Assembly (NCBI RefSeq): GCF_004329715.1
Contig: NZ_JXSY01000024.1
Span: 62,001 to 126,000 of the forward strand
DNA from: Bowmanella sp. JS7-9
Lineage (GTDB): Bacteria > Pseudomonadota > Gammaproteobacteria > Enterobacterales > Alteromonadaceae
DNA length: 64,000 nt
Direction: 5' to 3'
In this document: positions 1 through 64,000 of the stretch, one piece after another
How the letters are laid out: each line of letters starts with the position of its first letter
Position numbering within the stretch: the stretch's first letter is position 1
Notes under the pieces: model-generated
The model's input: the letters and a program-made list of their open reading frames with translations, nothing else
Database searches by the model: none
Told to the model about the DNA's origin: nothing
Made by a program: the position numbers and the translations under genes

Positions 1-511
1 AATAGGCATTCAGTTGCTGAGCAAACGCCGCGTAATCCAGCGGACAACTGGCGGTTAGTGCACCGATCTGAATGGATGGCCGCAGTTGTTTAACGTTGAA
101 CAACAAGTGGTGATTAAACGACGACAAGATAAATTGCTCGAGACGGAAATCCAGTTCATTTACTGCCCTGTCGATATGTTGCAATACAGGCAAGACATCA
201 CTGATCCCCTTCAACTCAATATTCAGTACGCAGGCGCCATTGATGCATTGCAGGGTTTGCCATAGCGTGGGTACAACCTGACCGTTGCCGGCATCCAGCA
301 GAGCCATTATGGCTTTGCTCTGATCTTTCACTCGCCCGGAGCCAGACGTCGTGCGGTGTAGCCAGCGATCGTGAATCACATAGAGTTCATCTTCCACTGC
401 ATGCACATCGATTTCGATGCCATCTACGCCACGTTCAATCGCAATTTGAAACGCTTCAAGGGTATTTTCAGGCGCTTCACTACTGGCGCCCCGATGAGCA
501 AAAATCAGCAT
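1..511 (-). CDS. Glycerophosphodiester phosphodiesterase, C-terminus cut by window edge
   Basis: Reading leftward from the ATG at 511 gives 170 codons with no stop before the window edge, so the C-terminus is missing. The protein starts with the HRG motif (residues 6-8), followed by the family's acidic pair E33/D35 and His47, which are the expected catalytic and metal-binding residues of the GDPD TIM barrel. No signal peptide is visible, so a cytoplasmic UgpQ-type enzyme that splits glycerophosphodiesters into glycerol-3-phosphate and an alcohol is likely. It lies 11 bases after the EamA gene and is probably the last visible member of the leftward rsgA-psd-EamA operon, which would group two lipid-metabolism genes. 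Confidence 0.88.
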   Translation of the reverse strand, partial: MLIFAHRGASSEAPENTLEAFQIAIERGVDGIEIDVHAVEDELYVIHDRWLHRTTSGSGRVKDQSKAIMALLDAGNGQVVPTLWQTLQCINGACVLNIELKGISDVLPVLQHIDRAVNELDFRLEQFILSSFNHHLLFNVKQLRPSIQIGALTASCPLDYAAFAQQLNAY

Positions 512-522
512 AACCGACCTTG

Positions 523-1389
523 TTACTTGGAATGTAATTTATGTGCGTTAACAGTCTCGTACAGGGCAGCACAGATAACCAGTGCCCCACCAACAAATGT
601 TTGCCAGGTCGGTTGCTCATTGAGTACCAGCATCGCCAGAATCACCCCGTATAGTGGCTGCATACAGGCCACCAGTGAAAAGGTTTTCGCCCGGAGGTGT
701 TTGAGGGTAGTGGCGATCAACGCATGGGGGGCGGCGGTACAAAGCGTGCCAAGGATCAGCAGTTTCCAGTAGGTTGCGGGCTCGGCTTGTGCCAGATTCG
801 GGGACACAAACCAGATCAACACCAACACAATCACCAGCGTCTGCCAGGCCATCGCTTTGGGTCCGGAATAATGAGAAAAGTACTTACGATGCAATAGGTT
901 GCGTAGTGCGTACAGCAGGGCCGACAACACGCCTACGGCGATTCCGAGCGTCACGTCGTTATCCAGGGAAACCTCAGGCACAATCAGAAATATCCCAATA
1001 AATACGACCAGTGCACTGACTAAATCCTGCCAAACGAGCCTGATGCCCTCAAATAATGGCTCCAGTAACACAGTGATCACCGGGAAGGTAAACAGCGCAA
1101 TCATGCCCACCGATACCGATGAGTACTGCATTGAAGCAAAATAACTGACCCAGTGTGTCGCCATCAGAATGCCCAGCAACAACGCCATCAGATAATCTTT
1201 GCCACGATTAAGCCGCCAGTCACCGCCGAGCATTCGTAATAAGCCAAATAAGCACACACAGGCGATGATCGCCCGCGCTAACGTGATATCCAGCGCGGAC
1301 AGAGGGATAAGTTTAGAGAACAGCGCTGTGACGCCCAGCAACACAACGGCTAGATGCAGGGCGTACAGACTTTTTTGTGCGTGATTCAC
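523..1389 (-). CDS. EamA/DMT-family inner-membrane transporter
   Basis: This 288-residue protein is almost wholly hydrophobic, with about ten predicted membrane segments in two repeated halves, as in EamA (drug/metabolite) transporters. The second half opens near an [12 protein letters not shown] stretch and ends in a short charged tail. The start is GTG and overlaps the psd stop codon in a GTGA arrangement, so translation is probably coupled to psd. The substrate cannot be told from sequence; metabolite or amino-acid efflux is usual for the family. The position between psd and a glycerophosphodiesterase gives only a weak hint of a lipid-linked role. Confidence 0.85.
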
Positions 1390-2255
1390 GCTGGGGTGTT
1401 CAGCTCAGCGAATTTTTCACCCAGACGGGTTACCTGGCCTGCGCCCACATCAGTAAACTCCAGCATGTCTTTTTCGAACAACATGACCACAGTGGAACCC
1501 AGCTTGAAGCGTCCCATTTCGTCGCCTTTCTGCAGTTTAATTGCATTCAGGCCACTGGCCGGATATTGCCAGTGATTCACATTGGTACCGGTTGGCGGCG
1601 TCACTGTGCCTGACCAGACGGTTTCAATGCTGGCAACAATGGTTGCGCCTACTAACACCATGGCCATTTTGCCATGGGGCGTGTCGAACAGGGTCACCAC
1701 GCGCTCGTTACGAGCGAACAAACCTGGCACGTTTGCTGTGGTTAACGGGTTCACCGAAAATAATTCACCCGGCACATACAGCATGTCAGTCAACTGACCC
1801 TCGACTGGCATGTGAATGCGATGGTAATCACTTGGAGATAAGTAAATCGTGGCGAATTTGCCCCCGATAAATTGCTCAGCCAGTTTGGCATCACCGCCGA
1901 GCAACGCCTGTGCGGTGTAATCGTGGCCTTTGGCCTGAAAAATCCGCCCCTGCTCAATATCGCCTAACTGACTAATCGCCCCATCCACCGGATAGACCAA
2001 TACATCATCCGCTTGCTCAATTGGGCGCACGCCCTCTTTCAATTCACGGGTAAAGAAATCGTTAAAGGTTTTAAAATCTTCGGCGCGACTGAGCTTGGCT
2101 TCCGACATATTGACTTTGTATTGCTTGATGAACAATTTAATCAACGCTGTTGTCAGCCAGCCGGCGCGCGCTGCCGCGAGTTTGCCCACTAAACGTGACA
2201 ACAAATGCTTTGGCAGGATGTACTGCAACTTAACTTTCAGATCGTCCAAAATCAT
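1386..2255 (-). CDS. psd: Phosphatidylserine decarboxylase proenzyme
   Basis: Psd converts phosphatidylserine to phosphatidylethanolamine at the inner membrane. The 289-residue product carries the bacterial Psd signatures: a YILPKH start region, DYHRIHMP, and LGST near residue 250, where self-cleavage yields the pyruvoyl cofactor on Ser. The ATG at 2255 is preferred over a longer frame start at 2306 because it is preceded by an AGGA ribosome-binding site and aligns with the known N-terminus (MxxxxKxxLQYILPK). It lies 47 bases after rsgA, the usual gammaproteobacterial rsgA-psd pairing, and overlaps the following transporter by 4 bases. Confidence 0.96.
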
Positions 2256-2302
2256 GCTTCCTGAACTAATTAAACATACCAAACACCCAATCGGTGTCCG
2301 GA

Positions 2303-3349
2303 TCAATTTTCGCTGTTGCGCTTATGTTTAGCACCAGCAAATGCGGGACGTTGCTCCTGCAACGCATCGCGAATTTTATGAAAGCTATCAAAGCGGCGCA
2401 GATCGATATCCCCGCGTTCAACGGCCTCCCGTAATATACAGCCGGGGTCATTTTTATGCTTACAATCACGAAATTTGCAGCCGCCGAGATAGTCACGAAA
2501 CTCAATAAAGCCATTTTGCAGACGTTCTTCGGGCAAGTGCCACAGCGCAAATTCGCGCACCCCCGGCGAGTCAATCAAATCGCCGCCCTGAGGTAAATGT
2601 AATAATTTAGCCGCCGTCGTGGTGTGCTGGCCAAGCCCCGAGTTTTCTGACACATCATTGGTCAACTCATTGGCATCAGGTAACAATTGATTGACGATAC
2701 TGGACTTACCCACCCCAGACTGACCAACAAACACACTGCATTTTCCGTCTAACAATTCCAGCAGGGGCGCCATCCCCTCTCCGGTTTTGCAACTAAGCAA
2801 CAACACCCGATAGCCAATGTCGCGGTAGAGCTGTAATTCTTGCTCTACAACATTGCGCTCATTGTCTGACAACAAATCGACTTTATTCAGCAGGATAATC
2901 GGCGGAATGCCCACATCTTCTGAGGCAACCAGATAGCGGTCAATAATATTCAGCGACAGCACCGGCAACACCGCGCTCACCACAATAATTTGATCAATAT
3001 TGGCCGCTACGGGCTTTACCCCATCATAATAATCAGGCCGGGTGAGCAGGCTCTTACGCGGTTCAACAGCTTCCAGTACACCACTTACGTTGGCGCTGTC
3101 TTTACCAGGGCGGAATAATACCCTGTCGCCACATACCACATCCTGTATATTGCGCCGAATATGGCAGCGGGTAATCTCACCTTCACTGGTTTCTATATCC
3201 GCATGCTGACCGAAACGCCCAATCACCAGGCCGGTTTGCGCATCACCCAACTGCTCATCGGCAGGCAGATCGGATTGCTGCAGGCGTTTGGACAAATTGT
3301 CCGATACCTGACGTTTCTGTCGGTTTGTCAGTTTATTGCGTTTTGCCAC
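2303..3349 (-). CDS. rsgA: Small ribosomal subunit biogenesis GTPase RsgA
   Basis: RsgA is a circularly permuted GTPase that checks maturation of the 30S subunit. The order seen here is a basic N-terminal tail, an OB-fold (about 35-100), the G4 motif NKVD (155-158), then the P-loop GQSGVGKSS (209-217) and G3 DSPG, which is the permuted order. A C-terminal zinc knuckle C291-C296-H298-C304 follows. The length of 348 residues is normal. It leads the leftward operon with psd and is divergent from orn, a conserved arrangement; the roughly 85-base gap must hold both promoters. Confidence 0.97.
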
Positions 3350-3434
3350 GATAGAAATGCTGAATTACTATTAGGCGCAAATGATAACCCGAGCGCCACG
3401 TTTTTACACGTGACAACCTTTCTAGTGAGACAAT

Positions 3435-3980
3435 ATGCAGGTAAATAATCGCAATCTGGTGTGGATCGACATGGAAATGACAGGCCTGGATCCCGACACT
3501 GACAAAGTATTAGAGATTGCCAGCATCGTGACGGACTCCGATCTGAATATTCTGGCGGAGGGTCCGGTCATCGCCGTGCATCAGCCCGATAGCGTACTGG
3601 ACGGTATGGATGAGTGGTGTACCCGCACCCACGGCGAAAGCGGTCTGACCCAACGCTGCCGCGATAGTCAGGTTAGTGTGGACGATGCTACTCGCATGAC
3701 CATCGAATTCCTGCAGCACTGGGTAGATGCAGGTAAGTCTCCTTTATGTGGTAACAGTATTGGGCAGGATCGCCGCTTTCTGGTGCGCCATATGCCAGAG
3801 TTGGAAGCCTATTTCCATTACCGCAATGTGGATGTGAGTTCAGTTAAAGAATTGGTGCGCCGTTGGAAACCCGAGCTGCTGGACGGTTTTTCTAAGAAAA
3901 ATGTGCACTTAGCACTGGATGATATTCGCGAGTCAATTGCCGAACTGGTGTATTACCGCCAGCACGTGTTTAAGATTTAA
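3435..3980 (+). CDS. orn: Oligoribonuclease
   Basis: Orn is the DEDDh 3'-5' exonuclease that degrades RNA dinucleotides and, in c-di-GMP-using bacteria, pGpG. All five catalytic residues are in the expected places: D12 and E14 in IDMEMTG, D112, H158 and D163. The 181-residue length is typical. It is divergent from rsgA, as in many Gammaproteobacteria, and is followed by the tRNA-Gly promoter. The ATG at 3435 gives the canonical N-terminus close to [13 protein letters not shown]. Confidence 0.97.
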
Positions 3981-4021
3981 GCAATCAGACCCTATCAGGC
4001 GCAATTCGTGCAAATTAACGC

Positions 4022-4049
4022 TTGCGTCTGACCGTTTTTTTTGTAAAAT
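4022..4049 (+). promoter_or_regulatory. Promoter of the tRNA-Gly genes (sigma-70 type)
   Basis: TTGCGT at 4022-4027 and TAAAAT at 4044-4049 are separated by 16 bases. They lie about 43 bases before the first tRNA and are followed by a GC-rich discriminator (GCGCGTCCGC). That discriminator is typical of stable-RNA promoters under stringent control. This is read by eye; no start site is mapped. Confidence 0.55.
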
Positions 4050-4091
4050 GCGCGTCCGCTTGGGCACGATAGTGCAAGCGCAAATCGGTAC

Positions 4092-4167
<76 letters not shown>

Positions 4168-4199
4168 AACTTCTCTTTTGAGTGTTTGGTTTAAATCCG

Positions 4200-4775
<576 letters not shown>

Positions 4776-5184
4776 TCACAAGTTTCTAATTAATACTGAC
4801 TGTTTTTAACCACGCATCCACTGTTGGGAACCTAAACAAATTAGGTGCGTCAGATGAATACAAAAATCATTTGTTACTGAACAACCTGAAAAGATAATTT
4901 TTATTTATTTTTCAATAACATTGTAATTTTTTGCTATTGAATAAATATGCTGCACAAATTCAGTGCACCCCATATCAACAACCTTCGTTAACATAATTCG
5001 TTCTATTTCAGTTACAGCCAACACTTATTGTCGCGACTTTTTATGCATTTTGATTGCATAAAAATCTTGATGAACCCCCTGCATACCGTTACATTTCGCA
5101 ACCTTTTTGGTTGGCAAGGTCGGCAAACATCTTGCAGACTGCTAGAAACCTAACATCGTTTTGACACTCAAACAGGACACTCAA
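4776..5184. other. AT-rich intergenic region upstream of the TonB-dependent receptor
   Basis: About 400 bases with no credible gene. They contain a small hairpin, CCTAA-ACAAA-TTAGG near 4832, that has no T-run. The long dyad at 5038-5064 lies further on. The promoter of the receptor must lie here, but no convincing -35/-10 pair stands out. An AGGA ribosome-binding site precedes the ATG at 5185. Confidence 0.6.
5038..5064. promoter_or_regulatory. Perfect 10-bp inverted repeat upstream of the receptor
   Basis: TTTTTATGCA and TGCATAAAAA face each other across a 7-base spacer (TTTTGAT). The site lies 120 bases before the start codon of the TonB-dependent receptor. It could be an operator for a dimeric regulator or, less likely, a terminator, since the arms are AT-rich and no gene ends nearby. 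Confidence 0.4.
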
Positions 5185-7653
5185 ATGAAAATCAAAAAGT
5201 CGTTACCGTTTGCAAAAACTGCCCTGTCATTGGCCGTTGTTGCCACGTTTAGTGCAGATATTGCAGCGCAGGAAGTGGAGCAAGGTGGTATTGAGACCAT
5301 TCAGGTGACTGCAACCCGACGCACCGGAACAGTGCAGGATGCCCCACTAAACATCACCGCGCTGAATTCTGATGTAATGGCTGAGCAAAATATTGGCGAT
5401 TTAGACGACATCGCCCGTTGGGTGCCAGGTTTGACCGTAACCGACCAGGGCGGCCGTTCTGATTCCCCGATTATTGTGCGTGGCTTAAACACTAACTCTT
5501 CCGGCCCAAGTTCAGATGGCGGTACCGTCGCGACCTACGTAGGTGAGATTCCGCTTTTCATCAATCTGCGTCTGACCGACATTGACCGGGTTGAAGTCCT
5601 GATCGGCCCGCAAGGTACTCTGTACGGAGCTGGCACTCTGGGTGGCGCAATTCGCTATATTCCTAAGAAAGCAGACATGGATTTCACCAGCGGCAAAGTG
5701 TTTGGTGACATTTTCTCATTAAGCCAAAGCGACAGTTTGGGTGGCGAAGGTGGTTTTGTTTTCAATACCCCGATAATTGAAAATAAACTGGCGGTCAGAG
5801 CATCGGTTAACTACTTCAATAACCCAGGATTCATCGACTACAACTATGTGGTCAAAAATCCTGGCGTTTCTTTGCCAGACCCGGATTGGTCTGACGCTAG
5901 TGCGGTAAGCGATAACCTGAAGCAGGTTAAAGATGCAAACGGCGAAGAAACGCTGACCGCCCGTGTCGCGCTGCGCTGGTTACCTACAGACGATATCGAT
6001 GCAACGCTGGCCTACACTTATCAAAATCAACAGGTCGAAGGCCGTTCAATCACGCAATATGGTGCATTGGATAGCTCCAATCCACTTTCTCAGGTGATTG
6101 GTAAATATGAGTCTGCTTATCGATACGAAGAGCCGCGTGAAAAAACGGATGAATTATTAAGCCTCGAAATCACTGCAGATTTAGATTTTGCCGAACTGGT
6201 GTCCGCAACCGGCTATTCAAAATACAGCGCCGAGGGCCAACGAGACCAGTCTGATCTCTTGATTCGCCTGGCGTATAGCTATGAAGAGTTCCCGGCATTT
6301 GCCGCATTTACCCGTGAAGTGGAAGATGTTGAGATCATCACTCAGGAAATCCGTTTAGTTTCAAAAAACACTGACAAACTGTCATGGATCGTAGGTGCGT
6401 TCTACAACAATCTGGATTCGTTCGGAGACAGCTCTGAATTTACCCCAGGGTTTGCTGAATACGCGCTGGATGTGTGGGAAGCTGGCGGTAATCCGCGTCC
6501 GGACATGCTGGAATACTATTCCGTCGATTACACAGAAATCACCGAGAAAGCAATTTTTGGTGAGCTTACCTACGTCATCAATGATAAATGGGATGTGACC
6601 TTGGGCTTACGTCAATATCAATACGATATTGAGTCAAGTTCTGCCATTGACCTGCCTCTCTACTACACCGTGTTTGATGGTCGTGAATCAGATTCTTTGG
6701 AACTGGAGTTTGTTGACTTGGCAGCAGATGACAGTGGCAGCCTATTCAAATTCAACACTAGCTACGACTTCAGCTCAACCGTAATGGGTTACCTGACAGT
6801 GAGCGAAGGCTTCCGTATCGGTGGGACTAACGGCGTACCTGCGTGCCCACCTGATGTTGACGACAGTTTCCAGAGTGTTTGTGCACTGCCTGATGAGGTT
6901 GCCTATGCGCCGGACACGACTACCAACTACGAGTTAGGTTTCAAGAGCACCTGGTTGAAGAACAAACTGCATTTCAACGCCGCCGTATTTAAGACTGAAT
7001 GGGAAGATGCACAAATTTCTGGTGCAACTTACTTCGGTCAGCAACCCATTCTGGCTAACGCGGGCAGTGCTGAAACTCAAGGTTTGGAAATTTCCTCGCG
7101 CGCGCTGTTAGGTGATCACTTCACGGTTTATGGTACTTACTCTTACACCGAAGCTAAATTAACCTCTGACGCAGATGGCTTATTTATCCGATTCGAAGCA
7201 GATGAAGATGTCACACAAGAAGTACGCGACTATTACTCAGCCAAGTCGGGTGATCGTCTGCCTGGTTCACCTGAGCATCAATTCTCCTTTGGCGTGAAGT
7301 ACAGTCAGGATCTGATGGACGACAAGGTGCTGGAAGTGGTGTATGGCCTGACCGCGCAGAGCGACGTTATTACCAAAGTAGGCTTACGTGCAGATGGAGA
7401 AACTCTGCCAGGTTATGCATTGAGTAACCTGTCTGCCAGCATCAAAGCTGACCAATGGGCGGTAACACTGTATATCGATAACCTGTTCGATAAATACGCG
7501 TTCACCTCTACCCGTCGTGATGTGAGTGATATTGGCATGGCGGCCTATCCGGACTTTAATGCCAACCGTACCGACCTGCTGCGCAACTATGGTCATTACC
7601 TGACCCAACCGCGTAAAGTCGGGGTTAAATTCACCTATACTTTTGGTGAATAA
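5185..7653 (+). CDS. TonB-dependent outer-membrane receptor
   Basis: This 822-residue protein has a signal peptide (MKIKKSLPFAKTALSLAVVA...), a TonB-box-like segment IETIQVTATRR soon after, then a plug domain (about 50-165) with LDDIARWVPGL and the IERVEVLxGPQGTLYGAGTLGG-type core. A long beta-barrel ends in an aromatic-rich strand with FTYTFGE, as expected for Bam-assembled porins. It belongs to the large receptor class common in Alteromonadales and Caulobacter, whose substrates range from siderophores to oligosaccharides; the substrate here is unknown. The ATG at 5185 is used rather than TTG 5161 because it has an AGGA site and gives a clean signal peptide. It ends in a strong terminator just before the sulfotransferase gene. 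Confidence 0.93.
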   Translation: MKIKKSLPFAKTALSLAVVATFSADIAAQEVEQGGIETIQVTATRRTGTVQDAPLNITALNSDVMAEQNIGDLDDIARWVPGLTVTDQGGRSDSPIIVRGLNTNSSGPSSDGGTVATYVGEIPLFINLRLTDIDRVEVLIGPQGTLYGAGTLGGAIRYIPKKADMDFTSGKVFGDIFSLSQSDSLGGEGGFVFNTPIIENKLAVRASVNYFNNPGFIDYNYVVKNPGVSLPDPDWSDASAVSDNLKQVKDANGEETLTARVALRWLPTDDIDATLAYTYQNQQVEGRSITQYGALDSSNPLSQVIGKYESAYRYEEPREKTDELLSLEITADLDFAELVSATGYSKYSAEGQRDQSDLLIRLAYSYEEFPAFAAFTREVEDVEIITQEIRLVSKNTDKLSWIVGAFYNNLDSFGDSSEFTPGFAEYALDVWEAGGNPRPDMLEYYSVDYTEITEKAIFGELTYVINDKWDVTLGLRQYQYDIESSSAIDLPLYYTVFDGRESDSLELEFVDLAADDSGSLFKFNTSYDFSSTVMGYLTVSEGFRIGGTNGVPACPPDVDDSFQSVCALPDEVAYAPDTTTNYELGFKSTWLKNKLHFNAAVFKTEWEDAQISGATYFGQQPILANAGSAETQGLEISSRALLGDHFTVYGTYSYTEAKLTSDADGLFIRFEADEDVTQEVRDYYSAKSGDRLPGSPEHQFSFGVKYSQDLMDDKVLEVVYGLTAQSDVITKVGLRADGETLPGYALSNLSASIKADQWAVTLYIDNLFDKYAFTSTRRDVSDIGMAAYPDFNANRTDLLRNYGHYLTQPRKVGVKFTYTFGE

Positions 7654-7674
7654 TCCCCCTCACAAGGTTAAGAT

Positions 7675-7700
7675 AAGGGCATAATTTTTATGCCCTTTTT
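7675..7700 (+). terminator. Rho-independent terminator after the TonB-dependent receptor
   Basis: The arms AAGGGCATAA and TTATGCCCTT enclose a 3-base loop and run into a T tract. The hairpin ends only three bases before the ATG of the sulfotransferase gene. Confidence 0.85.
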
Positions 7701-7703
7701 ATT

Positions 7704-9260
7704 ATGTCACACCCTCTCCACCAGCAGGCAATTCAACTAATCAATCAGGGACAATTTGTTCAGGCACACCCTTATCTGGTGCAACTGGTGAAAGACGTTC
7801 CCACCCATGCTGATGGTTGGTTTTTACTGGGTATTATCAATCTCGAAGTCGGTCAGATACCCAAAGCCATTCAATTAATCGAAAAAGCCAACGGATTAGC
7901 TCCCAGCAGTGAATATCTGGCTCATTTAGCACGTGCTTATTCACTGATTGGCGATTTACATCAGGCGCGCCAAGTGGCCGAAAAAACGCCAGCCAGCCAT
8001 TTGTCATCCGCACTCACATTAGACACCTTGGGTGTGGCATTGAGTCGGGTGGGGCTGCACGAACTGGCGCTGACATACTTTAATAAAGCCGTAGAGAATG
8101 CACCGGAAAATCCGGCCTTTTTGTACAATCAGGCCGTCTCGTTAAAATTTATTGGCGACTTTGATTCGGCCAGACAAGCTTTTGAGCGCGCAATAAGCAT
8201 CAACCCCAATCACTATCGCGCTCATTATGCGCTGAGTGAAATTCGCGAAGATAGCAAAGATATCCAGATCCTCTCACGCCTTCAGCAGGCCTACACCGAC
8301 GCGGACAGTGTCGATGCTAAGTTGCATCTGGCCCATGCCATGGCGCGGGAATTCGAACGCCGGCACGAATATCGTTGCGCATTTGATGCATTGACCGATG
8401 CCAAACAAGCCTATCTGCAGCACCCAAAGTTTGCATCAATAGACGATTCGCCATTGTTTGACCTTGCCATCCGTCAGTTGGCCCTGCCAACGTCAGGTGG
8501 CCACAGCAATGCTGAGCCCATCTTCGTGTTAGGCATGCCACGCTCGGGTACAACCTTGGTAGAACGAATCTTGTCCAGTCACAGTCAGGTCACCAGTGCC
8601 GGTGAACTGCAGGATTTCGGCATGGCAGTTAAGCATCTGAGTGCAACGCCCAGCCGCATGGTGTTAGACCCCGAGACATTGCAACAAGCCGAAACGATTG
8701 CTCCTGAGATATTAGGGCAAGACTATCTGTCACGTACCCGTGTGGTTACCGGCAAAACACCGCGCTTTGTGGATAAGTTGCCGTTTAACTTTTTTTATCT
8801 GGGCCTGATAAGACGCGCACTACCGAATGCCAAAATTATCTGTTTATTGCGCGATCCTCTCGACACCATTATTGGCAATTATCGACAGCTATTTTCTATT
8901 CAAAGCCCCTACTATCGATATGCTTATGACATTCAGCATAGCGCTGAATTTTACGGCCGCTTCTATCATCTGGCCCATCAGGCCAGCCGCCATTTAGATT
9001 ACTTTTTGTTGCTGGACTATCAACAGTTAGTCAGTGACCCTGAGCACCAAATCAGACATCTTCTGACGTTTTGCGATCTGCCATTTGAAGCCGCCTGTCT
9101 GAACGCAGAGCAGAACACCGCGCCGGTTTCTACCGCCAGTAAAGTGCAGGTGCGCGAGGCGATTAATACCCGTTCTATCGGGCGTTGGCGACGCTATGCG
9201 GATGAATTGGCACCAGCAGCGGCTATCCTGGAGGCACAGGGCATACCGTTCGATGCTTAA
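7704..9260 (+). CDS. TPR-domain sulfotransferase
   Basis: The 518-residue protein has two parts. The first 250 residues or so are tetratricopeptide helices (for example NPAFLYNQAVSLKFIGDFDSA and the following NPNHYRAHY repeat). The rest is a sulfotransferase with the 5'-phosphosulfate loop GMPRSGTT near residue 280, LPFNFFYLGLIRRALPNAK, and a CLLRDPLDTIIGNY region that should bind the 3'-phosphate of PAPS. It would move sulfate from PAPS to an unknown acceptor. Family members often sit beside TonB-dependent receptors, as here. The start codon directly follows a terminator hairpin and no Shine-Dalgarno sequence is visible, so the start or the mode of translation is uncertain. Confidence 0.88.
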   Translation: MSHPLHQQAIQLINQGQFVQAHPYLVQLVKDVPTHADGWFLLGIINLEVGQIPKAIQLIEKANGLAPSSEYLAHLARAYSLIGDLHQARQVAEKTPASHLSSALTLDTLGVALSRVGLHELALTYFNKAVENAPENPAFLYNQAVSLKFIGDFDSARQAFERAISINPNHYRAHYALSEIREDSKDIQILSRLQQAYTDADSVDAKLHLAHAMAREFERRHEYRCAFDALTDAKQAYLQHPKFASIDDSPLFDLAIRQLALPTSGGHSNAEPIFVLGMPRSGTTLVERILSSHSQVTSAGELQDFGMAVKHLSATPSRMVLDPETLQQAETIAPEILGQDYLSRTRVVTGKTPRFVDKLPFNFFYLGLIRRALPNAKIICLLRDPLDTIIGNYRQLFSIQSPYYRYAYDIQHSAEFYGRFYHLAHQASRHLDYFLLLDYQQLVSDPEHQIRHLLTFCDLPFEAACLNAEQNTAPVSTASKVQVREAINTRSIGRWRRYADELAPAAAILEAQGIPFDA

Positions 9261-9320
9261 CACTTGATTTCTGAGTGTGGTCAGTGCCACACTCTAACTG
9301 GTCTAACCAGAGGAAATTCT

Positions 9321-9821
9321 ATGCCTGTGTCTAACCCACTCAGAAAGTTTGTCGACCGTGTAAATCATTATCCGTCGTGGCTCAGTGCCAAATTAATGAC
9401 CTGGGTGTTTCGCAACAAAGTCAAATTAGCCGGCACTGCCAAAATCGATATTCTGCGTACCGATGGCCGCAGCGTGACCTTTCGTCAACGTAACATCAAA
9501 CGTACGCAAAACCACATTGGTGGTGTGCATGCTGCCGCAATGATCTTACTTGCCGAGTCGGCGACAGGATTTATTTGTGGAATTAATCTTCCCGGCGATA
9601 AGTTACCGCTGGTTAAAAGTATGAACTTTCGCTTTGTGCGTCGTTCTGTGGGCGACATGCAAGCCGTTGCCACCCTGACAGATGCGCAAATAGAACAAAT
9701 GCAGCGCGACGAAAAAGGCGCCATTACTGTAACGGTGGTGGTCACCGATCAAAGCGGCGAACAACCTATCGAATGCGATATCGTCTGGGCATGGGTACCT
9801 AAAAAGCCCAAAGCGGCATAA
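9321..9821 (+). CDS. DUF4442 hotdog-fold (thioesterase-like) protein
   Basis: The 166-residue protein has the hotdog pattern of the DUF4442/PaaI-like group. A basic N-terminus is followed by RTQNHIGGVHAAAMILLAESATGF, the long hotdog helix with the N-H-G motif, and by beta strands ending in CDIVWAWVPKK. An acyl-thioesterase activity is possible but unproven. The ATG at 9321 is chosen because it has a good AGAGGAAA ribosome-binding site; a longer frame from 9264 has none. It sits alone between the sulfotransferase and a terminator. Confidence 0.8.
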   Translation: MPVSNPLRKFVDRVNHYPSWLSAKLMTWVFRNKVKLAGTAKIDILRTDGRSVTFRQRNIKRTQNHIGGVHAAAMILLAESATGFICGINLPGDKLPLVKSMNFRFVRRSVGDMQAVATLTDAQIEQMQRDEKGAITVTVVVTDQSGEQPIECDIVWAWVPKKPKAA

Positions 9822-9860
9822 TCGTTTGTACTCTAAATAAAATTTCACTTCATGAAATCG

Positions 9861-9906
9861 CTACAGGCCATGCCCAACGTGGCCTGTAGCCATGCCAGTT
9901 TTTTTA
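9861..9906 (+). terminator. Terminator after the DUF4442 gene
   Basis: The arms CTACAGGCCA (9861-9870) and TGGCCTGTAG (9880-9889) form a 10-bp stem. A run of seven or more T follows a few bases later (9899-9905). Confidence 0.7.
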
Positions 9907-9925
9907 TCAATTTGCGCATTTTTTA

Positions 9926-9954
9926 TTGACAGCTTTAAAAATTGAGCCTATTAA
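9926..9954 (+). promoter_or_regulatory. Promoter of maoP
   Basis: A consensus TTGACA at 9926-9931 and TATTAA at 9949-9954 are separated by exactly 17 bases, about 68 bases before the maoP start. Confidence 0.75.
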
Positions 9955-10021
9955 GTGCGTGTTTATGGACTGGGTCCAAAAACATTCCTGATGTTTAATT
10001 TTTGAGTTGGGGATGCCTGCT

Positions 10022-10384
10022 ATGGCACAGAAAACTAGAGAAGATTACTTAAAGGCGCCATTTAACGATTACAAGAATTACCCTTATGGTTTTTCTCGTT
10101 CTGGTGATTTCTCCATTAAAGAAGCACAGGCCCTGCATAAATATGGCAACCTGATTTGTGCTTTAGCCGATGGAATACTCGCACCAGAAAACAGTGAAGA
10201 TGATGCGCTATTAGCGGTTGCCCAAGGTGTGAAGGAACCAACCACACCGGCTGAAAAAGCCTGGTTGCGTTATCAGACCCGAATCAACCGCCCCAAAGCG
10301 GCCAGTATCTATGGTCGTCGCCCTGCTGCTGAAGAAGACGACAGTGCCCCAAGCATTGAGCTGGAAGCAGAGATCGACGATTAA
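10022..10384 (+). CDS. maoP: MaoP/DUF413 family protein (Ori macrodomain organiser)
   Basis: The 120-residue protein matches the E. coli YifE/MaoP pattern: YPYGFSRSGDFSIKEAQAL, then a PTTPAEKAWLRYQTRINRPK core and an acidic tail. In E. coli MaoP acts with a nearby maoS DNA site to organise the Ori macrodomain; whether an equivalent site lies here cannot be judged by eye. The ATG at 10022 is preceded at 8 bases by GGGGA; an in-frame ATG at 10013 is an alternative. It is monocistronic, with a strong promoter upstream and a strong terminator downstream. Confidence 0.88.
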   Translation: MAQKTREDYLKAPFNDYKNYPYGFSRSGDFSIKEAQALHKYGNLICALADGILAPENSEDDALLAVAQGVKEPTTPAEKAWLRYQTRINRPKAASIYGRRPAAEEDDSAPSIELEAEIDD

Positions 10385-10396
10385 TCGATGCATCCG

Positions 10397-10426
10397 AAAA
10401 ATACGCGCTCCGGCGCGTATTTTTTT
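10397..10426 (+). terminator. Terminator after maoP
   Basis: AAAAATACGCGC and GCGCGTATTTTT pair across a TCCG loop and continue into a T tract. The long A-rich arm could let it work in both directions. Confidence 0.88.
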
Positions 10427-10627
10427 GTTCATTTCACCCCCAAGTTGGCAATTTCATCCTACGCTACGCAATATTAAGAATATTTATCCCCATTATTAGC
10501 CATTTCACGGTTTAATATTGCACTTTGCTCACGTATAGTCGAAATCTGGGCTAATGCCCTTAGGTCTGAGTTAATCCTCAGCAAACACGAATCGCTCGCA
10601 ACCTAAAACACATAAGGAGACACCTGA

Positions 10628-12346
10628 GTGGAAATGATGTCAGGCGCTGCCATGGTGGTGCGTGCACTTAAAGATGTAGGCGTAACCCATGTATTCGGTT
10701 ACCCAGGCGGAGCGGTTCTGGATATTTATGACGCGTTGTTTGCCCAGGATGATGTAAAGCATATTCTGGTTCGGCACGAGCAAGCCGCGGCACATATGGC
10801 AGACGGCTACGCCCGTTCAACCGGCCAGACAGGTACGGTATTGGTTACTTCTGGCCCCGGCGCAACGAATACCCTAACCGGAATTGCCACCGCGTATATG
10901 GACTCCATCCCCATGGTGATCCTGTCCGGCCAGGTACCTTCACAGCATATTGGTGAGGATGCATTTCAGGAAACCGACATGGTCGGGTGTTCCCGTCCTA
11001 TCGTAAAACACAGCTTCCTGGTCAAACGTGCTGTGGATATCCCTGAAGCGATCGCCAAAGCCTATTATATTGCCAATACAGGTCGTCCCGGCCCGGTAGT
11101 GATTGATTTGCCGAAAGACATCGTCAATATCAATGATGTTCATCCGTATCACTTCCCTGAGTCAGTGCGGATGCGCTCATACAATCCAACAGTGCGTGGG
11201 CATGGCAAACAGATCAAAAAAGCGGTGGAGCAGATTAAGGAATCTTCGCGTCCGGTGATTTACGTAGGTGGTGGGGCCATTGCCAGTAATGCCAGCAGCT
11301 TGGTCACCGAATTCGCCGAAATGCTCAATGCGCCGGTCACTACCACCCTAATGGGGCTGGGCGCCTTTTCCGGCACCCATGAACAGTTTGTTGGCATGCT
11401 GGGTATGCACGGTACCCTGGAAGCCAACAAAACCATGCATAACGCAGACTGCATTATTGCGCTGGGTGCTCGTTTTGATGACCGCGTCACCAACAACGTC
11501 GAAAAATTCTGCCCGCACGCCAGTATTATCCATGTGGATATTGATCCCGCATCGATCTCCAAGACCGTTCACGCGCATATCCCGGTGGTTGGCTCGGTCG
11601 ACACAGTACTGGAGCAGTTTAATGAACACTTCGATGGCTTCGATCGCGCGGCGCAAAAAGCCAAGCTAAGCGACTGGTGGAAACAAATCAAACAATGGCG
11701 TGAGCGCCAGTGTCTGACCTATCAGCGCAGCGACGAGCAGCTAAAACCCCAACAGGTGGTGGAAGCCGTTTATAAGCACACACAGGGCGATGCGTTTGTC
11801 AGTTCAGATGTCGGCCAACACCAGATGTTTGCCGCGCTGTACTATCCATTCGCCAAACCACGTCGCTGGATCAACTCCGGGGGCCTAGGCACCATGGGCT
11901 TTGGCTTACCGGCGGCCATGGGCGTACAAATTGCCCATCCGGACGCGGTATCGGTGTGTATTACCGGTGATGGCAGTATCCAGATGAATATTCAGGAACT
12001 GTCTACCTGTTTGCAGTATGGCCTGCCGATAAAAATCATCTCCATTAACAACCAGGCGCTCGGTATGGTGCGTCAATGGCAGGATATGATTTACAAGGGG
12101 CGTCACTCCCATTCTTACATGGAATCACTGCCGGATTTCGTCAAGCTGGCTGAAGCCTATGGCCATATTGGCATTCGGGTAGATAAACCGGAAGAACTGG
12201 ATGATGCGCTGGCGCGCTGCTTTGCTGCTAAAGACCGTCTGGTGTTTATGGATATTCGTGTCGATCAGAACGAACACGTTTACCCTATGCAGATAAAATT
12301 TGGTGCCATGGATGACATGCGCCTGAGCAAGACGGAGCGCACCTGA
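10628..12346 (+). CDS. ilvI: Acetolactate synthase large subunit
   Basis: This catalytic subunit makes acetolactate or acetohydroxybutyrate for valine, leucine and isoleucine synthesis. The 572 residues show the ThDP-enzyme order: N-terminal Pyr domain with catalytic Glu51 ([14 protein letters not shown]), a central FAD-binding domain, and the C-terminal PP domain with GDGS near residue 447 and a downstream NNQALGMV. The GTG at 10628 is the likely start: AAGGAG lies 8 bases upstream and the product begins MEMMSGA, like E. coli IlvI. It overlaps ilvH by one base. The 240-base upstream region has no leader peptide rich in Ile, Val or Leu, so attenuation of the ilvG type is not suggested. Confidence 0.96.
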
Positions 12347-12843
12347 TGAGACGAATCATATCAGTTTTGATGGAAAACCAGCCTGGCGCGTTATCCCGCA
12401 TCGTTGGCTTGTTCTCGCAACGTGGCTACAACGTTGAAACCTTGTGTGTGGCGCCAATTGACGATGGCACGTTGTCGCGCCTGACGATTACCACGTTCGG
12501 CGATGATAAAGTCATTGAGCAGATCACCAAGCAAATCAATAAGCTGGTCGATGTACTCAAGGTCGTTGATTTGACTGATGGTGCCCATGTGGAACGCGAG
12601 TTAATGCTGATTAAGCTCGCCACCCGCACCGAATTTGCCCGTGAAGAAGTAAAACGTACTGTCGATATATTTCGAGCACAAATCATCGATGTTCACAGCA
12701 AAAACTACAGCGTGCAAATTGTCGGCCCATCCGACAAGCTGGATGCCTTTATCGCTGCCGTGTCTGAGGTAGCAGAGGTGGTCGAAACATCCCGCAGCGG
12801 GGTGTGCGGAATCGCTCGCGGTACGGTATCACTAAGGCCCTGA
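12346..12843 (+). CDS. ilvH: Acetolactate synthase small (regulatory) subunit
   Basis: The 165-residue protein begins [29 protein letters not shown], an ACT domain (about 2-75) that binds the feedback inhibitor valine. A second ferredoxin-like domain follows, ending in the conserved RSGVCGIARG. It activates IlvI and confers valine sensitivity. The start overlaps the ilvI stop in TGATG, so translation is coupled. A terminator follows directly. Confidence 0.96.
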   Translation: MRRIISVLMENQPGALSRIVGLFSQRGYNVETLCVAPIDDGTLSRLTITTFGDDKVIEQITKQINKLVDVLKVVDLTDGAHVERELMLIKLATRTEFAREEVKRTVDIFRAQIIDVHSKNYSVQIVGPSDKLDAFIAAVSEVAEVVETSRSGVCGIARGTVSLRP

Positions 12844-12856
12844 GTAACCTACCAAC

Positions 12857-12887
12857 AAGCCGCCTGCATGGCGGCTTTTTATTTTTG
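12857..12887 (+). terminator. Terminator of the ilvIH operon
   Basis: AAGCCGCC and GGCGGCTT form an 8-bp stem with a short loop and are followed by TTTTATTTTT. Confidence 0.85.
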
Positions 12888-12943
12888 TCACCACTGTTTT
12901 ATTAATGGTAGGCTGACAAAAAAATAACCAAAAGTCTGCACAC

Positions 12944-15565
12944 ATGGAAGTACTCATCATCCTTCTGGTACTGGGCATCTTGCTTGGATCTTTGTTGGGA
13001 TTTATCGCCTTTTTCAGAATCAGTTCACTGGAGAGACAACTCAAGGCGTTAAAGTACAGCTTACAGAGCGAGCGCTACTCTGCTAAGTCGGTCACGCAAC
13101 CCATCATAAGCGAAAACAAAAATAGTGCATCACCACGCCAACCTGACAGACCATTCCAACCCGCCCAGCCACCGACGCACAGTCACGTGGCCCTTACTCC
13201 ACAGCCACCAACACCTCAGGAGCCGGGCTGGCTGGATAAATTAATAATCAATGTTCGCAATAACTGGTTGATTTGGGTTGGCGGTGTCAGTCTTGGGTTA
13301 GCGGGTGTCTTTATGGTGCGATACTCAATTGAAAACAACCTGCTTAGTCCGTTGGCGAGAATTATCCTCACCACCATTACTGCGCTGACATTGCATGCCG
13401 GAGCAGCCTGGCTGCGTATACGCGGTACACGATACACGGATATTCTGTCTGCCGTTGCCGGAGGCGCCAGCATCATGTTGTATGCCTGCATCCTGGCCGC
13501 TTTACACCTCTATTCATTACTATCAGCAGAACTTAGTTTTGCGCTGCTGGCGATAGTTAGTTTCCTTACCATGTTGCTTGCTCTTTACTACGGACCGGTA
13601 TTGGCTGCGCTGGGTATTTTGGGAGGCTATGCAGTGCCTGTTCTGGTCAGCACCGGCAGTAACGACCTGACTGCGGCACTGGTTTATAGTTTTATCATTA
13701 CTGCGGCTGCCCTGGCGCTGATTCATTTTGTTTACCGACGTTGGTTATGGATTGGAGTGATGGTCGGCGCCGGCTTCTGGTGGGTAGCCTCTCTTCCCCA
13801 TCACAATGTCGATTTGGCTCGTTTGATCTATCTGTTGGCGCTGATATATCTGCTTCCGGCCATGCATACCTGGCACTGGCGTCTGACAAATGGCGAAGTA
13901 CCACCTGCTACTAACGATACTAGCTTGCTGGGCTTATTTAACGGCCAACGGGCAACGCTCTTACATGGTATTGGTCTGGAATTCACACTCATGCTCTATC
14001 TTTTGCTGTTGGCATGGACGCTCACCCTGACCAATGTAACAATTGATCCTGCTATGTCTGTGGTGGTTGTAGCATTCAGCGGCTTGACTCTCTTTATCGC
14101 ATCAAAATTACCGGGGCTAAACATGCTTGGCTGGTTGGGCTTGGCAGCCACACTGGCGGGCATGTTGTTGCGATATCTGCTTAACGGGGTGGTGCAGGCA
14201 GATTTTGTCCAGAGCTACCTGATCATGATGCTGGTAATGCTCAGCGGATACCTGCTGATTGCCCGACGTTTGTCCGAAGGCAGCGAACATGGCTACTGGG
14301 CATCACTGGCTTATTTGAGTCCCGGTCTGTTGCTTGCGACCGGCTATACCACAGTGCCAACTTTGTCGCAGGAGATCTATTGGGCACTCGTTGCATTGAT
14401 GGCAGGAGCCGGACTATTACAGCTATTACAACTGGCCCGCAAAACACACGCTACGCCATCGGTATTGGCTAGTTTGATTCTGGGTGCACATTTGTGTTTG
14501 TTGCTGGTCGCAGTGGTAATGTTGCAGGAAGCCACCCTGACACTAGCACTTGCCGTGCTCGTCATTTCACTGGTTTGGCTGGATCGATATTTTACCTTAA
14601 CCGCCCTGACTATTGCTGCCAAGCTGGTCGTCGCCAGTATTATTCTCAGGCTTACGCTTAACCCATGGTTACTCAGCTATGACCACTCAACACACTGGAC
14701 ACTTTGGACAGGCGCTGGCAGCGTAATTTGTTTACTCGTTGCTGCCCGGCAATGTGGGCCAACAAGGCATAGCCTGTTGCAATGGCTGATTGCTGCGGCA
14801 ATGCATCTGTTTGCCCTCACACTCGCCGCCGAGGTTCGATTCCAACTGTATGACGGCGATGTGTTTGCTAACCAATACAGCTTCATCGAAGCCGCCATTA
14901 ACACCTTTAGCTGGGGGCTGATGGCGTTAGCGTATTACTATCGCCAACGCGTCGCCGGACAAATGGAAACGCTGTATCGCGCAGCGGCCACACTGTTTGC
15001 CAGCCTTGCCGCAGGTAACTATGTGCTGGTGCTGCTACTGAGTAAAAATCCTTTTTTCCATGATGTAGACTATGGCCAGAATCCCATTTTTAACTTGTTG
15101 TTGCTGGCCTATCTTGCGCCGGTTATTTTATCCGCGATTGGCTACTGGCTGGTTCACGAGGCACCGCTGAGGCGCTTGTTGGCACTGGCAACCGGCGTTT
15201 GCCTGTTTGTGTTTGTAAACCTGGAAATCCGTGATTTATGGAATGGCGCGGCCCTCATCGATATCCCAATTAGCGAGGGTGAAATGTACACCTACTCCAC
15301 CGTTTGGTTACTCTTGGCCATCGCAGCCATCATTGCCGCTAGTTTGTTCAATCAGTCCAGGCTGTATAAGACCGGCATGAGTACCCTGTTAATTGTGGTT
15401 CTGAAAATATTTCTGTTCGATACCGCCGATCTCGACAATCTGTGGCGCGTCGCGTCTTTTATGGGATTAGGCATCTGTTTGCTGCTACTGGCATGGTTTC
15501 ATCAGCGCTTTGGGCTGCCACCGACAAAATCTGACGCAGATGGTACAATCGGCGTCCCGCGATGA
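12944..15565 (+). CDS. DUF2339 multi-pass membrane protein
   Basis: The 873-residue protein has a short hydrophobic N-terminus, a charged coiled stretch (about 27-50), then a Pro/Gln-rich linker (about 55-95). About 25 hydrophobic segments follow to the C-terminus. The sequence around NWLIWVGGVSLGLAGVFMVRYSIE after the linker is characteristic of DUF2339. The function is unknown. It is followed 15 bases later by a glycosyltransferase and shares no obvious operon with ilvIH, which ends in its own terminator. Confidence 0.85.
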   Translation: MEVLIILLVLGILLGSLLGFIAFFRISSLERQLKALKYSLQSERYSAKSVTQPIISENKNSASPRQPDRPFQPAQPPTHSHVALTPQPPTPQEPGWLDKLIINVRNNWLIWVGGVSLGLAGVFMVRYSIENNLLSPLARIILTTITALTLHAGAAWLRIRGTRYTDILSAVAGGASIMLYACILAALHLYSLLSAELSFALLAIVSFLTMLLALYYGPVLAALGILGGYAVPVLVSTGSNDLTAALVYSFIITAAALALIHFVYRRWLWIGVMVGAGFWWVASLPHHNVDLARLIYLLALIYLLPAMHTWHWRLTNGEVPPATNDTSLLGLFNGQRATLLHGIGLEFTLMLYLLLLAWTLTLTNVTIDPAMSVVVVAFSGLTLFIASKLPGLNMLGWLGLAATLAGMLLRYLLNGVVQADFVQSYLIMMLVMLSGYLLIARRLSEGSEHGYWASLAYLSPGLLLATGYTTVPTLSQEIYWALVALMAGAGLLQLLQLARKTHATPSVLASLILGAHLCLLLVAVVMLQEATLTLALAVLVISLVWLDRYFTLTALTIAAKLVVASIILRLTLNPWLLSYDHSTHWTLWTGAGSVICLLVAARQCGPTRHSLLQWLIAAAMHLFALTLAAEVRFQLYDGDVFANQYSFIEAAINTFSWGLMALAYYYRQRVAGQMETLYRAAATLFASLAAGNYVLVLLLSKNPFFHDVDYGQNPIFNLLLLAYLAPVILSAIGYWLVHEAPLRRLLALATGVCLFVFVNLEIRDLWNGAALIDIPISEGEMYTYSTVWLLLAIAAIIAASLFNQSRLYKTGMSTLLIVVLKIFLFDTADLDNLWRVASFMGLGICLLLLAWFHQRFGLPPTKSDADGTIGVPR

Positions 15566-15580
15566 TGCTGACAATAGAAC

Positions 15581-16795
15581 ATGAAGTTACTGGTAATTGG
15601 ATATGTGTGGCCCGAACCCAATTCGTCGGCGGCGGGCAGCCGCATGCTGGATTTAATCCGAGGTTTTCAGGGGCGCGGTTGGCAGGTGGATTTCGCCTCG
15701 GCGGCAGAGCTGTCACCCCATCGCTTTAAACTCAGTGATATTGGAGTAACAGAACACAACATCGCACTCAATTGCAGTAGCTTTGATGCCTTCGTTGAGG
15801 CGTTGCAGCCTGACGCCGTTATGTTCGACCGTTTTATGCTGGAAGAACAATTTGGCTGGCGCGTCGCCAACAGTTGCCCCAATGCGCTGCGTATTCTCGA
15901 TCTGGAAGACTTACATTTTCTGCGCAACGCGCGCCATGATGCGGTAAAACAGGGCATTGACCCGTTTAACGCAGACTTGCAGACAGATATGGCGATTCGC
16001 GAAATCGCCGCGATTTATCGGTGTGATATCACCTTAGTAACCTCACCGGCGGAGATGGACATCCTGACTGGGCACTTCGGCGTACCTGAGCAGCTACTGT
16101 GCTATGCCCCGCTGACCGCAAATGTGCCAGATACCTCTCCCATTGTGGAATTTAGTGAGCGCCAGCATCTGGTCAGCATTGGCAATTTCCGTCACGCGCC
16201 AAACTGGGATGCCGTGCTGGAACTCAAACGCCTGTGGCCACAGATCCGTAAACACCTCCCTGAAGCCGAGCTACATATTTACGGAGCATATCCGCCCAAG
16301 AAAGCCACCCAGCTACATAATCCACAACAGGGCTTTATGGTCAAAGGCTGGGCGGACGATGCTTTTACTGTAATCAGACAAGCACGAATGTTAGTTGCCC
16401 CACTGCGCTTTGGTGCAGGCCAAAAAGGCAAACTATTGGATGCCATGGTGTGCGCTACCCCCAGTGTCACGACAGCGATTGGTGCGGAGGGCATGCAAGG
16501 CCAGACAGATTGGCCTGGTGCGGTGGCAACAAGCGAAGAAGACTTTATCCAACAAGTTGTGCGCCTGTATCAGCATGAATCTGATTGGCAGCTTGCCAGT
16601 CAGCGCTGCCTTGCCCACCTGCAGGCACTATTTGAACCTACCACTCATCAACAGCGGATAATGACAACTATCCATCATTTGCTGGTGACTCTGCCGCAGC
16701 ATCGCCGCGCCAACTTCACCGGGCGCATGCTACAACACAATACCATGCACGCCAGCCGCTATATGACCCAATGGATTGAGGCAAAAAACAAATAA
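15581..16795 (+). CDS. Glycosyltransferase with GT-B fold (GT4-like)
   Basis: The 404-residue protein begins MKLLVIGYVWPEPNSSAAGSRM, a typical GT-B N-terminal Rossmann start with a Gly/Ser nucleotide-binding loop. It has the C-terminal GT4 pattern: ISIGNFRHAPNWDAV-like opening, GAYPPKK, VKGWADDA, and APLRFGAGQKGKLLDAM, which corresponds to the donor-sugar binding region. The donor and acceptor are unknown. It follows the DUF2339 gene by 15 bases with no clear ribosome-binding site. It ends at a bidirectional terminator shared with the M56 gene on the other strand. It is 14 kb from the EPS locus, so a link to that locus is only possible. Confidence 0.82.
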   Translation: MKLLVIGYVWPEPNSSAAGSRMLDLIRGFQGRGWQVDFASAAELSPHRFKLSDIGVTEHNIALNCSSFDAFVEALQPDAVMFDRFMLEEQFGWRVANSCPNALRILDLEDLHFLRNARHDAVKQGIDPFNADLQTDMAIREIAAIYRCDITLVTSPAEMDILTGHFGVPEQLLCYAPLTANVPDTSPIVEFSERQHLVSIGNFRHAPNWDAVLELKRLWPQIRKHLPEAELHIYGAYPPKKATQLHNPQQGFMVKGWADDAFTVIRQARMLVAPLRFGAGQKGKLLDAMVCATPSVTTAIGAEGMQGQTDWPGAVATSEEDFIQQVVRLYQHESDWQLASQRCLAHLQALFEPTTHQQRIMTTIHHLLVTLPQHRRANFTGRMLQHNTMHASRYMTQWIEAKNK

Positions 16796-16821
16796 AAAGC
16801 CGGCTATCGCCGGCTTTTTTT
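16794..16821. terminator. Bidirectional terminator between convergent genes
   Basis: AAAAAGCCGGC and GCCGGCTTTTT pair across a 4-base loop, with T tracts on both strands. It serves the glycosyltransferase on + and the M56 peptidase gene on -. Confidence 0.9.
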
Positions 16822-16843
16822 CAATCGTGGTTACCTTGTGGGA

Positions 16844-18046
16844 CTAGTGACTACTCTTTTTCACCTGAATCACTTCTTTACTGCCATCGTAACTGGTCGG
16901 CTTTGGCCCCAGCAAAAACTCCAGGCGCACAACCTGTTCCGTGCCTTTTGCATCAGGATGGTAACGCCACTTTTGCAGGGCTTTGATAGCCACTTGGTCA
17001 AAAACATTCTCAGGTTTAGCCGTTATGACATGAATATCGCTGGTTGAACCATCTGAATTGACGACAAACGACAAATCTACATAGCCTTCTACGCCATCTT
17101 TAGCAGCTTGAGCCGGGTATTTAGGTTCAATACGAACTAATGGTTTCGCGTTATTCTCTGCTTTTGCGTTGTTTTCCAGACCCGCATGGGCGGTGGCCAT
17201 CACGCCCATCAGTAACGTGCCAGCCAATATGCTCCAGACTTTTGTTGGACGGTTCGATGTTGCCAGTTGCAGGATTCGTTGTTTTAACATGTTTTTTTCT
17301 CCGTAATGTAGGGTGGCAAAGTGGCGTAACTCAGGTGTCGCAGATACGGCAACCATTGCCTCGGCATAGCAGATGCGCGTCGTCTTGGGCGCGCCATCCA
17401 GTACGTGAGCATCGCACGACATTTCCTGGGCGATACGAAACTGTCGGTAACCCAGCCAGCACAGCGGGTTAAACCAGAACATGGCAAGTAAGAATGTCGC
17501 AATACCATTGGCAAGGTGGTCACGGCGATGCCAGTGAGCCAGTTCGTGCTGAATAATCAATTGCCGGCTCTTTGCATCGAAACGTTGAAAAAAGTCCAGC
17601 GGTAACAGAATGATGGGCTGGACCATGCCATACAGTATCGGTTGGCTGACTTCACACTGATACACAGACAATTGATCAGTGAGTCCATTAACCCGCGTGG
17701 CACCGCGCAATAGCTGTCGACGTTCAGCCAAATGCGCAATCGTCATCAGGCCAGCCAAAAGAAAACTGCTTGCCAGCAAGCAAAGCCCGGGCGACAGACT
17801 CGCCTGTTCAATCAACTGCAGACTTTGGCGTCCACTGGACAGCGCAACGCTGAAGCTTTGTGGAATGATAGATAAATCAGTATGCACTCGTGGCAGTGCA
17901 GCCAGCAGTAACATCAGAGGCGACAGGCACCAGAGGGCATACATACCCCATGCGCCAAGTAACTTAAGCAATGGTTGCCGCGCCAGGATCAGTAGCGCAC
18001 ACCATACGGTCAGATAGACCGCAGACGTCATTAACCATTCAGTCAT
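16844..18046 (-). CDS. BlaR1-like M56 metallopeptidase with C-terminal TonB domain
   Basis: The 400-residue membrane protein has N-terminal membrane segments, the M56 zinc motif HELAH at 167-171 within QHELAHWHRRDH, another membrane helix near residue 285, and a C-terminal TonB-type domain (about 318-395, with YPAQAAKDGVEGYVDLSF and ALQKWRYHP). BlaR1/MecR1 proteins cleave the BlaI repressor or themselves on sensing a signal. Here the penicillin-binding sensor of true BlaR1 is absent and a TonB C-domain takes its place, so a beta-lactam is not the likely signal. The start overlaps the end of the BlaI-like gene by 8 bases, so the two are co-translated. Confidence 0.88.
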   Translation of the reverse strand: MTEWLMTSAVYLTVWCALLILARQPLLKLLGAWGMYALWCLSPLMLLLAALPRVHTDLSIIPQSFSVALSSGRQSLQLIEQASLSPGLCLLASSFLLAGLMTIAHLAERRQLLRGATRVNGLTDQLSVYQCEVSQPILYGMVQPIILLPLDFFQRFDAKSRQLIIQHELAHWHRRDHLANGIATFLLAMFWFNPLCWLGYRQFRIAQEMSCDAHVLDGAPKTTRICYAEAMVAVSATPELRHFATLHYGEKNMLKQRILQLATSNRPTKVWSILAGTLLMGVMATAHAGLENNAKAENNAKPLVRIEPKYPAQAAKDGVEGYVDLSFVVNSDGSTSDIHVITAKPENVFDQVAIKALQKWRYHPDAKGTEQVVRLEFLLGPKPTSYDGSKEVIQVKKSSH

Positions 18047-18410
18047 TGGTCTGCTCCCATTGTTTGATCAGATCTTTTAATTCCTCAATATCCTGCTGGC
18101 TCAGCTGTTTGCGGCTGGCAAAGGCCGATACCAGTGGCGAGACGCGCCCATCAAACAGACGATTGAGGAGTGAGGTGCTCTCCTTGATACGGTATTCATC
18201 GCGACCAAACAACGGCTTATACAGATACCGCCTGCCGTCCTTGTCAAAACCCAAAGCGCCCTTTTTCACCAGGCGATTCAGCAGGGTTTTCACGGTTTTC
18301 TCATGCCAGTCGGTTTGGTTATCTAACCGTGCTACCACATCCGCGGCCGTGCAAGGTGCGCCCTGCCATACCGCATTCATCACTTCAAATTCTGCTTTCG
18401 AGATCTCCAT
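18039..18410 (-). CDS. BlaI/MecI/CopY-family transcriptional repressor
   Basis: The 123-residue winged-helix protein begins MEISKAEFEVMNAVWQGAPCTAADVV and continues with WHEKTVKTLLNRLVKKGAL, the BlaI DNA-recognition region. It then has a dimerisation tail that in this family is cut by the M56 partner. Its own gene is preceded by two dyads that fit the BlaI operator consensus (TACANNTGTA), so autoregulation is very likely. It heads the operon with the M56-TonB protein. Confidence 0.9.
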   Translation of the reverse strand: MEISKAEFEVMNAVWQGAPCTAADVVARLDNQTDWHEKTVKTLLNRLVKKGALGFDKDGRRYLYKPLFGRDEYRIKESTSLLNRLFDGRVSPLVSAFASRKQLSQQDIEELKDLIKQWEQTND

Positions 18411-18420
18411 CGCCCAATCC

Positions 18421-18462
18421 GATTACAAATGTAATTCTTAAATTAAGATTACACACGTAATC
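18421..18462 (-). promoter_or_regulatory. Two BlaI-type operator dyads
   Basis: The first dyad (18421-18436) contains TACAAATGTA, an exact fit to TACANNTGTA. The second (18447-18462) reads GATTAC-ACAC-GTAATC, a perfect 6-bp inverted repeat that differs from the consensus at one base. Centre-to-centre spacing is about 26 bases. Both lie just upstream of the BlaI-like start codon at 18410. Confidence 0.75.
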
Positions 18463-18521
18463 ATATTGTGCAAGCGGATTTTTCAAACAGAGTTTTCCCA
18501 CACTGGGTAAACGTCGAATAA

Positions 18522-18552
18522 CAAAAAAGCCGGCGAGAGCCAGCTTTTTAAA
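18522..18552 (-). terminator. Terminator after the first DUF3718 gene
   Basis: On the minus strand AAAAAGCTGGC pairs with GCCGGCTTTTTT around a short loop (one G-T mismatch), giving a T tract after the DUF3718 gene. It separates this gene from the blaI-like promoter region. Confidence 0.75.
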
Positions 18553-18565
18553 ATGATGAACTGCG

Positions 18566-18979
18566 TTACTTCGCGTAAGTACGTGCAAAGTTTGGCAAGG
18601 TACGGCCATTGCAGTAAATGTTATTCAGTTCTTCACGTGGCAGTTGCAGGGCACCAACACCTTCTTTTACGGCACGCACGCACAGCGCAGATTCTGGCTG
18701 ATCATTGGCGGCAATCACCTTGTAAGTCACCGGCAAAACGGGTTCTGCCGCAACTTTGATTTTTCGTGCAAAATCAGCAATCAACTTACCATTACAACGA
18801 ATAGTTGCATCAAATTCTGCGCCGCCTTGTTGCTGGGCAGCCTGTAACCCTTGTACCGCCGCAACCACACACAAATTGCTGTAGATACTTTCATCTACTG
18901 GCACATAACGCACTTCAGATGCGTTAACCGACGCTGACACCAACATAGCAACAACAGCTAAAACCTTTTTCATACCCAC
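18566..18979 (-). CDS. Secreted DUF3718-type protein with two repeats
   Basis: The 137-residue product (possibly starting at the second Met, 18973) has a signal peptide ending near VNASEV. Two similar halves follow. Each has a Leu-Cys pair, a helix with A..G and then (R/Y)CNG followed by Phe-Ala-Arg: LCVVAAVQGLQAA...RCNGKLIADFAR and LCVRAVKEGVGAL...YCNGRTLPNFAR. The paired cysteines in each half suggest disulfides in the periplasm. The family, DUF3718, is of unknown function; this assignment is from pattern memory. A paralogue lies just upstream, and the gene is monocistronic with its own terminator. Confidence 0.78.
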   Translation of the reverse strand: MGMKKVLAVVAMLVSASVNASEVRYVPVDESIYSNLCVVAAVQGLQAAQQQGGAEFDATIRCNGKLIADFARKIKVAAEPVLPVTYKVIAANDQPESALCVRAVKEGVGALQLPREELNNIYCNGRTLPNFARTYAK

Positions 18980-19045
18980 ACCTCACAACAAATCAGGAAA
19001 CTGTGCGCATTATAGTAATAAAATTACACAAATCTAGGTATTTAT

Positions 19046-19060
19046 TGTAATTTAATTACA
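19046..19060. promoter_or_regulatory. Inverted repeat upstream of the DUF3718 gene
   Basis: TGTAAT-TTA-ATTACA is a perfect 6-bp dyad. A second pair of ATTACA and TGTAAT half-sites, in the opposite order, lies near 19107-19126. Both resemble the half-sites of the BlaI dyads near 18430, but the spacing differs from TACANNTGTA. Confidence 0.35.
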
Positions 19061-19149
19061 TTTTATCGGTTATTAACGCATTTTTAACTGGATTTAAGCG
19101 TTTTAATTACAGAATTAATGTAATTTATTTTCACAATAAACTTTGGATA

Positions 19150-19178
19150 CAAAAAAGGCTGCCGATTGGCAGCCTTTC
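19150..19178 (-). terminator. Terminator after the second DUF3718 gene
   Basis: On the minus strand AAAGGCTGCC and GGCAGCCTTT form a 10-bp stem across a 4-base loop, followed by a T tract. Confidence 0.82.
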
Positions 19179-19194
19179 ATCGAGTCAAAAATTC

Positions 19195-19590
19195 TTACAT
19201 GGCACGAATAAAGTCGTTCAACTTCTTACCATTACAACGAACAGTGGCCAGATCTCGCTGACTAAACTGACGATGTGGGTTCTCGATAGCCTGCATACAG
19301 ATCAGGGTTTCACGATTACCATCCTCTGCGCTGTAGGCAGGTTGTTGACTCACGTCAACGGTGCGCATTTGGCGAGCAAATTGGTTAATTGGCTGGCCAT
19401 TGCATTCAATTCGTGATGAGAATTGACGCAAAAATTGCTCACGCGCTGCATCAATGCCCTGCGTGGCAGCCACATAGCAAACCTGGCTATATACAGACTT
19501 ATCTGCCAATTCGATCCCTGCATTTTTTGGCGTGGCTTGTACATTCACACTAACCAAAGCCATGGTCAGCGATACAAAAATTGATTTCAC
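19195..19590 (-). CDS. Secreted DUF3718-type protein, paralogue
   Basis: Starting at GTG 19590 (GAGG ribosome-binding site 5 bases upstream), the 131-residue product has a clean signal peptide, MKSIFVSLTMALVSVNVQA. Two repeats of the same type as its neighbour follow: VCYVAATQGIDAA...ECNGQPINQFAR and LICMQAIENPHRQ...RCNGKKLNDFIR. The longer frame start at 19650 would bury the signal sequence and is not used. The two genes look like a tandem duplication. Their role is unknown. Confidence 0.78.
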   Translation of the reverse strand: MKSIFVSLTMALVSVNVQATPKNAGIELADKSVYSQVCYVAATQGIDAAREQFLRQFSSRIECNGQPINQFARQMRTVDVSQQPAYSAEDGNRETLICMQAIENPHRQFSQRDLATVRCNGKKLNDFIRAM

Positions 19591-19748
19591 AACTACCTCA
19601 AACAAAAAACAAGACACATTCAAACCGGCGCGCATTGTATGCGGATTCATCGACAGGTAAAGCCTGATTAGGCTAAATATCCTAACTTTTGGAGTAAGTC
19701 ATTGCTCACATTGGTAATTTTTTTGAATGTTTTTTTAGCAATTTGCAC

Positions 19749-19775
19749 AAAAAAACCGCCCGAGGGCGGTTTTTG
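19749..19775 (-). terminator. Terminator after the prolyl oligopeptidase gene
   Basis: On the minus strand AAAAACCGCCC and GGGCGGTTTTTTT pair with a TC loop and continue in T. It lies just beyond the oligopeptidase stop codon at 19792. Confidence 0.88.
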
Positions 19776-19791
19776 CATAACTGGGTAATGT

Positions 19792-21948
19792 TTAGGGTAG
19801 TTGCTGTACACCCATATTGAACAGAGTGAAGCCAAAGATATCCGCATATTGCTCAATAATTTTGCTGGTTGGCGTCCCTGCGCCGTGACCGGCGTTGGTT
19901 TCGATGCGGATCAGGACTGGATTATCACCCGCCTGCTTAGCCTGTAATTCCGCGGCAAACTTAAAGGAATGCGCCGGCACCACGCGATCATCATGGTCAC
20001 CAGTGGTGACTAAAGTAGCAGGATAAGCGACACCCGCTTTGACGTTGTGCACAGGTGAATAACCTAATAAATATTTGAACATTTCTTCACTTTGCTCTGA
20101 CGTACCATAGTCATAAGCCCAGCCCGCGCCGGCAGTAAAGGTGTGATAGCGCAACATATCCAATACGCCCACTGCAGGTAACGCCACTTTCATCAGGTCC
20201 GGACGTTGGGTCATTACCGCCCCGACTAACAGGCCACCGTTAGAACCACCGCGAATCGCCAGATAGTCTTTAGATGTGTAGTTTTCAGATTGCAGATATT
20301 CCGCAGCCGCGATGAAATCATCAAATACATTTTGCTTTTTGGTCTGAATACCCGCGTTATGCCAGGCCTTACCATATTCACCGCCACCGCGCAGATTAGC
20401 AACAGCGTATACGCCACCCAGCTCCATCCATACCGCGTTTGCTGAGCTGAAGCCCGGGTTAAGGCTGATGTTAAAGCCACCATAACCGTAGAGAATGGTT
20501 GGGTTTTTACCGTTTAGCTCGATTCCCTTTTTGTGGGTAATGATCATCGGTACTTTGGTGCCATCTTTTGAGGTGTAGAACACCTGAGTTGACACATATT
20601 GCGAGGGGTCAAAGTCGATAGCTGGCTGATTGTAGACCGCACTTTCACCGGTTTTGGGATTCAGGCTGTAAATCGTATAGGGCGTGGTGTAACTGGTGAA
20701 TCCAAAATACAGCGTGTCCTGCTCTTTCTTACCAGAGAAACCTGATGCACTGCCTTTACCCGGCAAAGTGATCTCTCTGATTAGGTTACCCTCGAAGTCA
20801 TATTGTTTAACCTGAGATACCGCATCGACACGATAGTTTGCAAAGATATAGTCCGCGCCAGTCGCCACATTCAATACATTGTCGGTTTGTGGGATCACAT
20901 CCTGCCAATTTTGTGGACGCGGATCGCTGACATTCACTTTAACCACGCGTTTATTCGGCGCATCCAGGTTAGTGATCAAATAAAGCGTGTCACCTTTGAC
21001 TTCCAACACATCCGTATCTGAGTTGGTGTCGTCAAGTATGGTTACCCATTCACTATCGGCCTTTGTCAGATCACGCATAAACAACTTGTTACCTGAGGTC
21101 GACACCGCGGCGGAAATAAACAGGAAGCGCTTATCTTCGCTTACCTCTGCGCCAACATAACGGTGCTTTTCAGCTTCTGTGCCACCAAAAACAAGAACGT
21201 CGGTGTCTTGCGGCGTGCCCAGCTTATGGAAGTAAACTTTATGCTGATCGGTCTTGGCGGATAGTTCGCTGCCTTCTGGCTTATCGTAACTGGAGTAATA
21301 GAAGCCTTCATTGCCGCGCCAGGAGATACCGCTGAATTTGACATCCACCAACTGCGGTTCAAGCTGCTCTTTCGTCTGTGCATTGAGCACAATGACTTTG
21401 CGCCAGTCACTGCCGCCCTCTGAAATTTGATACGCGAGCAAACTGCCATCTTTTGAGAAAGAAACACCGGCTAATGAGGTAGTACCGTCTTCGCTGAAAG
21501 CGTTTGGATCGAGAAAGACCTCCTGTTGACCTTGCTGATCAACGCGATACAGCACGCTTTGGTTCTGTAAGCCGTCATTCTTATAGAAGTAGGTATAGTT
21601 GCCTTCTTTAAATGGCGCGCTGACTTTCTCGTAATCCATCAAAGTGGTGAGACGTTTCTCAATCGCTTCGCGATAGGGAATTTGATTAAGATAATCAAAT
21701 GTCACTTTATTCTGCGCTTTTACCCATGCCCCGGTTTCCTCACTCATATCGTCTTCCAACCAACGATACGGATCGGCAACTGTGGTACCAAAATACGTGT
21801 CCACCTGATCATCTTTGCGGGTCATCGGATACGCAATGGATTTAACTGCAACTTTTGCTTGCTGCACCTGTTCACCTGTTTGTTCTGCTACCTGTGGCTG
21901 GCAGCCAGCCAACGCCACCAGTAGGGTACTGGCTAATAATTTTTTCAT
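19792..21948 (-). CDS. Prolyl oligopeptidase family serine peptidase, lipoprotein
   Basis: The 718-residue S9A peptidase has an N-terminal seven-bladed propeller (starting after [27 protein letters not shown]) and a C-terminal alpha/beta-hydrolase domain. The catalytic triad is visible: Ser in GGSNGG near residue 569, Asp in GDHDDRVVP near 652, and His in NAGHGAG near 685. It cleaves short peptides after proline. The N-terminus [19 protein letters not shown] has a lipobox (LAGC), so it is a lipid-anchored envelope protein. It is 18 bases downstream of the propeller-like gene and probably co-transcribed with it. Confidence 0.93.
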
Positions 21949-21966
21949 GTTATCTGCGCCTCATTG

Positions 21967-23061
21967 TTATTGTTGAATGAACCAATCGCGTTGCAAGTTA
22001 ACTCCAAACAGCAACGGAGCATAACGTTCATAAGCGTTACGATTGGATTCACATTGAATATTCTTTTTGTAATTCACTTTCCAGGGATCATTGATTAGGT
22101 ACAACTTGCTGCCGTCCCATGCCAGCCCCTCGATACTGGCATTGTCCATACGCTCATAGGCCGGGCATAGCTCACTGGCGGTAGGCGCCCAAAACGACAT
22201 CGGAATCACTTGTGCCTCGGCGTGACCTGCCAAATCAATCATCCATAATTCATCCACATTGCGCGCAAATGCGGCCAGATAGCCCGGATGATTATCGATC
22301 GGAATATACTGCAGAGCATTCAGCGGATGCTGACCATCGCCCGGCTGTGGAAACCGTAACCGAGGTTCTGTCACGGTGGCAAAACCATTGTCGTTCCAGA
22401 AGCCTTCCGTCAGGGACAAGCTCATAATACGCGGATTGTTGTGTGTGTCTTTTTCCAGCGCCAGATACAAGGTTCGAGCCGTACCCATGGCTAAACCCTC
22501 AATGCCATCATTGGCAAACTCGCCAATTTCCATAGAGGCTGGGAATTGGATAGGGCGAATGTGAGTAATCACAAACTCATCATCACGCAACTCGCCACGC
22601 AATAATAAAAATGGATCGGGCGCAGACCCTGTCGGTTGCCATTTCGCTGCACAGTCAGACGTCAGAGGCGAATAACTCATGTCCTCCGTCACCATGTAGA
22701 ACACAGATGAATCGTCCGTGTCCATCACCAGCGCCTCATAATCCGGCATATTGCTGACATACTCAAAAAAGCAGCTCTGCTGTAACGAGGCGTCAACGCG
22801 AATTGCGTATGCAGGATAGATCAATGCGCCAGTGTCAGGCGCTAATCGATGAATCTTCTGTTGCTGTTCAATATCGGCGCTACGATCGGCGATAAACAAC
22901 AATTCATCGTCCCGAAAAATCAGACCAGAAGGCTGTGGATTGGCCATGGCCTGCCCACTCCTGTCCATGACCCATTTCCCTTGGCTATTGAGTTGAACGC
23001 TCGCCGCGCTGGCACTGATTGCCAGACATGACGCGAGCAGCAGTAACACTGAACGTTGCAT
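21967..23061 (-). CDS. Secreted beta-propeller-like protein, function unknown
   Basis: From the ATG at 23061 the 364-residue product has a signal peptide (MQRSVLLLLASCLAISASAA). Repeated strands follow with IxGLAxxxxxLYLxxE/D-type signatures: DGIEGLAMGTARTLYLALEK and ASIEGLAWDGSKLYLINDP. These recall the esterase-like-phytase and SdiA-regulated propeller families, but I cannot fix the family. The longer frame start at 23157 overlaps the upstream gene and lacks a signal peptide. It begins 2 bases after the DUF885-like gene ends, so an operon with it and the prolyl oligopeptidase is likely. Confidence 0.7.
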   Translation of the reverse strand: MQRSVLLLLASCLAISASAASVQLNSQGKWVMDRSGQAMANPQPSGLIFRDDELLFIADRSADIEQQQKIHRLAPDTGALIYPAYAIRVDASLQQSCFFEYVSNMPDYEALVMDTDDSSVFYMVTEDMSYSPLTSDCAAKWQPTGSAPDPFLLLRGELRDDEFVITHIRPIQFPASMEIGEFANDGIEGLAMGTARTLYLALEKDTHNNPRIMSLSLTEGFWNDNGFATVTEPRLRFPQPGDGQHPLNALQYIPIDNHPGYLAAFARNVDELWMIDLAGHAEAQVIPMSFWAPTASELCPAYERMDNASIEGLAWDGSKLYLINDPWKVNYKKNIQCESNRNAYERYAPLLFGVNLQRDWFIQQ

Positions 23062-23062
23062 A

Positions 23063-24349
23063 TTAATTCCAGAAAATTGAAGAAGGTACGCGTGGACTGG
23101 CAAGTAAGCGAGCAAAGCGCTGCCAGCGCTCGTCCTCACTCTTTGCCTGCTCAACATAGTCTTTGACTAAGTCTTTACCCCAATTGTAATTAATCACATA
23201 CGCGCCATACGTATCAAAGAAACGTATGCGCTGGGCCGCTTTTTCGGGTGAATAGAGGCTGTAGGTTTGGAGTAACTCGATTGCTTTTTCAGCCGGCAAT
23301 GTGCCTGCCAGATACTGTCTGGCTACTTCGTTACTGGCATACGACAGCTCCGCCTTTAAACGGTTAAATTCAGCGTATTGCTCCGCCAGTTGTGGGTCAA
23401 TTCCCGCCAGAGGAAACAAAACGTCACGTTCAAACTGTTCTTTTTGTTCGCCTGGGAACGCCAACTCAATACCATAGTTAGCGCTACCCTCGGCAATCAG
23501 GGATTGAGGGCTATACAAAGGGTAAACCGAGAACTCCAGCCAGCCTTTTTCGTTGACCAGATTGTTTTCTAATAATGCATTGTAAGTATGGTGGCCGGGA
23601 TAGCCTTCATGGCAGCCCAAATCGACTGCACGGGAGATTTCAATGGGTAGTTCAACGTTCAACTGAATCAAACTCTGCGCATTACCCTGATACCAGTTAT
23701 ATCCACTCCACGGCTTATCCTGTACATATTCCAGTGTGAAGTTCTCGTGCATTGGCAATTGAATATGCGCCTTTGTGCGCGAACGGCATTCTTCAATGGC
23801 CCGCGCGAATACTGCATCCTGTTTTTCGCGTGGGATATAAAACTGCATCAAGAACGTCTCGACTCGCTGATTAAGCGGCGCATCCCCCGGCAATAATGCC
23901 TCTAATTCCGCCAATGGTTGGGCGAAGTGTTCAAATGCATGTGTCGGCGCGACGGTATCGTACAAACTTTGCGACTGACTATCGAACGCAGCGCGTTTGC
24001 CGCTTGCAATCGCGTTGGCGTGAGCTTGCAAGGCGACTAATTGTCGATCCAGATAATGCCCACGTAGTTTTTCCATTTCTTCATCGTTATCAACCAGTGC
24101 CGCCAATTGCTGATGCAACTGCTTAGCCTGACCGGCAATTTGTTGCGCGGAAAGGTTCATTTTCTTCGCGTCGGTTACCCAGCTATCAGGGCCATAATAG
24201 GCATCTACATAGCCTGAATCATGTTCACCCAGTGCGAGCACCAGTTTTACATAGCGCTCGGCTAATTCATCCATCGAAGCAGGACCCTGACTACAGGCGC
24301 TTAGTAACAGTGTTAAGAGTGAAATAAATGTAATGCCGGTCGACTTCAT
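23063..24349 (-). CDS. DUF885-like putative metallopeptidase lipoprotein
   Basis: The 428-residue protein has a lipoprotein signal (MKSTGITFISLLTLLLSACSQ). It also has the HEGYPGHH motif near residue 250, typical of DUF885 and related gluzincin-like peptidases, followed by an acidic GLU-bearing helix (LIAEGSANYGIELAF) that would give the third zinc ligand. The enzymatic role is unproven. It leads a three-gene leftward group with the propeller-like protein and the prolyl oligopeptidase. Two of the three are lipoprotein peptidases, which suggests a peptide-degrading set in the envelope. Confidence 0.82.
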   Translation of the reverse strand: MKSTGITFISLLTLLLSACSQGPASMDELAERYVKLVLALGEHDSGYVDAYYGPDSWVTDAKKMNLSAQQIAGQAKQLHQQLAALVDNDEEMEKLRGHYLDRQLVALQAHANAIASGKRAAFDSQSQSLYDTVAPTHAFEHFAQPLAELEALLPGDAPLNQRVETFLMQFYIPREKQDAVFARAIEECRSRTKAHIQLPMHENFTLEYVQDKPWSGYNWYQGNAQSLIQLNVELPIEISRAVDLGCHEGYPGHHTYNALLENNLVNEKGWLEFSVYPLYSPQSLIAEGSANYGIELAFPGEQKEQFERDVLFPLAGIDPQLAEQYAEFNRLKAELSYASNEVARQYLAGTLPAEKAIELLQTYSLYSPEKAAQRIRFFDTYGAYVINYNWGKDLVKDYVEQAKSEDERWQRFARLLASPRVPSSIFWN

Positions 24350-24459
24350 GCTTATTTTTATTGAATAAATAGAGGGACTTACCTTAGCAGGAAAGTCCCC
24401 TGAACGTCAGTGATTTAACGCCCGATAGCCGCCAAATGTAGACAGATAAATGCTGGCTA

Positions 24460-24492
24460 TAAAAAAGCCGGCAAATAAGCCGGCCTTTTTAA
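24460..24492 (-). terminator. Terminator after dsbA
   Basis: On the minus strand AAAGGCCGGCTT pairs with the complementary GCCGGCTTTTTT across a 6-base loop. It lies about 15 bases beyond the dsbA stop codon. Confidence 0.82.
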
Positions 24493-24506
24493 TCAAAAAG
24501 GATTGA

Positions 24507-25133
24507 TTAGTTGTCCAACTGGGACAACCACACCACTAAATCAATAAAATCATTAGGCTTCATGCCACGGGCAAACTGTGCTTTGTACTTACCGTTAACG
24601 ATAAAGGTCGGTACTGAATGTACAGCTTCACGGAACTCAGTAATCTGATTATTGTTCTGACGCACCATGTTTTTTACGCCAAAACTGTTAATCAGTTTGT
24701 CGAACTGCTCACCATCTACCCCGTTAATAATGAAGATGTTTTTCAAATCTTTCTGCGCGCTGATAGCACCGCGCTGAACATGAATGTATTTGAAAATTGC
24801 TTCGTTCAGTTTAGCTTCCTGACCCATGCTACGACCGACCATCATTGCGGCGGTGGCCATTTCCTGTACATCAGGTGTGGTGAAACCCATAAAGTTTACG
24901 TGGACTTTATCGAATTTAACATCTGCAGGTAATTTGGCCTGAATGTCTTTTACCAAACCTTCAAAACGGAAGCAGTGCGGGCACCAGAATGAAAAGAACT
25001 CCTGTACCTGACGGGTCTGTGTCGCCTTATCCGCGATCACTTCGTAATGTTCACCTTCTTTCCACTGTTCCTGCGCACAGGCTTGCAGAGGTAAAATCAA
25101 CATAAAGGCAAGTAAACCAAACAACTTCTTCAT
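24507..25133 (-). CDS. dsbA: Periplasmic thiol:disulfide interchange protein DsbA
   Basis: DsbA introduces disulfide bonds into periplasmic proteins. The 208-residue product has a signal peptide, the thioredoxin-fold active site C51-P-H-C54, an inserted helical domain (about 75-150), and the cis-Pro loop VPTFIVNGKY. The length is normal for the family. A hairpin separates it from the BtuB-like gene upstream. The periplasmic cysteine-bearing DUF3718 proteins in this window could be substrates, but that is inference only. Confidence 0.95.
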   Translation of the reverse strand: MKKLFGLLAFMLILPLQACAQEQWKEGEHYEVIADKATQTRQVQEFFSFWCPHCFRFEGLVKDIQAKLPADVKFDKVHVNFMGFTTPDVQEMATAAMMVGRSMGQEAKLNEAIFKYIHVQRGAISAQKDLKNIFIINGVDGEQFDKLINSFGVKNMVRQNNNQITEFREAVHSVPTFIVNGKYKAQFARGMKPNDFIDLVVWLSQLDN

Positions 25134-25175
25134 CGTACTTTTTCCTTGATTAAGATCTGCGACAGCCTAGCATAA

Positions 25176-25198
25176 AGCGCTGGCGTGCTTCCAGCGCT
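25176..25198 (-). terminator. Possible terminator between the BtuB-like gene and dsbA
   Basis: AGCGCTGG and CCAGCGCT form a perfect 8-bp stem with a 7-base loop. On the minus strand it is followed only by TTTATG, so it is a weak terminator at best. Confidence 0.45.
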
Positions 25199-25220
25199 CA
25201 AAGGCCGTTGAATCAACCAT

Positions 25221-27104
25221 TTACAAATTCACATTAATCCCCGCAAACCAGCGTTGCGGTTGTCCGCGATAACCTACTAAATCCTGATATTGACGATTCA
25301 GCAGGTTCTCTGCACGAATCGTTATCCCCAATCGTTCAGTCAACGCATAGTGCAGGTTCATATTCACCAACCAATACGCTGCCAAATCCACACGTTGCTG
25401 GTAAGGCGGCTCAGGCGGAAAGAACAAATCCTGATGAGAACCGTTATACGCCGCTGTTGCCACCACGGTTAATTTATTGATTGGGGTGACACTTAACTGC
25501 ACGCTGCCAGTATGTCTGGGACGCCTTAACTCGGGCTGAATGACCCCAAAGGCGTCTTCTTCACGGGCATCCAAATAGGTATAGCTGGTCTGCAACTGGA
25601 ACAAATCGGTGTGCCAGTTGAGACTGGTCTCGACACCTTGCCTGCTGCTTTGCTGAGATTTGTTTATTGCGGTGGTCGCAGCCAGCGCTGAATCGTAATA
25701 GAAACCATCAATTTCATTATCTAACGAGGCATCAAACCAACTCACTTGCCATGCCACATCCGATCGTTGCCAATTGGCGCCTACCTCGCGGCTAAAACTG
25801 CGCTCTGGTGCCAGATCAGGATTGCCAATAAAAGGGTACAGTGAGGTTTGGTAATAGCCGAAACGTTCTACAAATGACGGATTTTTTACCGCCACACCCT
25901 GACTTAAATAGACGCGCCACTGTGGATTAAGCTGCGTCGATGCGCCCAACTTATAGCTACGACTATTAGCAAATACCTGGTTATCATCGTATCGACCACT
26001 GGCTGTTAATGTCAGGTTGCTGCTTAGCGCGTGTTGCCAGTCGATGATTACACTGCGGCTAGTATTTTGTTGCTGCTGATTGGGATCGCCATAAGCACTG
26101 ACCTCTCCACGCTGGGTAAAACGTTCCTGCGCCAGTTCCCAGGCAAACGTCAGCGCGTTTTCGTCACGATAATGCCAGGTGGTCTGCAGGACTCCGCGTC
26201 CGGTCTGGCTGTGATTCTGTCCGTTACTTTGATTATTGCTGACACTATCATTTTGATTACGTTGCCAGTTCAGCGCCAGTTGATGTGAAAAAACCTGTCC
26301 CTCATAACGCCACATCATTTGCGCACCTTGTTGCGACACATCTGTGTAATCATCAGAATCGGCCGGATAGCCAGTGAGATAATCCACCGAATCAAAGTCA
26401 CTGCGGGACAAACGCTGACGTGCCGAAAAGGATACCGTCTGCGCATCACTTATCTGCCACTGCAGATTGCCATTGATACTGGTATTGCGATGTCCGTCAG
26501 GTTCTGAACCAGTAAAACTCAGGTTGCTACCTGAGGTTTTAAACGCGGATACATTGAGACCGGCCAGGACAGTGTCGAATTGCTGTTGCCAGTTGATCGC
26601 TGCGCGATAACTCTCGTCCTGACCGGCAGACAGCGATATGCGCCGTGCTGTAGCCTGCGTAGTTGTGATACTGATCACCGCGGCCAACGCACCATTGCCC
26701 CATAACGCACTTTGCGGGCCACGCAGAATTTCAATGCGGATGACGTCGTCGAGTGTTAAATGACCAAAATCAACCAGCCCGCCCTGTCCAACGTCATTAA
26801 TGGCAACACCATCAACCAACACAAGTACGTGATTGGTTTCACTGCCACGTACCCGTAACTCGGTCAACGCGCCACTTCCACCAGCCTGACTGACCGCAAA
26901 GCCAGCCTGCATCCGCAATAATTCAGACAAAAATGCCGCGCCACTGGCACGGATAGTTGATTCATCCAGCACGGTCACGGCGCCTGCCACACGATACTGC
27001 TCAATATCTGAACGTGAACCTAAAACACTGATGGTTTCGATTGGAGAGTTTGCCAATAACGGCGTACTGGCGATCGCCAGCAAAAAGCTTACAGAATATT
27101 TCAT
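25221..27104 (-). CDS. btuB: BtuB-like TonB-dependent vitamin B12 receptor
   Basis: From the ATG at 27104 the 627-residue product has a signal peptide and then IETISVLGSRSDIEQY, a TonB-box-like stretch. The plug shows GAVTVLDESTIRASGA, RGSETNHVLVLVDGVAIND and IEILRGPQSALWGNGALA. A barrel follows, ending in WFAGINVNL. The length is close to E. coli BtuB. The cobalamin riboswitch directly upstream makes cobalamin or a corrinoid the likely substrate. No BtuC/D/F transporter genes are visible nearby; they must lie elsewhere. Start chosen after the AGGAATC region between riboswitch and ATG. Confidence 0.9.
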   Translation of the reverse strand: MKYSVSFLLAIASTPLLANSPIETISVLGSRSDIEQYRVAGAVTVLDESTIRASGAAFLSELLRMQAGFAVSQAGGSGALTELRVRGSETNHVLVLVDGVAINDVGQGGLVDFGHLTLDDVIRIEILRGPQSALWGNGALAAVISITTTQATARRISLSAGQDESYRAAINWQQQFDTVLAGLNVSAFKTSGSNLSFTGSEPDGHRNTSINGNLQWQISDAQTVSFSARQRLSRSDFDSVDYLTGYPADSDDYTDVSQQGAQMMWRYEGQVFSHQLALNWQRNQNDSVSNNQSNGQNHSQTGRGVLQTTWHYRDENALTFAWELAQERFTQRGEVSAYGDPNQQQQNTSRSVIIDWQHALSSNLTLTASGRYDDNQVFANSRSYKLGASTQLNPQWRVYLSQGVAVKNPSFVERFGYYQTSLYPFIGNPDLAPERSFSREVGANWQRSDVAWQVSWFDASLDNEIDGFYYDSALAATTAINKSQQSSRQGVETSLNWHTDLFQLQTSYTYLDAREEDAFGVIQPELRRPRHTGSVQLSVTPINKLTVVATAAYNGSHQDLFFPPEPPYQQRVDLAAYWLVNMNLHYALTERLGITIRAENLLNRQYQDLVGYRGQPQRWFAGINVNL

Positions 27105-27119
27105 TGATGATGATTCCTG

Positions 27120-27320
27120 GTGTGCTCCCACCGAGCACAGGGGATTTCCGGCGTTGCCGGGCCTGATTCAGGCCGGTATCCGGGCTTACCAGTGGAGTGA
27201 CTCCGTATTGTCGCCTTCCCATCCTTTGACAGTGGCATGATGACAATACTTAGCTGGTTTACCGTTGCGGGGGCAGCGTCTGCTTTGCACAGACTTCCCG
27301 TTTAACTAAAAAGCACCTGA
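27120..27320 (-). promoter_or_regulatory. Cobalamin (AdoCbl) riboswitch
   Basis: Read on the minus strand, AGGTGC opens the element at 27318. Conserved blocks follow in order: GCTGCCCCCGCAACGGTAA, GCCACTG, GGGAAGGC, then AGTCACTCCACTGGTAAGCCCGGATACCGGCC as spread segments of the B12 box. Past the box, two hairpins (GGCCTG-AA-TCAGGCC and CCGGCGTTGCCGG) and a GTGCTC-GGTG-GGAGCAC stem just before the ribosome-binding site form the likely expression platform. This suggests translational control of the BtuB-like receptor. Confidence 0.93.
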
Positions 27321-27371
27321 TTCCCGCGCAGTATAACGAAGTGTTCTAACTGAGCAATGCTTTATTCTATT

Positions 27372-28346
27372 TTATTGATGTAGCGACAGCGCTGGCTCAT
27401 GTAATGCGGCGAGTTGTTCTTTTAATGCCAAAATTTGCTGTTCCCAGTATTTATCTGAAGCAAACCAGGGAAACGCACGAGGAAAGGCCGGATCTTGCCA
27501 ACGTACTGCCAACCAGGCCATATGGTGTACCATGCGCATGGCACGCAGCGGCTCAATCAAACGCAATTGTTTAGCATCAAATGGCATAAACTCTTCGTAG
27601 GCCTCCAGTAGCACATCCAACTGCAGTAAGCGCTCATGACGCTCACCTGAGAGCATCATCCACAAATCCTGAACCGCAGGGCCCATACGGCAATCATCCA
27701 AATCCACAAAGCTTGGCCCATCGCGCCACAGAATATTACCCGGATGGCAATCACCATGCAGGCGGATGGCCTTAGCATCTTGATATTGCGACGCTGCCAG
27801 TGCACATACCTGCTCGAGAATTGTATAAAATGCAGTACTCAGGTGCATTGGCACCAACTGCGATGATTGGATGTGCTGTTGAGATTCAGTCAGATAGCTG
27901 TGGGTATCGATTCGCGGACGCACGGCAAACGGTTTAGCGCTGCCGACCTGGTGGATACGACCGATAAATCGCCCCATCCATTCCAGCTGTTCCAAATTAT
28001 CATTTTCAAACTGGCGCCCGCCAACGGAGGGGTAAATCGCAAAACGATACCCTGCATAATGATGCAGACTACGGCCCTCAAGGAGTAGCGGTGCGACCAA
28101 TGGTATGTCATGCCCTGCCAATTCGGCGGCGAAATCGTGCTCTTCCTGAATCTGCGCGTCGCTCCAGCGCGCTGGACGATAGAACTTCACCACATAGCGC
28201 TGACGGTCGTCGGCAACAAATTGATATACCCGATTCTCATAACTATTTAACGCCAGCAAACCGGAGTCGACCCGAATTGGCGTCGACTCAATGGCGTCCA
28301 GAATAAGATCAGGCCCGAGGCCTGCGAAACTGAAGTCGTCCTGCAT
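27372..28346 (-). CDS. srkA: Stress response serine/threonine protein kinase SrkA (YihE)
   Basis: The 324-residue protein has the YihE/RdoA aminoglycoside-phosphotransferase-like kinase fold. It has YVVKFYRPARW with the ATP-binding Lys, the catalytic loop LHGDCHPGNILW, and FVDLDDCRMGP with the metal-binding Asp. Family members in enterobacteria phosphorylate proteins and limit stress-induced death, and often lie upstream of dsbA. Here the BtuB-like receptor lies between srkA and dsbA. The start overlaps the ccoG stop in TGATG, so it is co-translated with ccoG. Confidence 0.9.
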   Translation of the reverse strand: MQDDFSFAGLGPDLILDAIESTPIRVDSGLLALNSYENRVYQFVADDRQRYVVKFYRPARWSDAQIQEEHDFAAELAGHDIPLVAPLLLEGRSLHHYAGYRFAIYPSVGGRQFENDNLEQLEWMGRFIGRIHQVGSAKPFAVRPRIDTHSYLTESQQHIQSSQLVPMHLSTAFYTILEQVCALAASQYQDAKAIRLHGDCHPGNILWRDGPSFVDLDDCRMGPAVQDLWMMLSGERHERLLQLDVLLEAYEEFMPFDAKQLRLIEPLRAMRMVHHMAWLAVRWQDPAFPRAFPWFASDKYWEQQILALKEQLAALHEPALSLHQ

Positions 28347-29770
28347 CAGTGAAACAAAAACTTGGTATCTTCTTCAGCGACAGAGTCACTGTCGTTGACG
28401 TCCACTACGCGGATGACTAAATCATTAATCGCTTTCAGATCCCAGGCGTCTGCGGCCACACTGATAGGCAGTGCCAAAATCTCGCCCCCCGCCAGGGTAA
28501 TTTTGGTTTTACCAGTAATTTTCAAGTCTTTCAGGCCGTCCACTTCTATCCGATAGGTTTTCTCAGTTTGGGTACGGTTCATGATTTTCAGGGTATAGAC
28601 GTTCTCAATCAGCCCGTCTGACGTCTCGCGGTACAAGGTATTGCGATCACGAATGACATCCATGTCCAGCGCGGGACGATTGGCCAATTGCACACCCAGT
28701 AAAACCGTCATAATCAGCATGACCACCGCATAGCCAACCAGCTTTGGTCGCAGAATATGCGTTTTTTCACCTTTTAACTTGTGCTCAGAGGTAAAACTAA
28801 TGAGATCTTTTTCATAGCCCATTTTGTCCATGGTCTCATTACAGGCATCGACACATTTCCCGCAGCTAATACACTCATATTGCAGGCCGTTACGAATATC
28901 GATTCCCGTAGGACAGACCTGCACACACAGGTTGCAGTCTACGCAATCACCTAAACCTTTCTCCTTGCGGGTTTCTGCATCCATCTTACGCGAGCGCGGG
29001 CCGCGACCTTCGCCGCGCTTGGCATCATAAGCCACAATCAGCGTATCTTTGTCGAACATGACCGACTGAAAACGGGCATAGGGGCACATGTGAGTACACA
29101 TGATTTCACGCATCCACCCGGCATTCCCATAGGTACAGATGGTGAAAAAGATCACTGTGCCTATTGCCATACCACTGGCTTGCCAGGTAAAGAAATCAAC
29201 GAATAGTTCACTAATCGGAGTGAAATAGCCCACAAACGTCAATGAGGTCAGCAACGCCACCATGATCCACGCAAAATGCTTGAGGGATTTGCGCCAGAAT
29301 TTGTCAAAATCCATGGGACGCTCATCCAATTTGATACGCTTGTTACGGCTTCCTTCAATCTTTTCTTCAAACCAGATATAGATAAACGTCCAGGTGGTTT
29401 GCGGGCACATAAACCCACACCACACGCGGCCAGCAAAGGTCGTGACAAAGAATAGCCCGTAAGCAGAGACAATGAGTATCAAGGCCAGTAGCGTCAGATC
29501 CTGCGGCCATAAGGTCAGCGAGAATAAATTGAACCGTTGCTCGTAGAGATCAAACAAGATCGCCTGATGGCCATCGTAGGTAAGCCAGGGCAAGATCGCG
29601 AAAATACCAACGAATATCAGCCCAAAAAAACGGCGGAACAATTCTAACGGCCCTTGCACGGCGCGCACATAAATATGGCTGCGCGGTGTGTAGGCATCAC
29701 TTTGCTTGCTGGGTTCCGGTTTATGAATTTTTACCGTTGGAATATTTTTTACCGGAATTTGATCGTTCAT
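28346..29770 (-). CDS. ccoG: Cytochrome c oxidase accessory protein CcoG (RdxA/FixG)
   Basis: CcoG helps assemble cbb3-type cytochrome oxidase, probably by reducing copper. The 474-residue protein has a CGFMCPQ motif, five hydrophobic helices, and a double 4Fe-4S ferredoxin segment (CVDCNLCVQVCPTG and CISCGKCVDACN) in the middle. A C-terminal immunoglobulin-like domain with a membrane anchor at about residue 350 follows. The ccoNOPQ genes are not in the window. It is the first gene of the leftward ccoG-srkA pair. Confidence 0.94.
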   Translation of the reverse strand: MNDQIPVKNIPTVKIHKPEPSKQSDAYTPRSHIYVRAVQGPLELFRRFFGLIFVGIFAILPWLTYDGHQAILFDLYEQRFNLFSLTLWPQDLTLLALILIVSAYGLFFVTTFAGRVWCGFMCPQTTWTFIYIWFEEKIEGSRNKRIKLDERPMDFDKFWRKSLKHFAWIMVALLTSLTFVGYFTPISELFVDFFTWQASGMAIGTVIFFTICTYGNAGWMREIMCTHMCPYARFQSVMFDKDTLIVAYDAKRGEGRGPRSRKMDAETRKEKGLGDCVDCNLCVQVCPTGIDIRNGLQYECISCGKCVDACNETMDKMGYEKDLISFTSEHKLKGEKTHILRPKLVGYAVVMLIMTVLLGVQLANRPALDMDVIRDRNTLYRETSDGLIENVYTLKIMNRTQTEKTYRIEVDGLKDLKITGKTKITLAGGEILALPISVAADAWDLKAINDLVIRVVDVNDSDSVAEEDTKFLFH

Positions 29771-29967
29771 GGCGTTTAGCTACTTCTTCGATATTGTTCA
29801 CGAGTATATCAGTTTACTTAAGATTTCTCTTAATAACCTGCGTTAAATCAAATCTATCTCACGTCGCAAAGGAAAAACCTGAGTATTGTCCTGCATACGC
29901 TCAAAATCTGTACATCCTGTATTATGCACTTGTCCGGGTCCGTTTTGTTTATTGTTGTAGGTGAGTT

Positions 29968-30330
29968 ATGAAAAAGTCGTTCATCATAATGGTAGAGGTT
30001 GCAATACTCTATATGGTGTTGCGATCAGCTTTTGTGAGTTACATGCTGGAAGACATACACAGCACCCTGGCTGACTGGATGCTCGAAGTCGCAGAAATGC
30101 CCAAGCAAGAATCGTTAGCTGACGTCCGCCGTTCAATCGAGCCGGACGCCATGCAATTTAACGAAAATCAGATGCGTTATCTGAATGACGTCACGTCTGA
30201 TTCTCATCGGGCGATTCGCTTTCACCAGTTATATTGCGTCGAAGGCGATAAAAATCCCTATATCTACGGGCAGACACTTTACAAAATGTGTAGTGCACTT
30301 GGCCGTAATAAGACCAGATTACAATCCTGA
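29968..30330 (+). CDS. Small membrane-anchored protein, unknown function
   Basis: The 120-residue product has an N-terminal hydrophobic helix (about 5-27) acting as an uncleaved anchor or signal. A mostly charged soluble part with two cysteines (near residues 91 and 109) follows. A good AGGTGAG site precedes the ATG. I do not recognise a family. It lies between the ccoG promoter and the EPS ATPase gene, 63 bases upstream of the latter, in the same direction. A link to the EPS locus is possible but unsupported. Confidence 0.7.
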   Translation: MKKSFIIMVEVAILYMVLRSAFVSYMLEDIHSTLADWMLEVAEMPKQESLADVRRSIEPDAMQFNENQMRYLNDVTSDSHRAIRFHQLYCVEGDKNPYIYGQTLYKMCSALGRNKTRLQS

Positions 30331-30393
30331 GGCATTGCCCTATACGCGAGGGATCGCGTAAGCTACACATTCAGCGATAGGGATTCTCAGGCA

Positions 30394-31407
30394 ATGTACG
30401 AACAGTATTACGGGCTACACAGCAAACCTTTTCAATTGACGCCGGATCCGGCGTTTTTCTTCGCCAGTAAACTGCATAAGCGGGCATTGTCTTACTTAGA
30501 GTACGGGCTGGCACAAGCGGAAGGGTTTATCGTCATCACCGGCGGCATTGGCACGGGTAAAACCACCATCGCTAATAGCCTGCTCAATGATATCGATGAA
30601 CAGAACATCGTTGCCGCTCAGATTGTTACCCCCAAACTCTCGCCAGACGAGCTGGTGCGCATGGTCGCGCAAAAGTTCGGGATTAAAATCGCCGAACAAA
30701 CCAAAACTGAAACCCTGAATGCATTGGAAGAGTACTTAACCGGTTTACATAAGCAGGGCAAACGCGCCTTGCTATTGGTGGACGAGTCGCAAAACCTGCC
30801 ACTGGAAACCATTGAAGAACTGCGAATGTTGTCTAACTTCCAGGCCAAGGGTAAACCTTTGCTGCAAAGCTTCCTGTTAGGCCAGGATGAACTGCAGGAC
30901 ATTTTGCGTGCACCGAATATGGAGCAATTCCGCCAGCGTATCGTTGCGTCCTGCCATTTGTCTGCATTGAGTGAAGATGAATGTAAAAACTATATCGAAT
31001 ACCGCATGTATCATGCCGGCTGGAATGGCAATCCATTGTTCACGCCAGAGGCCTATGCCAAGATTTATGAATTCACCACGGGCATTCCTCGTCGGATCAA
31101 CACATTTGTCGATCGCGCCTTGTTGTATGGTTTTCTGGAAGAGCAACAAGAGTTAGATGCCGCCGCAATTGGTGAAGTGGCCAAAGAAGTGTCAGACGAA
31201 ATGTTCGTACAAAAAGATACGCCTGTGAAAGAAGCCGGCGTAGCTACCAGCGGTGATCTCAAGGACATTGATTACTATAAGGGAATGCTAATGGAGCTGG
31301 TCGATACACTCGACAATGCCCTACAACACAAGATTAAGCTAACCCGCTATATCGATAATCTGCTGCGCAAAAAATATAAGGCTTATATCCGGCTGAAATC
31401 GGACTAA
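30394..31407 (+). CDS. XrtA/PEP-CTERM locus secretion ATPase (ExeA/MshM-like)
   Basis: The 337-residue AAA+ ATPase begins MYEQYYGLHSKPFQLTPDP, the family signature. It has Walker A GGIGTGKTT (50-58), Walker B LLLVDESQNL and a downstream LSNFQAKGKPLLQ. The C-terminus is helical with a basic end. It matches the PEP-CTERM-locus ATPase subfamily of ExeA-like proteins, which is regularly found beside exosortase A EPS genes. It likely supplies energy or acts in assembly at the envelope; this is inference. It converges on the outer-membrane protein gene through a bidirectional terminator. Confidence 0.88.
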   Translation: MYEQYYGLHSKPFQLTPDPAFFFASKLHKRALSYLEYGLAQAEGFIVITGGIGTGKTTIANSLLNDIDEQNIVAAQIVTPKLSPDELVRMVAQKFGIKIAEQTKTETLNALEEYLTGLHKQGKRALLLVDESQNLPLETIEELRMLSNFQAKGKPLLQSFLLGQDELQDILRAPNMEQFRQRIVASCHLSALSEDECKNYIEYRMYHAGWNGNPLFTPEAYAKIYEFTTGIPRRINTFVDRALLYGFLEEQQELDAAAIGEVAKEVSDEMFVQKDTPVKEAGVATSGDLKDIDYYKGMLMELVDTLDNALQHKIKLTRYIDNLLRKKYKAYIRLKSD

Positions 31408-31416
31408 TTCGGACAC

Positions 31417-31446
31417 AAAAAAAGCAGCGATTATGCTGCTTTTTTC
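31417..31446. terminator. Bidirectional terminator between convergent EPS genes
   Basis: AAAAAAAGCAGC and GCTGCTTTTTT pair across a 6-base loop, with T tracts on both strands. Confidence 0.88.
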
Positions 31447-31462
31447 TTGTCTGATTTTACGC

Positions 31463-33088
31463 CTAAAACTGATACGTAATAGCAACTGATAATTTATTTT
31501 CACGCAGGGAATAAAATGCATTGTCTGCTGTTCTATCCAAAAAACGATAGTTCACTGCGAAATCAAGATGGCGACCTAATTGGCGCGTATGTCCAACTGC
31601 CAGACTAATACTTTCACCCTCTAGAATACCACCTTCACCCTGATCATCCCGCCATGTCAAACTTGCGTTAATGTTAGATGACTTATTTAAGCGATAACGC
31701 CAGAACAGATTCGCACTGTCAGTTTCTCGTAATCGATTAGTTTCAAGGTATAGAGTTTCACTATGGTTTAGCCCAAGTCCCAAATTGGACTTGGCGGTAA
31801 CATCCCACGCGAAGTTTGCGAAAGTTCTTTTGTTAAAGCGAACTTCTTCATTCACCTCAGCAATATTGTCTATGGTGTTAATCAGGAACTCTCCCGGCAA
31901 CGGCACATAGTCACCCTCGGCGCGATTACAATCAAACACCCCGGCTGCGTCGATCGGACAAACATAAACCGCTATATCTTGCTCAACACCCAAACGAGAG
32001 AATGTGGAAATATCTTCTTTATGACCAATGCTTGATGTAAGACTGCGATTTTCATGACGTATTGTCAGTGACTTCGCCGTGCCATAAAAACGCTTCCCAT
32101 AATCTGCTGCGACAGACGTCCGCTCGGAAAACGCCCAAGCCAAATCAACGCCCACGTAACTCTCTCGATCCTCGAGGCCAGCTCTGTCCGCACTGTTATA
32201 GGTCACGGCAATAAACTTCTTCGCTGAACGACGCCATTCAAGGCCCGCACCATAAGAGGTTTGATCACGATATTGCAGACCACCAAAGTTGGCATTAATG
32301 CCGTCCACATCATATTTTTCGTGTGAGCCTTGTACGCGCATAAATAGCTGCTGATAGAGGGGAGCAGAAAACTGAGCTGCAGCACTTACCGATTCATAAT
32401 CACTGTAGGCTTCACGTTGAATGTACGCCTGATTCGCGGACACCGCCCAAAAAACGCCCTGCGCGCCTGGCGCGGCTAGCTGAAGATAAGCCGCAACCGA
32501 TTTGTTATCAAAATTGGTGAAAAACGACTGTGTACCTTTGATTAAATCCGAGTTTGTCTCACCGTATCGAGCACCAAGGGTGCCAACTACGCTGCGGTTA
32601 TTCAGGATGAATTCGGTACCCGCCTGATACGTCGTTATCTCAGATAAACTATCGGTATTGAAATAGCGCCCGCCTAATGCATTGTCAAATGGATTGGTGG
32701 TGCGATAGTTGCGATTTGCTGACAGGGTTACCTTCCACCAGTGTAAAGGCTCCGCAATCAGGCTCGCTGAAAAATCCGTATAATGCTGATTATCGATGAC
32801 GGATTGGTCATCTGACCCTAACTGCGTATGGGAAACCACAAACGCCAGATCCAGTTTATTACCGTCTACGGTATACGCTACCGTGGGTGAAAGTTCGTAG
32901 GTAAGCGCCTCAAGCGTAGTACCGTCATCATACTTTCTCTCAGTAAACGTAATATCGGCGCCGGCACTAACTTTAATCTCACTAGTTGCAGCATCTGCAT
33001 TGACACTGACGGCCATCACCAGCGCGACATGCCATGCAAGTTTGTTGTGTAAGCGGCGCTTATTGGCCGCTTGCGTAGTAATGTCCAT
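31463..33088 (-). CDS. XrtA-associated outer-membrane beta-barrel protein
   Basis: The product has an N-terminal basic-hydrophobic signal (NKRRLHNKLAWHVALVMAVSVNADA). About 500 residues of alternating strands and loops follow, ending in SVAITYQF, an outer-membrane C-terminal signature with terminal Phe. It fits the PEP-CTERM system outer-membrane family (TIGR03016-type) thought to take part in EPS export or surface assembly. The start is uncertain: five in-frame ATGs lie in 33088-33118, all inside the repeated 3' end of the kinase gene. The last of these is used here, overlapping the kinase by 29 bases. It closes the leftward export operon. Confidence 0.85.
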   Translation of the reverse strand: MDITTQAANKRRLHNKLAWHVALVMAVSVNADAATSEIKVSAGADITFTERKYDDGTTLEALTYELSPTVAYTVDGNKLDLAFVVSHTQLGSDDQSVIDNQHYTDFSASLIAEPLHWWKVTLSANRNYRTTNPFDNALGGRYFNTDSLSEITTYQAGTEFILNNRSVVGTLGARYGETNSDLIKGTQSFFTNFDNKSVAAYLQLAAPGAQGVFWAVSANQAYIQREAYSDYESVSAAAQFSAPLYQQLFMRVQGSHEKYDVDGINANFGGLQYRDQTSYGAGLEWRRSAKKFIAVTYNSADRAGLEDRESYVGVDLAWAFSERTSVAADYGKRFYGTAKSLTIRHENRSLTSSIGHKEDISTFSRLGVEQDIAVYVCPIDAAGVFDCNRAEGDYVPLPGEFLINTIDNIAEVNEEVRFNKRTFANFAWDVTAKSNLGLGLNHSETLYLETNRLRETDSANLFWRYRLNKSSNINASLTWRDDQGEGGILEGESISLAVGHTRQLGRHLDFAVNYRFLDRTADNAFYSLRENKLSVAITYQF

Positions 33089-33965
33089 AGCCATAGCCAT
33101 ATCCATAGCCGTAACCACTCCCTGCCGAACGCTGTGACTTATTCACGATAAAGCCTTTTGCCATATCGGGATTAAGGTTTTGTACCGCAGCCTGAATTTC
33201 GGTGAGTTTGGTTTTGCCTTCTTCAACTACAATTACAGCCTGTCCGGCCAGGTTTGTCATAATCAGTGTTTCATTGATACCAAGCAGCGGCGGGCAATCA
33301 ATGATGACTACACGATCAGAATATCGATTTGCAAATTCAGTCACTGTTTGCAGCATCTTTTCGCTGGCCAATAGCTCAGTCGAGAGATGGTGTTTTTTAC
33401 CTGCAGGAATAATGCGCAACTTATCGATGTTGGTATGGTAAATCACCTCGCTCAAATCACTGACTTCTTCAAGCAGGTATTCCATCAGACCGTTCTCGTA
33501 CTCGGCACCCAAAGTACGCATGACATTTGGTTTAAGTACGTCAGCATCAACAAGTAATACTGTTTTATTTTGCTCAAGAGCGATACTCAGCGCTAAATTA
33601 ACTGCACTAAATGTTTTGCCTTCACCGGGGTTCGCACTCGATACCATTACGATATTGGCATTTTTCAATGTTTTAGACAGCGGTCCGAATGCGGTATCCA
33701 ATACTTTTCGCTTAATAGCACGAAACTCTTCGCTTAAATTGCTCCGACTATTTTCACTGGTAACGAAGCGAGTCGCATCAGTGAGGTCCAAATCTAAATA
33801 CAGATTTGAATCTCTGGGTGCAGAAGCGGCAACAGGCTGTTGTTTGTCCGCGGACGCTTCAACCGCAGGTACACTGTCTTTTATTTCTTCGCCCTGAGGT
33901 TTGTTCTCCGCAGATGCTTGTTGTTGAGCTTTCTGTCTGGATAACGCTCTTTCTATTGTGCTCAT
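33060..33965 (-). CDS. XrtA-associated bacterial tyrosine autokinase
   Basis: The 301-residue BY-kinase cytoplasmic module has Walker A SSANPGEGKTFSAVN (GEGKT 114-118), Walker A' VLLVDADVLKP (Asp140) and a later IIDCPPLLG. It has a Tyr-rich C-terminus, GYGYGYGYGYGHYY, the cluster that is autophosphorylated in trans. It pairs with the chain-length determinant next to it, which supplies the membrane part, to regulate polymer length and export. The tail is encoded by near-perfect GGNTAT hexamers, and the next gene's start lies inside them. It overlaps the chain-length gene by 4 bases. Confidence 0.92.
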   Translation of the reverse strand: MSTIERALSRQKAQQQASAENKPQGEEIKDSVPAVEASADKQQPVAASAPRDSNLYLDLDLTDATRFVTSENSRSNLSEEFRAIKRKVLDTAFGPLSKTLKNANIVMVSSANPGEGKTFSAVNLALSIALEQNKTVLLVDADVLKPNVMRTLGAEYENGLMEYLLEEVSDLSEVIYHTNIDKLRIIPAGKKHHLSTELLASEKMLQTVTEFANRYSDRVVIIDCPPLLGINETLIMTNLAGQAVIVVEEGKTKLTEIQAAVQNLNPDMAKGFIVNKSQRSAGSGYGYGYGYGYGHYYASGQ

Positions 33966-35569
33966 ATAAATCTCCCAATCAGCTCAAATGGCGTATATCC
34001 GTAGGATAGCTCCAAAACCATTATTGCGATGTAGGCCATCACTAACATCGAGCTCGTCACCGTAAAGATCATGACGTTCCGCTTGTGCGCCCTTTGCATG
34101 CGTGGTGCATCGAAGTGCGAAACTGCACCCAACACAGGGATATTAAATTGTTCAGTAATTTGACGAGTACTGAATACCACCGCGTTCAGCTGGCTGATGA
34201 TAAATGCCAAGGCTAAACCGGCTCCAAACCCTACGAACAGAACCAAGGTGTACAACAGCAGACGAGGAGGTCCACTTGGTTTACTTGGCAATAACGGCGG
34301 ATCTATGACGCGGAATTGCACGTCGTCGGTTGTGGCTTCCGCTTTTCTGGAAAGCTGTGCTGATTCGCGACGATTGAGTAACTCCTCGTAACGAGATTTT
34401 TTGATTCCATAGTCACGGTTAAGTGCCTGAAACTCGGCTTCAATCACGGGCACAAGGTTAATTTTATCCTGCAACTCATTAACCGAGGCCTGGAAATTAT
34501 CCACCCGTACTTTGGTAGACGCGATTTCACTCTCGATCCGAGCTACGTTTAACTTCAGCTGCTGATATACAGGGTTTTGATTCAAACCACCGAAAGAATT
34601 ATATGAACCCGTATCTTTCGCCACTTGGCTCATCTTACCCAGCAAATCATTTCGTTCACTTCTGAGATGTTCAATCAGACCACGGGTTTTCACCACATCA
34701 GGGTGTTGATCGGTATACTGAATCAACAGCTCGTCGAGTCTTGATTCCAATGCTGCAATACGGCTGTCATATTGAGTGGATACCCCAGACGATTGCACTC
34801 CAGTTTCAGGTTCTACTAACCCAAACACAGGCTCCTCGCCGGCCAACTGTGCTTTCGCTGAAACCAACTGAGACTCAAGTTCTTCTAATCTGAGCTGCGC
34901 TTGTTTCAGCTGGTCTCGTTGGTTTTGAAGATTGGTAAAATAGGCATCCGCGGTCGATGGCGCCCTTTCCATACGGCTTCGCTTAAATTCGGCTAAGCGT
35001 TGTTCTGCTTCCAACAACGCAACCTCATATTCAGCAATCTGTTTGTTCAAAAACTCCTCGGCTGTGTCACCATTTCGGCGAGACGACCCCAGGGAGTTTT
35101 CCACAAATTCGTTTAGGGTAATTTGCACGATTTTCTGCGATAACTGAGCGTTACCCGATTCGTAACTAATGGTGTAGATGTTTCGTTCACGAGTTGTTCG
35201 CAGCGACAGATTCGCCTTTAAACTACCCAAAATCTTATCGAACTCACCCTTAGTTTTTGCCTTGATATCGAGATCAGCCTCACGGGCAATTTTTTCCAGC
35301 GTAGGTCTGCTCAGCAGCGTGTCTGCAACCATTTTTACTTGGTTTTCTGGATTTGTATTAAAGGCGAGGCCTCGCAGCAGAGGCCGTAATAAGCTGTTTG
35401 TATCAACATACAAGCGCGCGCTGGATTCATATTGATCCGGCATGGATGCCACACCCATCCATCCGATAGGACAAATCAACCAGGAAGAAATAAGCACGTA
35501 CCGCTTCTTGATCCAAATTCCTTTTAGATAGGTCGTTACCTGATCCAGTACCTGCTGAATTCCCATCAT
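33962..35569 (-). CDS. XrtA-system polysaccharide chain-length determinant (Wzz-like)
   Basis: The 535-residue inner-membrane protein has an N-terminal helix (about 25-45), a long periplasmic coiled-coil region (about 150-400) with many Leu/Glu/Arg heptads, and a C-terminal membrane helix at about residue 430-455. A second hydrophobic stretch lies near the end (about 500-520). The PPLLPSKPSGPP segment before the C-terminal helix is typical of Wzz-type co-polymerases. It sets the EPS chain length together with the tyrosine kinase downstream. ATG at 35569 or 35566 are both possible starts after AGGAAG. Confidence 0.92.
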   Translation of the reverse strand: MMGIQQVLDQVTTYLKGIWIKKRYVLISSWLICPIGWMGVASMPDQYESSARLYVDTNSLLRPLLRGLAFNTNPENQVKMVADTLLSRPTLEKIAREADLDIKAKTKGEFDKILGSLKANLSLRTTRERNIYTISYESGNAQLSQKIVQITLNEFVENSLGSSRRNGDTAEEFLNKQIAEYEVALLEAEQRLAEFKRSRMERAPSTADAYFTNLQNQRDQLKQAQLRLEELESQLVSAKAQLAGEEPVFGLVEPETGVQSSGVSTQYDSRIAALESRLDELLIQYTDQHPDVVKTRGLIEHLRSERNDLLGKMSQVAKDTGSYNSFGGLNQNPVYQQLKLNVARIESEIASTKVRVDNFQASVNELQDKINLVPVIEAEFQALNRDYGIKKSRYEELLNRRESAQLSRKAEATTDDVQFRVIDPPLLPSKPSGPPRLLLYTLVLFVGFGAGLALAFIISQLNAVVFSTRQITEQFNIPVLGAVSHFDAPRMQRAHKRNVMIFTVTSSMLVMAYIAIMVLELSYGYTPFELIGRFI

Positions 35570-35588
35570 AACTGCTACTACTTCCTAA

Positions 35589-36218
35589 CTAAAACCAAGC
35601 CTCTGGGATAATCAGAATGTCGCCTGGCAAAATATCTACGTTTGCGCTGATGTCGCCATCTTTCACTAACGAACCTAAGCGCACAGTGTACTCTTTTTGC
35701 ACACCATCCACCACGCGAATTAATTTCGCATCATTGCCGTCAGCAAACTCCGTCAGACCGCCAACCTGGATCATTAAATCAAGCAAAGTCATATCTTCAC
35801 GATAGTTCACTGCCATCGGGTTGGTGGCTTCGCCCACGACTCTGACCTGCTGACCGAATGGGCCAACGAAATTACCCACACTTACCGTTACAATTGGGTC
35901 CCGAATATACTTAGACAGGATTTTTTCCATCTCCCGTGCGACCATGGTGGGAGTTTTCCCTGTCACTGAGACGTCCTCTACCAGAGAGGTGGTAATTTTG
36001 CCGTCAGGTCTGACCTGAAAATTTCCGGACACCTCAGGATTTCGCCAAACAAAAATGTTCAGGGAGTCTCCCGGGCCGATTAGGTAATTGTAATCATCGA
36101 CATTGCTTGTCATCGATGCGCGAACAGTTGCCTGTGGCAACGAGTTAGACTGACATCCTGCCAAGCCAATAACCGCGAAAAACAATCCAACAACAGGTGT
36201 TATTTTTATTTTCATCAT
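35589..36218 (-). CDS. XrtA-system polysaccharide export lipoprotein (Wza-like)
   Basis: From the ATG at 36218 the 209-residue product has a lipobox (VIGLAGC), then a Poly_export domain (about 45-125) with DYNYLIGPGDSLNIFVWRNPEVS. One SLBB domain follows (RVVGEATNPMAVNYREDMTLLDLMIQVGG). It should form the outer-membrane EPS channel. It is short compared with Wza because it has a single SLBB domain, as is normal for XrtA-system exporters. The longer frame start at 36287 would place non-signal sequence before the lipobox. It heads the leftward arm, divergent from the priming glycosyltransferase. Confidence 0.92.
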   Translation of the reverse strand: MMKIKITPVVGLFFAVIGLAGCQSNSLPQATVRASMTSNVDDYNYLIGPGDSLNIFVWRNPEVSGNFQVRPDGKITTSLVEDVSVTGKTPTMVAREMEKILSKYIRDPIVTVSVGNFVGPFGQQVRVVGEATNPMAVNYREDMTLLDLMIQVGGLTEFADGNDAKLIRVVDGVQKEYTVRLGSLVKDGDISANVDILPGDILIIPEAWF

Positions 36219-36385
36219 GTACAGTTCCACTTGCGCCACAGTAACGATATTCGCTAGTTTTATCAGATTACGCTTTAGAAGCAACAAAAACTAAATTTAA
36301 ATTCTGGTAATTCTAAAAGTTTCAAGCTGTTACGTTTAAATTAAAAAATAACATTAAATAAAGCAGTCATTTACACGAGATCAGA

Positions 36386-37792
36386 ATGAGCCCGGGGAAA
36401 GGAAAACAGGTCAAACGCTCCAATATATTGGTTATTTTTGAGGCGGTTCTGATCGCCTACTGTGCCCATCTAGCCAATTGGATCCTTAAACAATCCGTCA
36501 ATATTCAGCCGGTTGAAGATGTCGTCATGGCGCTCAACATAGGCTTAATCGTGGTTTTCACACAACTCGCGGCTTTGTCAGTTGGTTTATATGAACCGAA
36601 GTTACGTGAGACTTATCGAGGCGTAGTACGACGAATTTTCGTCAGTGTCGCCATTGCCTACTTTGTTATGGAAGTGCTCACTGGCGCAATCTTTAGCGGC
36701 ATTTCAATCCATCCTTATTACCTGCCTTTAACCTCTGGGTTGATTATTTTCACCTTGTGCCTGTTTCGATACTTTTCAAACAAAATGGGCGCATTGGGAC
36801 TGGGCAAAAGCCGGATAATCGTAATTGGTGCCGGCGAGCGCGCATCAATCATAGAGCGTCGCATGCGCCGTGATGTTGACCGTCAAGGTTTTGAGCTGGT
36901 CGGCTTTATTCCCATCCCCGGGGACAATCGTGAACACGGCATCAAAAACGAAGAAATCATTAATGTTCCGATCGATGAAACGTTCCGACAGTTTCTTGCC
37001 GAAAATGAAATTGAAGAAATTGTCATCGCCTGCGATCAGCGTCGCGGAACTTTGCCCATCGATATCTTATTTGATTGCCGCATTCGTGGTATCGATATCG
37101 TCGACATTCTCGATTTTATGGAGAGGGAGTCAGGACAGATCGCAGTTAACATGATATATCCGAGTTGGGTCATTTACTCAAATGGCTTCCACACGCATAA
37201 CTACCTGCGCGACGCCCTCAACTTCGGCATCAACGCATTCCTGGCGTTTATCATTTTGCTGTTTACCTGGCCGTTAATGCTATTTGCAGTTCTCGGCATC
37301 TGGATAGAAGAAGGCATTAAAGCACCATTGTTATACAGCCAGGACCGTATCGGCTTAAATGGCAAAGTATTCCGTATTTTCAAATTCCGCAGCATGCGCA
37401 CTGACGCCGAAAAAGACGGTGCTAAATGGGCAACGAAGAACGATTCTCGGGTAACTCGCATCGGCAATATTCTGCGTAAATACCGGATTGATGAATTACC
37501 GCAACTATGGAACGTATTGCGCGGTGACATGGCGTTTATCGGTCCTCGCCCGGAGCGTCCGGAATTTGTGGAACAATTGATCCGGGAAATCCCATATTAC
37601 AACCAGCGCCATAACGTGCGACCTGGTCTGGCAGGTTGGGCGCAGTTGAATTATCCCTACGGCGCGAGTATTGAAGACTCGATGGAGAAGCTTAAATTTG
37701 ACCTGTATTACGTCAAACACCAGAGCTTCCTGCTGGATATTCTGATTCTTATCCGTACCGTAGAAGTCGTATTGTTTGGAAAAGGCCGATGA
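36386..37792 (+). CDS. XrtA-system priming sugar-phosphate transferase
   Basis: The 468-residue protein has four N-terminal membrane helices and a nucleotide-binding-like middle domain with GAGERASIIERR (about 155-250). A membrane helix follows near residue 285, then the bacterial sugar transferase domain with KFRSMRTDAEKDG and WNVLRGDMAFIGPRPERPEFV. It should start EPS subunits by moving a sugar phosphate to undecaprenyl phosphate. It fits the TIGR03013-type PEP-CTERM subfamily. It begins the rightward arm and overlaps the deacetylase gene by 4 bases. Confidence 0.93.
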   Translation: MSPGKGKQVKRSNILVIFEAVLIAYCAHLANWILKQSVNIQPVEDVVMALNIGLIVVFTQLAALSVGLYEPKLRETYRGVVRRIFVSVAIAYFVMEVLTGAIFSGISIHPYYLPLTSGLIIFTLCLFRYFSNKMGALGLGKSRIIVIGAGERASIIERRMRRDVDRQGFELVGFIPIPGDNREHGIKNEEIINVPIDETFRQFLAENEIEEIVIACDQRRGTLPIDILFDCRIRGIDIVDILDFMERESGQIAVNMIYPSWVIYSNGFHTHNYLRDALNFGINAFLAFIILLFTWPLMLFAVLGIWIEEGIKAPLLYSQDRIGLNGKVFRIFKFRSMRTDAEKDGAKWATKNDSRVTRIGNILRKYRIDELPQLWNVLRGDMAFIGPRPERPEFVEQLIREIPYYNQRHNVRPGLAGWAQLNYPYGASIEDSMEKLKFDLYYVKHQSFLLDILILIRTVEVVLFGKGR

Positions 37793-38634
37793 GTACAAAG
37801 TTATCCCCCACCATCAATGCGATGACGGTAGATGTAGAGGACTTTTTCCAGGTTTCCGCATGGGATGGTGTCATCAACCCAAATGATTGGCAGCAATACA
37901 CACCTCGTGTTGCGGAAAATACTCGAAAGCTGCTTGACCTGTTTGATAAATATCAGGTGAAGGCAACGTTTTTTACGCTTGGCTGGGTGGCCGAACGCTT
38001 TCCAGAATTGATCAGGGACATCGACAAACGCGGGCACGAAGTGGCAAGTCACGGCTACGCACACCGGCGCGCGTCTTCGCAAACTCAGGAAGAATTTTAC
38101 GCCGATGTAAAACGTTCCAAAGATCATTTAGAAAACTTGCTCGGCAAAGCGATTATTGGCTATAGAGCACCTAGCTTTTCGATTGGCTACACCAATGAAT
38201 GGGCGTTTCAGACTTTGGTAGACCTGGGTTTTAAATACAGTTCAAGCACTTACCCAGTTAAGCACGATTTATATGGTACGCCTGAATGGCCCAGATTCGC
38301 CTATAATCGCCCGGAAGGTATCACCGAGATCCCAATTCCTACCTATAAGTGGCTTGGCAAACAAATCGCCATAGGTGGTGGTGGTTATTTCCGCCTTTAT
38401 CCCTACGGTTTATCACGCCATTTAATTCAACGTTATCTGAAGGCAGAGAGCCAACCATATTCATTTTATTTCCACCCTTGGGAAATCGACCCGGAACAGC
38501 CAAAGGTAGAAGGCGGCTCCTGGAAGTCCAACTTCCGTCATTATGTAAATTTGGATAAAACCTTTGATAAGCTGGAAAAACTGCTGCAAGACTTTCATTG
38601 GTCAACCATGCAGGACGTGTATGGAGTAAGCTAA
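37789..38634 (+). CDS. XrtA-system polysaccharide deacetylase
   Basis: The 281-residue NodB-fold enzyme begins NAMTVDVEDFFQVSAWDG, which is diagnostic of the PEP-CTERM deacetylase group. It has Asp15/Asp18, His88 and His92 of the metal site in EVASHGYAHRR, and GYRAPSFSIG. It is expected to remove N- or O-acetyl groups from the EPS. It overlaps the priming transferase gene, and the FemAB gene's GTG follows its stop codon with no gap. Confidence 0.93.
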   Translation: MSTKLSPTINAMTVDVEDFFQVSAWDGVINPNDWQQYTPRVAENTRKLLDLFDKYQVKATFFTLGWVAERFPELIRDIDKRGHEVASHGYAHRRASSQTQEEFYADVKRSKDHLENLLGKAIIGYRAPSFSIGYTNEWAFQTLVDLGFKYSSSTYPVKHDLYGTPEWPRFAYNRPEGITEIPIPTYKWLGKQIAIGGGGYFRLYPYGLSRHLIQRYLKAESQPYSFYFHPWEIDPEQPKVEGGSWKSNFRHYVNLDKTFDKLEKLLQDFHWSTMQDVYGVS

Positions 38635-39675
38635 GTGTCTGAATTGGTTATTAAAACGTTAGGTCAGGATAAGACTGAACAGCAAAAGTGGGACGCGTTT
38701 GTTGACCAATGTCAGCTCGGCACCTTCTTCCACCTTAGTGGTTGGAAAACCGTCATTGAAAAAAGTTACGGACATACCTGCCATTTTCTTTATGCCAATC
38801 AAGACGAGCGGATAGTCGGTGTGCTGCCTTTGGCACATCAAAAAAGCATCCTATTTGGTAACGCTCTGATTTCATTGCCTTTTTGTGTGTATGGCGGTGC
38901 CGCTAGCGATGACCCTGATGTGATGAACGCCCTTGAAGATGCGGCCATAGAATTGGCGCAGAAGTTGGGCGTGGATTATCTGGAAATGCGTTACCCGTTT
39001 GGACGACAAAACCGGTTAAGCGAGCGCTGCGCACATTCGACCTTTGGCTGCGACCTCGGCGATGATGACGCTGCGATTCTTGCCGGTGTGAAAAAGAATG
39101 AGCGTGCTGTTATCCGTCATTCGTTGAACAACGGTTTGGAATACACCGTAAGTGGTGATGTGAAAGAATGTTATGAAATTTACTCGGAGAGTGTACGAAA
39201 TCTTGGCACCCCGGTGTTCCCCAAGCATTATTTCAGTACATTAAAAGACGTTTTCGGTGAGCGCTGCGAAGTGCTCACAGTAACCAAAGAGGGAAAGTCA
39301 GTCTCTTCGGTACTGAGCTTTTACTACAAAAATGAAGTCTTGCCATATTACGGCGGAGGTACCCCACAGGCGCGCGAGTTAAAAAGTAATGACTTTATGT
39401 ATTATCAACTCATGTGCCACGCCCGCAATGATCGTGCGTGTCATCGATATGACTTTGGTCGCAGTAAAAACGACTCCGGCGCGTTTAAGTACAAAAAAAA
39501 CTGGGGTATGGCCCCTGTACCGCTTCACTACCAGTTCTATCTGGTTAAAGCGGAGGCTTTACCCAATCTCAGCCCGAATAATCCCAAATATCAACTCTTT
39601 ATTCAGATGTGGAAACGACTTCCCATTTGGTTAAGTCGTTTAATGGGGCCTTTTCTGTCTAAATATCTGGGGTAG
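38635..39675 (+). CDS. FemAB-family XrtA-associated protein
   Basis: The 346-residue protein consists of a double GNAT-like fold of the FemAB type, with IVGVLPLAHQKS, the VDYLEMRYPFG region, KHYFSTLKDVFGERCEVLTV and YDFGRSKNDSGAFKYKKNWG. The last of these is a signature of the PEP-CTERM FemAB subfamily. FemAB proteins transfer aminoacyl groups; the substrate here is unknown, perhaps an amino sugar in the EPS. The start is GTG directly after the deacetylase stop codon. Confidence 0.9.
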   Translation: MSELVIKTLGQDKTEQQKWDAFVDQCQLGTFFHLSGWKTVIEKSYGHTCHFLYANQDERIVGVLPLAHQKSILFGNALISLPFCVYGGAASDDPDVMNALEDAAIELAQKLGVDYLEMRYPFGRQNRLSERCAHSTFGCDLGDDDAAILAGVKKNERAVIRHSLNNGLEYTVSGDVKECYEIYSESVRNLGTPVFPKHYFSTLKDVFGERCEVLTVTKEGKSVSSVLSFYYKNEVLPYYGGGTPQARELKSNDFMYYQLMCHARNDRACHRYDFGRSKNDSGAFKYKKNWGMAPVPLHYQFYLVKAEALPNLSPNNPKYQLFIQMWKRLPIWLSRLMGPFLSKYLG

Positions 39676-39677
39676 TC

Positions 39678-40874
39678 ATGAACAAGCCACCATTGTTGTA
39701 CCTTGTTCATCGCATTCCTTATCCGCCAAACAAAGGCGACAAGATCCGCTCTTACAATATTCTGCGTGAACTAAACAAACACTTTACCGTGCATGTCGTG
39801 TGCTTTATGGATGATCCTCATGATGCGCAGTACATTCCAGCGCTCGAGCAGGAATGCGCCAGTTTATATGTAGAGTCGCAAAACAAAATTTGGTGCCTGG
39901 CTAAAGCTGCGTTTGGGTTGATTACCGGCAACCCCTTATCTTTGCCCTATTATGCGTCACGTGCGATGCAGCGACAGGTCAACAAACTCGTCAATCAACA
40001 TCAGATAAAACACGCACTGGTGTTTTCCTCCACTATGGGGCAATTTATTTATCCCCAGCCAGAGTTACGGGTCGTGACCGATTTCGTCGATGTGGACTCA
40101 GATAAATGGCGTCAGTATGCGTTACAAGGCAATTTAATTAAGCGCTGGATTTATAACCGTGAACAACGCACGCTACAAAAAGAAGAACAAAATCTGTGTT
40201 CTCGCTCCGCGTTTTCTACCTTTGTCTCGCCGCAGGAAGCCGAGTTATTCAGGCAACTAATGCCCACTTCGCTGCATGATAAAATCGGACATTTATACAA
40301 CGGGGTTGATGTTAGCTACTTCAACCCTAGTGGTGAGTTTGCCCCGTGTGAACAACCAATAGACGTATGCTTCACCGGTGCAATGGACTATTGGGCGAAT
40401 GTGGATGCCGTATTGTGGTTTGCGCAAAATGTTTGGCCTTTAGTACGCCAACAAAAACCTGATGCCACATTTTATATTGTAGGCGGCAATCCCAGTGACA
40501 AGGTATTGGCATTAGACGGAAAACTTGGCATCCGTGTAACTGGGCGTGTCGCAGACGTCAGACCATATGCCATGAAAGCCAAGATAAATGTTGCACCATT
40601 ACAAATTGCACGTGGAATTCAAAATAAAGTTCTGGAAGCCATGGCACTTGCAAAACCTGTAGTCGCAACCAGCCTGGCCATCGAAGGCATTAACACAGAT
40701 GCCCCGGCGGTATTTATTTCTGACCAGCCATCTGATTTTGCTGACATTGTTTTGACACAAATAGACACGCCCGCAGAAGCGTCTTCAAGCCGGGAATGGA
40801 TAATCCAAAATTTGCGCTGGGACAATGCGCTGAGCAAGTTACCTGGCCTGATCAAAGGAACAGAAAATCAATGA
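39678..40874 (+). CDS. XrtA-system glycosyltransferase (TIGR03087 type)
   Basis: The 398-residue GT-B enzyme begins LLYLVHRIPYPPNKGDKIRSYNILREL, which is characteristic of this subfamily (stp1). It has VDVDSDKWRQYA and the C-terminal donor-binding run from IDVCFTGAMDYWANVDAV to APLQIARGIQNKVLEAMALAKPVV. It adds one sugar during EPS subunit assembly. The start lies two bases after the FemAB stop codon, and its stop overlaps the xrtA start in ATGA. Confidence 0.93.
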   Translation: MNKPPLLYLVHRIPYPPNKGDKIRSYNILRELNKHFTVHVVCFMDDPHDAQYIPALEQECASLYVESQNKIWCLAKAAFGLITGNPLSLPYYASRAMQRQVNKLVNQHQIKHALVFSSTMGQFIYPQPELRVVTDFVDVDSDKWRQYALQGNLIKRWIYNREQRTLQKEEQNLCSRSAFSTFVSPQEAELFRQLMPTSLHDKIGHLYNGVDVSYFNPSGEFAPCEQPIDVCFTGAMDYWANVDAVLWFAQNVWPLVRQQKPDATFYIVGGNPSDKVLALDGKLGIRVTGRVADVRPYAMKAKINVAPLQIARGIQNKVLEAMALAKPVVATSLAIEGINTDAPAVFISDQPSDFADIVLTQIDTPAEASSSREWIIQNLRWDNALSKLPGLIKGTENQ

Positions 40875-42304
40875 GAGTGTCTCCCTTCACTTATCTGCTG
40901 TCGGTCGTAATTTTGTGGGGAGCCCTATTTTACGAGTCTGTTTGGTCAACCATTCTTATTTGGGAACGTTCACCCACTTTTAATCACGGCTTTCTTATTG
41001 CGCCGATATGCATTTACCTGGTTTATCAAAAGTGGGAAATGCTCATTCGACTACCTTTTGCGGTGGCATGGCGAGCCGTCATTGCAATCATACCCGCTGT
41101 TTTTTTATGGGTAGCGGGTCAACTTAGTCATATTGCCTTCGTTGAACAGTTTGCAGCGTTCTTACTTTTGCCCATGATGCTTTGGTTTTTCTGTGGTAAT
41201 GCATTCATAAAAGAGCTGCTATTCGTATGTTTCTTTTGGATGTTTAGTGTCCCGGTGGGTGAGTTCCTTGTACCCGATTTACAAAATATTACCGCGGATT
41301 TCACGGTCTTCTTTTTAGAGTTATCCGGTGTCCCGGTTTATCGCGAAGGGTTGTTTATTGCCATTCCAAATGGCTTATTTGAAGTTGCAGCGGCATGCTC
41401 AGGCATTCGTTACCTGATCGCATCATTCTGTCTAGGTACATTATATGCCTATCTGAATTACACAAAGTGGAAGAAACGGCTCGGTTTCGTGGCTTTTTCA
41501 TTAGTACTACCGATTATTGCCAACGGCATTCGTGCCTATGGCATTATCTTAATTGCGCACTTGAGTAATATGGAGTACGCCACAGGCGTAGATCACATTA
41601 TCTATGGATGGATTTGGTTCGCTGTTGTGCTGTTGATTATGTTCAGCGTTGGTAATCGTTGGCGAGATCCAATAAATCAAACGCCGGCTCACACAACACC
41701 AGTGCCATCCAAACAGATTAACCTTTCATTCCTTGCGTCTTTAGTGGCATTTGGCGTTATATTCGCTATGCACTTGGTATATCTGAATGTCGCTGGTCAC
41801 CCAGCACTCAAGCCGGTTCCCGCGTTTGCACAGCAGTTTGCGGAAGAATATCAGGGTGAGAGAACTTGGCTACCCGTTTTCAAGGATCCTGACTTCGAAC
41901 TCATCCGCACAAGCGACGATGTTGATATGTACCTAGCGTATTATCAGCACAACCGTGACAGCAAAGAACTCATAAAGGGCACACACAAACCTTATAACGA
42001 TCTCCGCTGGTCGCTGGAACAAAGTCAAACCTTTGATACTTTCAGACTTATCGAGATAACCAGTCCGGGTGGCGCTAAACGCCTTATTGCCTATGCCTAC
42101 GTGATAGACGGCTTGATCACTCCCAGTACTGCAAAAGTAAAACTCAGCCAGCTAAAACAGGCGGTACTGGGGCAAACACAAAATGGTTTCTTTATCGCTT
42201 ATTCGATACGTTACGATGGGAGTAACACCCGAAAGCAGCAATTTATTGAAACGGTGAAACCCTTGCTGTCAGCCAATCTTTTGGACGAATTGGATGGCGA
42301 CTAG
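40871..42304 (+). CDS. xrtA: Exosortase A fused to EpsI domain
   Basis: From the ATG at 40871 the 477-residue product has about eight membrane helices with the exosortase catalytic residues Cys176 (AAACSGIR), Arg221 (IIANGIRAYG) and His242 (GVDHIIYGW). A periplasmic EpsI-like domain (about 290-475) follows. Exosortase A recognises PEP-CTERM tails and cleaves them so the proteins can be passed to the envelope, with EPS made by the adjacent genes. It is co-translated with the glycosyltransferase upstream. An ORF start at 40796 would lie within the preceding gene and is rejected. Confidence 0.95.
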   Translation: MRVSPFTYLLSVVILWGALFYESVWSTILIWERSPTFNHGFLIAPICIYLVYQKWEMLIRLPFAVAWRAVIAIIPAVFLWVAGQLSHIAFVEQFAAFLLLPMMLWFFCGNAFIKELLFVCFFWMFSVPVGEFLVPDLQNITADFTVFFLELSGVPVYREGLFIAIPNGLFEVAAACSGIRYLIASFCLGTLYAYLNYTKWKKRLGFVAFSLVLPIIANGIRAYGIILIAHLSNMEYATGVDHIIYGWIWFAVVLLIMFSVGNRWRDPINQTPAHTTPVPSKQINLSFLASLVAFGVIFAMHLVYLNVAGHPALKPVPAFAQQFAEEYQGERTWLPVFKDPDFELIRTSDDVDMYLAYYQHNRDSKELIKGTHKPYNDLRWSLEQSQTFDTFRLIEITSPGGAKRLIAYAYVIDGLITPSTAKVKLSQLKQAVLGQTQNGFFIAYSIRYDGSNTRKQQFIETVKPLLSANLLDELDGD

Positions 42305-43439
42305 CATGCATGTTGTCCATATCATTTACCGCCTGGATACCGGCGGGTTAGAAAACGGTCTGGTAAATCTTATTAATCGTTTACCAGCCACTGAATATCA
42401 GCACAGCATTATCACGTTGAATGGTCAAAATCCCGAATTTGCCCAACGAATTCAGCAATCTAACGTCACAATTGTCGACGTCGCGAAGAAGCCCGGACGT
42501 GATCTCGGCTGCTATTGGCGAATATTTCGCGCATTGAAAAAACTGCAACCTGATATCCTTCACACCCGCAACCTCACGAGTATTGAATACCAATGTATTG
42601 GTTGGTTGGCCGGCACTCCAAATCGTCTTCATGGAGAGCATGGTTGGGATGCGGATGACATTGGGGGTATTAGTACCAAGAATCAAAAAATACGCCGCCT
42701 GTTTAAACGCTTCATTCACCATTTCATCGGATTATCAAGCGAGTCCATACGCTATCTCAATCAAAAGGTCGGTGTCGCATACAGCAATATCACCCATATA
42801 TGTAACGGTGTAGATGTTGAACGCTTCCGACCCAATCGTGCCGCCAGGTTAAATTTACCGTTCGATTTTCAGGACGAAAAGCGCATTGTATTTGGAACTG
42901 TCGGCAGGCTTGCTGCAGTAAAAAACCAAACTTTACTGGTTGATAGTTTTATTCAGCTATGGCAAAGATTTCCGACCCATCGGCCCCATTTGCGTTTGGT
43001 CATTGTAGGTGATGGAATATTGCTGCCTGGACTGAAAGATAAAATAAGCAAGGCTGGGCTAGATCACGCAGTTTGGTTCGCCGGCAACCGCAATGATGTA
43101 GCTCAGTTACTTCCGGCTATGGATGTGTTTGTTTTACCCTCGTTAGCAGAGGGCATCTCCAACACCATTTTAGAGGCGATGGCGTGTGGCGTGCCTGTTA
43201 TTGCAACGGATGTAGGGGGCAACCCTGATTTGATTGCACAACAGTTTGCCACCACCCACCTGGTGAGCAGTCAGCAACCAGACGAATTAACTAAAGCCAT
43301 GGCGCGCTATGTTGAGTCGCCAGAAAAAATTCGTTCTGACAGTGAAACCGTCAGGTTACACTGTCAGCAGCATTTCAGTATTGAGGCCATGGTCGAAAAA
43401 TATCATGGTGTCTATCAGGCGCTAAGCCAGAGAGGGTAA
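42294..43439 (+). CDS. XrtA-system glycosyltransferase (TIGR03088 type)
   Basis: The 381-residue GT4 enzyme has HVVHIIYRLDTGGLENGLVNLINRLP at its N-terminus, then HGEHGWDADDIGG, and FVLPSLAEGISNTILEAMACGVPVIATDVGGN, whose E-x7-E pair is the catalytic and donor-binding signature. The family is PEP-CTERM stp2. The frame ATG at 42294 overlaps xrtA by 11 bases and has GGAC upstream; an in-frame ATG at 42306, beginning MHVVHIIY, is equally plausible. Confidence 0.93.
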   Translation: MATSMHVVHIIYRLDTGGLENGLVNLINRLPATEYQHSIITLNGQNPEFAQRIQQSNVTIVDVAKKPGRDLGCYWRIFRALKKLQPDILHTRNLTSIEYQCIGWLAGTPNRLHGEHGWDADDIGGISTKNQKIRRLFKRFIHHFIGLSSESIRYLNQKVGVAYSNITHICNGVDVERFRPNRAARLNLPFDFQDEKRIVFGTVGRLAAVKNQTLLVDSFIQLWQRFPTHRPHLRLVIVGDGILLPGLKDKISKAGLDHAVWFAGNRNDVAQLLPAMDVFVLPSLAEGISNTILEAMACGVPVIATDVGGNPDLIAQQFATTHLVSSQQPDELTKAMARYVESPEKIRSDSETVRLHCQQHFSIEAMVEKYHGVYQALSQRG

Positions 43440-43444
43440 GGATT

Positions 43445-45346
43445 ATGTGTGGTATAGCAGGGATATTTCATTTAGCGGGTAATACACAGGTTGACCCGGG
43501 CGTTATCGCCAAAATGAATGATATCCAGCATCATCGCGGACCAGATGCAGGCGATTATTATTTTGGTGAAGGTGTCGCACTGGCCCACCGTCGCTTGTCG
43601 ATCATCGACCTTGAAGGTAGCCCGCAACCCATGCAAAGTGCCTGTGGGCAGGCCGTCGTGGTGTTCAATGGTGAAATTTATAATTTCAAGGATCTGCATC
43701 AGGAACTGGCTGCAAAAGGTTATAAGTTTAATACTGACGGCGATACCGAAACCATTCTCAACGCTTGGCTGGAATGGGGAGTGGACTGTGTTCACCATCT
43801 GCGCGGCATGTTTGCTTTCGCCATCTGGGATAAAAAACAGCAGTGCTTGTTTATTGCCCGTGATCGATTAGGCATCAAACCTTTCTTTTACTCTTTGCTA
43901 CCCAGTGGCGAAATGCTGTTCGGCTCAGAATTAAAAGTCCTGACCCAACACCCGCAATTCGACTCAACTTTGCGCAACACAACAATCGAAGACTACTTCA
44001 CATTTGGCTACGTGCCAGAACCTCATACTGTGTATCAACACAGCTACAAACTGGCACCAGGCCACCGTATGTTGATCCAACGTGGCATGCGTGAATTACC
44101 AGAACCGGAAGAATATTGGGATATACCTACCCATTTCGACCACAGTATGGACGAGAATGAGGTTCAGGCTGAACTTATCGATCGGCTCAAGCAAGCGGTA
44201 GACATTCGCATGGTGGCGGATGTACCACTGGGCGCATTCTTATCTGGTGGCGTCGACTCAAGTGGTGTCGTCGCGCTGATGTCCCAATTGCAATCTGACC
44301 CGGTCAATACCTGCGCCATCGGCTTTGATGTAAAAGCCTTTAATGAAACCGAATTCGCGCAAATGGTCGCCGACCGCTACAAAACCAACCACAGGGTAGA
44401 AACCGTTAGCCAGGATGATTTCGACCTGATTGATAAGCTGGCGTTTTTGTATGATGAACCCTACGCCGATAGCTCCGCGATGCCCACCTACCGGGTCTGC
44501 GAACTGGCACGCAAACATGTGACGGTGGCGCTCAGTGGTGATGGCGGGGATGAGTTATTCGCCGGTTACCGTCGCTATGCGATGCATATGCATGAGGAAC
44601 GTATTCGCAATATGCTTCCGCTGGGCATTCGTAAGCCTATTTTCGGACCACTGGGGGCGTTATATCCTAAGCTGGATTGGGCACCAAAGTTTTTGCGCGC
44701 TAAAACCACTTTTCAATCCATGGCGATGGATACCGTCGAGGGCTATCACAACTCCATGAGTTTGTTGCGCGCCGATGAGCGCAAAAAGCTATTCTCAAAT
44801 GACTATCAACAAAGCCTTAATGGCTACTCGAGTCTCGAAGTATTCCGCCGCTATGGCGATAAAGTGAAACACTTAGACCCGATGAAAATCGCTCAGTATA
44901 TCGATATGAAGACCTACCTGGTGGGCGATATTCTGACCAAGGTCGATCGGGCATCAATGGCACACTCTTTAGAGGTACGTGTGCCAATTCTTGACCACAA
45001 GTTTGTTGAGTGGGCATTCAATACACCATCGAGCCACAATCTGCACAAAGGTATTGGCAAATATTCATTTAAAAAATCCCTCGAACCACATTTGCCCCAT
45101 GATGTGCTTTACCGCAAAAAAATGGGATTTGCAGTTCCATTAGCAGACTGGTTCCGAGGCCCGTTGAAACAGCGTCTGTATGATGGATTACTGTCACAAC
45201 AAATGCGCGAGAGTGGTTATTTCGACGAAAAACAACTCAAACGATTAGTGGATGACCATGTGAAAGGCTTGCGTGACAACAGTGCGCCACTGTGGACCCT
45301 GATGATGTTTGAAGCGTTTTTACGTCAGCGTAAGGTGCCTGCATGA
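43445..45346 (+). CDS. XrtA-system amidotransferase (asparagine synthase-like)
   Basis: The 633-residue protein has an N-terminal class II glutaminase domain with nucleophile Cys2 (MCGIAGIFH) and a synthetase domain with the PP-loop LSGGVDSSG near residue 267. It matches the asparagine synthetase-like amidotransferases of XrtA loci (TIGR03108 type). It probably amidates an EPS sugar acid or similar group using glutamine; the exact acceptor is unknown. It overlaps the following glycosyltransferase gene by 4 bases. Confidence 0.93.
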   Translation: MCGIAGIFHLAGNTQVDPGVIAKMNDIQHHRGPDAGDYYFGEGVALAHRRLSIIDLEGSPQPMQSACGQAVVVFNGEIYNFKDLHQELAAKGYKFNTDGDTETILNAWLEWGVDCVHHLRGMFAFAIWDKKQQCLFIARDRLGIKPFFYSLLPSGEMLFGSELKVLTQHPQFDSTLRNTTIEDYFTFGYVPEPHTVYQHSYKLAPGHRMLIQRGMRELPEPEEYWDIPTHFDHSMDENEVQAELIDRLKQAVDIRMVADVPLGAFLSGGVDSSGVVALMSQLQSDPVNTCAIGFDVKAFNETEFAQMVADRYKTNHRVETVSQDDFDLIDKLAFLYDEPYADSSAMPTYRVCELARKHVTVALSGDGGDELFAGYRRYAMHMHEERIRNMLPLGIRKPIFGPLGALYPKLDWAPKFLRAKTTFQSMAMDTVEGYHNSMSLLRADERKKLFSNDYQQSLNGYSSLEVFRRYGDKVKHLDPMKIAQYIDMKTYLVGDILTKVDRASMAHSLEVRVPILDHKFVEWAFNTPSSHNLHKGIGKYSFKKSLEPHLPHDVLYRKKMGFAVPLADWFRGPLKQRLYDGLLSQQMRESGYFDEKQLKRLVDDHVKGLRDNSAPLWTLMMFEAFLRQRKVPA

Positions 45347-46545
45347 AAATATTGCACGTCTTAGACCACAGTATTCCGCTGCACAGTGGCTACACGTTTC
45401 GAACACGTTCGATTTTAAAACAACAGCATGCTCGTGGGTGGCAAACAGTACAGGTCACCAGTCCTAAGCAAGGTAATGACAGCGCCACTATCGATGAAGT
45501 CGACGGGCTGACCTTTTATCGTACCGCTCCGCCTGGCGGGATCGCGACAAAGTTACCTGCGCTCAACCAATTAGCGTTGGTGCCACCGTTGGCAAAACGT
45601 ATTCTGGATGCAGTCAAAGACCATCAGCCTGATGTTATTCATGCCCATTCACCCGCGCTAAACGGTCTCGCGGCGCTCAAAGCTGCCAAACAATGCGGCT
45701 TACCTGTGGTGTATGAAATTCGTGCTTTTTGGGAAGATGCCGCAGTTGACCATGGTACCTGCAAGGAAGGTGACCTGCGTTACAAGATGACCCGCATGCT
45801 GGAGAATTATGTGATTAAGCATGCCGAGCAGGTCACCACTATCTGTGAGGGTTTACGACGTGACCTGATTCAGCGTGGCGTACCCGACACCAAAATCACT
45901 GTTATCCCTAACGCAGTCAATATCGAGCAATTTAATGTAATCACCAGCAAGGACTTGGCACTGGAACAAGAGTTAGGCTTACAGGGCAAGCAAGTGCTGG
46001 GATTTCTGGGGTCATTTTATGGCTACGAAGGGCTGGATCTGTTGGTCGCTGCCCTGCCGCAGATCAAGCAACACATTCCCAACGTTGCGCTACTGTTAGT
46101 AGGTGGTGGCGTTCAAGAGGCCAATCTCAGAAATCAAATAAAGCAATTGGGTCTGGAAAACGATGTCATTATGCCAGGACGTGTACCCCATGCTGACGTT
46201 GGCAAATATTATAGCCTGGTAGACCTGTTAGTATATCCGCGCAAGAACATGCGCCTGACCGATTTAGTCACCCCACTCAAGCCTCTGGAAGCAATGGCTC
46301 AAGGTAAGTTAGTGCTCGCTTCAGATGTAGGCGGACACAAAGAATTGATTGAGCATAATAAAACCGGATGGCTGTTTAATGCAGATAACGTTGACGATTT
46401 GGCGCGCGCCGCGGTCGATATTTTGTCTGATCAAGCTCATTGGCCGGCAGTGATTGCGCAGGGGCGTCACTTTGTGGAACAGGTACGAAACTGGCAAAAT
46501 TCCGTTGCCAACTATCAATCAGTCTATCCTGGCTTGAAAGGGTAA
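45343..46545 (+). CDS. XrtA-system glycosyltransferase (TIGR04063 type)
   Basis: The 400-residue GT4 enzyme begins MKILHVLDHSIPLHSGYTFRT, diagnostic of the stp3 subfamily. It has YEIRAFWEDAAVDHGT and a C-terminal LLVYPRKNMRLTDLVTPLKPLEAMAQGKLVLASDVGG. It adds a further sugar in the EPS repeating unit. The start overlaps the amidotransferase stop. The next glycosyltransferase gene starts 3 bases after its end. Confidence 0.93.
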   Translation: MKILHVLDHSIPLHSGYTFRTRSILKQQHARGWQTVQVTSPKQGNDSATIDEVDGLTFYRTAPPGGIATKLPALNQLALVPPLAKRILDAVKDHQPDVIHAHSPALNGLAALKAAKQCGLPVVYEIRAFWEDAAVDHGTCKEGDLRYKMTRMLENYVIKHAEQVTTICEGLRRDLIQRGVPDTKITVIPNAVNIEQFNVITSKDLALEQELGLQGKQVLGFLGSFYGYEGLDLLVAALPQIKQHIPNVALLLVGGGVQEANLRNQIKQLGLENDVIMPGRVPHADVGKYYSLVDLLVYPRKNMRLTDLVTPLKPLEAMAQGKLVLASDVGGHKELIEHNKTGWLFNADNVDDLARAAVDILSDQAHWPAVIAQGRHFVEQVRNWQNSVANYQSVYPGLKG

Positions 46546-46548
46546 TTC

Positions 46549-47628
46549 ATGCGCATTTGTGTTGTTGGCCCGATTCCGCCGCCATCTGGCGGCATGGCAG
46601 TGCAAACCCGACAATTAGTCGAGTTGCTTACTGCCAGAGGGAATCAGGTTAACTTAGTGGCCACCAATGCGCCCTATCGGCCAGCGCTTATCGGCAACAT
46701 TCCGGGACTTCGCGCACTATTTCGACTTGTGCCTTACATCATCAATTTGCTGCGACAAATTCGCCAGGCGGACGTTGTGCATATGATGGCAAACAGTGGT
46801 TGGTCCTGGCATCTTTTCGCCGCGCCTTGTATATGGATTGCGTATTTGCTGCGCACACCTGTGGTAGTGAACTATCGTGGCGGTCACGCCGATGTGTTTT
46901 TCACGCGTTCATGGCGTTGGATTGCCCCTACGATGTCAAAAGCCACCGACATTGTGGTGCCTTCCGGCTTTTTAAAAGATGTCTTTGCCGCCTACCAGAT
47001 TAACGCGCGAGTGATACCCAATATTCTCAACAGTGAGCTGTTTAAACCTGTAAAAGGTGAGCCGCGCTCAGGGTTCCACCTGATCAGCACACGAAATCTT
47101 GAAAAAATTTACGGCAACGATATCGTGCTGGCTGCATTTGCCAAAGTGTGTCAGACCCACCCCTCCAGTAAACTGACGGTTGCAGGTTCCGGACCGGAAA
47201 AGGACAACTTACGCGCACAGGCAAAACAACTGGATATTGCCGACGCCGTGACGTTTTGTGGTCGATTGGACCAGGCCGAGATGGTGCGTTTATACCAAAG
47301 TGCAGACATCCTGCTCAATGCCAGCCGTATCGATAATAGCCCTAATTCATTAATCGAAGCCATGGCCTGTGGTGTCGCCGTTATTTCCACCAAAGCGGGC
47401 GGCATACCTTATCTGGTCGATCATCAACGAACCGGTATACTGGTTGACATTGACGATACCAATGCAATGGCTGAGGCTGCCAATACTCTGATGCAAGACC
47501 CCTCTAAGCTCACACAATTGTGTGAGGCGGCGCTGCGGCGGAGTGAGGATTTTCATCAGGAAAAAGTGCTGGCACAATGGCAGGCATTGTATGAGAAAAT
47601 CTCGCCACTCAGGGAAGCAAAACACTGA
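46549..47628 (+). CDS. Glycosyltransferase family 4 protein in the EPS operon
   Basis: The 359-residue GT-B protein begins MRICVVGPIPPPSGGMAVQTRQL, with the nucleotide-binding Gly-rich loop. It has NYRGGHADVFF, a GRLDQAEMVRLY region, and ILLNASRIDNSPNSLIEAMACGVAVIST with the GT4 E-x7-E signature. The sugar is unknown. It is encoded between the TIGR04063-type gene and the PaaK-like gene, overlapping the latter by one base. It is not one of the better defined XrtA subfamilies, so it may be specific to this EPS structure. Confidence 0.9.
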   Translation: MRICVVGPIPPPSGGMAVQTRQLVELLTARGNQVNLVATNAPYRPALIGNIPGLRALFRLVPYIINLLRQIRQADVVHMMANSGWSWHLFAAPCIWIAYLLRTPVVVNYRGGHADVFFTRSWRWIAPTMSKATDIVVPSGFLKDVFAAYQINARVIPNILNSELFKPVKGEPRSGFHLISTRNLEKIYGNDIVLAAFAKVCQTHPSSKLTVAGSGPEKDNLRAQAKQLDIADAVTFCGRLDQAEMVRLYQSADILLNASRIDNSPNSLIEAMACGVAVISTKAGGIPYLVDHQRTGILVDIDDTNAMAEAANTLMQDPSKLTQLCEAALRRSEDFHQEKVLAQWQALYEKISPLREAKH

Positions 47629-48986
47629 TGTCTTTCTATACCAAGCTTGTATCCGGACTGATGTTCCCGCTGCACGAAAAGCTGAAAAAGCACAATACGG
47701 TGGCGATCAAGCAATCCCTCGAAGCCAGTCAATGGTGGCCAAGGGATAAATTAATCGCTCAACGCAATCTCCGTTTACAGCGCTTTATACAGAAAGTCTG
47801 TGAACACATCCCCTATTACCGGGATACCTTCGCCCAGTTAGGTTTGACACCTGCAGACATTCAATCACCAGCAGATTTAACCAATTTACCGTTTCTGGAT
47901 AAGCAAACCATCAAAGATAACTTTGAACAACTCAAAGACCCGCTAGCGACCTCATTGGCCCGTTTCAATACTGGCGGATCTAGCGGCGAGCCTCTGGTGT
48001 TTATGTTAAGTAATGAACGCGTATCACACGACGTTGCAGAAAAATGGCGTGCAACCCGTTGGTGGAATGTGGATATTGGTGATAAAGAAATTGTTGCCTG
48101 GGGCTCTCCCATCGAATTGGGTGCGCAGGACAAGGTGCGTTTATTGCGGGATAAACTGTTTCGTTCAACACTAATACCCGCGTTCGATATGAATGAGGAG
48201 AAAATTCTCGCGTTCATTGAACATATTCGTGCAACCCGTCCCGCCATGTTATTTGGTTATCCGTCGGTGTTTGATTTGATCGCGAAAACTGCCAATCAAC
48301 ACGGCATCGATATGAAGAATCTGGGAATAAAGGTTGCCTTTGTCACTTCCGAGCGACTTTATCCTTATCAACGTGAAAACATCCAAACCACATTTGGCTG
48401 TCCTGTAGCCAACGGCTATGGTGGCCGTGATGCCGGCTTCATTGCGCATGAATGTCCCTCCGGAAACATGCACTTATCCTTTGAGGATTTAATTGTCGAG
48501 ATCATCGATCCCAACGGTAATCCACTCCCGGTCGGTGAAAAAGGCGAAATCGTGGTAACCCACATGGCCACCTCTGAGTTTCCGTTCATTCGCTATCGCA
48601 CAGGCGATATCGGCGCATTGAGCGACAAACAGTGTGATTGTGGTCGCACTTTACCGATTCTCGAAAGCATTGAGGGTCGCAGTACCGACTTTGTCATCGG
48701 CGCTGACGGCACAATCATGCACGGCCTGTCGCTCATTTATATCCTGCGTGATATTCAGGACATAAAGACGTTTAAAATTATCCAGCACAGTGTTGAAGAA
48801 ACCGAAGTTCAATTGATTCTCAAAAATGCTGCCGATCTTCACGACGATATGCGTCACGCCATCATCGCGAAGTTTCAGCAACGGTTGGGTGAACAGGTGT
48901 CGATTAATGTGCATTGCGTAAAAGATATCCCCGCAGAAAAATCAGGTAAGTATCGCTATGTCATCAGCAAGGTAACCAGTGCATGA
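47628..48986 (+). CDS. PaaK/CapK-like adenylate-forming protein in the EPS operon
   Basis: The 452-residue protein has the phenylacetate-CoA ligase fold: TGGSSGEPLVF (the ATP-binding loop), then GYGGRDAGFIAHEC and FIRYRTGDIGAL, which corresponds to the AMP-binding hinge motif. The C-terminus ends in SGKYRYVIS. Relatives named CapK occur in capsule operons and are thought to help modify sugars or acyl groups. The substrate is unknown. The gene overlaps the 26-codon ORF in ATGA and is embedded in the EPS operon, so a role in decorating the EPS is likely. Confidence 0.85.
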   Translation: MSFYTKLVSGLMFPLHEKLKKHNTVAIKQSLEASQWWPRDKLIAQRNLRLQRFIQKVCEHIPYYRDTFAQLGLTPADIQSPADLTNLPFLDKQTIKDNFEQLKDPLATSLARFNTGGSSGEPLVFMLSNERVSHDVAEKWRATRWWNVDIGDKEIVAWGSPIELGAQDKVRLLRDKLFRSTLIPAFDMNEEKILAFIEHIRATRPAMLFGYPSVFDLIAKTANQHGIDMKNLGIKVAFVTSERLYPYQRENIQTTFGCPVANGYGGRDAGFIAHECPSGNMHLSFEDLIVEIIDPNGNPLPVGEKGEIVVTHMATSEFPFIRYRTGDIGALSDKQCDCGRTLPILESIEGRSTDFVIGADGTIMHGLSLIYILRDIQDIKTFKIIQHSVEETEVQLILKNAADLHDDMRHAIIAKFQQRLGEQVSINVHCVKDIPAEKSGKYRYVISKVTSA

Positions 48987-49063
48987 TTGATAGTCTGTTT
49001 TTGCTCGCTGACGTTGCTGCAGTATGTATTCTGTTTTACTGGGCAAATAAAGAGGACATGTAA
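48983..49063 (+). CDS. 26-residue single-helix membrane ORF between EPS genes
   Basis: This tiny frame starts with ATGA overlapping the PaaK-like stop codon and stops exactly one base before the TTG start of the O-ligase. The product begins MIDSLFLLADVAAVCILFYW and ends ANKEDM: one hydrophobic helix of about 17 residues with an acidic/basic C-terminal tail. The AGAGGA ribosome-binding site of the O-ligase lies inside it. Perfect stop-start spacing on both sides suggests coupled translation. It might be a small membrane subunit or a translation-coupling leader. No family is recognised, and comparison with other genomes would be needed. Confidence 0.55.
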   Translation: MIDSLFLLADVAAVCILFYWANKEDM

Positions 49064-50410
49064 TTGCGCGATCTTATTCTGGTGGCGTTTCTTTTTATCG
49101 CCATCTACTACAGTTTTAAAAAACCCTTTATCGGCGTGGCAGCGTGGGTATGGATTGCATTGATGGCTCCCGCTTCATGGGCGTTTGGGTTTTCACAAAG
49201 TTTTCGACTAAACCTGACAATCGTGCTGGTCACTGCACTCTCCTATGTCTTTGTTTTTAAAGGTAAAGCATTTAAATTCACGCGAATTCATTTTTGGGTA
49301 TTTTTATTTCTACTGTGGACGTTAATTTCAACCGCCACTAATTTGAACGTCGATCCTGATTGGGTGTGGGACTATTGGTTCAACTTCCTAAAGATATTAA
49401 TGCTGTTCCTGTTTGTTACGCTGGTCGTCACACGTCGCATACATGTGGATACCGTGATATGGGCAATCGTATTGTCCATTTCAGCTTATGCGGGCATGGA
49501 AGCGCTAAAATTTTTACTGTCAGCGGGCAGTCACAGAATTACCGGTAGAGCAGGCATCATTGCAGATCGAAATGACCTGGCAGTGGCTATCAACATGTCG
49601 ATTCCATTAATTGTTTATTTGCTTCAGGTCAGTAAGCACAAATGGGTCAAACGCGGCCTCTCTATCCTGCTAATACTGAATATTTTAAGTATCGTTGGAA
49701 CATACTCCCGGGCAGGATTTATCGGTTTGATGATCCTGGGGACAGCACTTTGGTGGAACTCAAAACACCGTGTAAGTATTTTGTTGGTTGCAGTCGTTTC
49801 TATTCCCCTGTTATATGGTGCTGCTCCGGATTCTTGGAAAGAGCGACAAAGCACCGTGTCGACCGCAGCGGAAGAAGATCTTTCCTTCATTGGACGATTG
49901 TGGGCATGGAAAATTTCTACCATGATCGCCGTGGATCATCCTTTTTTCGGAGGGGGTTTTGCCGCAGTCCGCGATCCGATTCTTTGGGCACATTATGGCG
50001 CCAGAACTCCACACTATCCGCCCATTTATACTCGCCCTATTCCAGACACCATTATCCCTAAGGCCGCGCATAACATATTTATGCAAGTGTTAGGCGACCA
50101 CGGGTTTGGCGGGCTATTTGTCTTTTGTATGATTCTGTTCTCTGCCTGGCGGGTGAATCTTATCACCCGTAAAAAGGCCAGAGAGCATAACCAGGATTGG
50201 TTGGTAAAGCTTACAACTATGCTAAACCTTTCGTTTTTGGCTTACGCCATTAACGGCTGTAACGTCAGTCTCGCGTATTTTGACGAGTTTTATGCGTTAG
50301 CGGGTTTAGTGGCAGTATTATTCGCTAATCAACTTTGGAAAGAGTCTACCGACAAGTCGGCCAAGCAAACTACGCCCGGCCACGACCATCACGTAACGCG
50401 TAGTTTTTAA
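49064..50410 (+). CDS. Exosortase A-associated O-glycosylation/O-antigen ligase-like protein
   Basis: The 448-residue protein has about ten membrane helices and the Wzy_C/O-antigen ligase region with GRLWAWKISTMIAVDHPFFGGGFAAV, followed by a short periplasmic loop. It fits the TIGR03097-type exosortase A-associated ligase family, which probably polymerises or transfers EPS onto an acceptor. The start is TTG at 49064, supported by AGAGGA 7 bases upstream; no ATG lies near. The 3' end overlaps the convergent sulfotransferase gene by 41 bases, so it ends the rightward arm of the locus. Confidence 0.9.
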   Translation: MRDLILVAFLFIAIYYSFKKPFIGVAAWVWIALMAPASWAFGFSQSFRLNLTIVLVTALSYVFVFKGKAFKFTRIHFWVFLFLLWTLISTATNLNVDPDWVWDYWFNFLKILMLFLFVTLVVTRRIHVDTVIWAIVLSISAYAGMEALKFLLSAGSHRITGRAGIIADRNDLAVAINMSIPLIVYLLQVSKHKWVKRGLSILLILNILSIVGTYSRAGFIGLMILGTALWWNSKHRVSILLVAVVSIPLLYGAAPDSWKERQSTVSTAAEEDLSFIGRLWAWKISTMIAVDHPFFGGGFAAVRDPILWAHYGARTPHYPPIYTRPIPDTIIPKAAHNIFMQVLGDHGFGGLFVFCMILFSAWRVNLITRKKAREHNQDWLVKLTTMLNLSFLAYAINGCNVSLAYFDEFYALAGLVAVLFANQLWKESTDKSAKQTTPGHDHHVTRSF

Positions 50411-51107
50411 CGTAAACCGCCAGCGCTTCAAACCAATCTTTGAAGCGCTTTGACTTCTTATAAAGTGGTTTATTGTAAACGCGGTGAAGGTCTTCCATGG
50501 TCAATTTGAGTCCCAGTTGTTGATTCAAACGTTCAATGGTCTGCTCGGGTCTTAGTTGCAGATCCTCGAATTCAAATTCACTATATGATTTACCGCGCTC
50601 CGTTAAAAACCGCTTAAAGGAGTCTGTCACCGATTTATTGTAACGTCGGGTAAAACTGAGGCTTTGTATATGTCGTCGTTGGTTCGAAGTAATCCATGAT
50701 TGCATATCATCACGAGTTAGAATGATGAATTCCACACTATCAATGTCAACAAAACGCATCCAGGCGCGAATCGTCAGTGCAAGCCTGGGATCTTTCCAAA
50801 TCCAGGGTTGGTTTTCTGAAAGCTTTTCTGCAAATGCTTTATACGGTGACGGGTCCAGCATCGCTATCTTTTGGGTCACGTCCAATACAGCTTGCTCAGT
50901 AAGAATTTCATGCTCTCTGTCACCCGTGTAGCCAGCGTCAGCAATCATCTTGTTATTCAGTGCGACTAATTCAGAGTTTTCATAGGTGTTATAGTCAATC
51001 TTCTGAAATGTCTCATCCCCTAACCAATATTGCCCCTGAGATATCAATGCCGTAAATGCAGAACTCCCGGTCCATCCGTGAGTCAGAATTATTACGTTCT
51101 TTTTCAT
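50370..51107 (-). CDS. Sulfotransferase-family protein
   Basis: From the ATG at 51107 (AGAGGA upstream) the 245-residue product begins MKKNVIILTHGWTGSSAF, a 5'-phosphosulfate-loop-like start. EFIILTRDDMQSWITS follows (Arg and Ser for the 3'-phosphate), and then a basic C-terminal part with SKRFKDWFEAL. It should use PAPS to sulfate an unknown acceptor; its position beside the EPS ligase suggests sulfated EPS. The longer frame start at 51158 has no advantage. Its 3' end overlaps the O-ligase gene by 41 bases on the other strand. Confidence 0.8.
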   Translation of the reverse strand: MKKNVIILTHGWTGSSAFTALISQGQYWLGDETFQKIDYNTYENSELVALNNKMIADAGYTGDREHEILTEQAVLDVTQKIAMLDPSPYKAFAEKLSENQPWIWKDPRLALTIRAWMRFVDIDSVEFIILTRDDMQSWITSNQRRHIQSLSFTRRYNKSVTDSFKRFLTERGKSYSEFEFEDLQLRPEQTIERLNQQLGLKLTMEDLHRVYNKPLYKKSKRFKDWFEALAVYVKNYALRDGRGRA

Positions 51108-51256
51108 GTCAAATCCTCTGCCATAAACCAGTACCCTACAACATCTAAAATCTCGCAACTAACTCATCCAGCGAGCGGGTTGCACTCCAGCACAATTCCA
51201 AACTGATGTTTAATTTCTTTTTACGTCTTACTCAGTTCATTTCAGATTTGTGATTT

Positions 51257-52120
51257 TTATTTAATTTTTTTCACCAATTTAAGCAAAGACTCAAACATCT
51301 GCTGGCGCCATTCTTTGCGGGAGAAACTGTGGTCAGCATCAGCCAGCATGTGATTGCTTACATTGTCACGTGCGAGTATTTTTTGCCAAATAGAAGATGA
51401 AGCGGCGTAGTCATTAAATTCCTGTGCGATAAAATCCTTTCCGCTCGTCAGAATCTGGATCGGGCCGCAAAATTGTTCGGTACTTCGGGTCAGCCGCAAG
51501 GGTAAGGATAATCCGCTAAAATCCTGGCTATTGGTCTGCGATTGGGATTTATCTGACGACTTACGCGCTTGCGCCGCTACGCTAAAAAAGCCCGACATTG
51601 ACTTAATCACATTGAATTGGCCGCTGAACACTTTACGCCACAATGACTTACTCAATAATCTTTGTAGGTAGTAGTGTTTAATATATGTTTTTGCTTGCCC
51701 TTCATCAGTTCTTATCCACGGATTAGCAAGAAACAGGGCTTTGACACGCTCATCCTGATAGCCATAAAACGCGCAACCAGATGCAGATTCACATTCTCCC
51801 CACAAAACCACACCACGCAGATGTGGAAAGGCATCGGTGAGTAAATCAATGGCGCTGCGGATATCTGCATGCATATCGATAAAGCCGCGATTTTGTCCAC
51901 CGCTATCACCTACACCGCGATGGTCAAAACGTAGACACGGAATATGATTGGAAGCTAAATAGCGTCCCATATTCACAAATTGTCGACTCACACCGACCCG
52001 ATATTGAGGGCCTCCCGCAACCACTATAATCACACCAATATCAGCAGGCGTGTCGCTGCTGTGTATGATTCCAACAAGTGGAGAGCCCTCACAATCAAAA
52101 ACTCTGGCATGTTCTATCAT
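51257..52120 (-). CDS. Exosortase A-associated alpha/beta hydrolase 1
   Basis: The 287-residue alpha/beta hydrolase has IVVAGGPQYRVGVSRQFV and RFDHRGVGDSGG (oxyanion and strand 4-5 region). Its nucleophile elbow reads WGECESASG, so Cys110 sits where Ser is usual. A candidate Asp occurs in ILTSGKDFIAQEF and the His in ADHSFSRKEW. This fits the TIGR03100-type hydrolase 1 of XrtA loci. The substrate is unknown; a thioesterase or acyltransferase role with a carrier protein is suggested by the neighbours. It overlaps hydrolase 2 by 4 bases and ends the leftward cluster. Confidence 0.88.
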   Translation of the reverse strand: MIEHARVFDCEGSPLVGIIHSSDTPADIGVIIVVAGGPQYRVGVSRQFVNMGRYLASNHIPCLRFDHRGVGDSGGQNRGFIDMHADIRSAIDLLTDAFPHLRGVVLWGECESASGCAFYGYQDERVKALFLANPWIRTDEGQAKTYIKHYYLQRLLSKSLWRKVFSGQFNVIKSMSGFFSVAAQARKSSDKSQSQTNSQDFSGLSLPLRLTRSTEQFCGPIQILTSGKDFIAQEFNDYAASSSIWQKILARDNVSNHMLADADHSFSRKEWRQQMFESLLKLVKKIK

Positions 52121-52944
52121 CGGCTGGCCACCTGCGTTGCAGTAGCGGCAACCAATTCAGGAACTAAAGTCCGCTCATGTGCCTGCCAAAAGGCCGGGCC
52201 GATAATGCTATGAGTAACAAACTGCTTATTGAGTTGTGCCCAACTTTGCTGAATTTTCAGATCCGCCCGACCCGGTTGTCGGTCTGCGCTGGGCAAAATT
52301 GAATACCAATGTATCGGACAAGAGGGTACATCCGCCTTCTGATGATTCACCTCATTTAACTCACCAAAAAGTGTCGGTGAAATCGCATAACCCGATACTT
52401 CAACAGGCTGTCCTGCTGCAATTTGCTGTTCAAATATCCGGGTACTTCCCTTATCTTCCGCACGATTTAAGCTTGCCGCCATTTTGACCCGCAACATTTG
52501 GGTTAACATTGGCTTACCATCCAATAATGGCTGCCAGAAATGAAAGTCTTTCAGGTTAGCAATTAACGACTGCGCATACAGTGCAACCAGCGCTCCCAGA
52601 CGAATCCCCAGAACAGACGTTGAACGATACCCTGCAGATGCAGCAACGTTTGATGCTACATGCATGGCATTAACCATACTTTGCCAAGTAGATTGGACGA
52701 AATCCCCTTCGCTATCTCCGGTACCCAATGCATCAACGCAAACTACGCCGATACCTTTTTCAGCCAGCGTTTGTGCCAACAGCGTTACCATATAGCGACT
52801 ACGATTCATCTCCTCAGTAAAAGGAGCAGCTACCAGTAAACAATGCCCGCTCCAATTATCTGCCTGAGGGCGCCAGTGACAACAAAATAACCTGCCATCG
52901 GCAGACTCAATAAACTCTGCCGCTAGCTGAAAATTCTCAGCCAT
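52117..52944 (-). CDS. Exosortase A-associated alpha/beta hydrolase 2, atypical elbow
   Basis: The 275-residue protein has the alpha/beta-hydrolase pattern of TIGR03101: VAAPFTEEMNRSRYM, VVCVDALGTGDSEGDF, then the nucleophile elbow LGIRLGALVAL with Arg115 in the place of Ser. The usual Ser nucleophile is therefore missing, and classical hydrolase chemistry is doubtful. It may be a structural partner or act on a bound acyl carrier. The start overlaps the acyl carrier protein stop by one base, and its end overlaps hydrolase 1 by 4 bases, so the three are co-translated. Confidence 0.88.
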   Translation of the reverse strand: MAENFQLAAEFIESADGRLFCCHWRPQADNWSGHCLLVAAPFTEEMNRSRYMVTLLAQTLAEKGIGVVCVDALGTGDSEGDFVQSTWQSMVNAMHVASNVAASAGYRSTSVLGIRLGALVALYAQSLIANLKDFHFWQPLLDGKPMLTQMLRVKMAASLNRAEDKGSTRIFEQQIAAGQPVEVSGYAISPTLFGELNEVNHQKADVPSCPIHWYSILPSADRQPGRADLKIQQSWAQLNKQFVTHSIIGPAFWQAHERTLVPELVAATATQVASR

Positions 52945-53192
52945 TAATTGTCTTTGTCTTCAATAAATGCAGCCAGAGAACCGACACTGGCAAACACGTC
53001 AGCGGAGATTTCATCATCATCAACACTGAAACCAAATTCTTCCTCCATTGCTGTTATCACACCCACAACAGCCATAGAATCAAATTCTGGAATAGCACCC
53101 AGTAGCAAAGTATTTTCATCAAATTCTGCCTTGCGGTCATGCATCGCTAACACGTCACACACAATATTGATGGCGTCCTTTACATAAGACAT
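52944..53192 (-). CDS. Acyl carrier protein 2 of the EPS-linked cluster
   Basis: The 82-residue protein has the carrier-protein fold with the phosphopantetheine site Ser39 in EFDSMAVVG, an acidic helix 2 (ITAMEEEFGFSVDDDEI) and an acidic C-terminus. It should carry an acyl or glyceryl group on a 4'-phosphopantetheine arm. It lies 15 bases after the GNAT-like gene and overlaps the hydrolase 2 gene. It differs from the fatty-acid AcpP type (DSLDTVE), so it is a dedicated carrier. Confidence 0.9.
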   Translation of the reverse strand: MSYVKDAINIVCDVLAMHDRKAEFDENTLLLGAIPEFDSMAVVGVITAMEEEFGFSVDDDEISADVFASVGSLAAFIEDKDN

Positions 53193-53207
53193 AACTCTCT
53201 CCCAACA

Positions 53208-54065
53208 TTACAGTCGCATTGCAACCATTTCACTGTAAACATATTGAATATCCTCGGGACGCAAATCCTGACTGAGGTAAAAGCGTTGATGCCCCTCTGC
53301 AGCTATTCCCCAGTATGAAAAATTATCCGGCATAAAACGCATTTCTACGCGGGTAAATTTAAAGCCGAATCGAGACAACAACTGAAAACGAATGGAACGC
53401 CAGCAACGTGCAAACAATGCATAGTCACTAACATACATCAACTGGGCTGACCAAGTGCGCTTAAATTTTTGCCTTTTCATTAGAATAAGTAACGGACCTT
53501 CTTCGGTTCGTAACACCATGCTATACACGCCATCGAGGCTCCTATGATCGGTAAAAATCTGCCAATCATGCGGGCTCAAAATATCATGTATTTCTTTGTC
53601 CCCATCCACCTGGTGAGTCCGGTTAGAAAACACTGGCAATGGCAGATTTGGCAGCCAACGTAATCCTGTCTTGAGCGGAATAAAGCGCAGATAAGAAAAA
53701 ATCTCTAAGCCACTTTTATTGGGCGTAAACATCGTAAAGTGATAACCCGCTTGTTTGATCACCGCCAAAACTACCGAGATACTGTGTTTACGAAATTCCG
53801 GCAATACACACCAGGTATGTGGATTGCACATTTGTCGCAATTCACCGTTGAGCCATTGCTGTGAATACAATGCACAAATTGCCCCAACCACCTGATGATG
53901 CTCATTCACCAGCGCAAACCCATAATTAGGGACTGAATCAAGCCATTGTGTGGTCAGGATCGTCTGCCATTGTGTTACGGAAAAACGTCCATTCATATTT
54001 CGATGAAGAAACTCTGAGACCTGTGGGACAAGCTCCTTATCAATCGCAATGGTATTAATTGTCAC
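53208..54065 (-). CDS. GNAT-fold acyltransferase-like protein
   Basis: The 285-residue protein has a GNAT-like N-terminal half: QVVGAICALYSQQWL, MCNPHTWCVLPEFRKHSISVV (corresponding to the acyl-carrier/CoA pyrophosphate-binding helix), and YHFTMFTPNKSGLEIFSYLRFIPLK. A second half of similar size follows. The exact reaction is unknown; transfer of an acyl group from the adjacent carrier protein to EPS or another acceptor is an inference. It starts 3 bases after the hotdog-SDR gene. Confidence 0.7.
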   Translation of the reverse strand: MTINTIAIDKELVPQVSEFLHRNMNGRFSVTQWQTILTTQWLDSVPNYGFALVNEHHQVVGAICALYSQQWLNGELRQMCNPHTWCVLPEFRKHSISVVLAVIKQAGYHFTMFTPNKSGLEIFSYLRFIPLKTGLRWLPNLPLPVFSNRTHQVDGDKEIHDILSPHDWQIFTDHRSLDGVYSMVLRTEEGPLLILMKRQKFKRTWSAQLMYVSDYALFARCWRSIRFQLLSRFGFKFTRVEMRFMPDNFSYWGIAAEGHQRFYLSQDLRPEDIQYVYSEMVAMRL

Positions 54066-54068
54066 GCT

Positions 54069-55481
54069 TTATCCCTCCACAGCGGAACGCACAAAATCAG
54101 TCATGTGTGCTAACGTTTCGACATCATCCGCACTAGCAGCCCCAGCAGTCTGGTCAGTCGCCATAGCGGGTAAGCGGCTGATCACTGCATGCCAGTTGGA
54201 TTGTTTTGCACAGATTTGCAGCAAACAACTTTCAGCGGCCGCCTTAGCTGCAATATATTCGGCAAAACCTTTTTTGCCTTCTGTCACAAACACACTTGAG
54301 GGTAAGACCACACGTAGCGCACTTCCCTTTTGACGAACACGGGCGGCATGGTTGAGCAGGTTCACCATACCATCGACATAGCACTGACTAAACCGATGAA
54401 ATTTCTTCAAATCAAATGGGCCATCATTACGCCCGATTTGTGGAGAAGGAAAATAAAATATATGGGAATAGTCGCATGCCAGTCTGGCAAATTGTTCCGT
54501 GCTCACGTCTGTGACGTCAAAACCGAAACAAGCGGCCCGAGCACCGTCAGCCTGCAATTCAGACAAGATTCGTCTTGCATCCTTATCACCGCGGGCGAAG
54601 GTGAAATCAACCTGCGCCCCACCTGCTGCCAGCAGCTTCACTGCAAGCTCTCCTAACCCCCGTGAACCACCCACTACCAAAGCTTTAACAGTATGAAATG
54701 CAGTGCGTTCGACTTGTCGTTTCACTACTTCATATGCGGGCTGCGCTACTGGTTTTTCTCTGAATAATCCGTCAATGCGAGCTTCAAAAGAGTCGGACTT
54801 AATCAACAGCGCCACACTATTAAATCGCTCATCTGTACTCGTTGTACACGCACTGAATGACAGAGTGGGCGAGGTCGTGGGCGTCAAAAACTTTACTTGA
54901 AGTCCAGTGAACACGCTGTCGATACCCGGGCACTTCATACCTACCACATGAGTGGTAGCCAGCAGAGCCGCAATTTGATAATCCGGCACAGCTGCAGATA
55001 AGGCCGGCATAAGCGCACGGGCCTGATTAACATTCCACGGTGCCATCGCACTATAGTTGAATGACAAAGCATCAGTGATAGACAGGTGATCCGGTAGCGC
55101 TTGTGAATACTCAACTTTTTGCAAAATAGCCGCGCCCGTTTCCGTTGATTCGATAGAAAACTGGATCTGTTGCACGGTTTTACCATTAGCCAACAGCGCT
55201 ATTCGATATTCATTTTCCTGTGCGCGTTTTATCTCGATATTTAGCGAGCTACCCTGAAAAATCGGACCGACAAAATTGGCCTTCAATGCAACAATTCGCC
55301 ATGCTGGCTGTGAGATGTTACTGCACATGGCATTCAAGGCAGCCAACAATGCATGAATTCCATGTACTACCGTGTCGCCGAACTGCACACGGCGAGCGGC
55401 TTCTGGATCAACATGCATGGGATTCCAATCAGCAGATAAGTCAGCAAACATTTTGCTCTGGGCATGAGAGATCGTGAACAT
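54069..55481 (-). CDS. Fusion of MaoC-like hotdog dehydratase and short-chain dehydrogenase
   Basis: From the ATG at 55481 the 470-residue product has an N-terminal hotdog domain with the MaoC catalytic motif D18-x-N20-x2-H23 (SADWNPMHVD). A second hotdog-like half covers about 130-245. An SDR domain follows with GGSRGLG (271-277), Ser395/396 and Y409-x3-K413. It could dehydrate and reduce an acyl group on the carrier protein, as in a beta-oxidation- or PKS-like cycle. The 1-base overlap with the FkbH stop (TAATG) points to coupled translation. The fusion is uncommon to my knowledge. Confidence 0.85.
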   Translation of the reverse strand: MFTISHAQSKMFADLSADWNPMHVDPEAARRVQFGDTVVHGIHALLAALNAMCSNISQPAWRIVALKANFVGPIFQGSSLNIEIKRAQENEYRIALLANGKTVQQIQFSIESTETGAAILQKVEYSQALPDHLSITDALSFNYSAMAPWNVNQARALMPALSAAVPDYQIAALLATTHVVGMKCPGIDSVFTGLQVKFLTPTTSPTLSFSACTTSTDERFNSVALLIKSDSFEARIDGLFREKPVAQPAYEVVKRQVERTAFHTVKALVVGGSRGLGELAVKLLAAGGAQVDFTFARGDKDARRILSELQADGARAACFGFDVTDVSTEQFARLACDYSHIFYFPSPQIGRNDGPFDLKKFHRFSQCYVDGMVNLLNHAARVRQKGSALRVVLPSSVFVTEGKKGFAEYIAAKAAAESCLLQICAKQSNWHAVISRLPAMATDQTAGAASADDVETLAHMTDFVRSAVEG

Positions 55482-57346
55482 TACGATGCTTCCAGTTTGG
55501 ATATAGGCGGCCGGTGAAACTGGTAATGTCGTGTATCTAGCGACCATACCTGCAGCTGTTCATCCCAACAAAAGCCGAGTTCTGGTAGCAGATTTTCTAC
55601 CAATACATTTTTTTCGGTAGGTAAGTAGCGTGCGATGATCTGATTTATACCACTCGTAATTGCATGCTCAACCAGATAGTCACAAATCCAATGTTCAAGA
55701 TCGCGCTTGATCACCCGACAACTCATCAACCAGCTGTCAATTTCCAACTGCATGGGTTGCTTATGACAAATAACGACGGACACCAAGCCATTATCACCGA
55801 AGCGATCGGCCAGCCTTACTGACAACGTCAGCATATCAACATTAGCTGCCATTCGTTCAATTTGATCTTGGGTATAGCGCTTTGTCGTCAGGTTGAACTG
55901 ATTGGTTTTATTCACCAGCTGCGTCACGCGAACAATGTTGGAAGATAGAAATGGCTCAACCCGTGCGACCATTTCCAGCGACCGCAAATACTCCTGCATG
56001 TCAGTGGCATTGTTTTGCAGCTTTGAGCGCGCCGCGTTAGCCCGGTATTGGTCTGCACGGTGCAAATCATCCTCGGTTTGCGACAATGACTCAAAGTAAT
56101 TAGCCCGCATTAAAATATCAGCGTACGTAGAGGGGTCACGACCCATTTCAGGCACCGCCACGTCAGGCAGCATCTTTCTGACAATTTCTCGCTCAGCAGG
56201 ATTGTCATCGACAAATACCAATGCATCGATACCGATATTCAGAGTAGTGGCAATAAACTGAAGATTAGTCGGCTTATCCTGCCAGTTAGCCACAAAGACA
56301 GCTATATCCGTCTCTTTTAGCAACATATCTGGGTGGACCTGAAACGCCTCTAACGCATTTTTTTCATCATTTTTAGAACATACAGCCAAAATTATGCCTG
56401 CTTGCTTTAACTCAAGCGCCAACTGCTGTAAGCGCAAGTGGGCTTCGCCACGAGGCGTTCCTGGCTGAATTGCGATACCGTACAGCCCGTCATCACCAAT
56501 GACACCTCCCCACAAGGTATTATCGAGATCCAGCACCAGGCACTTACGACTTTTTCCCTTTATAGCGCCAACTAACGCAGCGACACGTTCACAATAAAAT
56601 AGCGTGCCCTCTTCCGACAGGGCTATGCGAGAGCTCAACCAACTGCGCTGATCGAACCACTGGGTGCCGCCCAGATGAGCCGCTTCACTAAAAACATCCA
56701 ATAGATAATGCGGGCTATCCGAAAGTCGCTCGGCCAACTGTTGATTGAATGCAAGGATGGTCGCACTTAGTGCAGTGTGGTGGCGAATATCAAAATTGCC
56801 GAGCAGATTGGCCGGTGGTAAAGCCAAATTTTGCACGATACAAGGCACGCCGGCATTAGCGAGAAAACCATCCGCGACTTGAGTAATGAAGTCCAGACTG
56901 CTTCGGACATCCGACTTAGCCTGACTCACTCCGCCATTGGCGAAGGGATAACCACGGTAATCCTGATTAATCAAAATGAAATCGGGACCAAACTGACATA
57001 ATTTAGAATTGACCGACTGTGACTCCTGCCAGGCCTGATCAAAATCAGCCAGACAGATGTTGAGCCACACACCCCGTCGCAGTCCTGCAATGAATAACGG
57101 CGCAACTAATAAGTCTTGAGTACTGTTGCTGACAATCCCAAGCTTTACTTGAGCGAAGCCGCATGCAATAACCGATGCCCCCGCATCGGAGCATACTGCC
57201 TTCATTAGTCTGGTACATTGATTGACGTCTAACTGGGTGTGGAGCACCCTTGCCAGACTCGCCCTATCGGCTGAGCCCTCAGTAATCTGTTTACAAATAG
57301 TTTTAAAATCGTCCGCTACGGGCGGTAACCAATCCCGGTTCTGCAC
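55481..57346 (-). CDS. FkbH-like HAD-IIIC phosphatase/transferase
   Basis: The 621-residue protein has a long N-terminal region (1-265), then a HAD-IIIC domain with catalytic D273-L-D275-N-T277 (VLDLDNTLWGGVIGDDG), AVCSKNDE and FVDDNPAERE, and a C-terminal GNAT-like part (about 440-600). FkbH-family enzymes load a glyceryl group from 1,3-bisphosphoglycerate onto an acyl carrier protein in polyketide pathways. The two carrier proteins flanking this cluster fit such a role. It starts 24 bases before the upstream carrier-protein gene's end. Confidence 0.88.
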   Translation of the reverse strand: MQNRDWLPPVADDFKTICKQITEGSADRASLARVLHTQLDVNQCTRLMKAVCSDAGASVIACGFAQVKLGIVSNSTQDLLVAPLFIAGLRRGVWLNICLADFDQAWQESQSVNSKLCQFGPDFILINQDYRGYPFANGGVSQAKSDVRSSLDFITQVADGFLANAGVPCIVQNLALPPANLLGNFDIRHHTALSATILAFNQQLAERLSDSPHYLLDVFSEAAHLGGTQWFDQRSWLSSRIALSEEGTLFYCERVAALVGAIKGKSRKCLVLDLDNTLWGGVIGDDGLYGIAIQPGTPRGEAHLRLQQLALELKQAGIILAVCSKNDEKNALEAFQVHPDMLLKETDIAVFVANWQDKPTNLQFIATTLNIGIDALVFVDDNPAEREIVRKMLPDVAVPEMGRDPSTYADILMRANYFESLSQTEDDLHRADQYRANAARSKLQNNATDMQEYLRSLEMVARVEPFLSSNIVRVTQLVNKTNQFNLTTKRYTQDQIERMAANVDMLTLSVRLADRFGDNGLVSVVICHKQPMQLEIDSWLMSCRVIKRDLEHWICDYLVEHAITSGINQIIARYLPTEKNVLVENLLPELGFCWDEQLQVWSLDTRHYQFHRPPISKLEAS

Positions 57347-57369
57347 GTCTAAATCCCTGTTCCCGTGAC

Positions 57370-57615
57370 TTATGCCATTTTCGCCAGAATTGCATCCACC
57401 AGGCTAGACACTGATTTAAGTTGGTCTATCTGCTCAATTTCGAACTGGATAGAAAAGTGCTTTTCAATTGTTGTGAGCAAACGAATTTGCGCCAGACTGT
57501 CCCATTCCTCAATGTCATCACTGCTGAGGGAATCACTGAAAGAAACGTCTGCATCCATGAATACGTCATCGAAAATATCTTCCAATGCGCTCAATACTTC
57601 TGTGCGTTCACTCAT
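57370..57615 (-). CDS. Acyl carrier protein 1 of the EPS-linked cluster
   Basis: From the ATG at 57615 (GGAAGTGAG upstream) the 81-residue product has the carrier fold with phosphopantetheine Ser40 in EEWDSLAQIRLL and a helix 3 region IEQIDQLKSVSSLVDAI. It is the first gene of the leftward FkbH cluster. The WDSL motif resembles carriers that receive glyceryl groups from FkbH proteins. The longer frame start at 57648 (MYKKQ) is not preferred. Upstream is a 150-base AT-rich gap with a 16-base palindrome. Confidence 0.88.
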   Translation of the reverse strand: MSERTEVLSALEDIFDDVFMDADVSFSDSLSSDDIEEWDSLAQIRLLTTIEKHFSIQFEIEQIDQLKSVSSLVDAILAKMA

Positions 57616-57686
57616 AGTCTCACTTCCTGATGATTGTTTTTTGTACATATTAACGAGATTAACGCCCCAATATACACTTTTATTTT

Positions 57687-57702
57687 ACTTGGAGAACCAA
57701 GT
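57687..57702. promoter_or_regulatory. 16-base palindromic hairpin between two leftward genes
   Basis: ACTTGG and CCAAGT pair across AGAA. On the minus strand the hairpin is followed by AAAATAAAAG, not by T, so it is not a standard terminator. It lies about 75 bases upstream of the acyl carrier protein 1 start and may be an operator or mRNA stem. Confidence 0.35.
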
Positions 57703-57762
57703 TGCCTTGCTCGAAACAAGGAAAAACTTTACTGACCAAGACATACACTTGTAATTCAAGAT

Positions 57763-58836
57763 TTACTCTGCCAACTTCAGCACGCGAATATTGTCCGAGG
57801 CATTATTAATCAGTACAAACAGGTCTCGCTCCCGCCAATACGCGAAACGTCCGAAAGTTCCGTTTGTCGTCGCTTTATTTGGTGCCCCCACTGTCACTAT
57901 AGAATGCCAAGTCATTGTCTGTGGATCCTGTATAAACAGCATCGGCCCTCCTGCCCAGGCCACAAATCGCTTTCGTTTCGAATCAAAAACCAGCCCTGGG
58001 GCGTTGGTCTCATGTAGCGGTTTTAAATCTGACGGAAGTGGTATCTTTTGCCGCCGGAAATCGGAACCATCCGCTGTACTAATCAAAAACTGTTTGCCTT
58101 TACCAAGCATGAGGAACCGTTTACGCAGTGGGTCAAAAGCAGCCGTCAAATCTAACCCTATCTGACTGTCTGACAAACGCAGGTATCGTCCACCTTTCGG
58201 CGTATATTGGTACTGATAAAAACTGTAGGTATCGTGCAAATATATTCGATCATTGATGGGGTCATAAGCTGACACCAGGCCATACGTTTTTCGGGGAATA
58301 TCACCCGTTGCGGCGTCTCTTCGCCACTCATGGGTGGCCAGATCCATTAACCATGTTTCACGATCTGCGCCTCCGGAGCCACTGGCCAATGACCCCGAAA
58401 ACGCCCACAGTAAATCCGCCTTTTCCAGCACATTTAAACCATCGTAGGTATGCCTGCCATTTGGCTGAGTTCCATCAAATGGAGAGAGTTCCGATTTAGG
58501 GGCGCCTGTGGCATTGGCTGGATAAGCAGGATCGGTTAATCGAAGCAAATGTTTGTCGCGAATATTAAATCCATAAATTTCATTACCATAGTAATCGTTA
58601 TGGCCGCCGCCCCAAATATATAAAGTACCGCGTTGCTGGCTAAGAGCGGCCCCACTCCAAGCACCTGTTACCGTTCCACAGTGGTAACTGAAATCATAAG
58701 GGTAATCATTGAATTTGTTGGTAGGACAAATTTGTTTTAATTGCGTATTCGGAATGACCTCCCATCGGCCAACTTCGGCGGCTGACGGCAGTATTGAGCA
58801 CGCATAGATTAAGCTGGACATTAAAATTCTATGCAT
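57763..58836 (-). CDS. Secreted kelch-like beta-propeller protein, function unknown
   Basis: The 357-residue product has a signal peptide (MHRILMSSLIYACSILPSAAE) and repeated propeller strands. Examples are LYIWGGGHNDYYGNEIYGFNI, TWLMDLATHEWRRDA, and RIYLHDTYSFYQYQY, plus later FVAWAGGPMLFIQ. GGGHNDY resembles the kelch/galactose-oxidase-like pattern. Cysteines near residue 35-53 suggest a disulfide. No exosortase tail is seen. It lies 147 bases before the acyl carrier protein gene on the same strand and is divergent from the TPR-protein operon. A role in EPS recognition or binding is inference only. Confidence 0.72.
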   Translation of the reverse strand: MHRILMSSLIYACSILPSAAEVGRWEVIPNTQLKQICPTNKFNDYPYDFSYHCGTVTGAWSGAALSQQRGTLYIWGGGHNDYYGNEIYGFNIRDKHLLRLTDPAYPANATGAPKSELSPFDGTQPNGRHTYDGLNVLEKADLLWAFSGSLASGSGGADRETWLMDLATHEWRRDAATGDIPRKTYGLVSAYDPINDRIYLHDTYSFYQYQYTPKGGRYLRLSDSQIGLDLTAAFDPLRKRFLMLGKGKQFLISTADGSDFRRQKIPLPSDLKPLHETNAPGLVFDSKRKRFVAWAGGPMLFIQDPQTMTWHSIVTVGAPNKATTNGTFGRFAYWRERDLFVLINNASDNIRVLKLAE

Positions 58837-58941
58837 GGATGATAGGCATTCCGTTCAGAATTGGGCGAGCGCTGCACAACACCGTAACATGAATTCGTGT
58901 TGAGTTGCAGACAGGATTCCCGGATACAGGATTGAGCCAAC

Positions 58942-59604
58942 ATGAAGTTTTCATTGCCTGCACTTTGGGTGCTGTTATTAGCTAGCTTTACTGCCAATGC
59001 CCAAGTTGACTGTAATGAAATGGAATGGTCGCGCTCCGGTCATCCCTGGGACTATTACAGCGCTGAAGCTCGTGTTCCGGATGGAAATACTCCTCAGGGT
59101 TTGGTCAATTTAGTTGAGAAACACCACTTCAACAGTGATGTGCAAAACCTCAATAAAGGGCAAACCAGTCGTCTTCCCGGCGATATGCTTTTTATTCTCA
59201 AAATAATCCCTAACCACCCGAGAGTGTTGCTGACCTATTCCCGTTATGAAAAAAAGTACACCGAACTGGAATCATTTCGGCTCAACGACGCGCATAACAA
59301 ACCACCATATAGTGCCGAGTGTCTGATAAAGCGCGCTATTAATGTTTACCCTCAGCACACAGAAACCCATAAAGTGCTTGGCATTCATTATTTTCAGCAT
59401 GGAAATTTTCAACAAGCGTTGCAGCCCTTTAAACATATTGAAGCAACTAATCCCAACGATATAGAAAACCTGTACAATCTGGGGCTCACCTACTGCAAAC
59501 TGGGTGAAATCGAACTGGCTAAACAATACGCCGCAGCGGCATACGGAGCCGGATATCCGTTACAAGGGCTCCAATCAATGGTGACCAGAGGTTGTCGTAA
59601 GTAA
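58942..59604 (+). CDS. Secreted TPR-repeat protein at the start of the second EPS operon
   Basis: The 220-residue product has a signal peptide (MKFSLPALWVLLLASFTANA). A cysteine-bearing N-terminal half then follows, with TPR helices from about residue 115: TETHKVLGIHYFQHGNFQQALQ and NDIENLYNLGLTYCKLGEIELAKQYA. It is probably periplasmic and could scaffold EPS assembly proteins. I do not recognise a specific subfamily. It starts a rightward operon and is followed after 4 bases by the flippase gene. Confidence 0.78.
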   Translation: MKFSLPALWVLLLASFTANAQVDCNEMEWSRSGHPWDYYSAEARVPDGNTPQGLVNLVEKHHFNSDVQNLNKGQTSRLPGDMLFILKIIPNHPRVLLTYSRYEKKYTELESFRLNDAHNKPPYSAECLIKRAINVYPQHTETHKVLGIHYFQHGNFQQALQPFKHIEATNPNDIENLYNLGLTYCKLGEIELAKQYAAAAYGAGYPLQGLQSMVTRGCRK

Positions 59605-59608
59605 GCAC

Positions 59609-61078
59609 ATGTCACAACAGTCACAAACAAAAGTTGTCTCCAGCGTTGGCTGGTCTTTTTTGACACGTTACAGCAATAAATTTATTGGGTTACTCAATAC
59701 CTTAGTATTGGCACGATTGCTAACACCAGAAGATTTTGGAATTGTCGCGTTATCGTCAATCTTTATTAATTTTCTGCTGGCACTCACCGAAGCAAATTTG
59801 CATTTGTATCTGATTCGCCACAAGGAAGATAACGACCAACTGTTCAGTTCTGTATGGACAGCCAGCGTGATGCAGGCAGTCGTAGTTTCGATATTTATGG
59901 CTATCGGCGCACCTTATGCCGCTGATTTCTTTGAGCAACCATTACTAGAACAAATCATCTACTGCCTCATTATTGTGCGACTACTTGATGGCTGCCGTAA
60001 TGTAGGCATTTATATCGCGCAAAAGCACCTCAATTTTAAGCTGGATTTTAAAGTTACCTTTTACTCCAAAATCAGTTCGGTGATTTTTACGATTGGTCTG
60101 GCGATCTGGTTGCAAAGCTATTGGGCGCTGGTTTTAGGGCAAATCTGCTCGTCTGCGGTGGCACTGATATACAGTTACGTACTCCATCCATTTCGACCAC
60201 ATTTTAGCTTGTATCAATGGCGTGAAATTCTGGCTTATTCAAAAGCCACTATACCAGCAACCATTGCCGGTTATCTCAATACGCAAATTCACATGATCGC
60301 TGCGGGACGATTGGGTACCACTGAATTTATTGGCCGATACCATATGGCTCTTAATATCGGTGCAATGTTCACTTTCGAATTAATGTTGCCAATCATTCGC
60401 GGTCTCGCGCCTAATTTTTCTATTGTGAAAGACTCAGGTGAGGGAGAGAAATTTTTCAAAATGGCAACCACGCTTGCTGTTTACGCCTTTGTCCCCCTTG
60501 GCGTAGGTATTAATGCGGTTGCACCCGAGTTTATTCAGACGCTGCTTGGTGAGCAGTGGTTACCGGCTGCACCTATGCTCGCTTGGTTTAGTCTGTTCTT
60601 TATGATTAGCGGTATCATGATGTTTCTCAGTGGACAGTTTCTGATTATTCTGGGTAAAGAGCAGTTATCCAACCGTCTGGTGTGGATGCGTACCGCCATG
60701 ATCAGTATTGCAATTGCACTGACTGTGCACTTTGGCAGCTACACCGATATACCTCGTAGTTTGTTTCTGTATACGATTGCCGCGTTACCGCTAATTCTGT
60801 ACTTTGTCTCGCGGGCAATGGCATTCTCTCTGCGTAACTACTTAACAGGCTGGATCCCACCTGTGCTGGCGGCGCTCCTGATGTGGTCAATGTTACATTA
60901 CCTGCCTCTGCAAGGTTTGCCATTTTGGTTGTTACTACCAGTAAAAATAGTCATTGGTGGATTAACCTATTTACTGACGTTGACGCTGTTGTACAAATTG
61001 CGTGGCAAGCCAGAAAACAGCGTTGAAGCATTTATATTGAACAAGATACCTCGCAAGCATTTCAGGTCAGGAAAATAA
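59609..61078 (+). CDS. Wzx-type oligosaccharide flippase
   Basis: The 489-residue protein has about 12-14 membrane helices and begins with VSSVGWSFLTRYSNKFIGLLNTLVLARLLTPEDFGIVAL, the typical N-terminus of MOP-superfamily polysaccharide flippases (RfbX/WzxC-like). It would turn undecaprenyl-linked EPS subunits across the inner membrane, a step not otherwise encoded in the main XrtA arm. This makes the second operon a natural partner of the 36-50 kb locus. It starts 4 bases after the TPR gene. Confidence 0.92.
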   Translation: MSQQSQTKVVSSVGWSFLTRYSNKFIGLLNTLVLARLLTPEDFGIVALSSIFINFLLALTEANLHLYLIRHKEDNDQLFSSVWTASVMQAVVVSIFMAIGAPYAADFFEQPLLEQIIYCLIIVRLLDGCRNVGIYIAQKHLNFKLDFKVTFYSKISSVIFTIGLAIWLQSYWALVLGQICSSAVALIYSYVLHPFRPHFSLYQWREILAYSKATIPATIAGYLNTQIHMIAAGRLGTTEFIGRYHMALNIGAMFTFELMLPIIRGLAPNFSIVKDSGEGEKFFKMATTLAVYAFVPLGVGINAVAPEFIQTLLGEQWLPAAPMLAWFSLFFMISGIMMFLSGQFLIILGKEQLSNRLVWMRTAMISIAIALTVHFGSYTDIPRSLFLYTIAALPLILYFVSRAMAFSLRNYLTGWIPPVLAALLMWSMLHYLPLQGLPFWLLLPVKIVIGGLTYLLTLTLLYKLRGKPENSVEAFILNKIPRKHFRSGK

Positions 61079-61095
61079 ATATTAAGGAGTTAACG

Positions 61096-62799
61096 ATGCT
61101 AACGCGTCCATTTAAACAAATCACATTGATATTGCCTGAACAGGACTTGCTTGATAACGCTGAATCTGACGACGCATTCCTCGCAATACGTGGTGCTGTC
61201 TATCTTAACGGACAAAAACTAACTGCGCAGACTGCTTTGCAACATTTGCAAAAGCATAGCGACATAACCGATGTTCTGGGTCAATTCAGCGGTCATTTTT
61301 GGCTGATATATCAAGATAAACAGCACATCTGGCTGGCAAACGACCACATGGGATTGCAGCCCTGCTACCACACATTGCAAAACAACAGGTTAGTCGTCGC
61401 AGGTAAGTTGAATGCGTTAAAGTCACTCGACAACCTGTCGTTTACCCTATCAAATCAAGCGATATACCAATATTTTTATTTCCACTGCATTCCATCGCCG
61501 CAAACGATTTACCAAGAGGTAGCGAAGCTAGAGCCAGGCATGGGTTTATGTTGGCAAGATGGCACGCAACCGTCATCAACACTGATTTATAATCCGGACT
61601 TTACTCAAAAATTAGACAACACTGCGACTTCACAGCAGCAGTGCCTGGATATTTTGCAAGATGCCGTCGCTCAACAAATGGATGATTCAACAGGAGCGTT
61701 CTTGAGTGGCGGACTGGATAGCTCAAGTGTTGCCGGTAAATTGGCGGCTATTAACCCTCAAGCAAAAACATTCTCTATTGGCTTTCGGGCTAAAGGATAT
61801 GACGAAACTGAGTTTGCCCTGATAACAGCGAACCATTTCAACACTGATCATCAGGTTTTGTATCTTGAGCCAGATCAAGCACTGGAAAAGTTTGTCGAGA
61901 TAGCCCAATACTTTGACGAGCCATTTGGTAATTCATCGGCAATGGCCGCATACTTTTGCGCCAAATTTGCAAAAGAGCATGGGATTCATACTTTACTTGC
62001 CGGAGATGGTGGCGATGAGATTTTTGCTGGCAATGAACGTTATGCCAAGCAGAAAATATTTGAGCCTTATTTGCGTGTTCCCGGATTTATCCGAGCAATA
62101 AACAGAGGCATTTTTGTAAAGTCGCCACTGGCAACTCTGCCCGGCTTTAAAAAGATTGCCAGCTACATCCGCCAGGCCGAGACGCGGCTACCATTGCGTC
62201 TTCAGACCCATAACTTTATTTATCAGATCGGCGCAGAAAACATATTTGCCGACAATTTTTTGCGTACCGTGAACCAAGATTTACCTGCGCAACAATTAAA
62301 GGCGCGTTACGAGTCATGCAAAAGCAATGATCCAACCAACGCAATGCTATTTCTGGACTGGAAATTTACCCTGGCAGATAACGACTTAGTCAAAGTGAAT
62401 ACCATGTGTGAAATGGCCGGTGTGAATGTAGCCTATCCCTTCCTGACACGCGAAATGGTGGACTTCAGTTGTGACATATCTGCCAACGCTAAATTACCCG
62501 GTCAAAAACTCAGACATTTTTATCGGTCAGCCTGCCGTGGATTCCTGGCTGACGAAACACTCGATAAAGAAAAGCACGGATTTGGCTTACCATTTGGCGT
62601 GTGGCTTCACGAGCACGAAGGTTTAAAGAATTTAGCGTTAGAGTCATTGCAAAAATTCCGCAAGCGCAATATCTTAAATGGCGAAATAATAGACAAAGTA
62701 TTGGAAGCGCACACCAGCGTACACGCTAGTTACTATGGTGTATTGATATGGATTATTGTGGTGTTGGAACTCTGGTTGCAACGTCACGAGGGGGACTGA
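61096..62799 (+). CDS. Asparagine synthetase-like protein without the glutaminase cysteine
   Basis: The 567-residue protein has an N-terminal glutaminase-like fold (HFWLIYQDKQHIWLANDHMGLQPCYHT) but starts MLTRPFKQ, so the Cys2 nucleophile is absent. The synthetase domain is intact, with LSGGLDSSSVAG (PP-loop near 204-210), EPFGNSSAMAAYF and LAGDGGDEIFAGNERY. It probably adenylates a substrate and transfers ammonia or another amine, or acts like the macrolactam/beta-lactam type of synthetases. An AAGGAG site precedes the ATG. It overlaps the deacetylase gene by one base. Confidence 0.88.
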   Translation: MLTRPFKQITLILPEQDLLDNAESDDAFLAIRGAVYLNGQKLTAQTALQHLQKHSDITDVLGQFSGHFWLIYQDKQHIWLANDHMGLQPCYHTLQNNRLVVAGKLNALKSLDNLSFTLSNQAIYQYFYFHCIPSPQTIYQEVAKLEPGMGLCWQDGTQPSSTLIYNPDFTQKLDNTATSQQQCLDILQDAVAQQMDDSTGAFLSGGLDSSSVAGKLAAINPQAKTFSIGFRAKGYDETEFALITANHFNTDHQVLYLEPDQALEKFVEIAQYFDEPFGNSSAMAAYFCAKFAKEHGIHTLLAGDGGDEIFAGNERYAKQKIFEPYLRVPGFIRAINRGIFVKSPLATLPGFKKIASYIRQAETRLPLRLQTHNFIYQIGAENIFADNFLRTVNQDLPAQQLKARYESCKSNDPTNAMLFLDWKFTLADNDLVKVNTMCEMAGVNVAYPFLTREMVDFSCDISANAKLPGQKLRHFYRSACRGFLADETLDKEKHGFGLPFGVWLHEHEGLKNLALESLQKFRKRNILNGEIIDKVLEAHTSVHASYYGVLIWIIVVLELWLQRHEGD

Positions 62800-63731
62800 T
62801 GATTCACCATCTGTTATCGCTAACAGGTAAATTATTTGGCAAAGGAAAGCTGAGTATTCTGCAATATCATCAGGTACTCAGTCAGCCAGACCCATTAATG
62901 AGAGGCTTGATAACCGCAGACAATTTTGAGTGGCACATGAAACTAATCAGCCGCTACTTCACTCCTCTCAGCCTCTCCTCCGCAATCGACCTATTACAAA
63001 AAAATGCCCTGCCTGCCAATGCTATTTGTGTCACCTTTGATGATGGCTATCAAAATAATTTATCTGTAGCATTACCGATTCTCGAGAAATACAACATTCC
63101 CGCCACCATTTTTATTGCTACTGGCTTTTCCGAAGGCAACACGATGTGGAACGACAAGGTATATCATCTGTTCCGCGATGCGTCGCGCGCTAGCCTGTTG
63201 CTAAATGGTCAGGACGTCGAATTGGGCGACTATGACCAACGCAGACAATTACTCAAAGAGTTAATCGAACAGCTGAAATACTTGCCAATTGAAACAAGAA
63301 ACAGCGAATTGAAAAAAATCTATGACGAAAATCAGATCGAACCGCAAAAAGATCTGATGTTATCGCCCGAAGAGATCGCCGCACTCGCTGCAAAAGGCAT
63401 CGAAATAGGTGCACACACTGTCAATCATCCTATTTTGGCTGTGTTGGATGAAGATCAGCAGTTTGAAGAGATTGCTCAATGCAAGCGACAACTGGAGTCA
63501 TGGGCTGGTAAGCCAGTACTTCATTTCGCTTACCCCAATGGGATTCCCGACCAGGATTTTACCGAAACTACGGTCAATATTGTGCGTAACTTAGGATTTA
63601 AGAGTGCAGTGGCTACCCGTAAGGGTGTTTCAACCCGTGAGTCATGCATTTTCAAATTACACAGATTTACGCCATGGGACAAAACACCATTGCGATTCCA
63701 TCTCAGACTAGTGCAAAATCAAGCATACTAA
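62799..63731 (+). CDS. Polysaccharide deacetylase family protein
   Basis: From the ATG at 62799 (overlapping the previous stop in TGATG) the 310-residue product has ILQYHQVLS and the NodB catalytic CVTFDDGYQNN (Asp81/Asp82). His205 and His209 lie in GAHTVNHPIL, and FAYPNG follows. The metal site is complete. An extra 80-residue helical insert lies between the motifs, as in the exosortase-associated and WbmS-like relatives. The longer frame start at 62748 overlaps the preceding gene. It likely deacetylates a sugar in an EPS unit. Confidence 0.9.
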   Translation: MIHHLLSLTGKLFGKGKLSILQYHQVLSQPDPLMRGLITADNFEWHMKLISRYFTPLSLSSAIDLLQKNALPANAICVTFDDGYQNNLSVALPILEKYNIPATIFIATGFSEGNTMWNDKVYHLFRDASRASLLLNGQDVELGDYDQRRQLLKELIEQLKYLPIETRNSELKKIYDENQIEPQKDLMLSPEEIAALAAKGIEIGAHTVNHPILAVLDEDQQFEEIAQCKRQLESWAGKPVLHFAYPNGIPDQDFTETTVNIVRNLGFKSAVATRKGVSTRESCIFKLHRFTPWDKTPLRFHLRLVQNQAY

Positions 63732-63759
63732 CGAGATAGTGTTTGCGCAGGGAAAGTCA

Positions 63760-64000
63760 GTGAAACGTTTATTTTTGAGTATATGTCGGTTGTTCGGTTT
63801 GTTTCATCTGGCAAAACACCTCACGGCTTCTCGCCCAAGAATTCTTTGCTACCATGGCATTTCTTTAGAAGACGAGCACCTGTTTCGCCCCGGGCTGTTC
63901 ATGCAGCCTTCAACATTTGCACAACGCATTCAGCTCATTAAAAAGTGGGGATATCAGGTCATTTCTCTGGATGAATTGAGTGGAATGCATCAAAGTAAAC
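63760..64000 (+). CDS. Polysaccharide deacetylase-like protein, C-terminus cut by window edge
   Basis: The GTG at 63760 is preceded by AGGGA and opens 80 codons to the window end without a stop. The N-terminal part reads RILCYHGISLEDEHLFRPG and TFAQRIQLIKKWGYQVISLDEL, the opening region of NodB-type deacetylases, with YHG typical of this group. The catalytic core lies beyond the window, so activity cannot be judged. It follows the previous deacetylase gene by 28 bases, so two deacetylases stand in tandem. Confidence 0.78.
   Translation, partial: MKRLFLSICRLFGLFHLAKHLTASRPRILCYHGISLEDEHLFRPGLFMQPSTFAQRIQLIKKWGYQVISLDELSGMHQSK

Follow-up and report, generated by a model that had tools for sequence, protein, structure and literature searches.

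The window (the whole 64,000-nucleotide stretch analyzed here, C17:62001-126000) contains a seven-gene cassette beside an exosortase A (XrtA) polysaccharide locus, and the first four genes of this cassette are an added second carrier line, not a replacement of the usual acyl genes. The analysis draws on the genes, their order and recurrence, the active-site residues, the association of each carrier with its own partners (ACP1 with FkbH, ACP2 with ligase or hydrolase genes), and the fusion of MaoC/SDR to FkbH in other proteins. As judged from sequence, ACP1, FkbH, and MaoC/SDR together make up a known type of PKS loading module divided into separate proteins, and lactyl-ACP1 would be its best-supported product.

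Gene content and organization of the cassette

All genes of the cassette lie on the minus strand. An earlier note on this DNA had described a compact leftward run, and its gene order was borne out by ORF coordinates, family matches, and residues. ACP1, the carrier paired with FkbH (57370..57615; ATG at 57615 within a longer ORF reaching 57648; PF00550, 26.6 bits), is followed by an FkbH-type HAD protein, a probable glyceryl transferase/phosphatase (55481..57346; TIGR01686, 314.7 bits, cut-off 146.65; PF21211, 27.5), a MaoC hotdog dehydratase/SDR reductase fusion (54069..55481; PF01575, 66 bits; adh_short PF00106, 46.3 bits), and a GNAT-like acyltransferase of 285 amino acids (53208..54065), assigned from family matches in relatives and from the conserved cassette order. 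The remaining genes encode ACP2, an ordinary carrier of the exosortase A set (52944..53192; PF00550, 24.7 bits), hydrolase 2 (52117..52944; TIGR03101, 218.1 bits, cut-off 202.75), and hydrolase 1 (51257..52120; TIGR03100, 297.6 bits, cut-off 168.45).

Neighboring genes were said to be separated or overlapped by at most 24 bases. This holds for the gaps (23, 3, and 15 bases) and for overlaps of 1 and 4 bases, but the MaoC/SDR ORF overlaps FkbH by 67 bases if its first ATG is used; from an in-frame ATG at 55481, the start that we chose, it has one base in common with the FkbH stop. The seven genes listed earlier for the interval 50370-57615 are all present, but a sulfotransferase-like gene inside it had been omitted (50370..51107, minus strand; ATG at 51107, ORF to 51158; PF13469, 21.2 bits, below the cut-off of 27). 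Homologues of this gene adjoin the cassette in two other places, G144 (67% identity) and the locus of the MAG L014 (46%), and it had no match in the fetched stretches of the cassettes from a second family (f201).

The ORF list and a Pfam/NCBIfam profile scan revealed neither a ketosynthase nor a FabH-like condensing enzyme in the cluster, and the lack of a ketosynthase means no chain extension. In the same scan, the cluster had one SDR and no methyltransferase match. Recent import was rejected on base composition, which gave no such signal (GC of 0.469 in the cassette and 0.476 in the window). Promoter-like and terminator-like sites were at shuffle level.

Two carrier lines near the XrtA locus

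The XrtA/PEP-CTERM polysaccharide locus, identified from NCBIfam matches (33962..50410), is convergent with the cassette. It encodes a chain-length protein, an EpsB-type transferase, a deacetylase, a FemAB-like protein, glycosyltransferases, XrtA (327.8 bits, cut-off 208), an amidotransferase, a PaaK-like ligase, and an O-ligase (TIGR03097), and all genes scanned except that for the PaaK-like ligase exceed the NCBIfam cut-off. The earlier note held that the acyl-CoA ligase and PLP decarboxylase of such loci were missing, with the FkbH and hotdog-SDR genes standing in their place. We found both above cut-off on the same contig, beyond the end of the window and 17 to 20 kb past ACP1, beside an MBOAT acyltransferase gene: the ligase (TIGR03098, 715.2 bits, cut-off 592.35) at C17:137696-139234 and the decarboxylase (TIGR03099, 541.5 bits, cut-off 478.45) at C17:136437-137630. 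The replacement idea was therefore abandoned. XrtA, hydrolases 1 and 2, ligase_PEP_1, and dCO2ase_PEP1 are thus all above cut-off in this genome. Relatives without FkbH keep the ACP2-hydrolase 2-hydrolase 1 set, and none of the 40 hydrolase 1 neighborhoods of relatives had the FkbH-ACP1-MaoC/SDR-GNAT line. The presence of the ligase and decarboxylase, together with the retention of the ACP2 set without FkbH, indicates that the latter line was added to the usual one.

The carriers themselves follow this division. Both have the serine motif D-S-[LM]; ACP1-like carriers adjoin FkbH in 12/12 labelled cases, and ACP2-like carriers go with a ligase, decarboxylase, or hydrolase 2 gene in 24/24, with zero crossover (12 versus 24). 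The cassette therefore separates two carrier lines by sequence. It also ties genes whose NCBIfam names (exosortase A hydrolases, ligase, and decarboxylase) denote association only (model type, hypothetical equivalog) to concrete, testable acyl-carrier chemistry. In hydrolase 1, Cys110, Asp229, and His264 are invariant (48/48 aligned), and in hydrolase 2, Arg115 occupies the nucleophile elbow (39/40), so that hydrolase 2 is probably an inactive partner. These Cys/Asp/His and Arg residues yield predictions that bear directly on a system whose hydrolase 1 occurs in 46/196 genomes sampled from the source family. The Cys/His/Asp set of hydrolase 1 and its nucleophile-less companion are also the basis for the acyltransferase role considered below. 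When compared with solved structures only, the XrtA-type decarboxylase of this genome best matches BtrK (7ru7/2j66, E 1.7e-61), with the diaminopimelate decarboxylases ranking lower.

FkbH, MaoC/SDR, and their fusion in two synthases

The FkbH gene is the only match in its genome at E<=1e-3. Its domain is above the curated cut-off, and both the HAD DxDNT motif (read directly as DLDNT) and the SCRV cysteine, which we take to be catalytic, are present; the blocks DxDNT, SKN, DD, NQFN, and SCRV are kept in 13/13 aligned proteins, 2 of which are fused synthases. In MaoC/SDR, D40 and H45 (hotdog) and S417, Y431, and K435 (SDR) are invariant across 4 aligned relatives. We presume catalytic roles for these residues, for the FkbH DLDNT motif, and for the carrier serines. 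The AlphaFold model of MaoC/SDR was too poor for use (pLDDT 38).

The window MaoC/SDR protein is co-linear with the N-termini of synthases from Streptomyces anulatus (MaoC/SDR at residues 33-505, then FkbH at 723-1040) and Ensifer canadensis (25-483, then 728-1047), each a single chain. After FkbH, reading by eye revealed in both a stretch resembling an ACP and what looks like the start of a ketosynthase, although the strict ketosynthase-cysteine pattern was absent from the E. canadensis piece examined. This succession of fused MaoC/SDR and FkbH, carrier, and ketosynthase start is why we read the trio as a split loading module, and the fusion supports the earlier proposal of an FkbH-ACP pathway making a probable glyceryl- or lactyl-like thioester. 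Full-length MaoC/SDR is rare (2/196 genomes of the source family), occurs without FkbH nearby in Streptomyces atratus, and had no relatives in phage and viral collections.

Recurrence of the cassette in other genomes

A search for this order in other genomes, as the earlier note had proposed for XrtA genomes, found it in G144 and in five f201 genomes, so the cassette is not confined to its source genome; with the window, seven genomes of two families have the identical seven-gene order. MaoC/SDR directly follows FkbH in eight genomes (the window, G144, G787, G910, G880, G904, G905, and G930). Of these, G787 (f201) has the ACP1-FkbH-MaoC/SDR-GNAT core with flgA adjoining and neither ACP2 nor the hydrolases beside it. 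In the MAG L014, MaoC/SDR and FkbH are on opposite strands, and in L161 and L164, weak ACP1-like and MaoC-like matches, FkbH, and GNAT are consecutive on one strand. FkbH homologues in close relatives lacking both carriers had been named as a finding that would speak against the pathway. We found none among the 17 loci with a carrier score. In 13 of them, no more than 220 bases separate FkbH from the closest scored carrier, and in the other 4 (L154, L161, L164, and L221) the distance is 1.1 to 1.7 kb; the short loci L141, L142, L149, and L152 and the two fused synthases yielded no such score.

The GNAT label fared less well for the window protein, which had no Pfam or NCBIfam match, than for its relatives, 7/28 of which matched PF00583 (Acetyltransf_1; best, 2.9e-7). 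Its AlphaFold model was too poor for a fold search (pLDDT 45). It is likely a transferase. In each of the seven full cassettes its gene separates the two carrier genes, and in G1019 and S. meliloti it adjoins ligase-decarboxylase-ACP2. Elsewhere in the phylum, 20/28 fetched neighborhoods of GNAT relatives were without an adjoining FkbH, carrier, or ligase gene, indicating that GNAT need not be ACP-dependent.

Proposed pathway and alternatives

FkbH enzymes make glyceryl-ACP, according to the parts of two papers available to us (PMC7489565 and PMC4979870). From the gene set we infer a series of chemical steps, a lactyl product, a GNAT acceptor, and an EPS target. FkbH would take glycerate from 1,3-bisphosphoglycerate and load it onto ACP1; the hotdog half of MaoC/SDR could dehydrate glyceryl-ACP1 to hydroxyacryloyl/pyruvoyl-ACP1, and keto reduction by the SDR half would leave lactyl (2-hydroxypropionyl) on the carrier. 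This group may then be moved from ACP1 by the GNAT-like protein, most likely to an amine, which could belong to an amino sugar of the EPS or to an aminoacyl group carried by ACP2. The MBOAT beside the ligase and decarboxylase is the probable meeting point of acyl groups and polysaccharide. That the FkbH/MaoC-SDR line builds lactyl-ACP1 and GNAT transfers the group in EPS modification is our best explanation, held tentatively at not quite an even chance.

A simpler account, possible but unlikely, is that GNAT transfers the glyceryl group itself and MaoC/SDR acts elsewhere, e.g., on ACP2-bound or fatty acyl groups. FkbH-ACP occurs near an MBOAT with no MaoC/SDR match in the fetched stretch in Rhodobacteraceae SC52 (ACP-FkbH-MBOAT), S. 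meliloti, and Tistrella, and direct glyceryl transfer would suffice there. However, the placement of MaoC/SDR directly after FkbH in the eight genomes and its fusion to FkbH in the two synthases argue against this account.

The target is a separate question, and transfer to EPS, one of the targets proposed earlier, stays our inference. All five f201 genomes with a full cassette carry XrtA, but on a contig other than that of the cassette, which has flgA as a neighbor; flgA also flanks the core in G787, so an EPS target is not forced. We consider it rather improbable that the target is a flagellin glycan or lipid and that adjacency to XrtA is mere gene order. Three tested genomes with zero XrtA match (G962, G1014, and G1019) do have GNAT beside FkbH or ligase-decarboxylase-ACP2, and enterobacterial flagellin glycosylation islands hold carriers and acyl genes, as described in the available part of PMC4875605. 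On the other hand, the other flank in 4/5 full f201 cassettes is housekeeping (ndk/rlmN/hisS) and not flagellin-glycan genes, the cassette includes hydrolases curated as exosortase A-associated, and it is convergent with the XrtA locus in both the window and G144. Moreover, 7/100 sampled f201 genomes bear GNAT, and all 7 are among the 42 XrtA-positive ones (chance of 0.0017 over the family and 1.3e-4 within the genus, relatedness ignored). The flagellar module suggested by the G787 context was accordingly set back and kept as a rival.

A fuller scheme would employ both carriers to make a single compound EPS substituent: ACP2 would receive an omega-aminoacyl group from the ligase and BtrK-like decarboxylase, ACP1 a lactyl group from FkbH and MaoC/SDR, and GNAT would join them into N-lactyl-aminoacyl-ACP2, with hydrolase 1 acting as an acyltransferase instead of a hydrolase and passing the group toward the MBOAT and polysaccharide. 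The gene positions of GNAT described above, between the carriers or beside ligase-decarboxylase-ACP2, fit this scheme, which as a whole we regard as improbable.

More doubtful still is an oxidative branch like that of methoxymalonyl-ACP pathways, in which the SDR would oxidize C3 of glyceryl-ACP1 to give hydroxymalonyl-semialdehyde/hydroxymalonyl-ACP. FkbH with dehydrogenases is the hydroxymalonyl-ACP route described in the accessible part of PMC7489565, but that route employs two dehydrogenases and a methyltransferase, whereas the cluster showed a single SDR and no methyltransferase match, and the hotdog dehydratase would be left without a role. A decaying or chance assembly with no joint function, suggested by the rarity of MaoC/SDR and of GNAT (1/295 genomes of the order sample), is very improbable, given that seven genomes from two families share one gene order and that active-site residues are kept where aligned.

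Comparison with known systems

In the accessible portion of the literature, subscription journals being mostly outside it, we found no description of this exact gene set, no report of a MaoC domain acting on glyceryl-ACP, and no paper naming FkbH-like proteins together with flagellin glycosylation or FkbH together with polysaccharide biosynthesis. Neither an ACP nor an FkbH gene is named for the Shewanella flagellin operon sfmABCDE in the available part of PMC3765264.

The source genome shares hydrolases 1 and 2, ligase_PEP_1, and dCO2ase_PEP1 with the XrtA polysaccharide system, to which the FkbH-ACP1-MaoC/SDR-GNAT line is extra. The BtrK-nearest decarboxylase with its ligase next door resembles the butirosin BtrI/BtrJ/BtrK aminoacyl-ACP route, whereas the setting here is a polysaccharide one, with ACP2 more than 20 kb away. 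As in the glycerate-activating pairs of OzmB, FkbH, and the tetronate glycerate operons, FkbH comes with a stand-alone ACP, but the tetronate operons have a FabH-like enzyme that the cassette does not. Methoxymalonyl-ACP pathways differ in carrying two dehydrogenases and an O-methyltransferase beside FkbH/ACP. A Niveispirillum plasmid cluster (FkbH-ACP-WcbI acyltransferase-MaoC/SDR) shares the loader, carrier, and tailoring fusion, filling the same four roles with a WcbI-family transferase in place of GNAT and with no hydrolase 1 or 2 match in the stretch.

The BryA-type loading module of bryostatin, which combines FkbH with a dehydratase/reductase, offers a lactyl precedent, although the accessible portions of the literature on bryostatin loading modules did not mention it. 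The cassette likewise resembles the PKS loading modules at the N-termini of the S. anulatus and E. canadensis synthases, in which a MaoC hotdog, SDR, and FkbH with one carrier are co-linear with its proteins. MaoC/SDR, FkbH, and ACP are all present here with their active-site residues, but as separate proteins without fusion to a ketosynthase PKS, with GNAT after them, and in a genome with an exosortase polysaccharide system. An antibiotic-style starter-unit set thus exists in pieces, probably in surface polysaccharide modification.

The cassette interval holds eight genes

The cassette lies on the minus strand at 50370-57615. The gene transcribed first encodes ACP1, and after it come those for an FkbH-type HAD protein, a MaoC hotdog/SDR fusion, a GNAT-like protein, ACP2, hydrolase 2, hydrolase 1, and finally a sulfotransferase-like protein. 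The first seven had been named in an earlier note on this DNA, which omitted the eighth although it falls inside the interval given there (50370-57615). Spacing in the cassette consists of gaps of 23, 3, and 15 bases and overlaps of 1 and 4, and the sulfotransferase-like gene begins about 150 bases after hydrolase 1, or 98 if its longest ORF is taken. We chose as the best start of MaoC/SDR the ATG at 55481, which overlaps the stop codon of FkbH by a single base, and as that of ACP1 position 57615, the same limit as in the earlier note. The GNAT-like protein had no family match of its own and is named for the match of 7 of its 28 relatives to PF00583. No ketosynthase was found in the cluster, and thus no chain extension is expected. 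The exosortase A (XrtA) polysaccharide locus, including XrtA, glycosyltransferases, an amidotransferase, a PaaK-like ligase, and an O-ligase (TIGR03097), lies at 36386-50410 on the plus strand.

The sulfotransferase-like protein (50370-51107) was kept with the cassette in G144, a genome of another genus, and in the metagenome-assembled locus L014; Niveispirillum and Rhodobacteraceae SC52 have other annotated sulfotransferases close to their FkbH-ACP pairs, accompanied in SC52 by a sulfate-activating enzyme. Upstream of ACP1 is a Kelch-like protein (57763-58836), which adjoins the cassette in G144 too; there it belongs to a larger protein of 1204 aa that has matches of the polysaccharide-lyase-14-like, fn3, and CBM96 types.

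The cassette adds to the ligase and decarboxylase rather than replacing them

The FkbH and hotdog-SDR genes had been thought to stand in for a missing acyl-CoA ligase and PLP decarboxylase. However, both are present on the same contig, C17, of which the window covers positions 62001-126000, with the decarboxylase (TIGR03099, 541.5 bits) at C17:136437-137630 and the ligase (TIGR03098, 715.2 bits) at C17:137696-139234, i.e., 17-20 kb beyond ACP1 and 10-13 kb beyond the window end, in an assembly of 3.44 Mb. On their window side, an MBOAT protein (PF03062, 137.1 bits; L030:9705-11285, L030 being the locus fetched around these two genes) is followed by a 375-aa protein. This surrounding DNA (L030:9705-12420 and 15462-18929) encodes, besides the MBOAT protein and its 375-aa partner, a THxN PEP-CTERM protein, a FeeM-like acyl amino acid synthase, and an FAD-binding protein.

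Hydrolase 1 was found at E ≤ 1e-20 in 46 of the 196 sampled genomes of the window's family. Setting aside those of the window and G144, we compared 40 of 44 neighborhoods (G044, G127, G136, and G175 were left out). A decarboxylase was present within 19.5 kb in 16 of them, a ligase in 15, and an MBOAT protein in 11, and none of the 40, two of which end at short contigs, matched the window's FkbH, MaoC/SDR, GNAT, or sulfotransferase at 30 bits or more. On this comparison, ACP2-hydrolase 2-hydrolase 1 is part of the ordinary system, to which the remaining genes were added.

The cassette recurs in two families

Full-length MaoC/SDR was found in two of the 196 sampled genomes of the family, that of the window and G144. 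The latter has the kelch gene, ACP1, FkbH, MaoC/SDR, GNAT, ACP2, hydrolase 2 (195 bits, just below the cut-off), hydrolase 1, and the sulfotransferase in this order, convergent with the XrtA locus of that genome and with identities to the window from 39% (MaoC/SDR) to 69% (sulfotransferase). When the GNAT profile was run against a sample of the order, the window's genome was the one match among 295; in a sample of the class it was joined by G787, G559, and G770 (4 of 369). Of five genomes from the genus of G144, only G144 itself matched, and in f201, the family of G787, 7 of 100 sampled genomes did. Five f201 genomes (G910, G880, G904, G905, and G930) carry exactly ACP1-FkbH-MaoC/SDR-GNAT-ACP2-hydrolase 2-hydrolase 1, so that, together with the window and G144, seven genomes from two families share the seven-gene order. 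G787 retains only ACP1 through GNAT, and in G928 the GNAT gene is split between two contig ends, of which one lies about 5 kb from XrtA, and the other cassette genes gave no match. Outside f201, G770 combines FkbH and a carrier with a weak GNAT match, and G559 has only a weak GNAT match on a 5.5-kb contig. L014 (JAIUPH010000008.1) has all cassette parts on mixed strands, including hydrolases 2 and 1 fused into a 607-aa protein (both over cut-off) and, beside ACP2, a TIGR03098-like ligase that scores below cut-off (490.4 bits) in a gene cut by the locus end.

XrtA was over cut-off in 42 of the 100 sampled f201 genomes, among them all seven with GNAT; the chance of this is 0.0017 when computed over the family and 1.3e-4 when computed over the genus, where 19 of 60 genomes are XrtA-positive, relatedness being ignored in both. 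It was also over cut-off in G144 and G770, and below it in G559 (185 bits). Two observations count against a link between the cassette and XrtA. One is that the f201 cassettes are not at the XrtA locus: flgA adjoins ACP1 in G787 and in each of the five full cassettes, and ndk and rlmN lie on the other flank in four of the five (not within the G880 stretch). The other is that XrtA had no match in three genomes where GNAT adjoins either FkbH or the ligase-decarboxylase-ACP2 set (G1019, G962, and G1014). The loci of G962 and G1014 (L161 and L164) each show O-ligase-like, glycosyltransferase, weak ACP1/MaoC, FkbH, GNAT, and MBOAT matches in one stretch, the glycosyltransferase scoring 423-435 bits to the window's stp3; they are possibly an XrtA-free version of the same chemistry.

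Two carrier lines and the hydrolase pair

We scored 51 carrier ORFs in 84 loci and labeled them by the genes within 600 bases; the count covers ORFs scoring at 1e-4, with more distant carriers outside it and related genomes counted separately. All 12 carriers with FkbH as the only labeled neighbor were nearer the window's ACP1, and all 24 with a ligase, decarboxylase, or hydrolase 2 as neighbor were nearer ACP2. Fourteen had no labeled neighbor, and one had both labels, namely ACP1 of L014, which lies between FkbH and the hydrolase fusion, ACP2 there being beside the ligase.

In the hydrolase pair (51257-52944), hydrolase 1 has a nucleophile-elbow Cys110, where serine is usual, along with Asp229 and His264 in 48 of 48 aligned sequences, residues that would form a Cys-Asp-His triad. 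The hydrolase 2 elbow has Arg in 39 of 40 aligned sequences and Ser in one (8 of 47 loci, scoring ≤60 bits, were dropped). Judging from these residues, hydrolase 1 may act either as a thioesterase or as an acyltransferase that accepts thioesters, and hydrolase 2 may mostly be a partner that has no nucleophile itself.

The GNAT-like protein and the transfer step

GNAT neighborhoods were fetched for 28 of the 39 other genomes of the phylum with a match. FkbH, a carrier, or a ligase was near GNAT in eight (L154, L155, L158, L159, L161, L164, L166, and L184) and in none of the other 20, a 65-bit ligase match 8 kb off in L182 not being counted; the GNAT family is therefore broader than its use in the cassette. 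GNAT lies beside the ligase, decarboxylase, and ACP2 in G1019, with ligase and decarboxylase both over cut-off, and in Sinorhizobium meliloti, where the decarboxylase match is split over two reading frames. The XrtA-type decarboxylase of the window's genome (L030:12435-13670) has as its best solved relative BtrK, an L-glutamyl-[BtrI ACP] decarboxylase (E 1.7e-61 versus 7e-44 for the best "probable diaminopimelate decarboxylase"). This nearness among solved structures suggests an aminoacyl-carrier route in XrtA-type systems, and for this reason the amine of an aminoacyl group on ACP2 is, along with an amino sugar, a candidate GNAT acceptor.

Comparison with known FkbH systems

In plasmid records, the FkbH-ACP pair occurs with MBOAT in Rhodobacteraceae SC52, S. 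meliloti, and Tistrella, with a WcbI family acyltransferase and MaoC/SDR in Niveispirillum, and with a methyltransferase in Paroceanicella. The S. meliloti locus (L214; CP050512) has the MBOAT, ACP, and FkbH genes beside rkp/capsule genes on a 1.65-Mb plasmid, which we take to be pSymB-like, and offers a laboratory-tractable place to study FkbH-carrier polysaccharide acylation.

Five FkbH blocks, including S-C-R-V, were kept in 13 of 13 aligned sequences. The hotdog dehydratase would convert glyceryl-ACP to hydroxyacryloyl, i.e., pyruvoyl, which the SDR would reduce to lactyl; lactyl loading in bryostatin is a precedent for such a product. Two large plasmid-encoded synthases have N termini co-linear with the window's MaoC/SDR, followed by FkbH: that of Streptomyces anulatus (residues 33-505, then 723-1040) and that of Ensifer canadensis (residues 25-483, then 728-1047). 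By reading, FkbH is followed in both by an ACP-like stretch and then a ketosynthase-like start, although a strict ketosynthase-cysteine pattern was not found in the available piece of the Ensifer synthase. This arrangement is that of a starter-unit loader.
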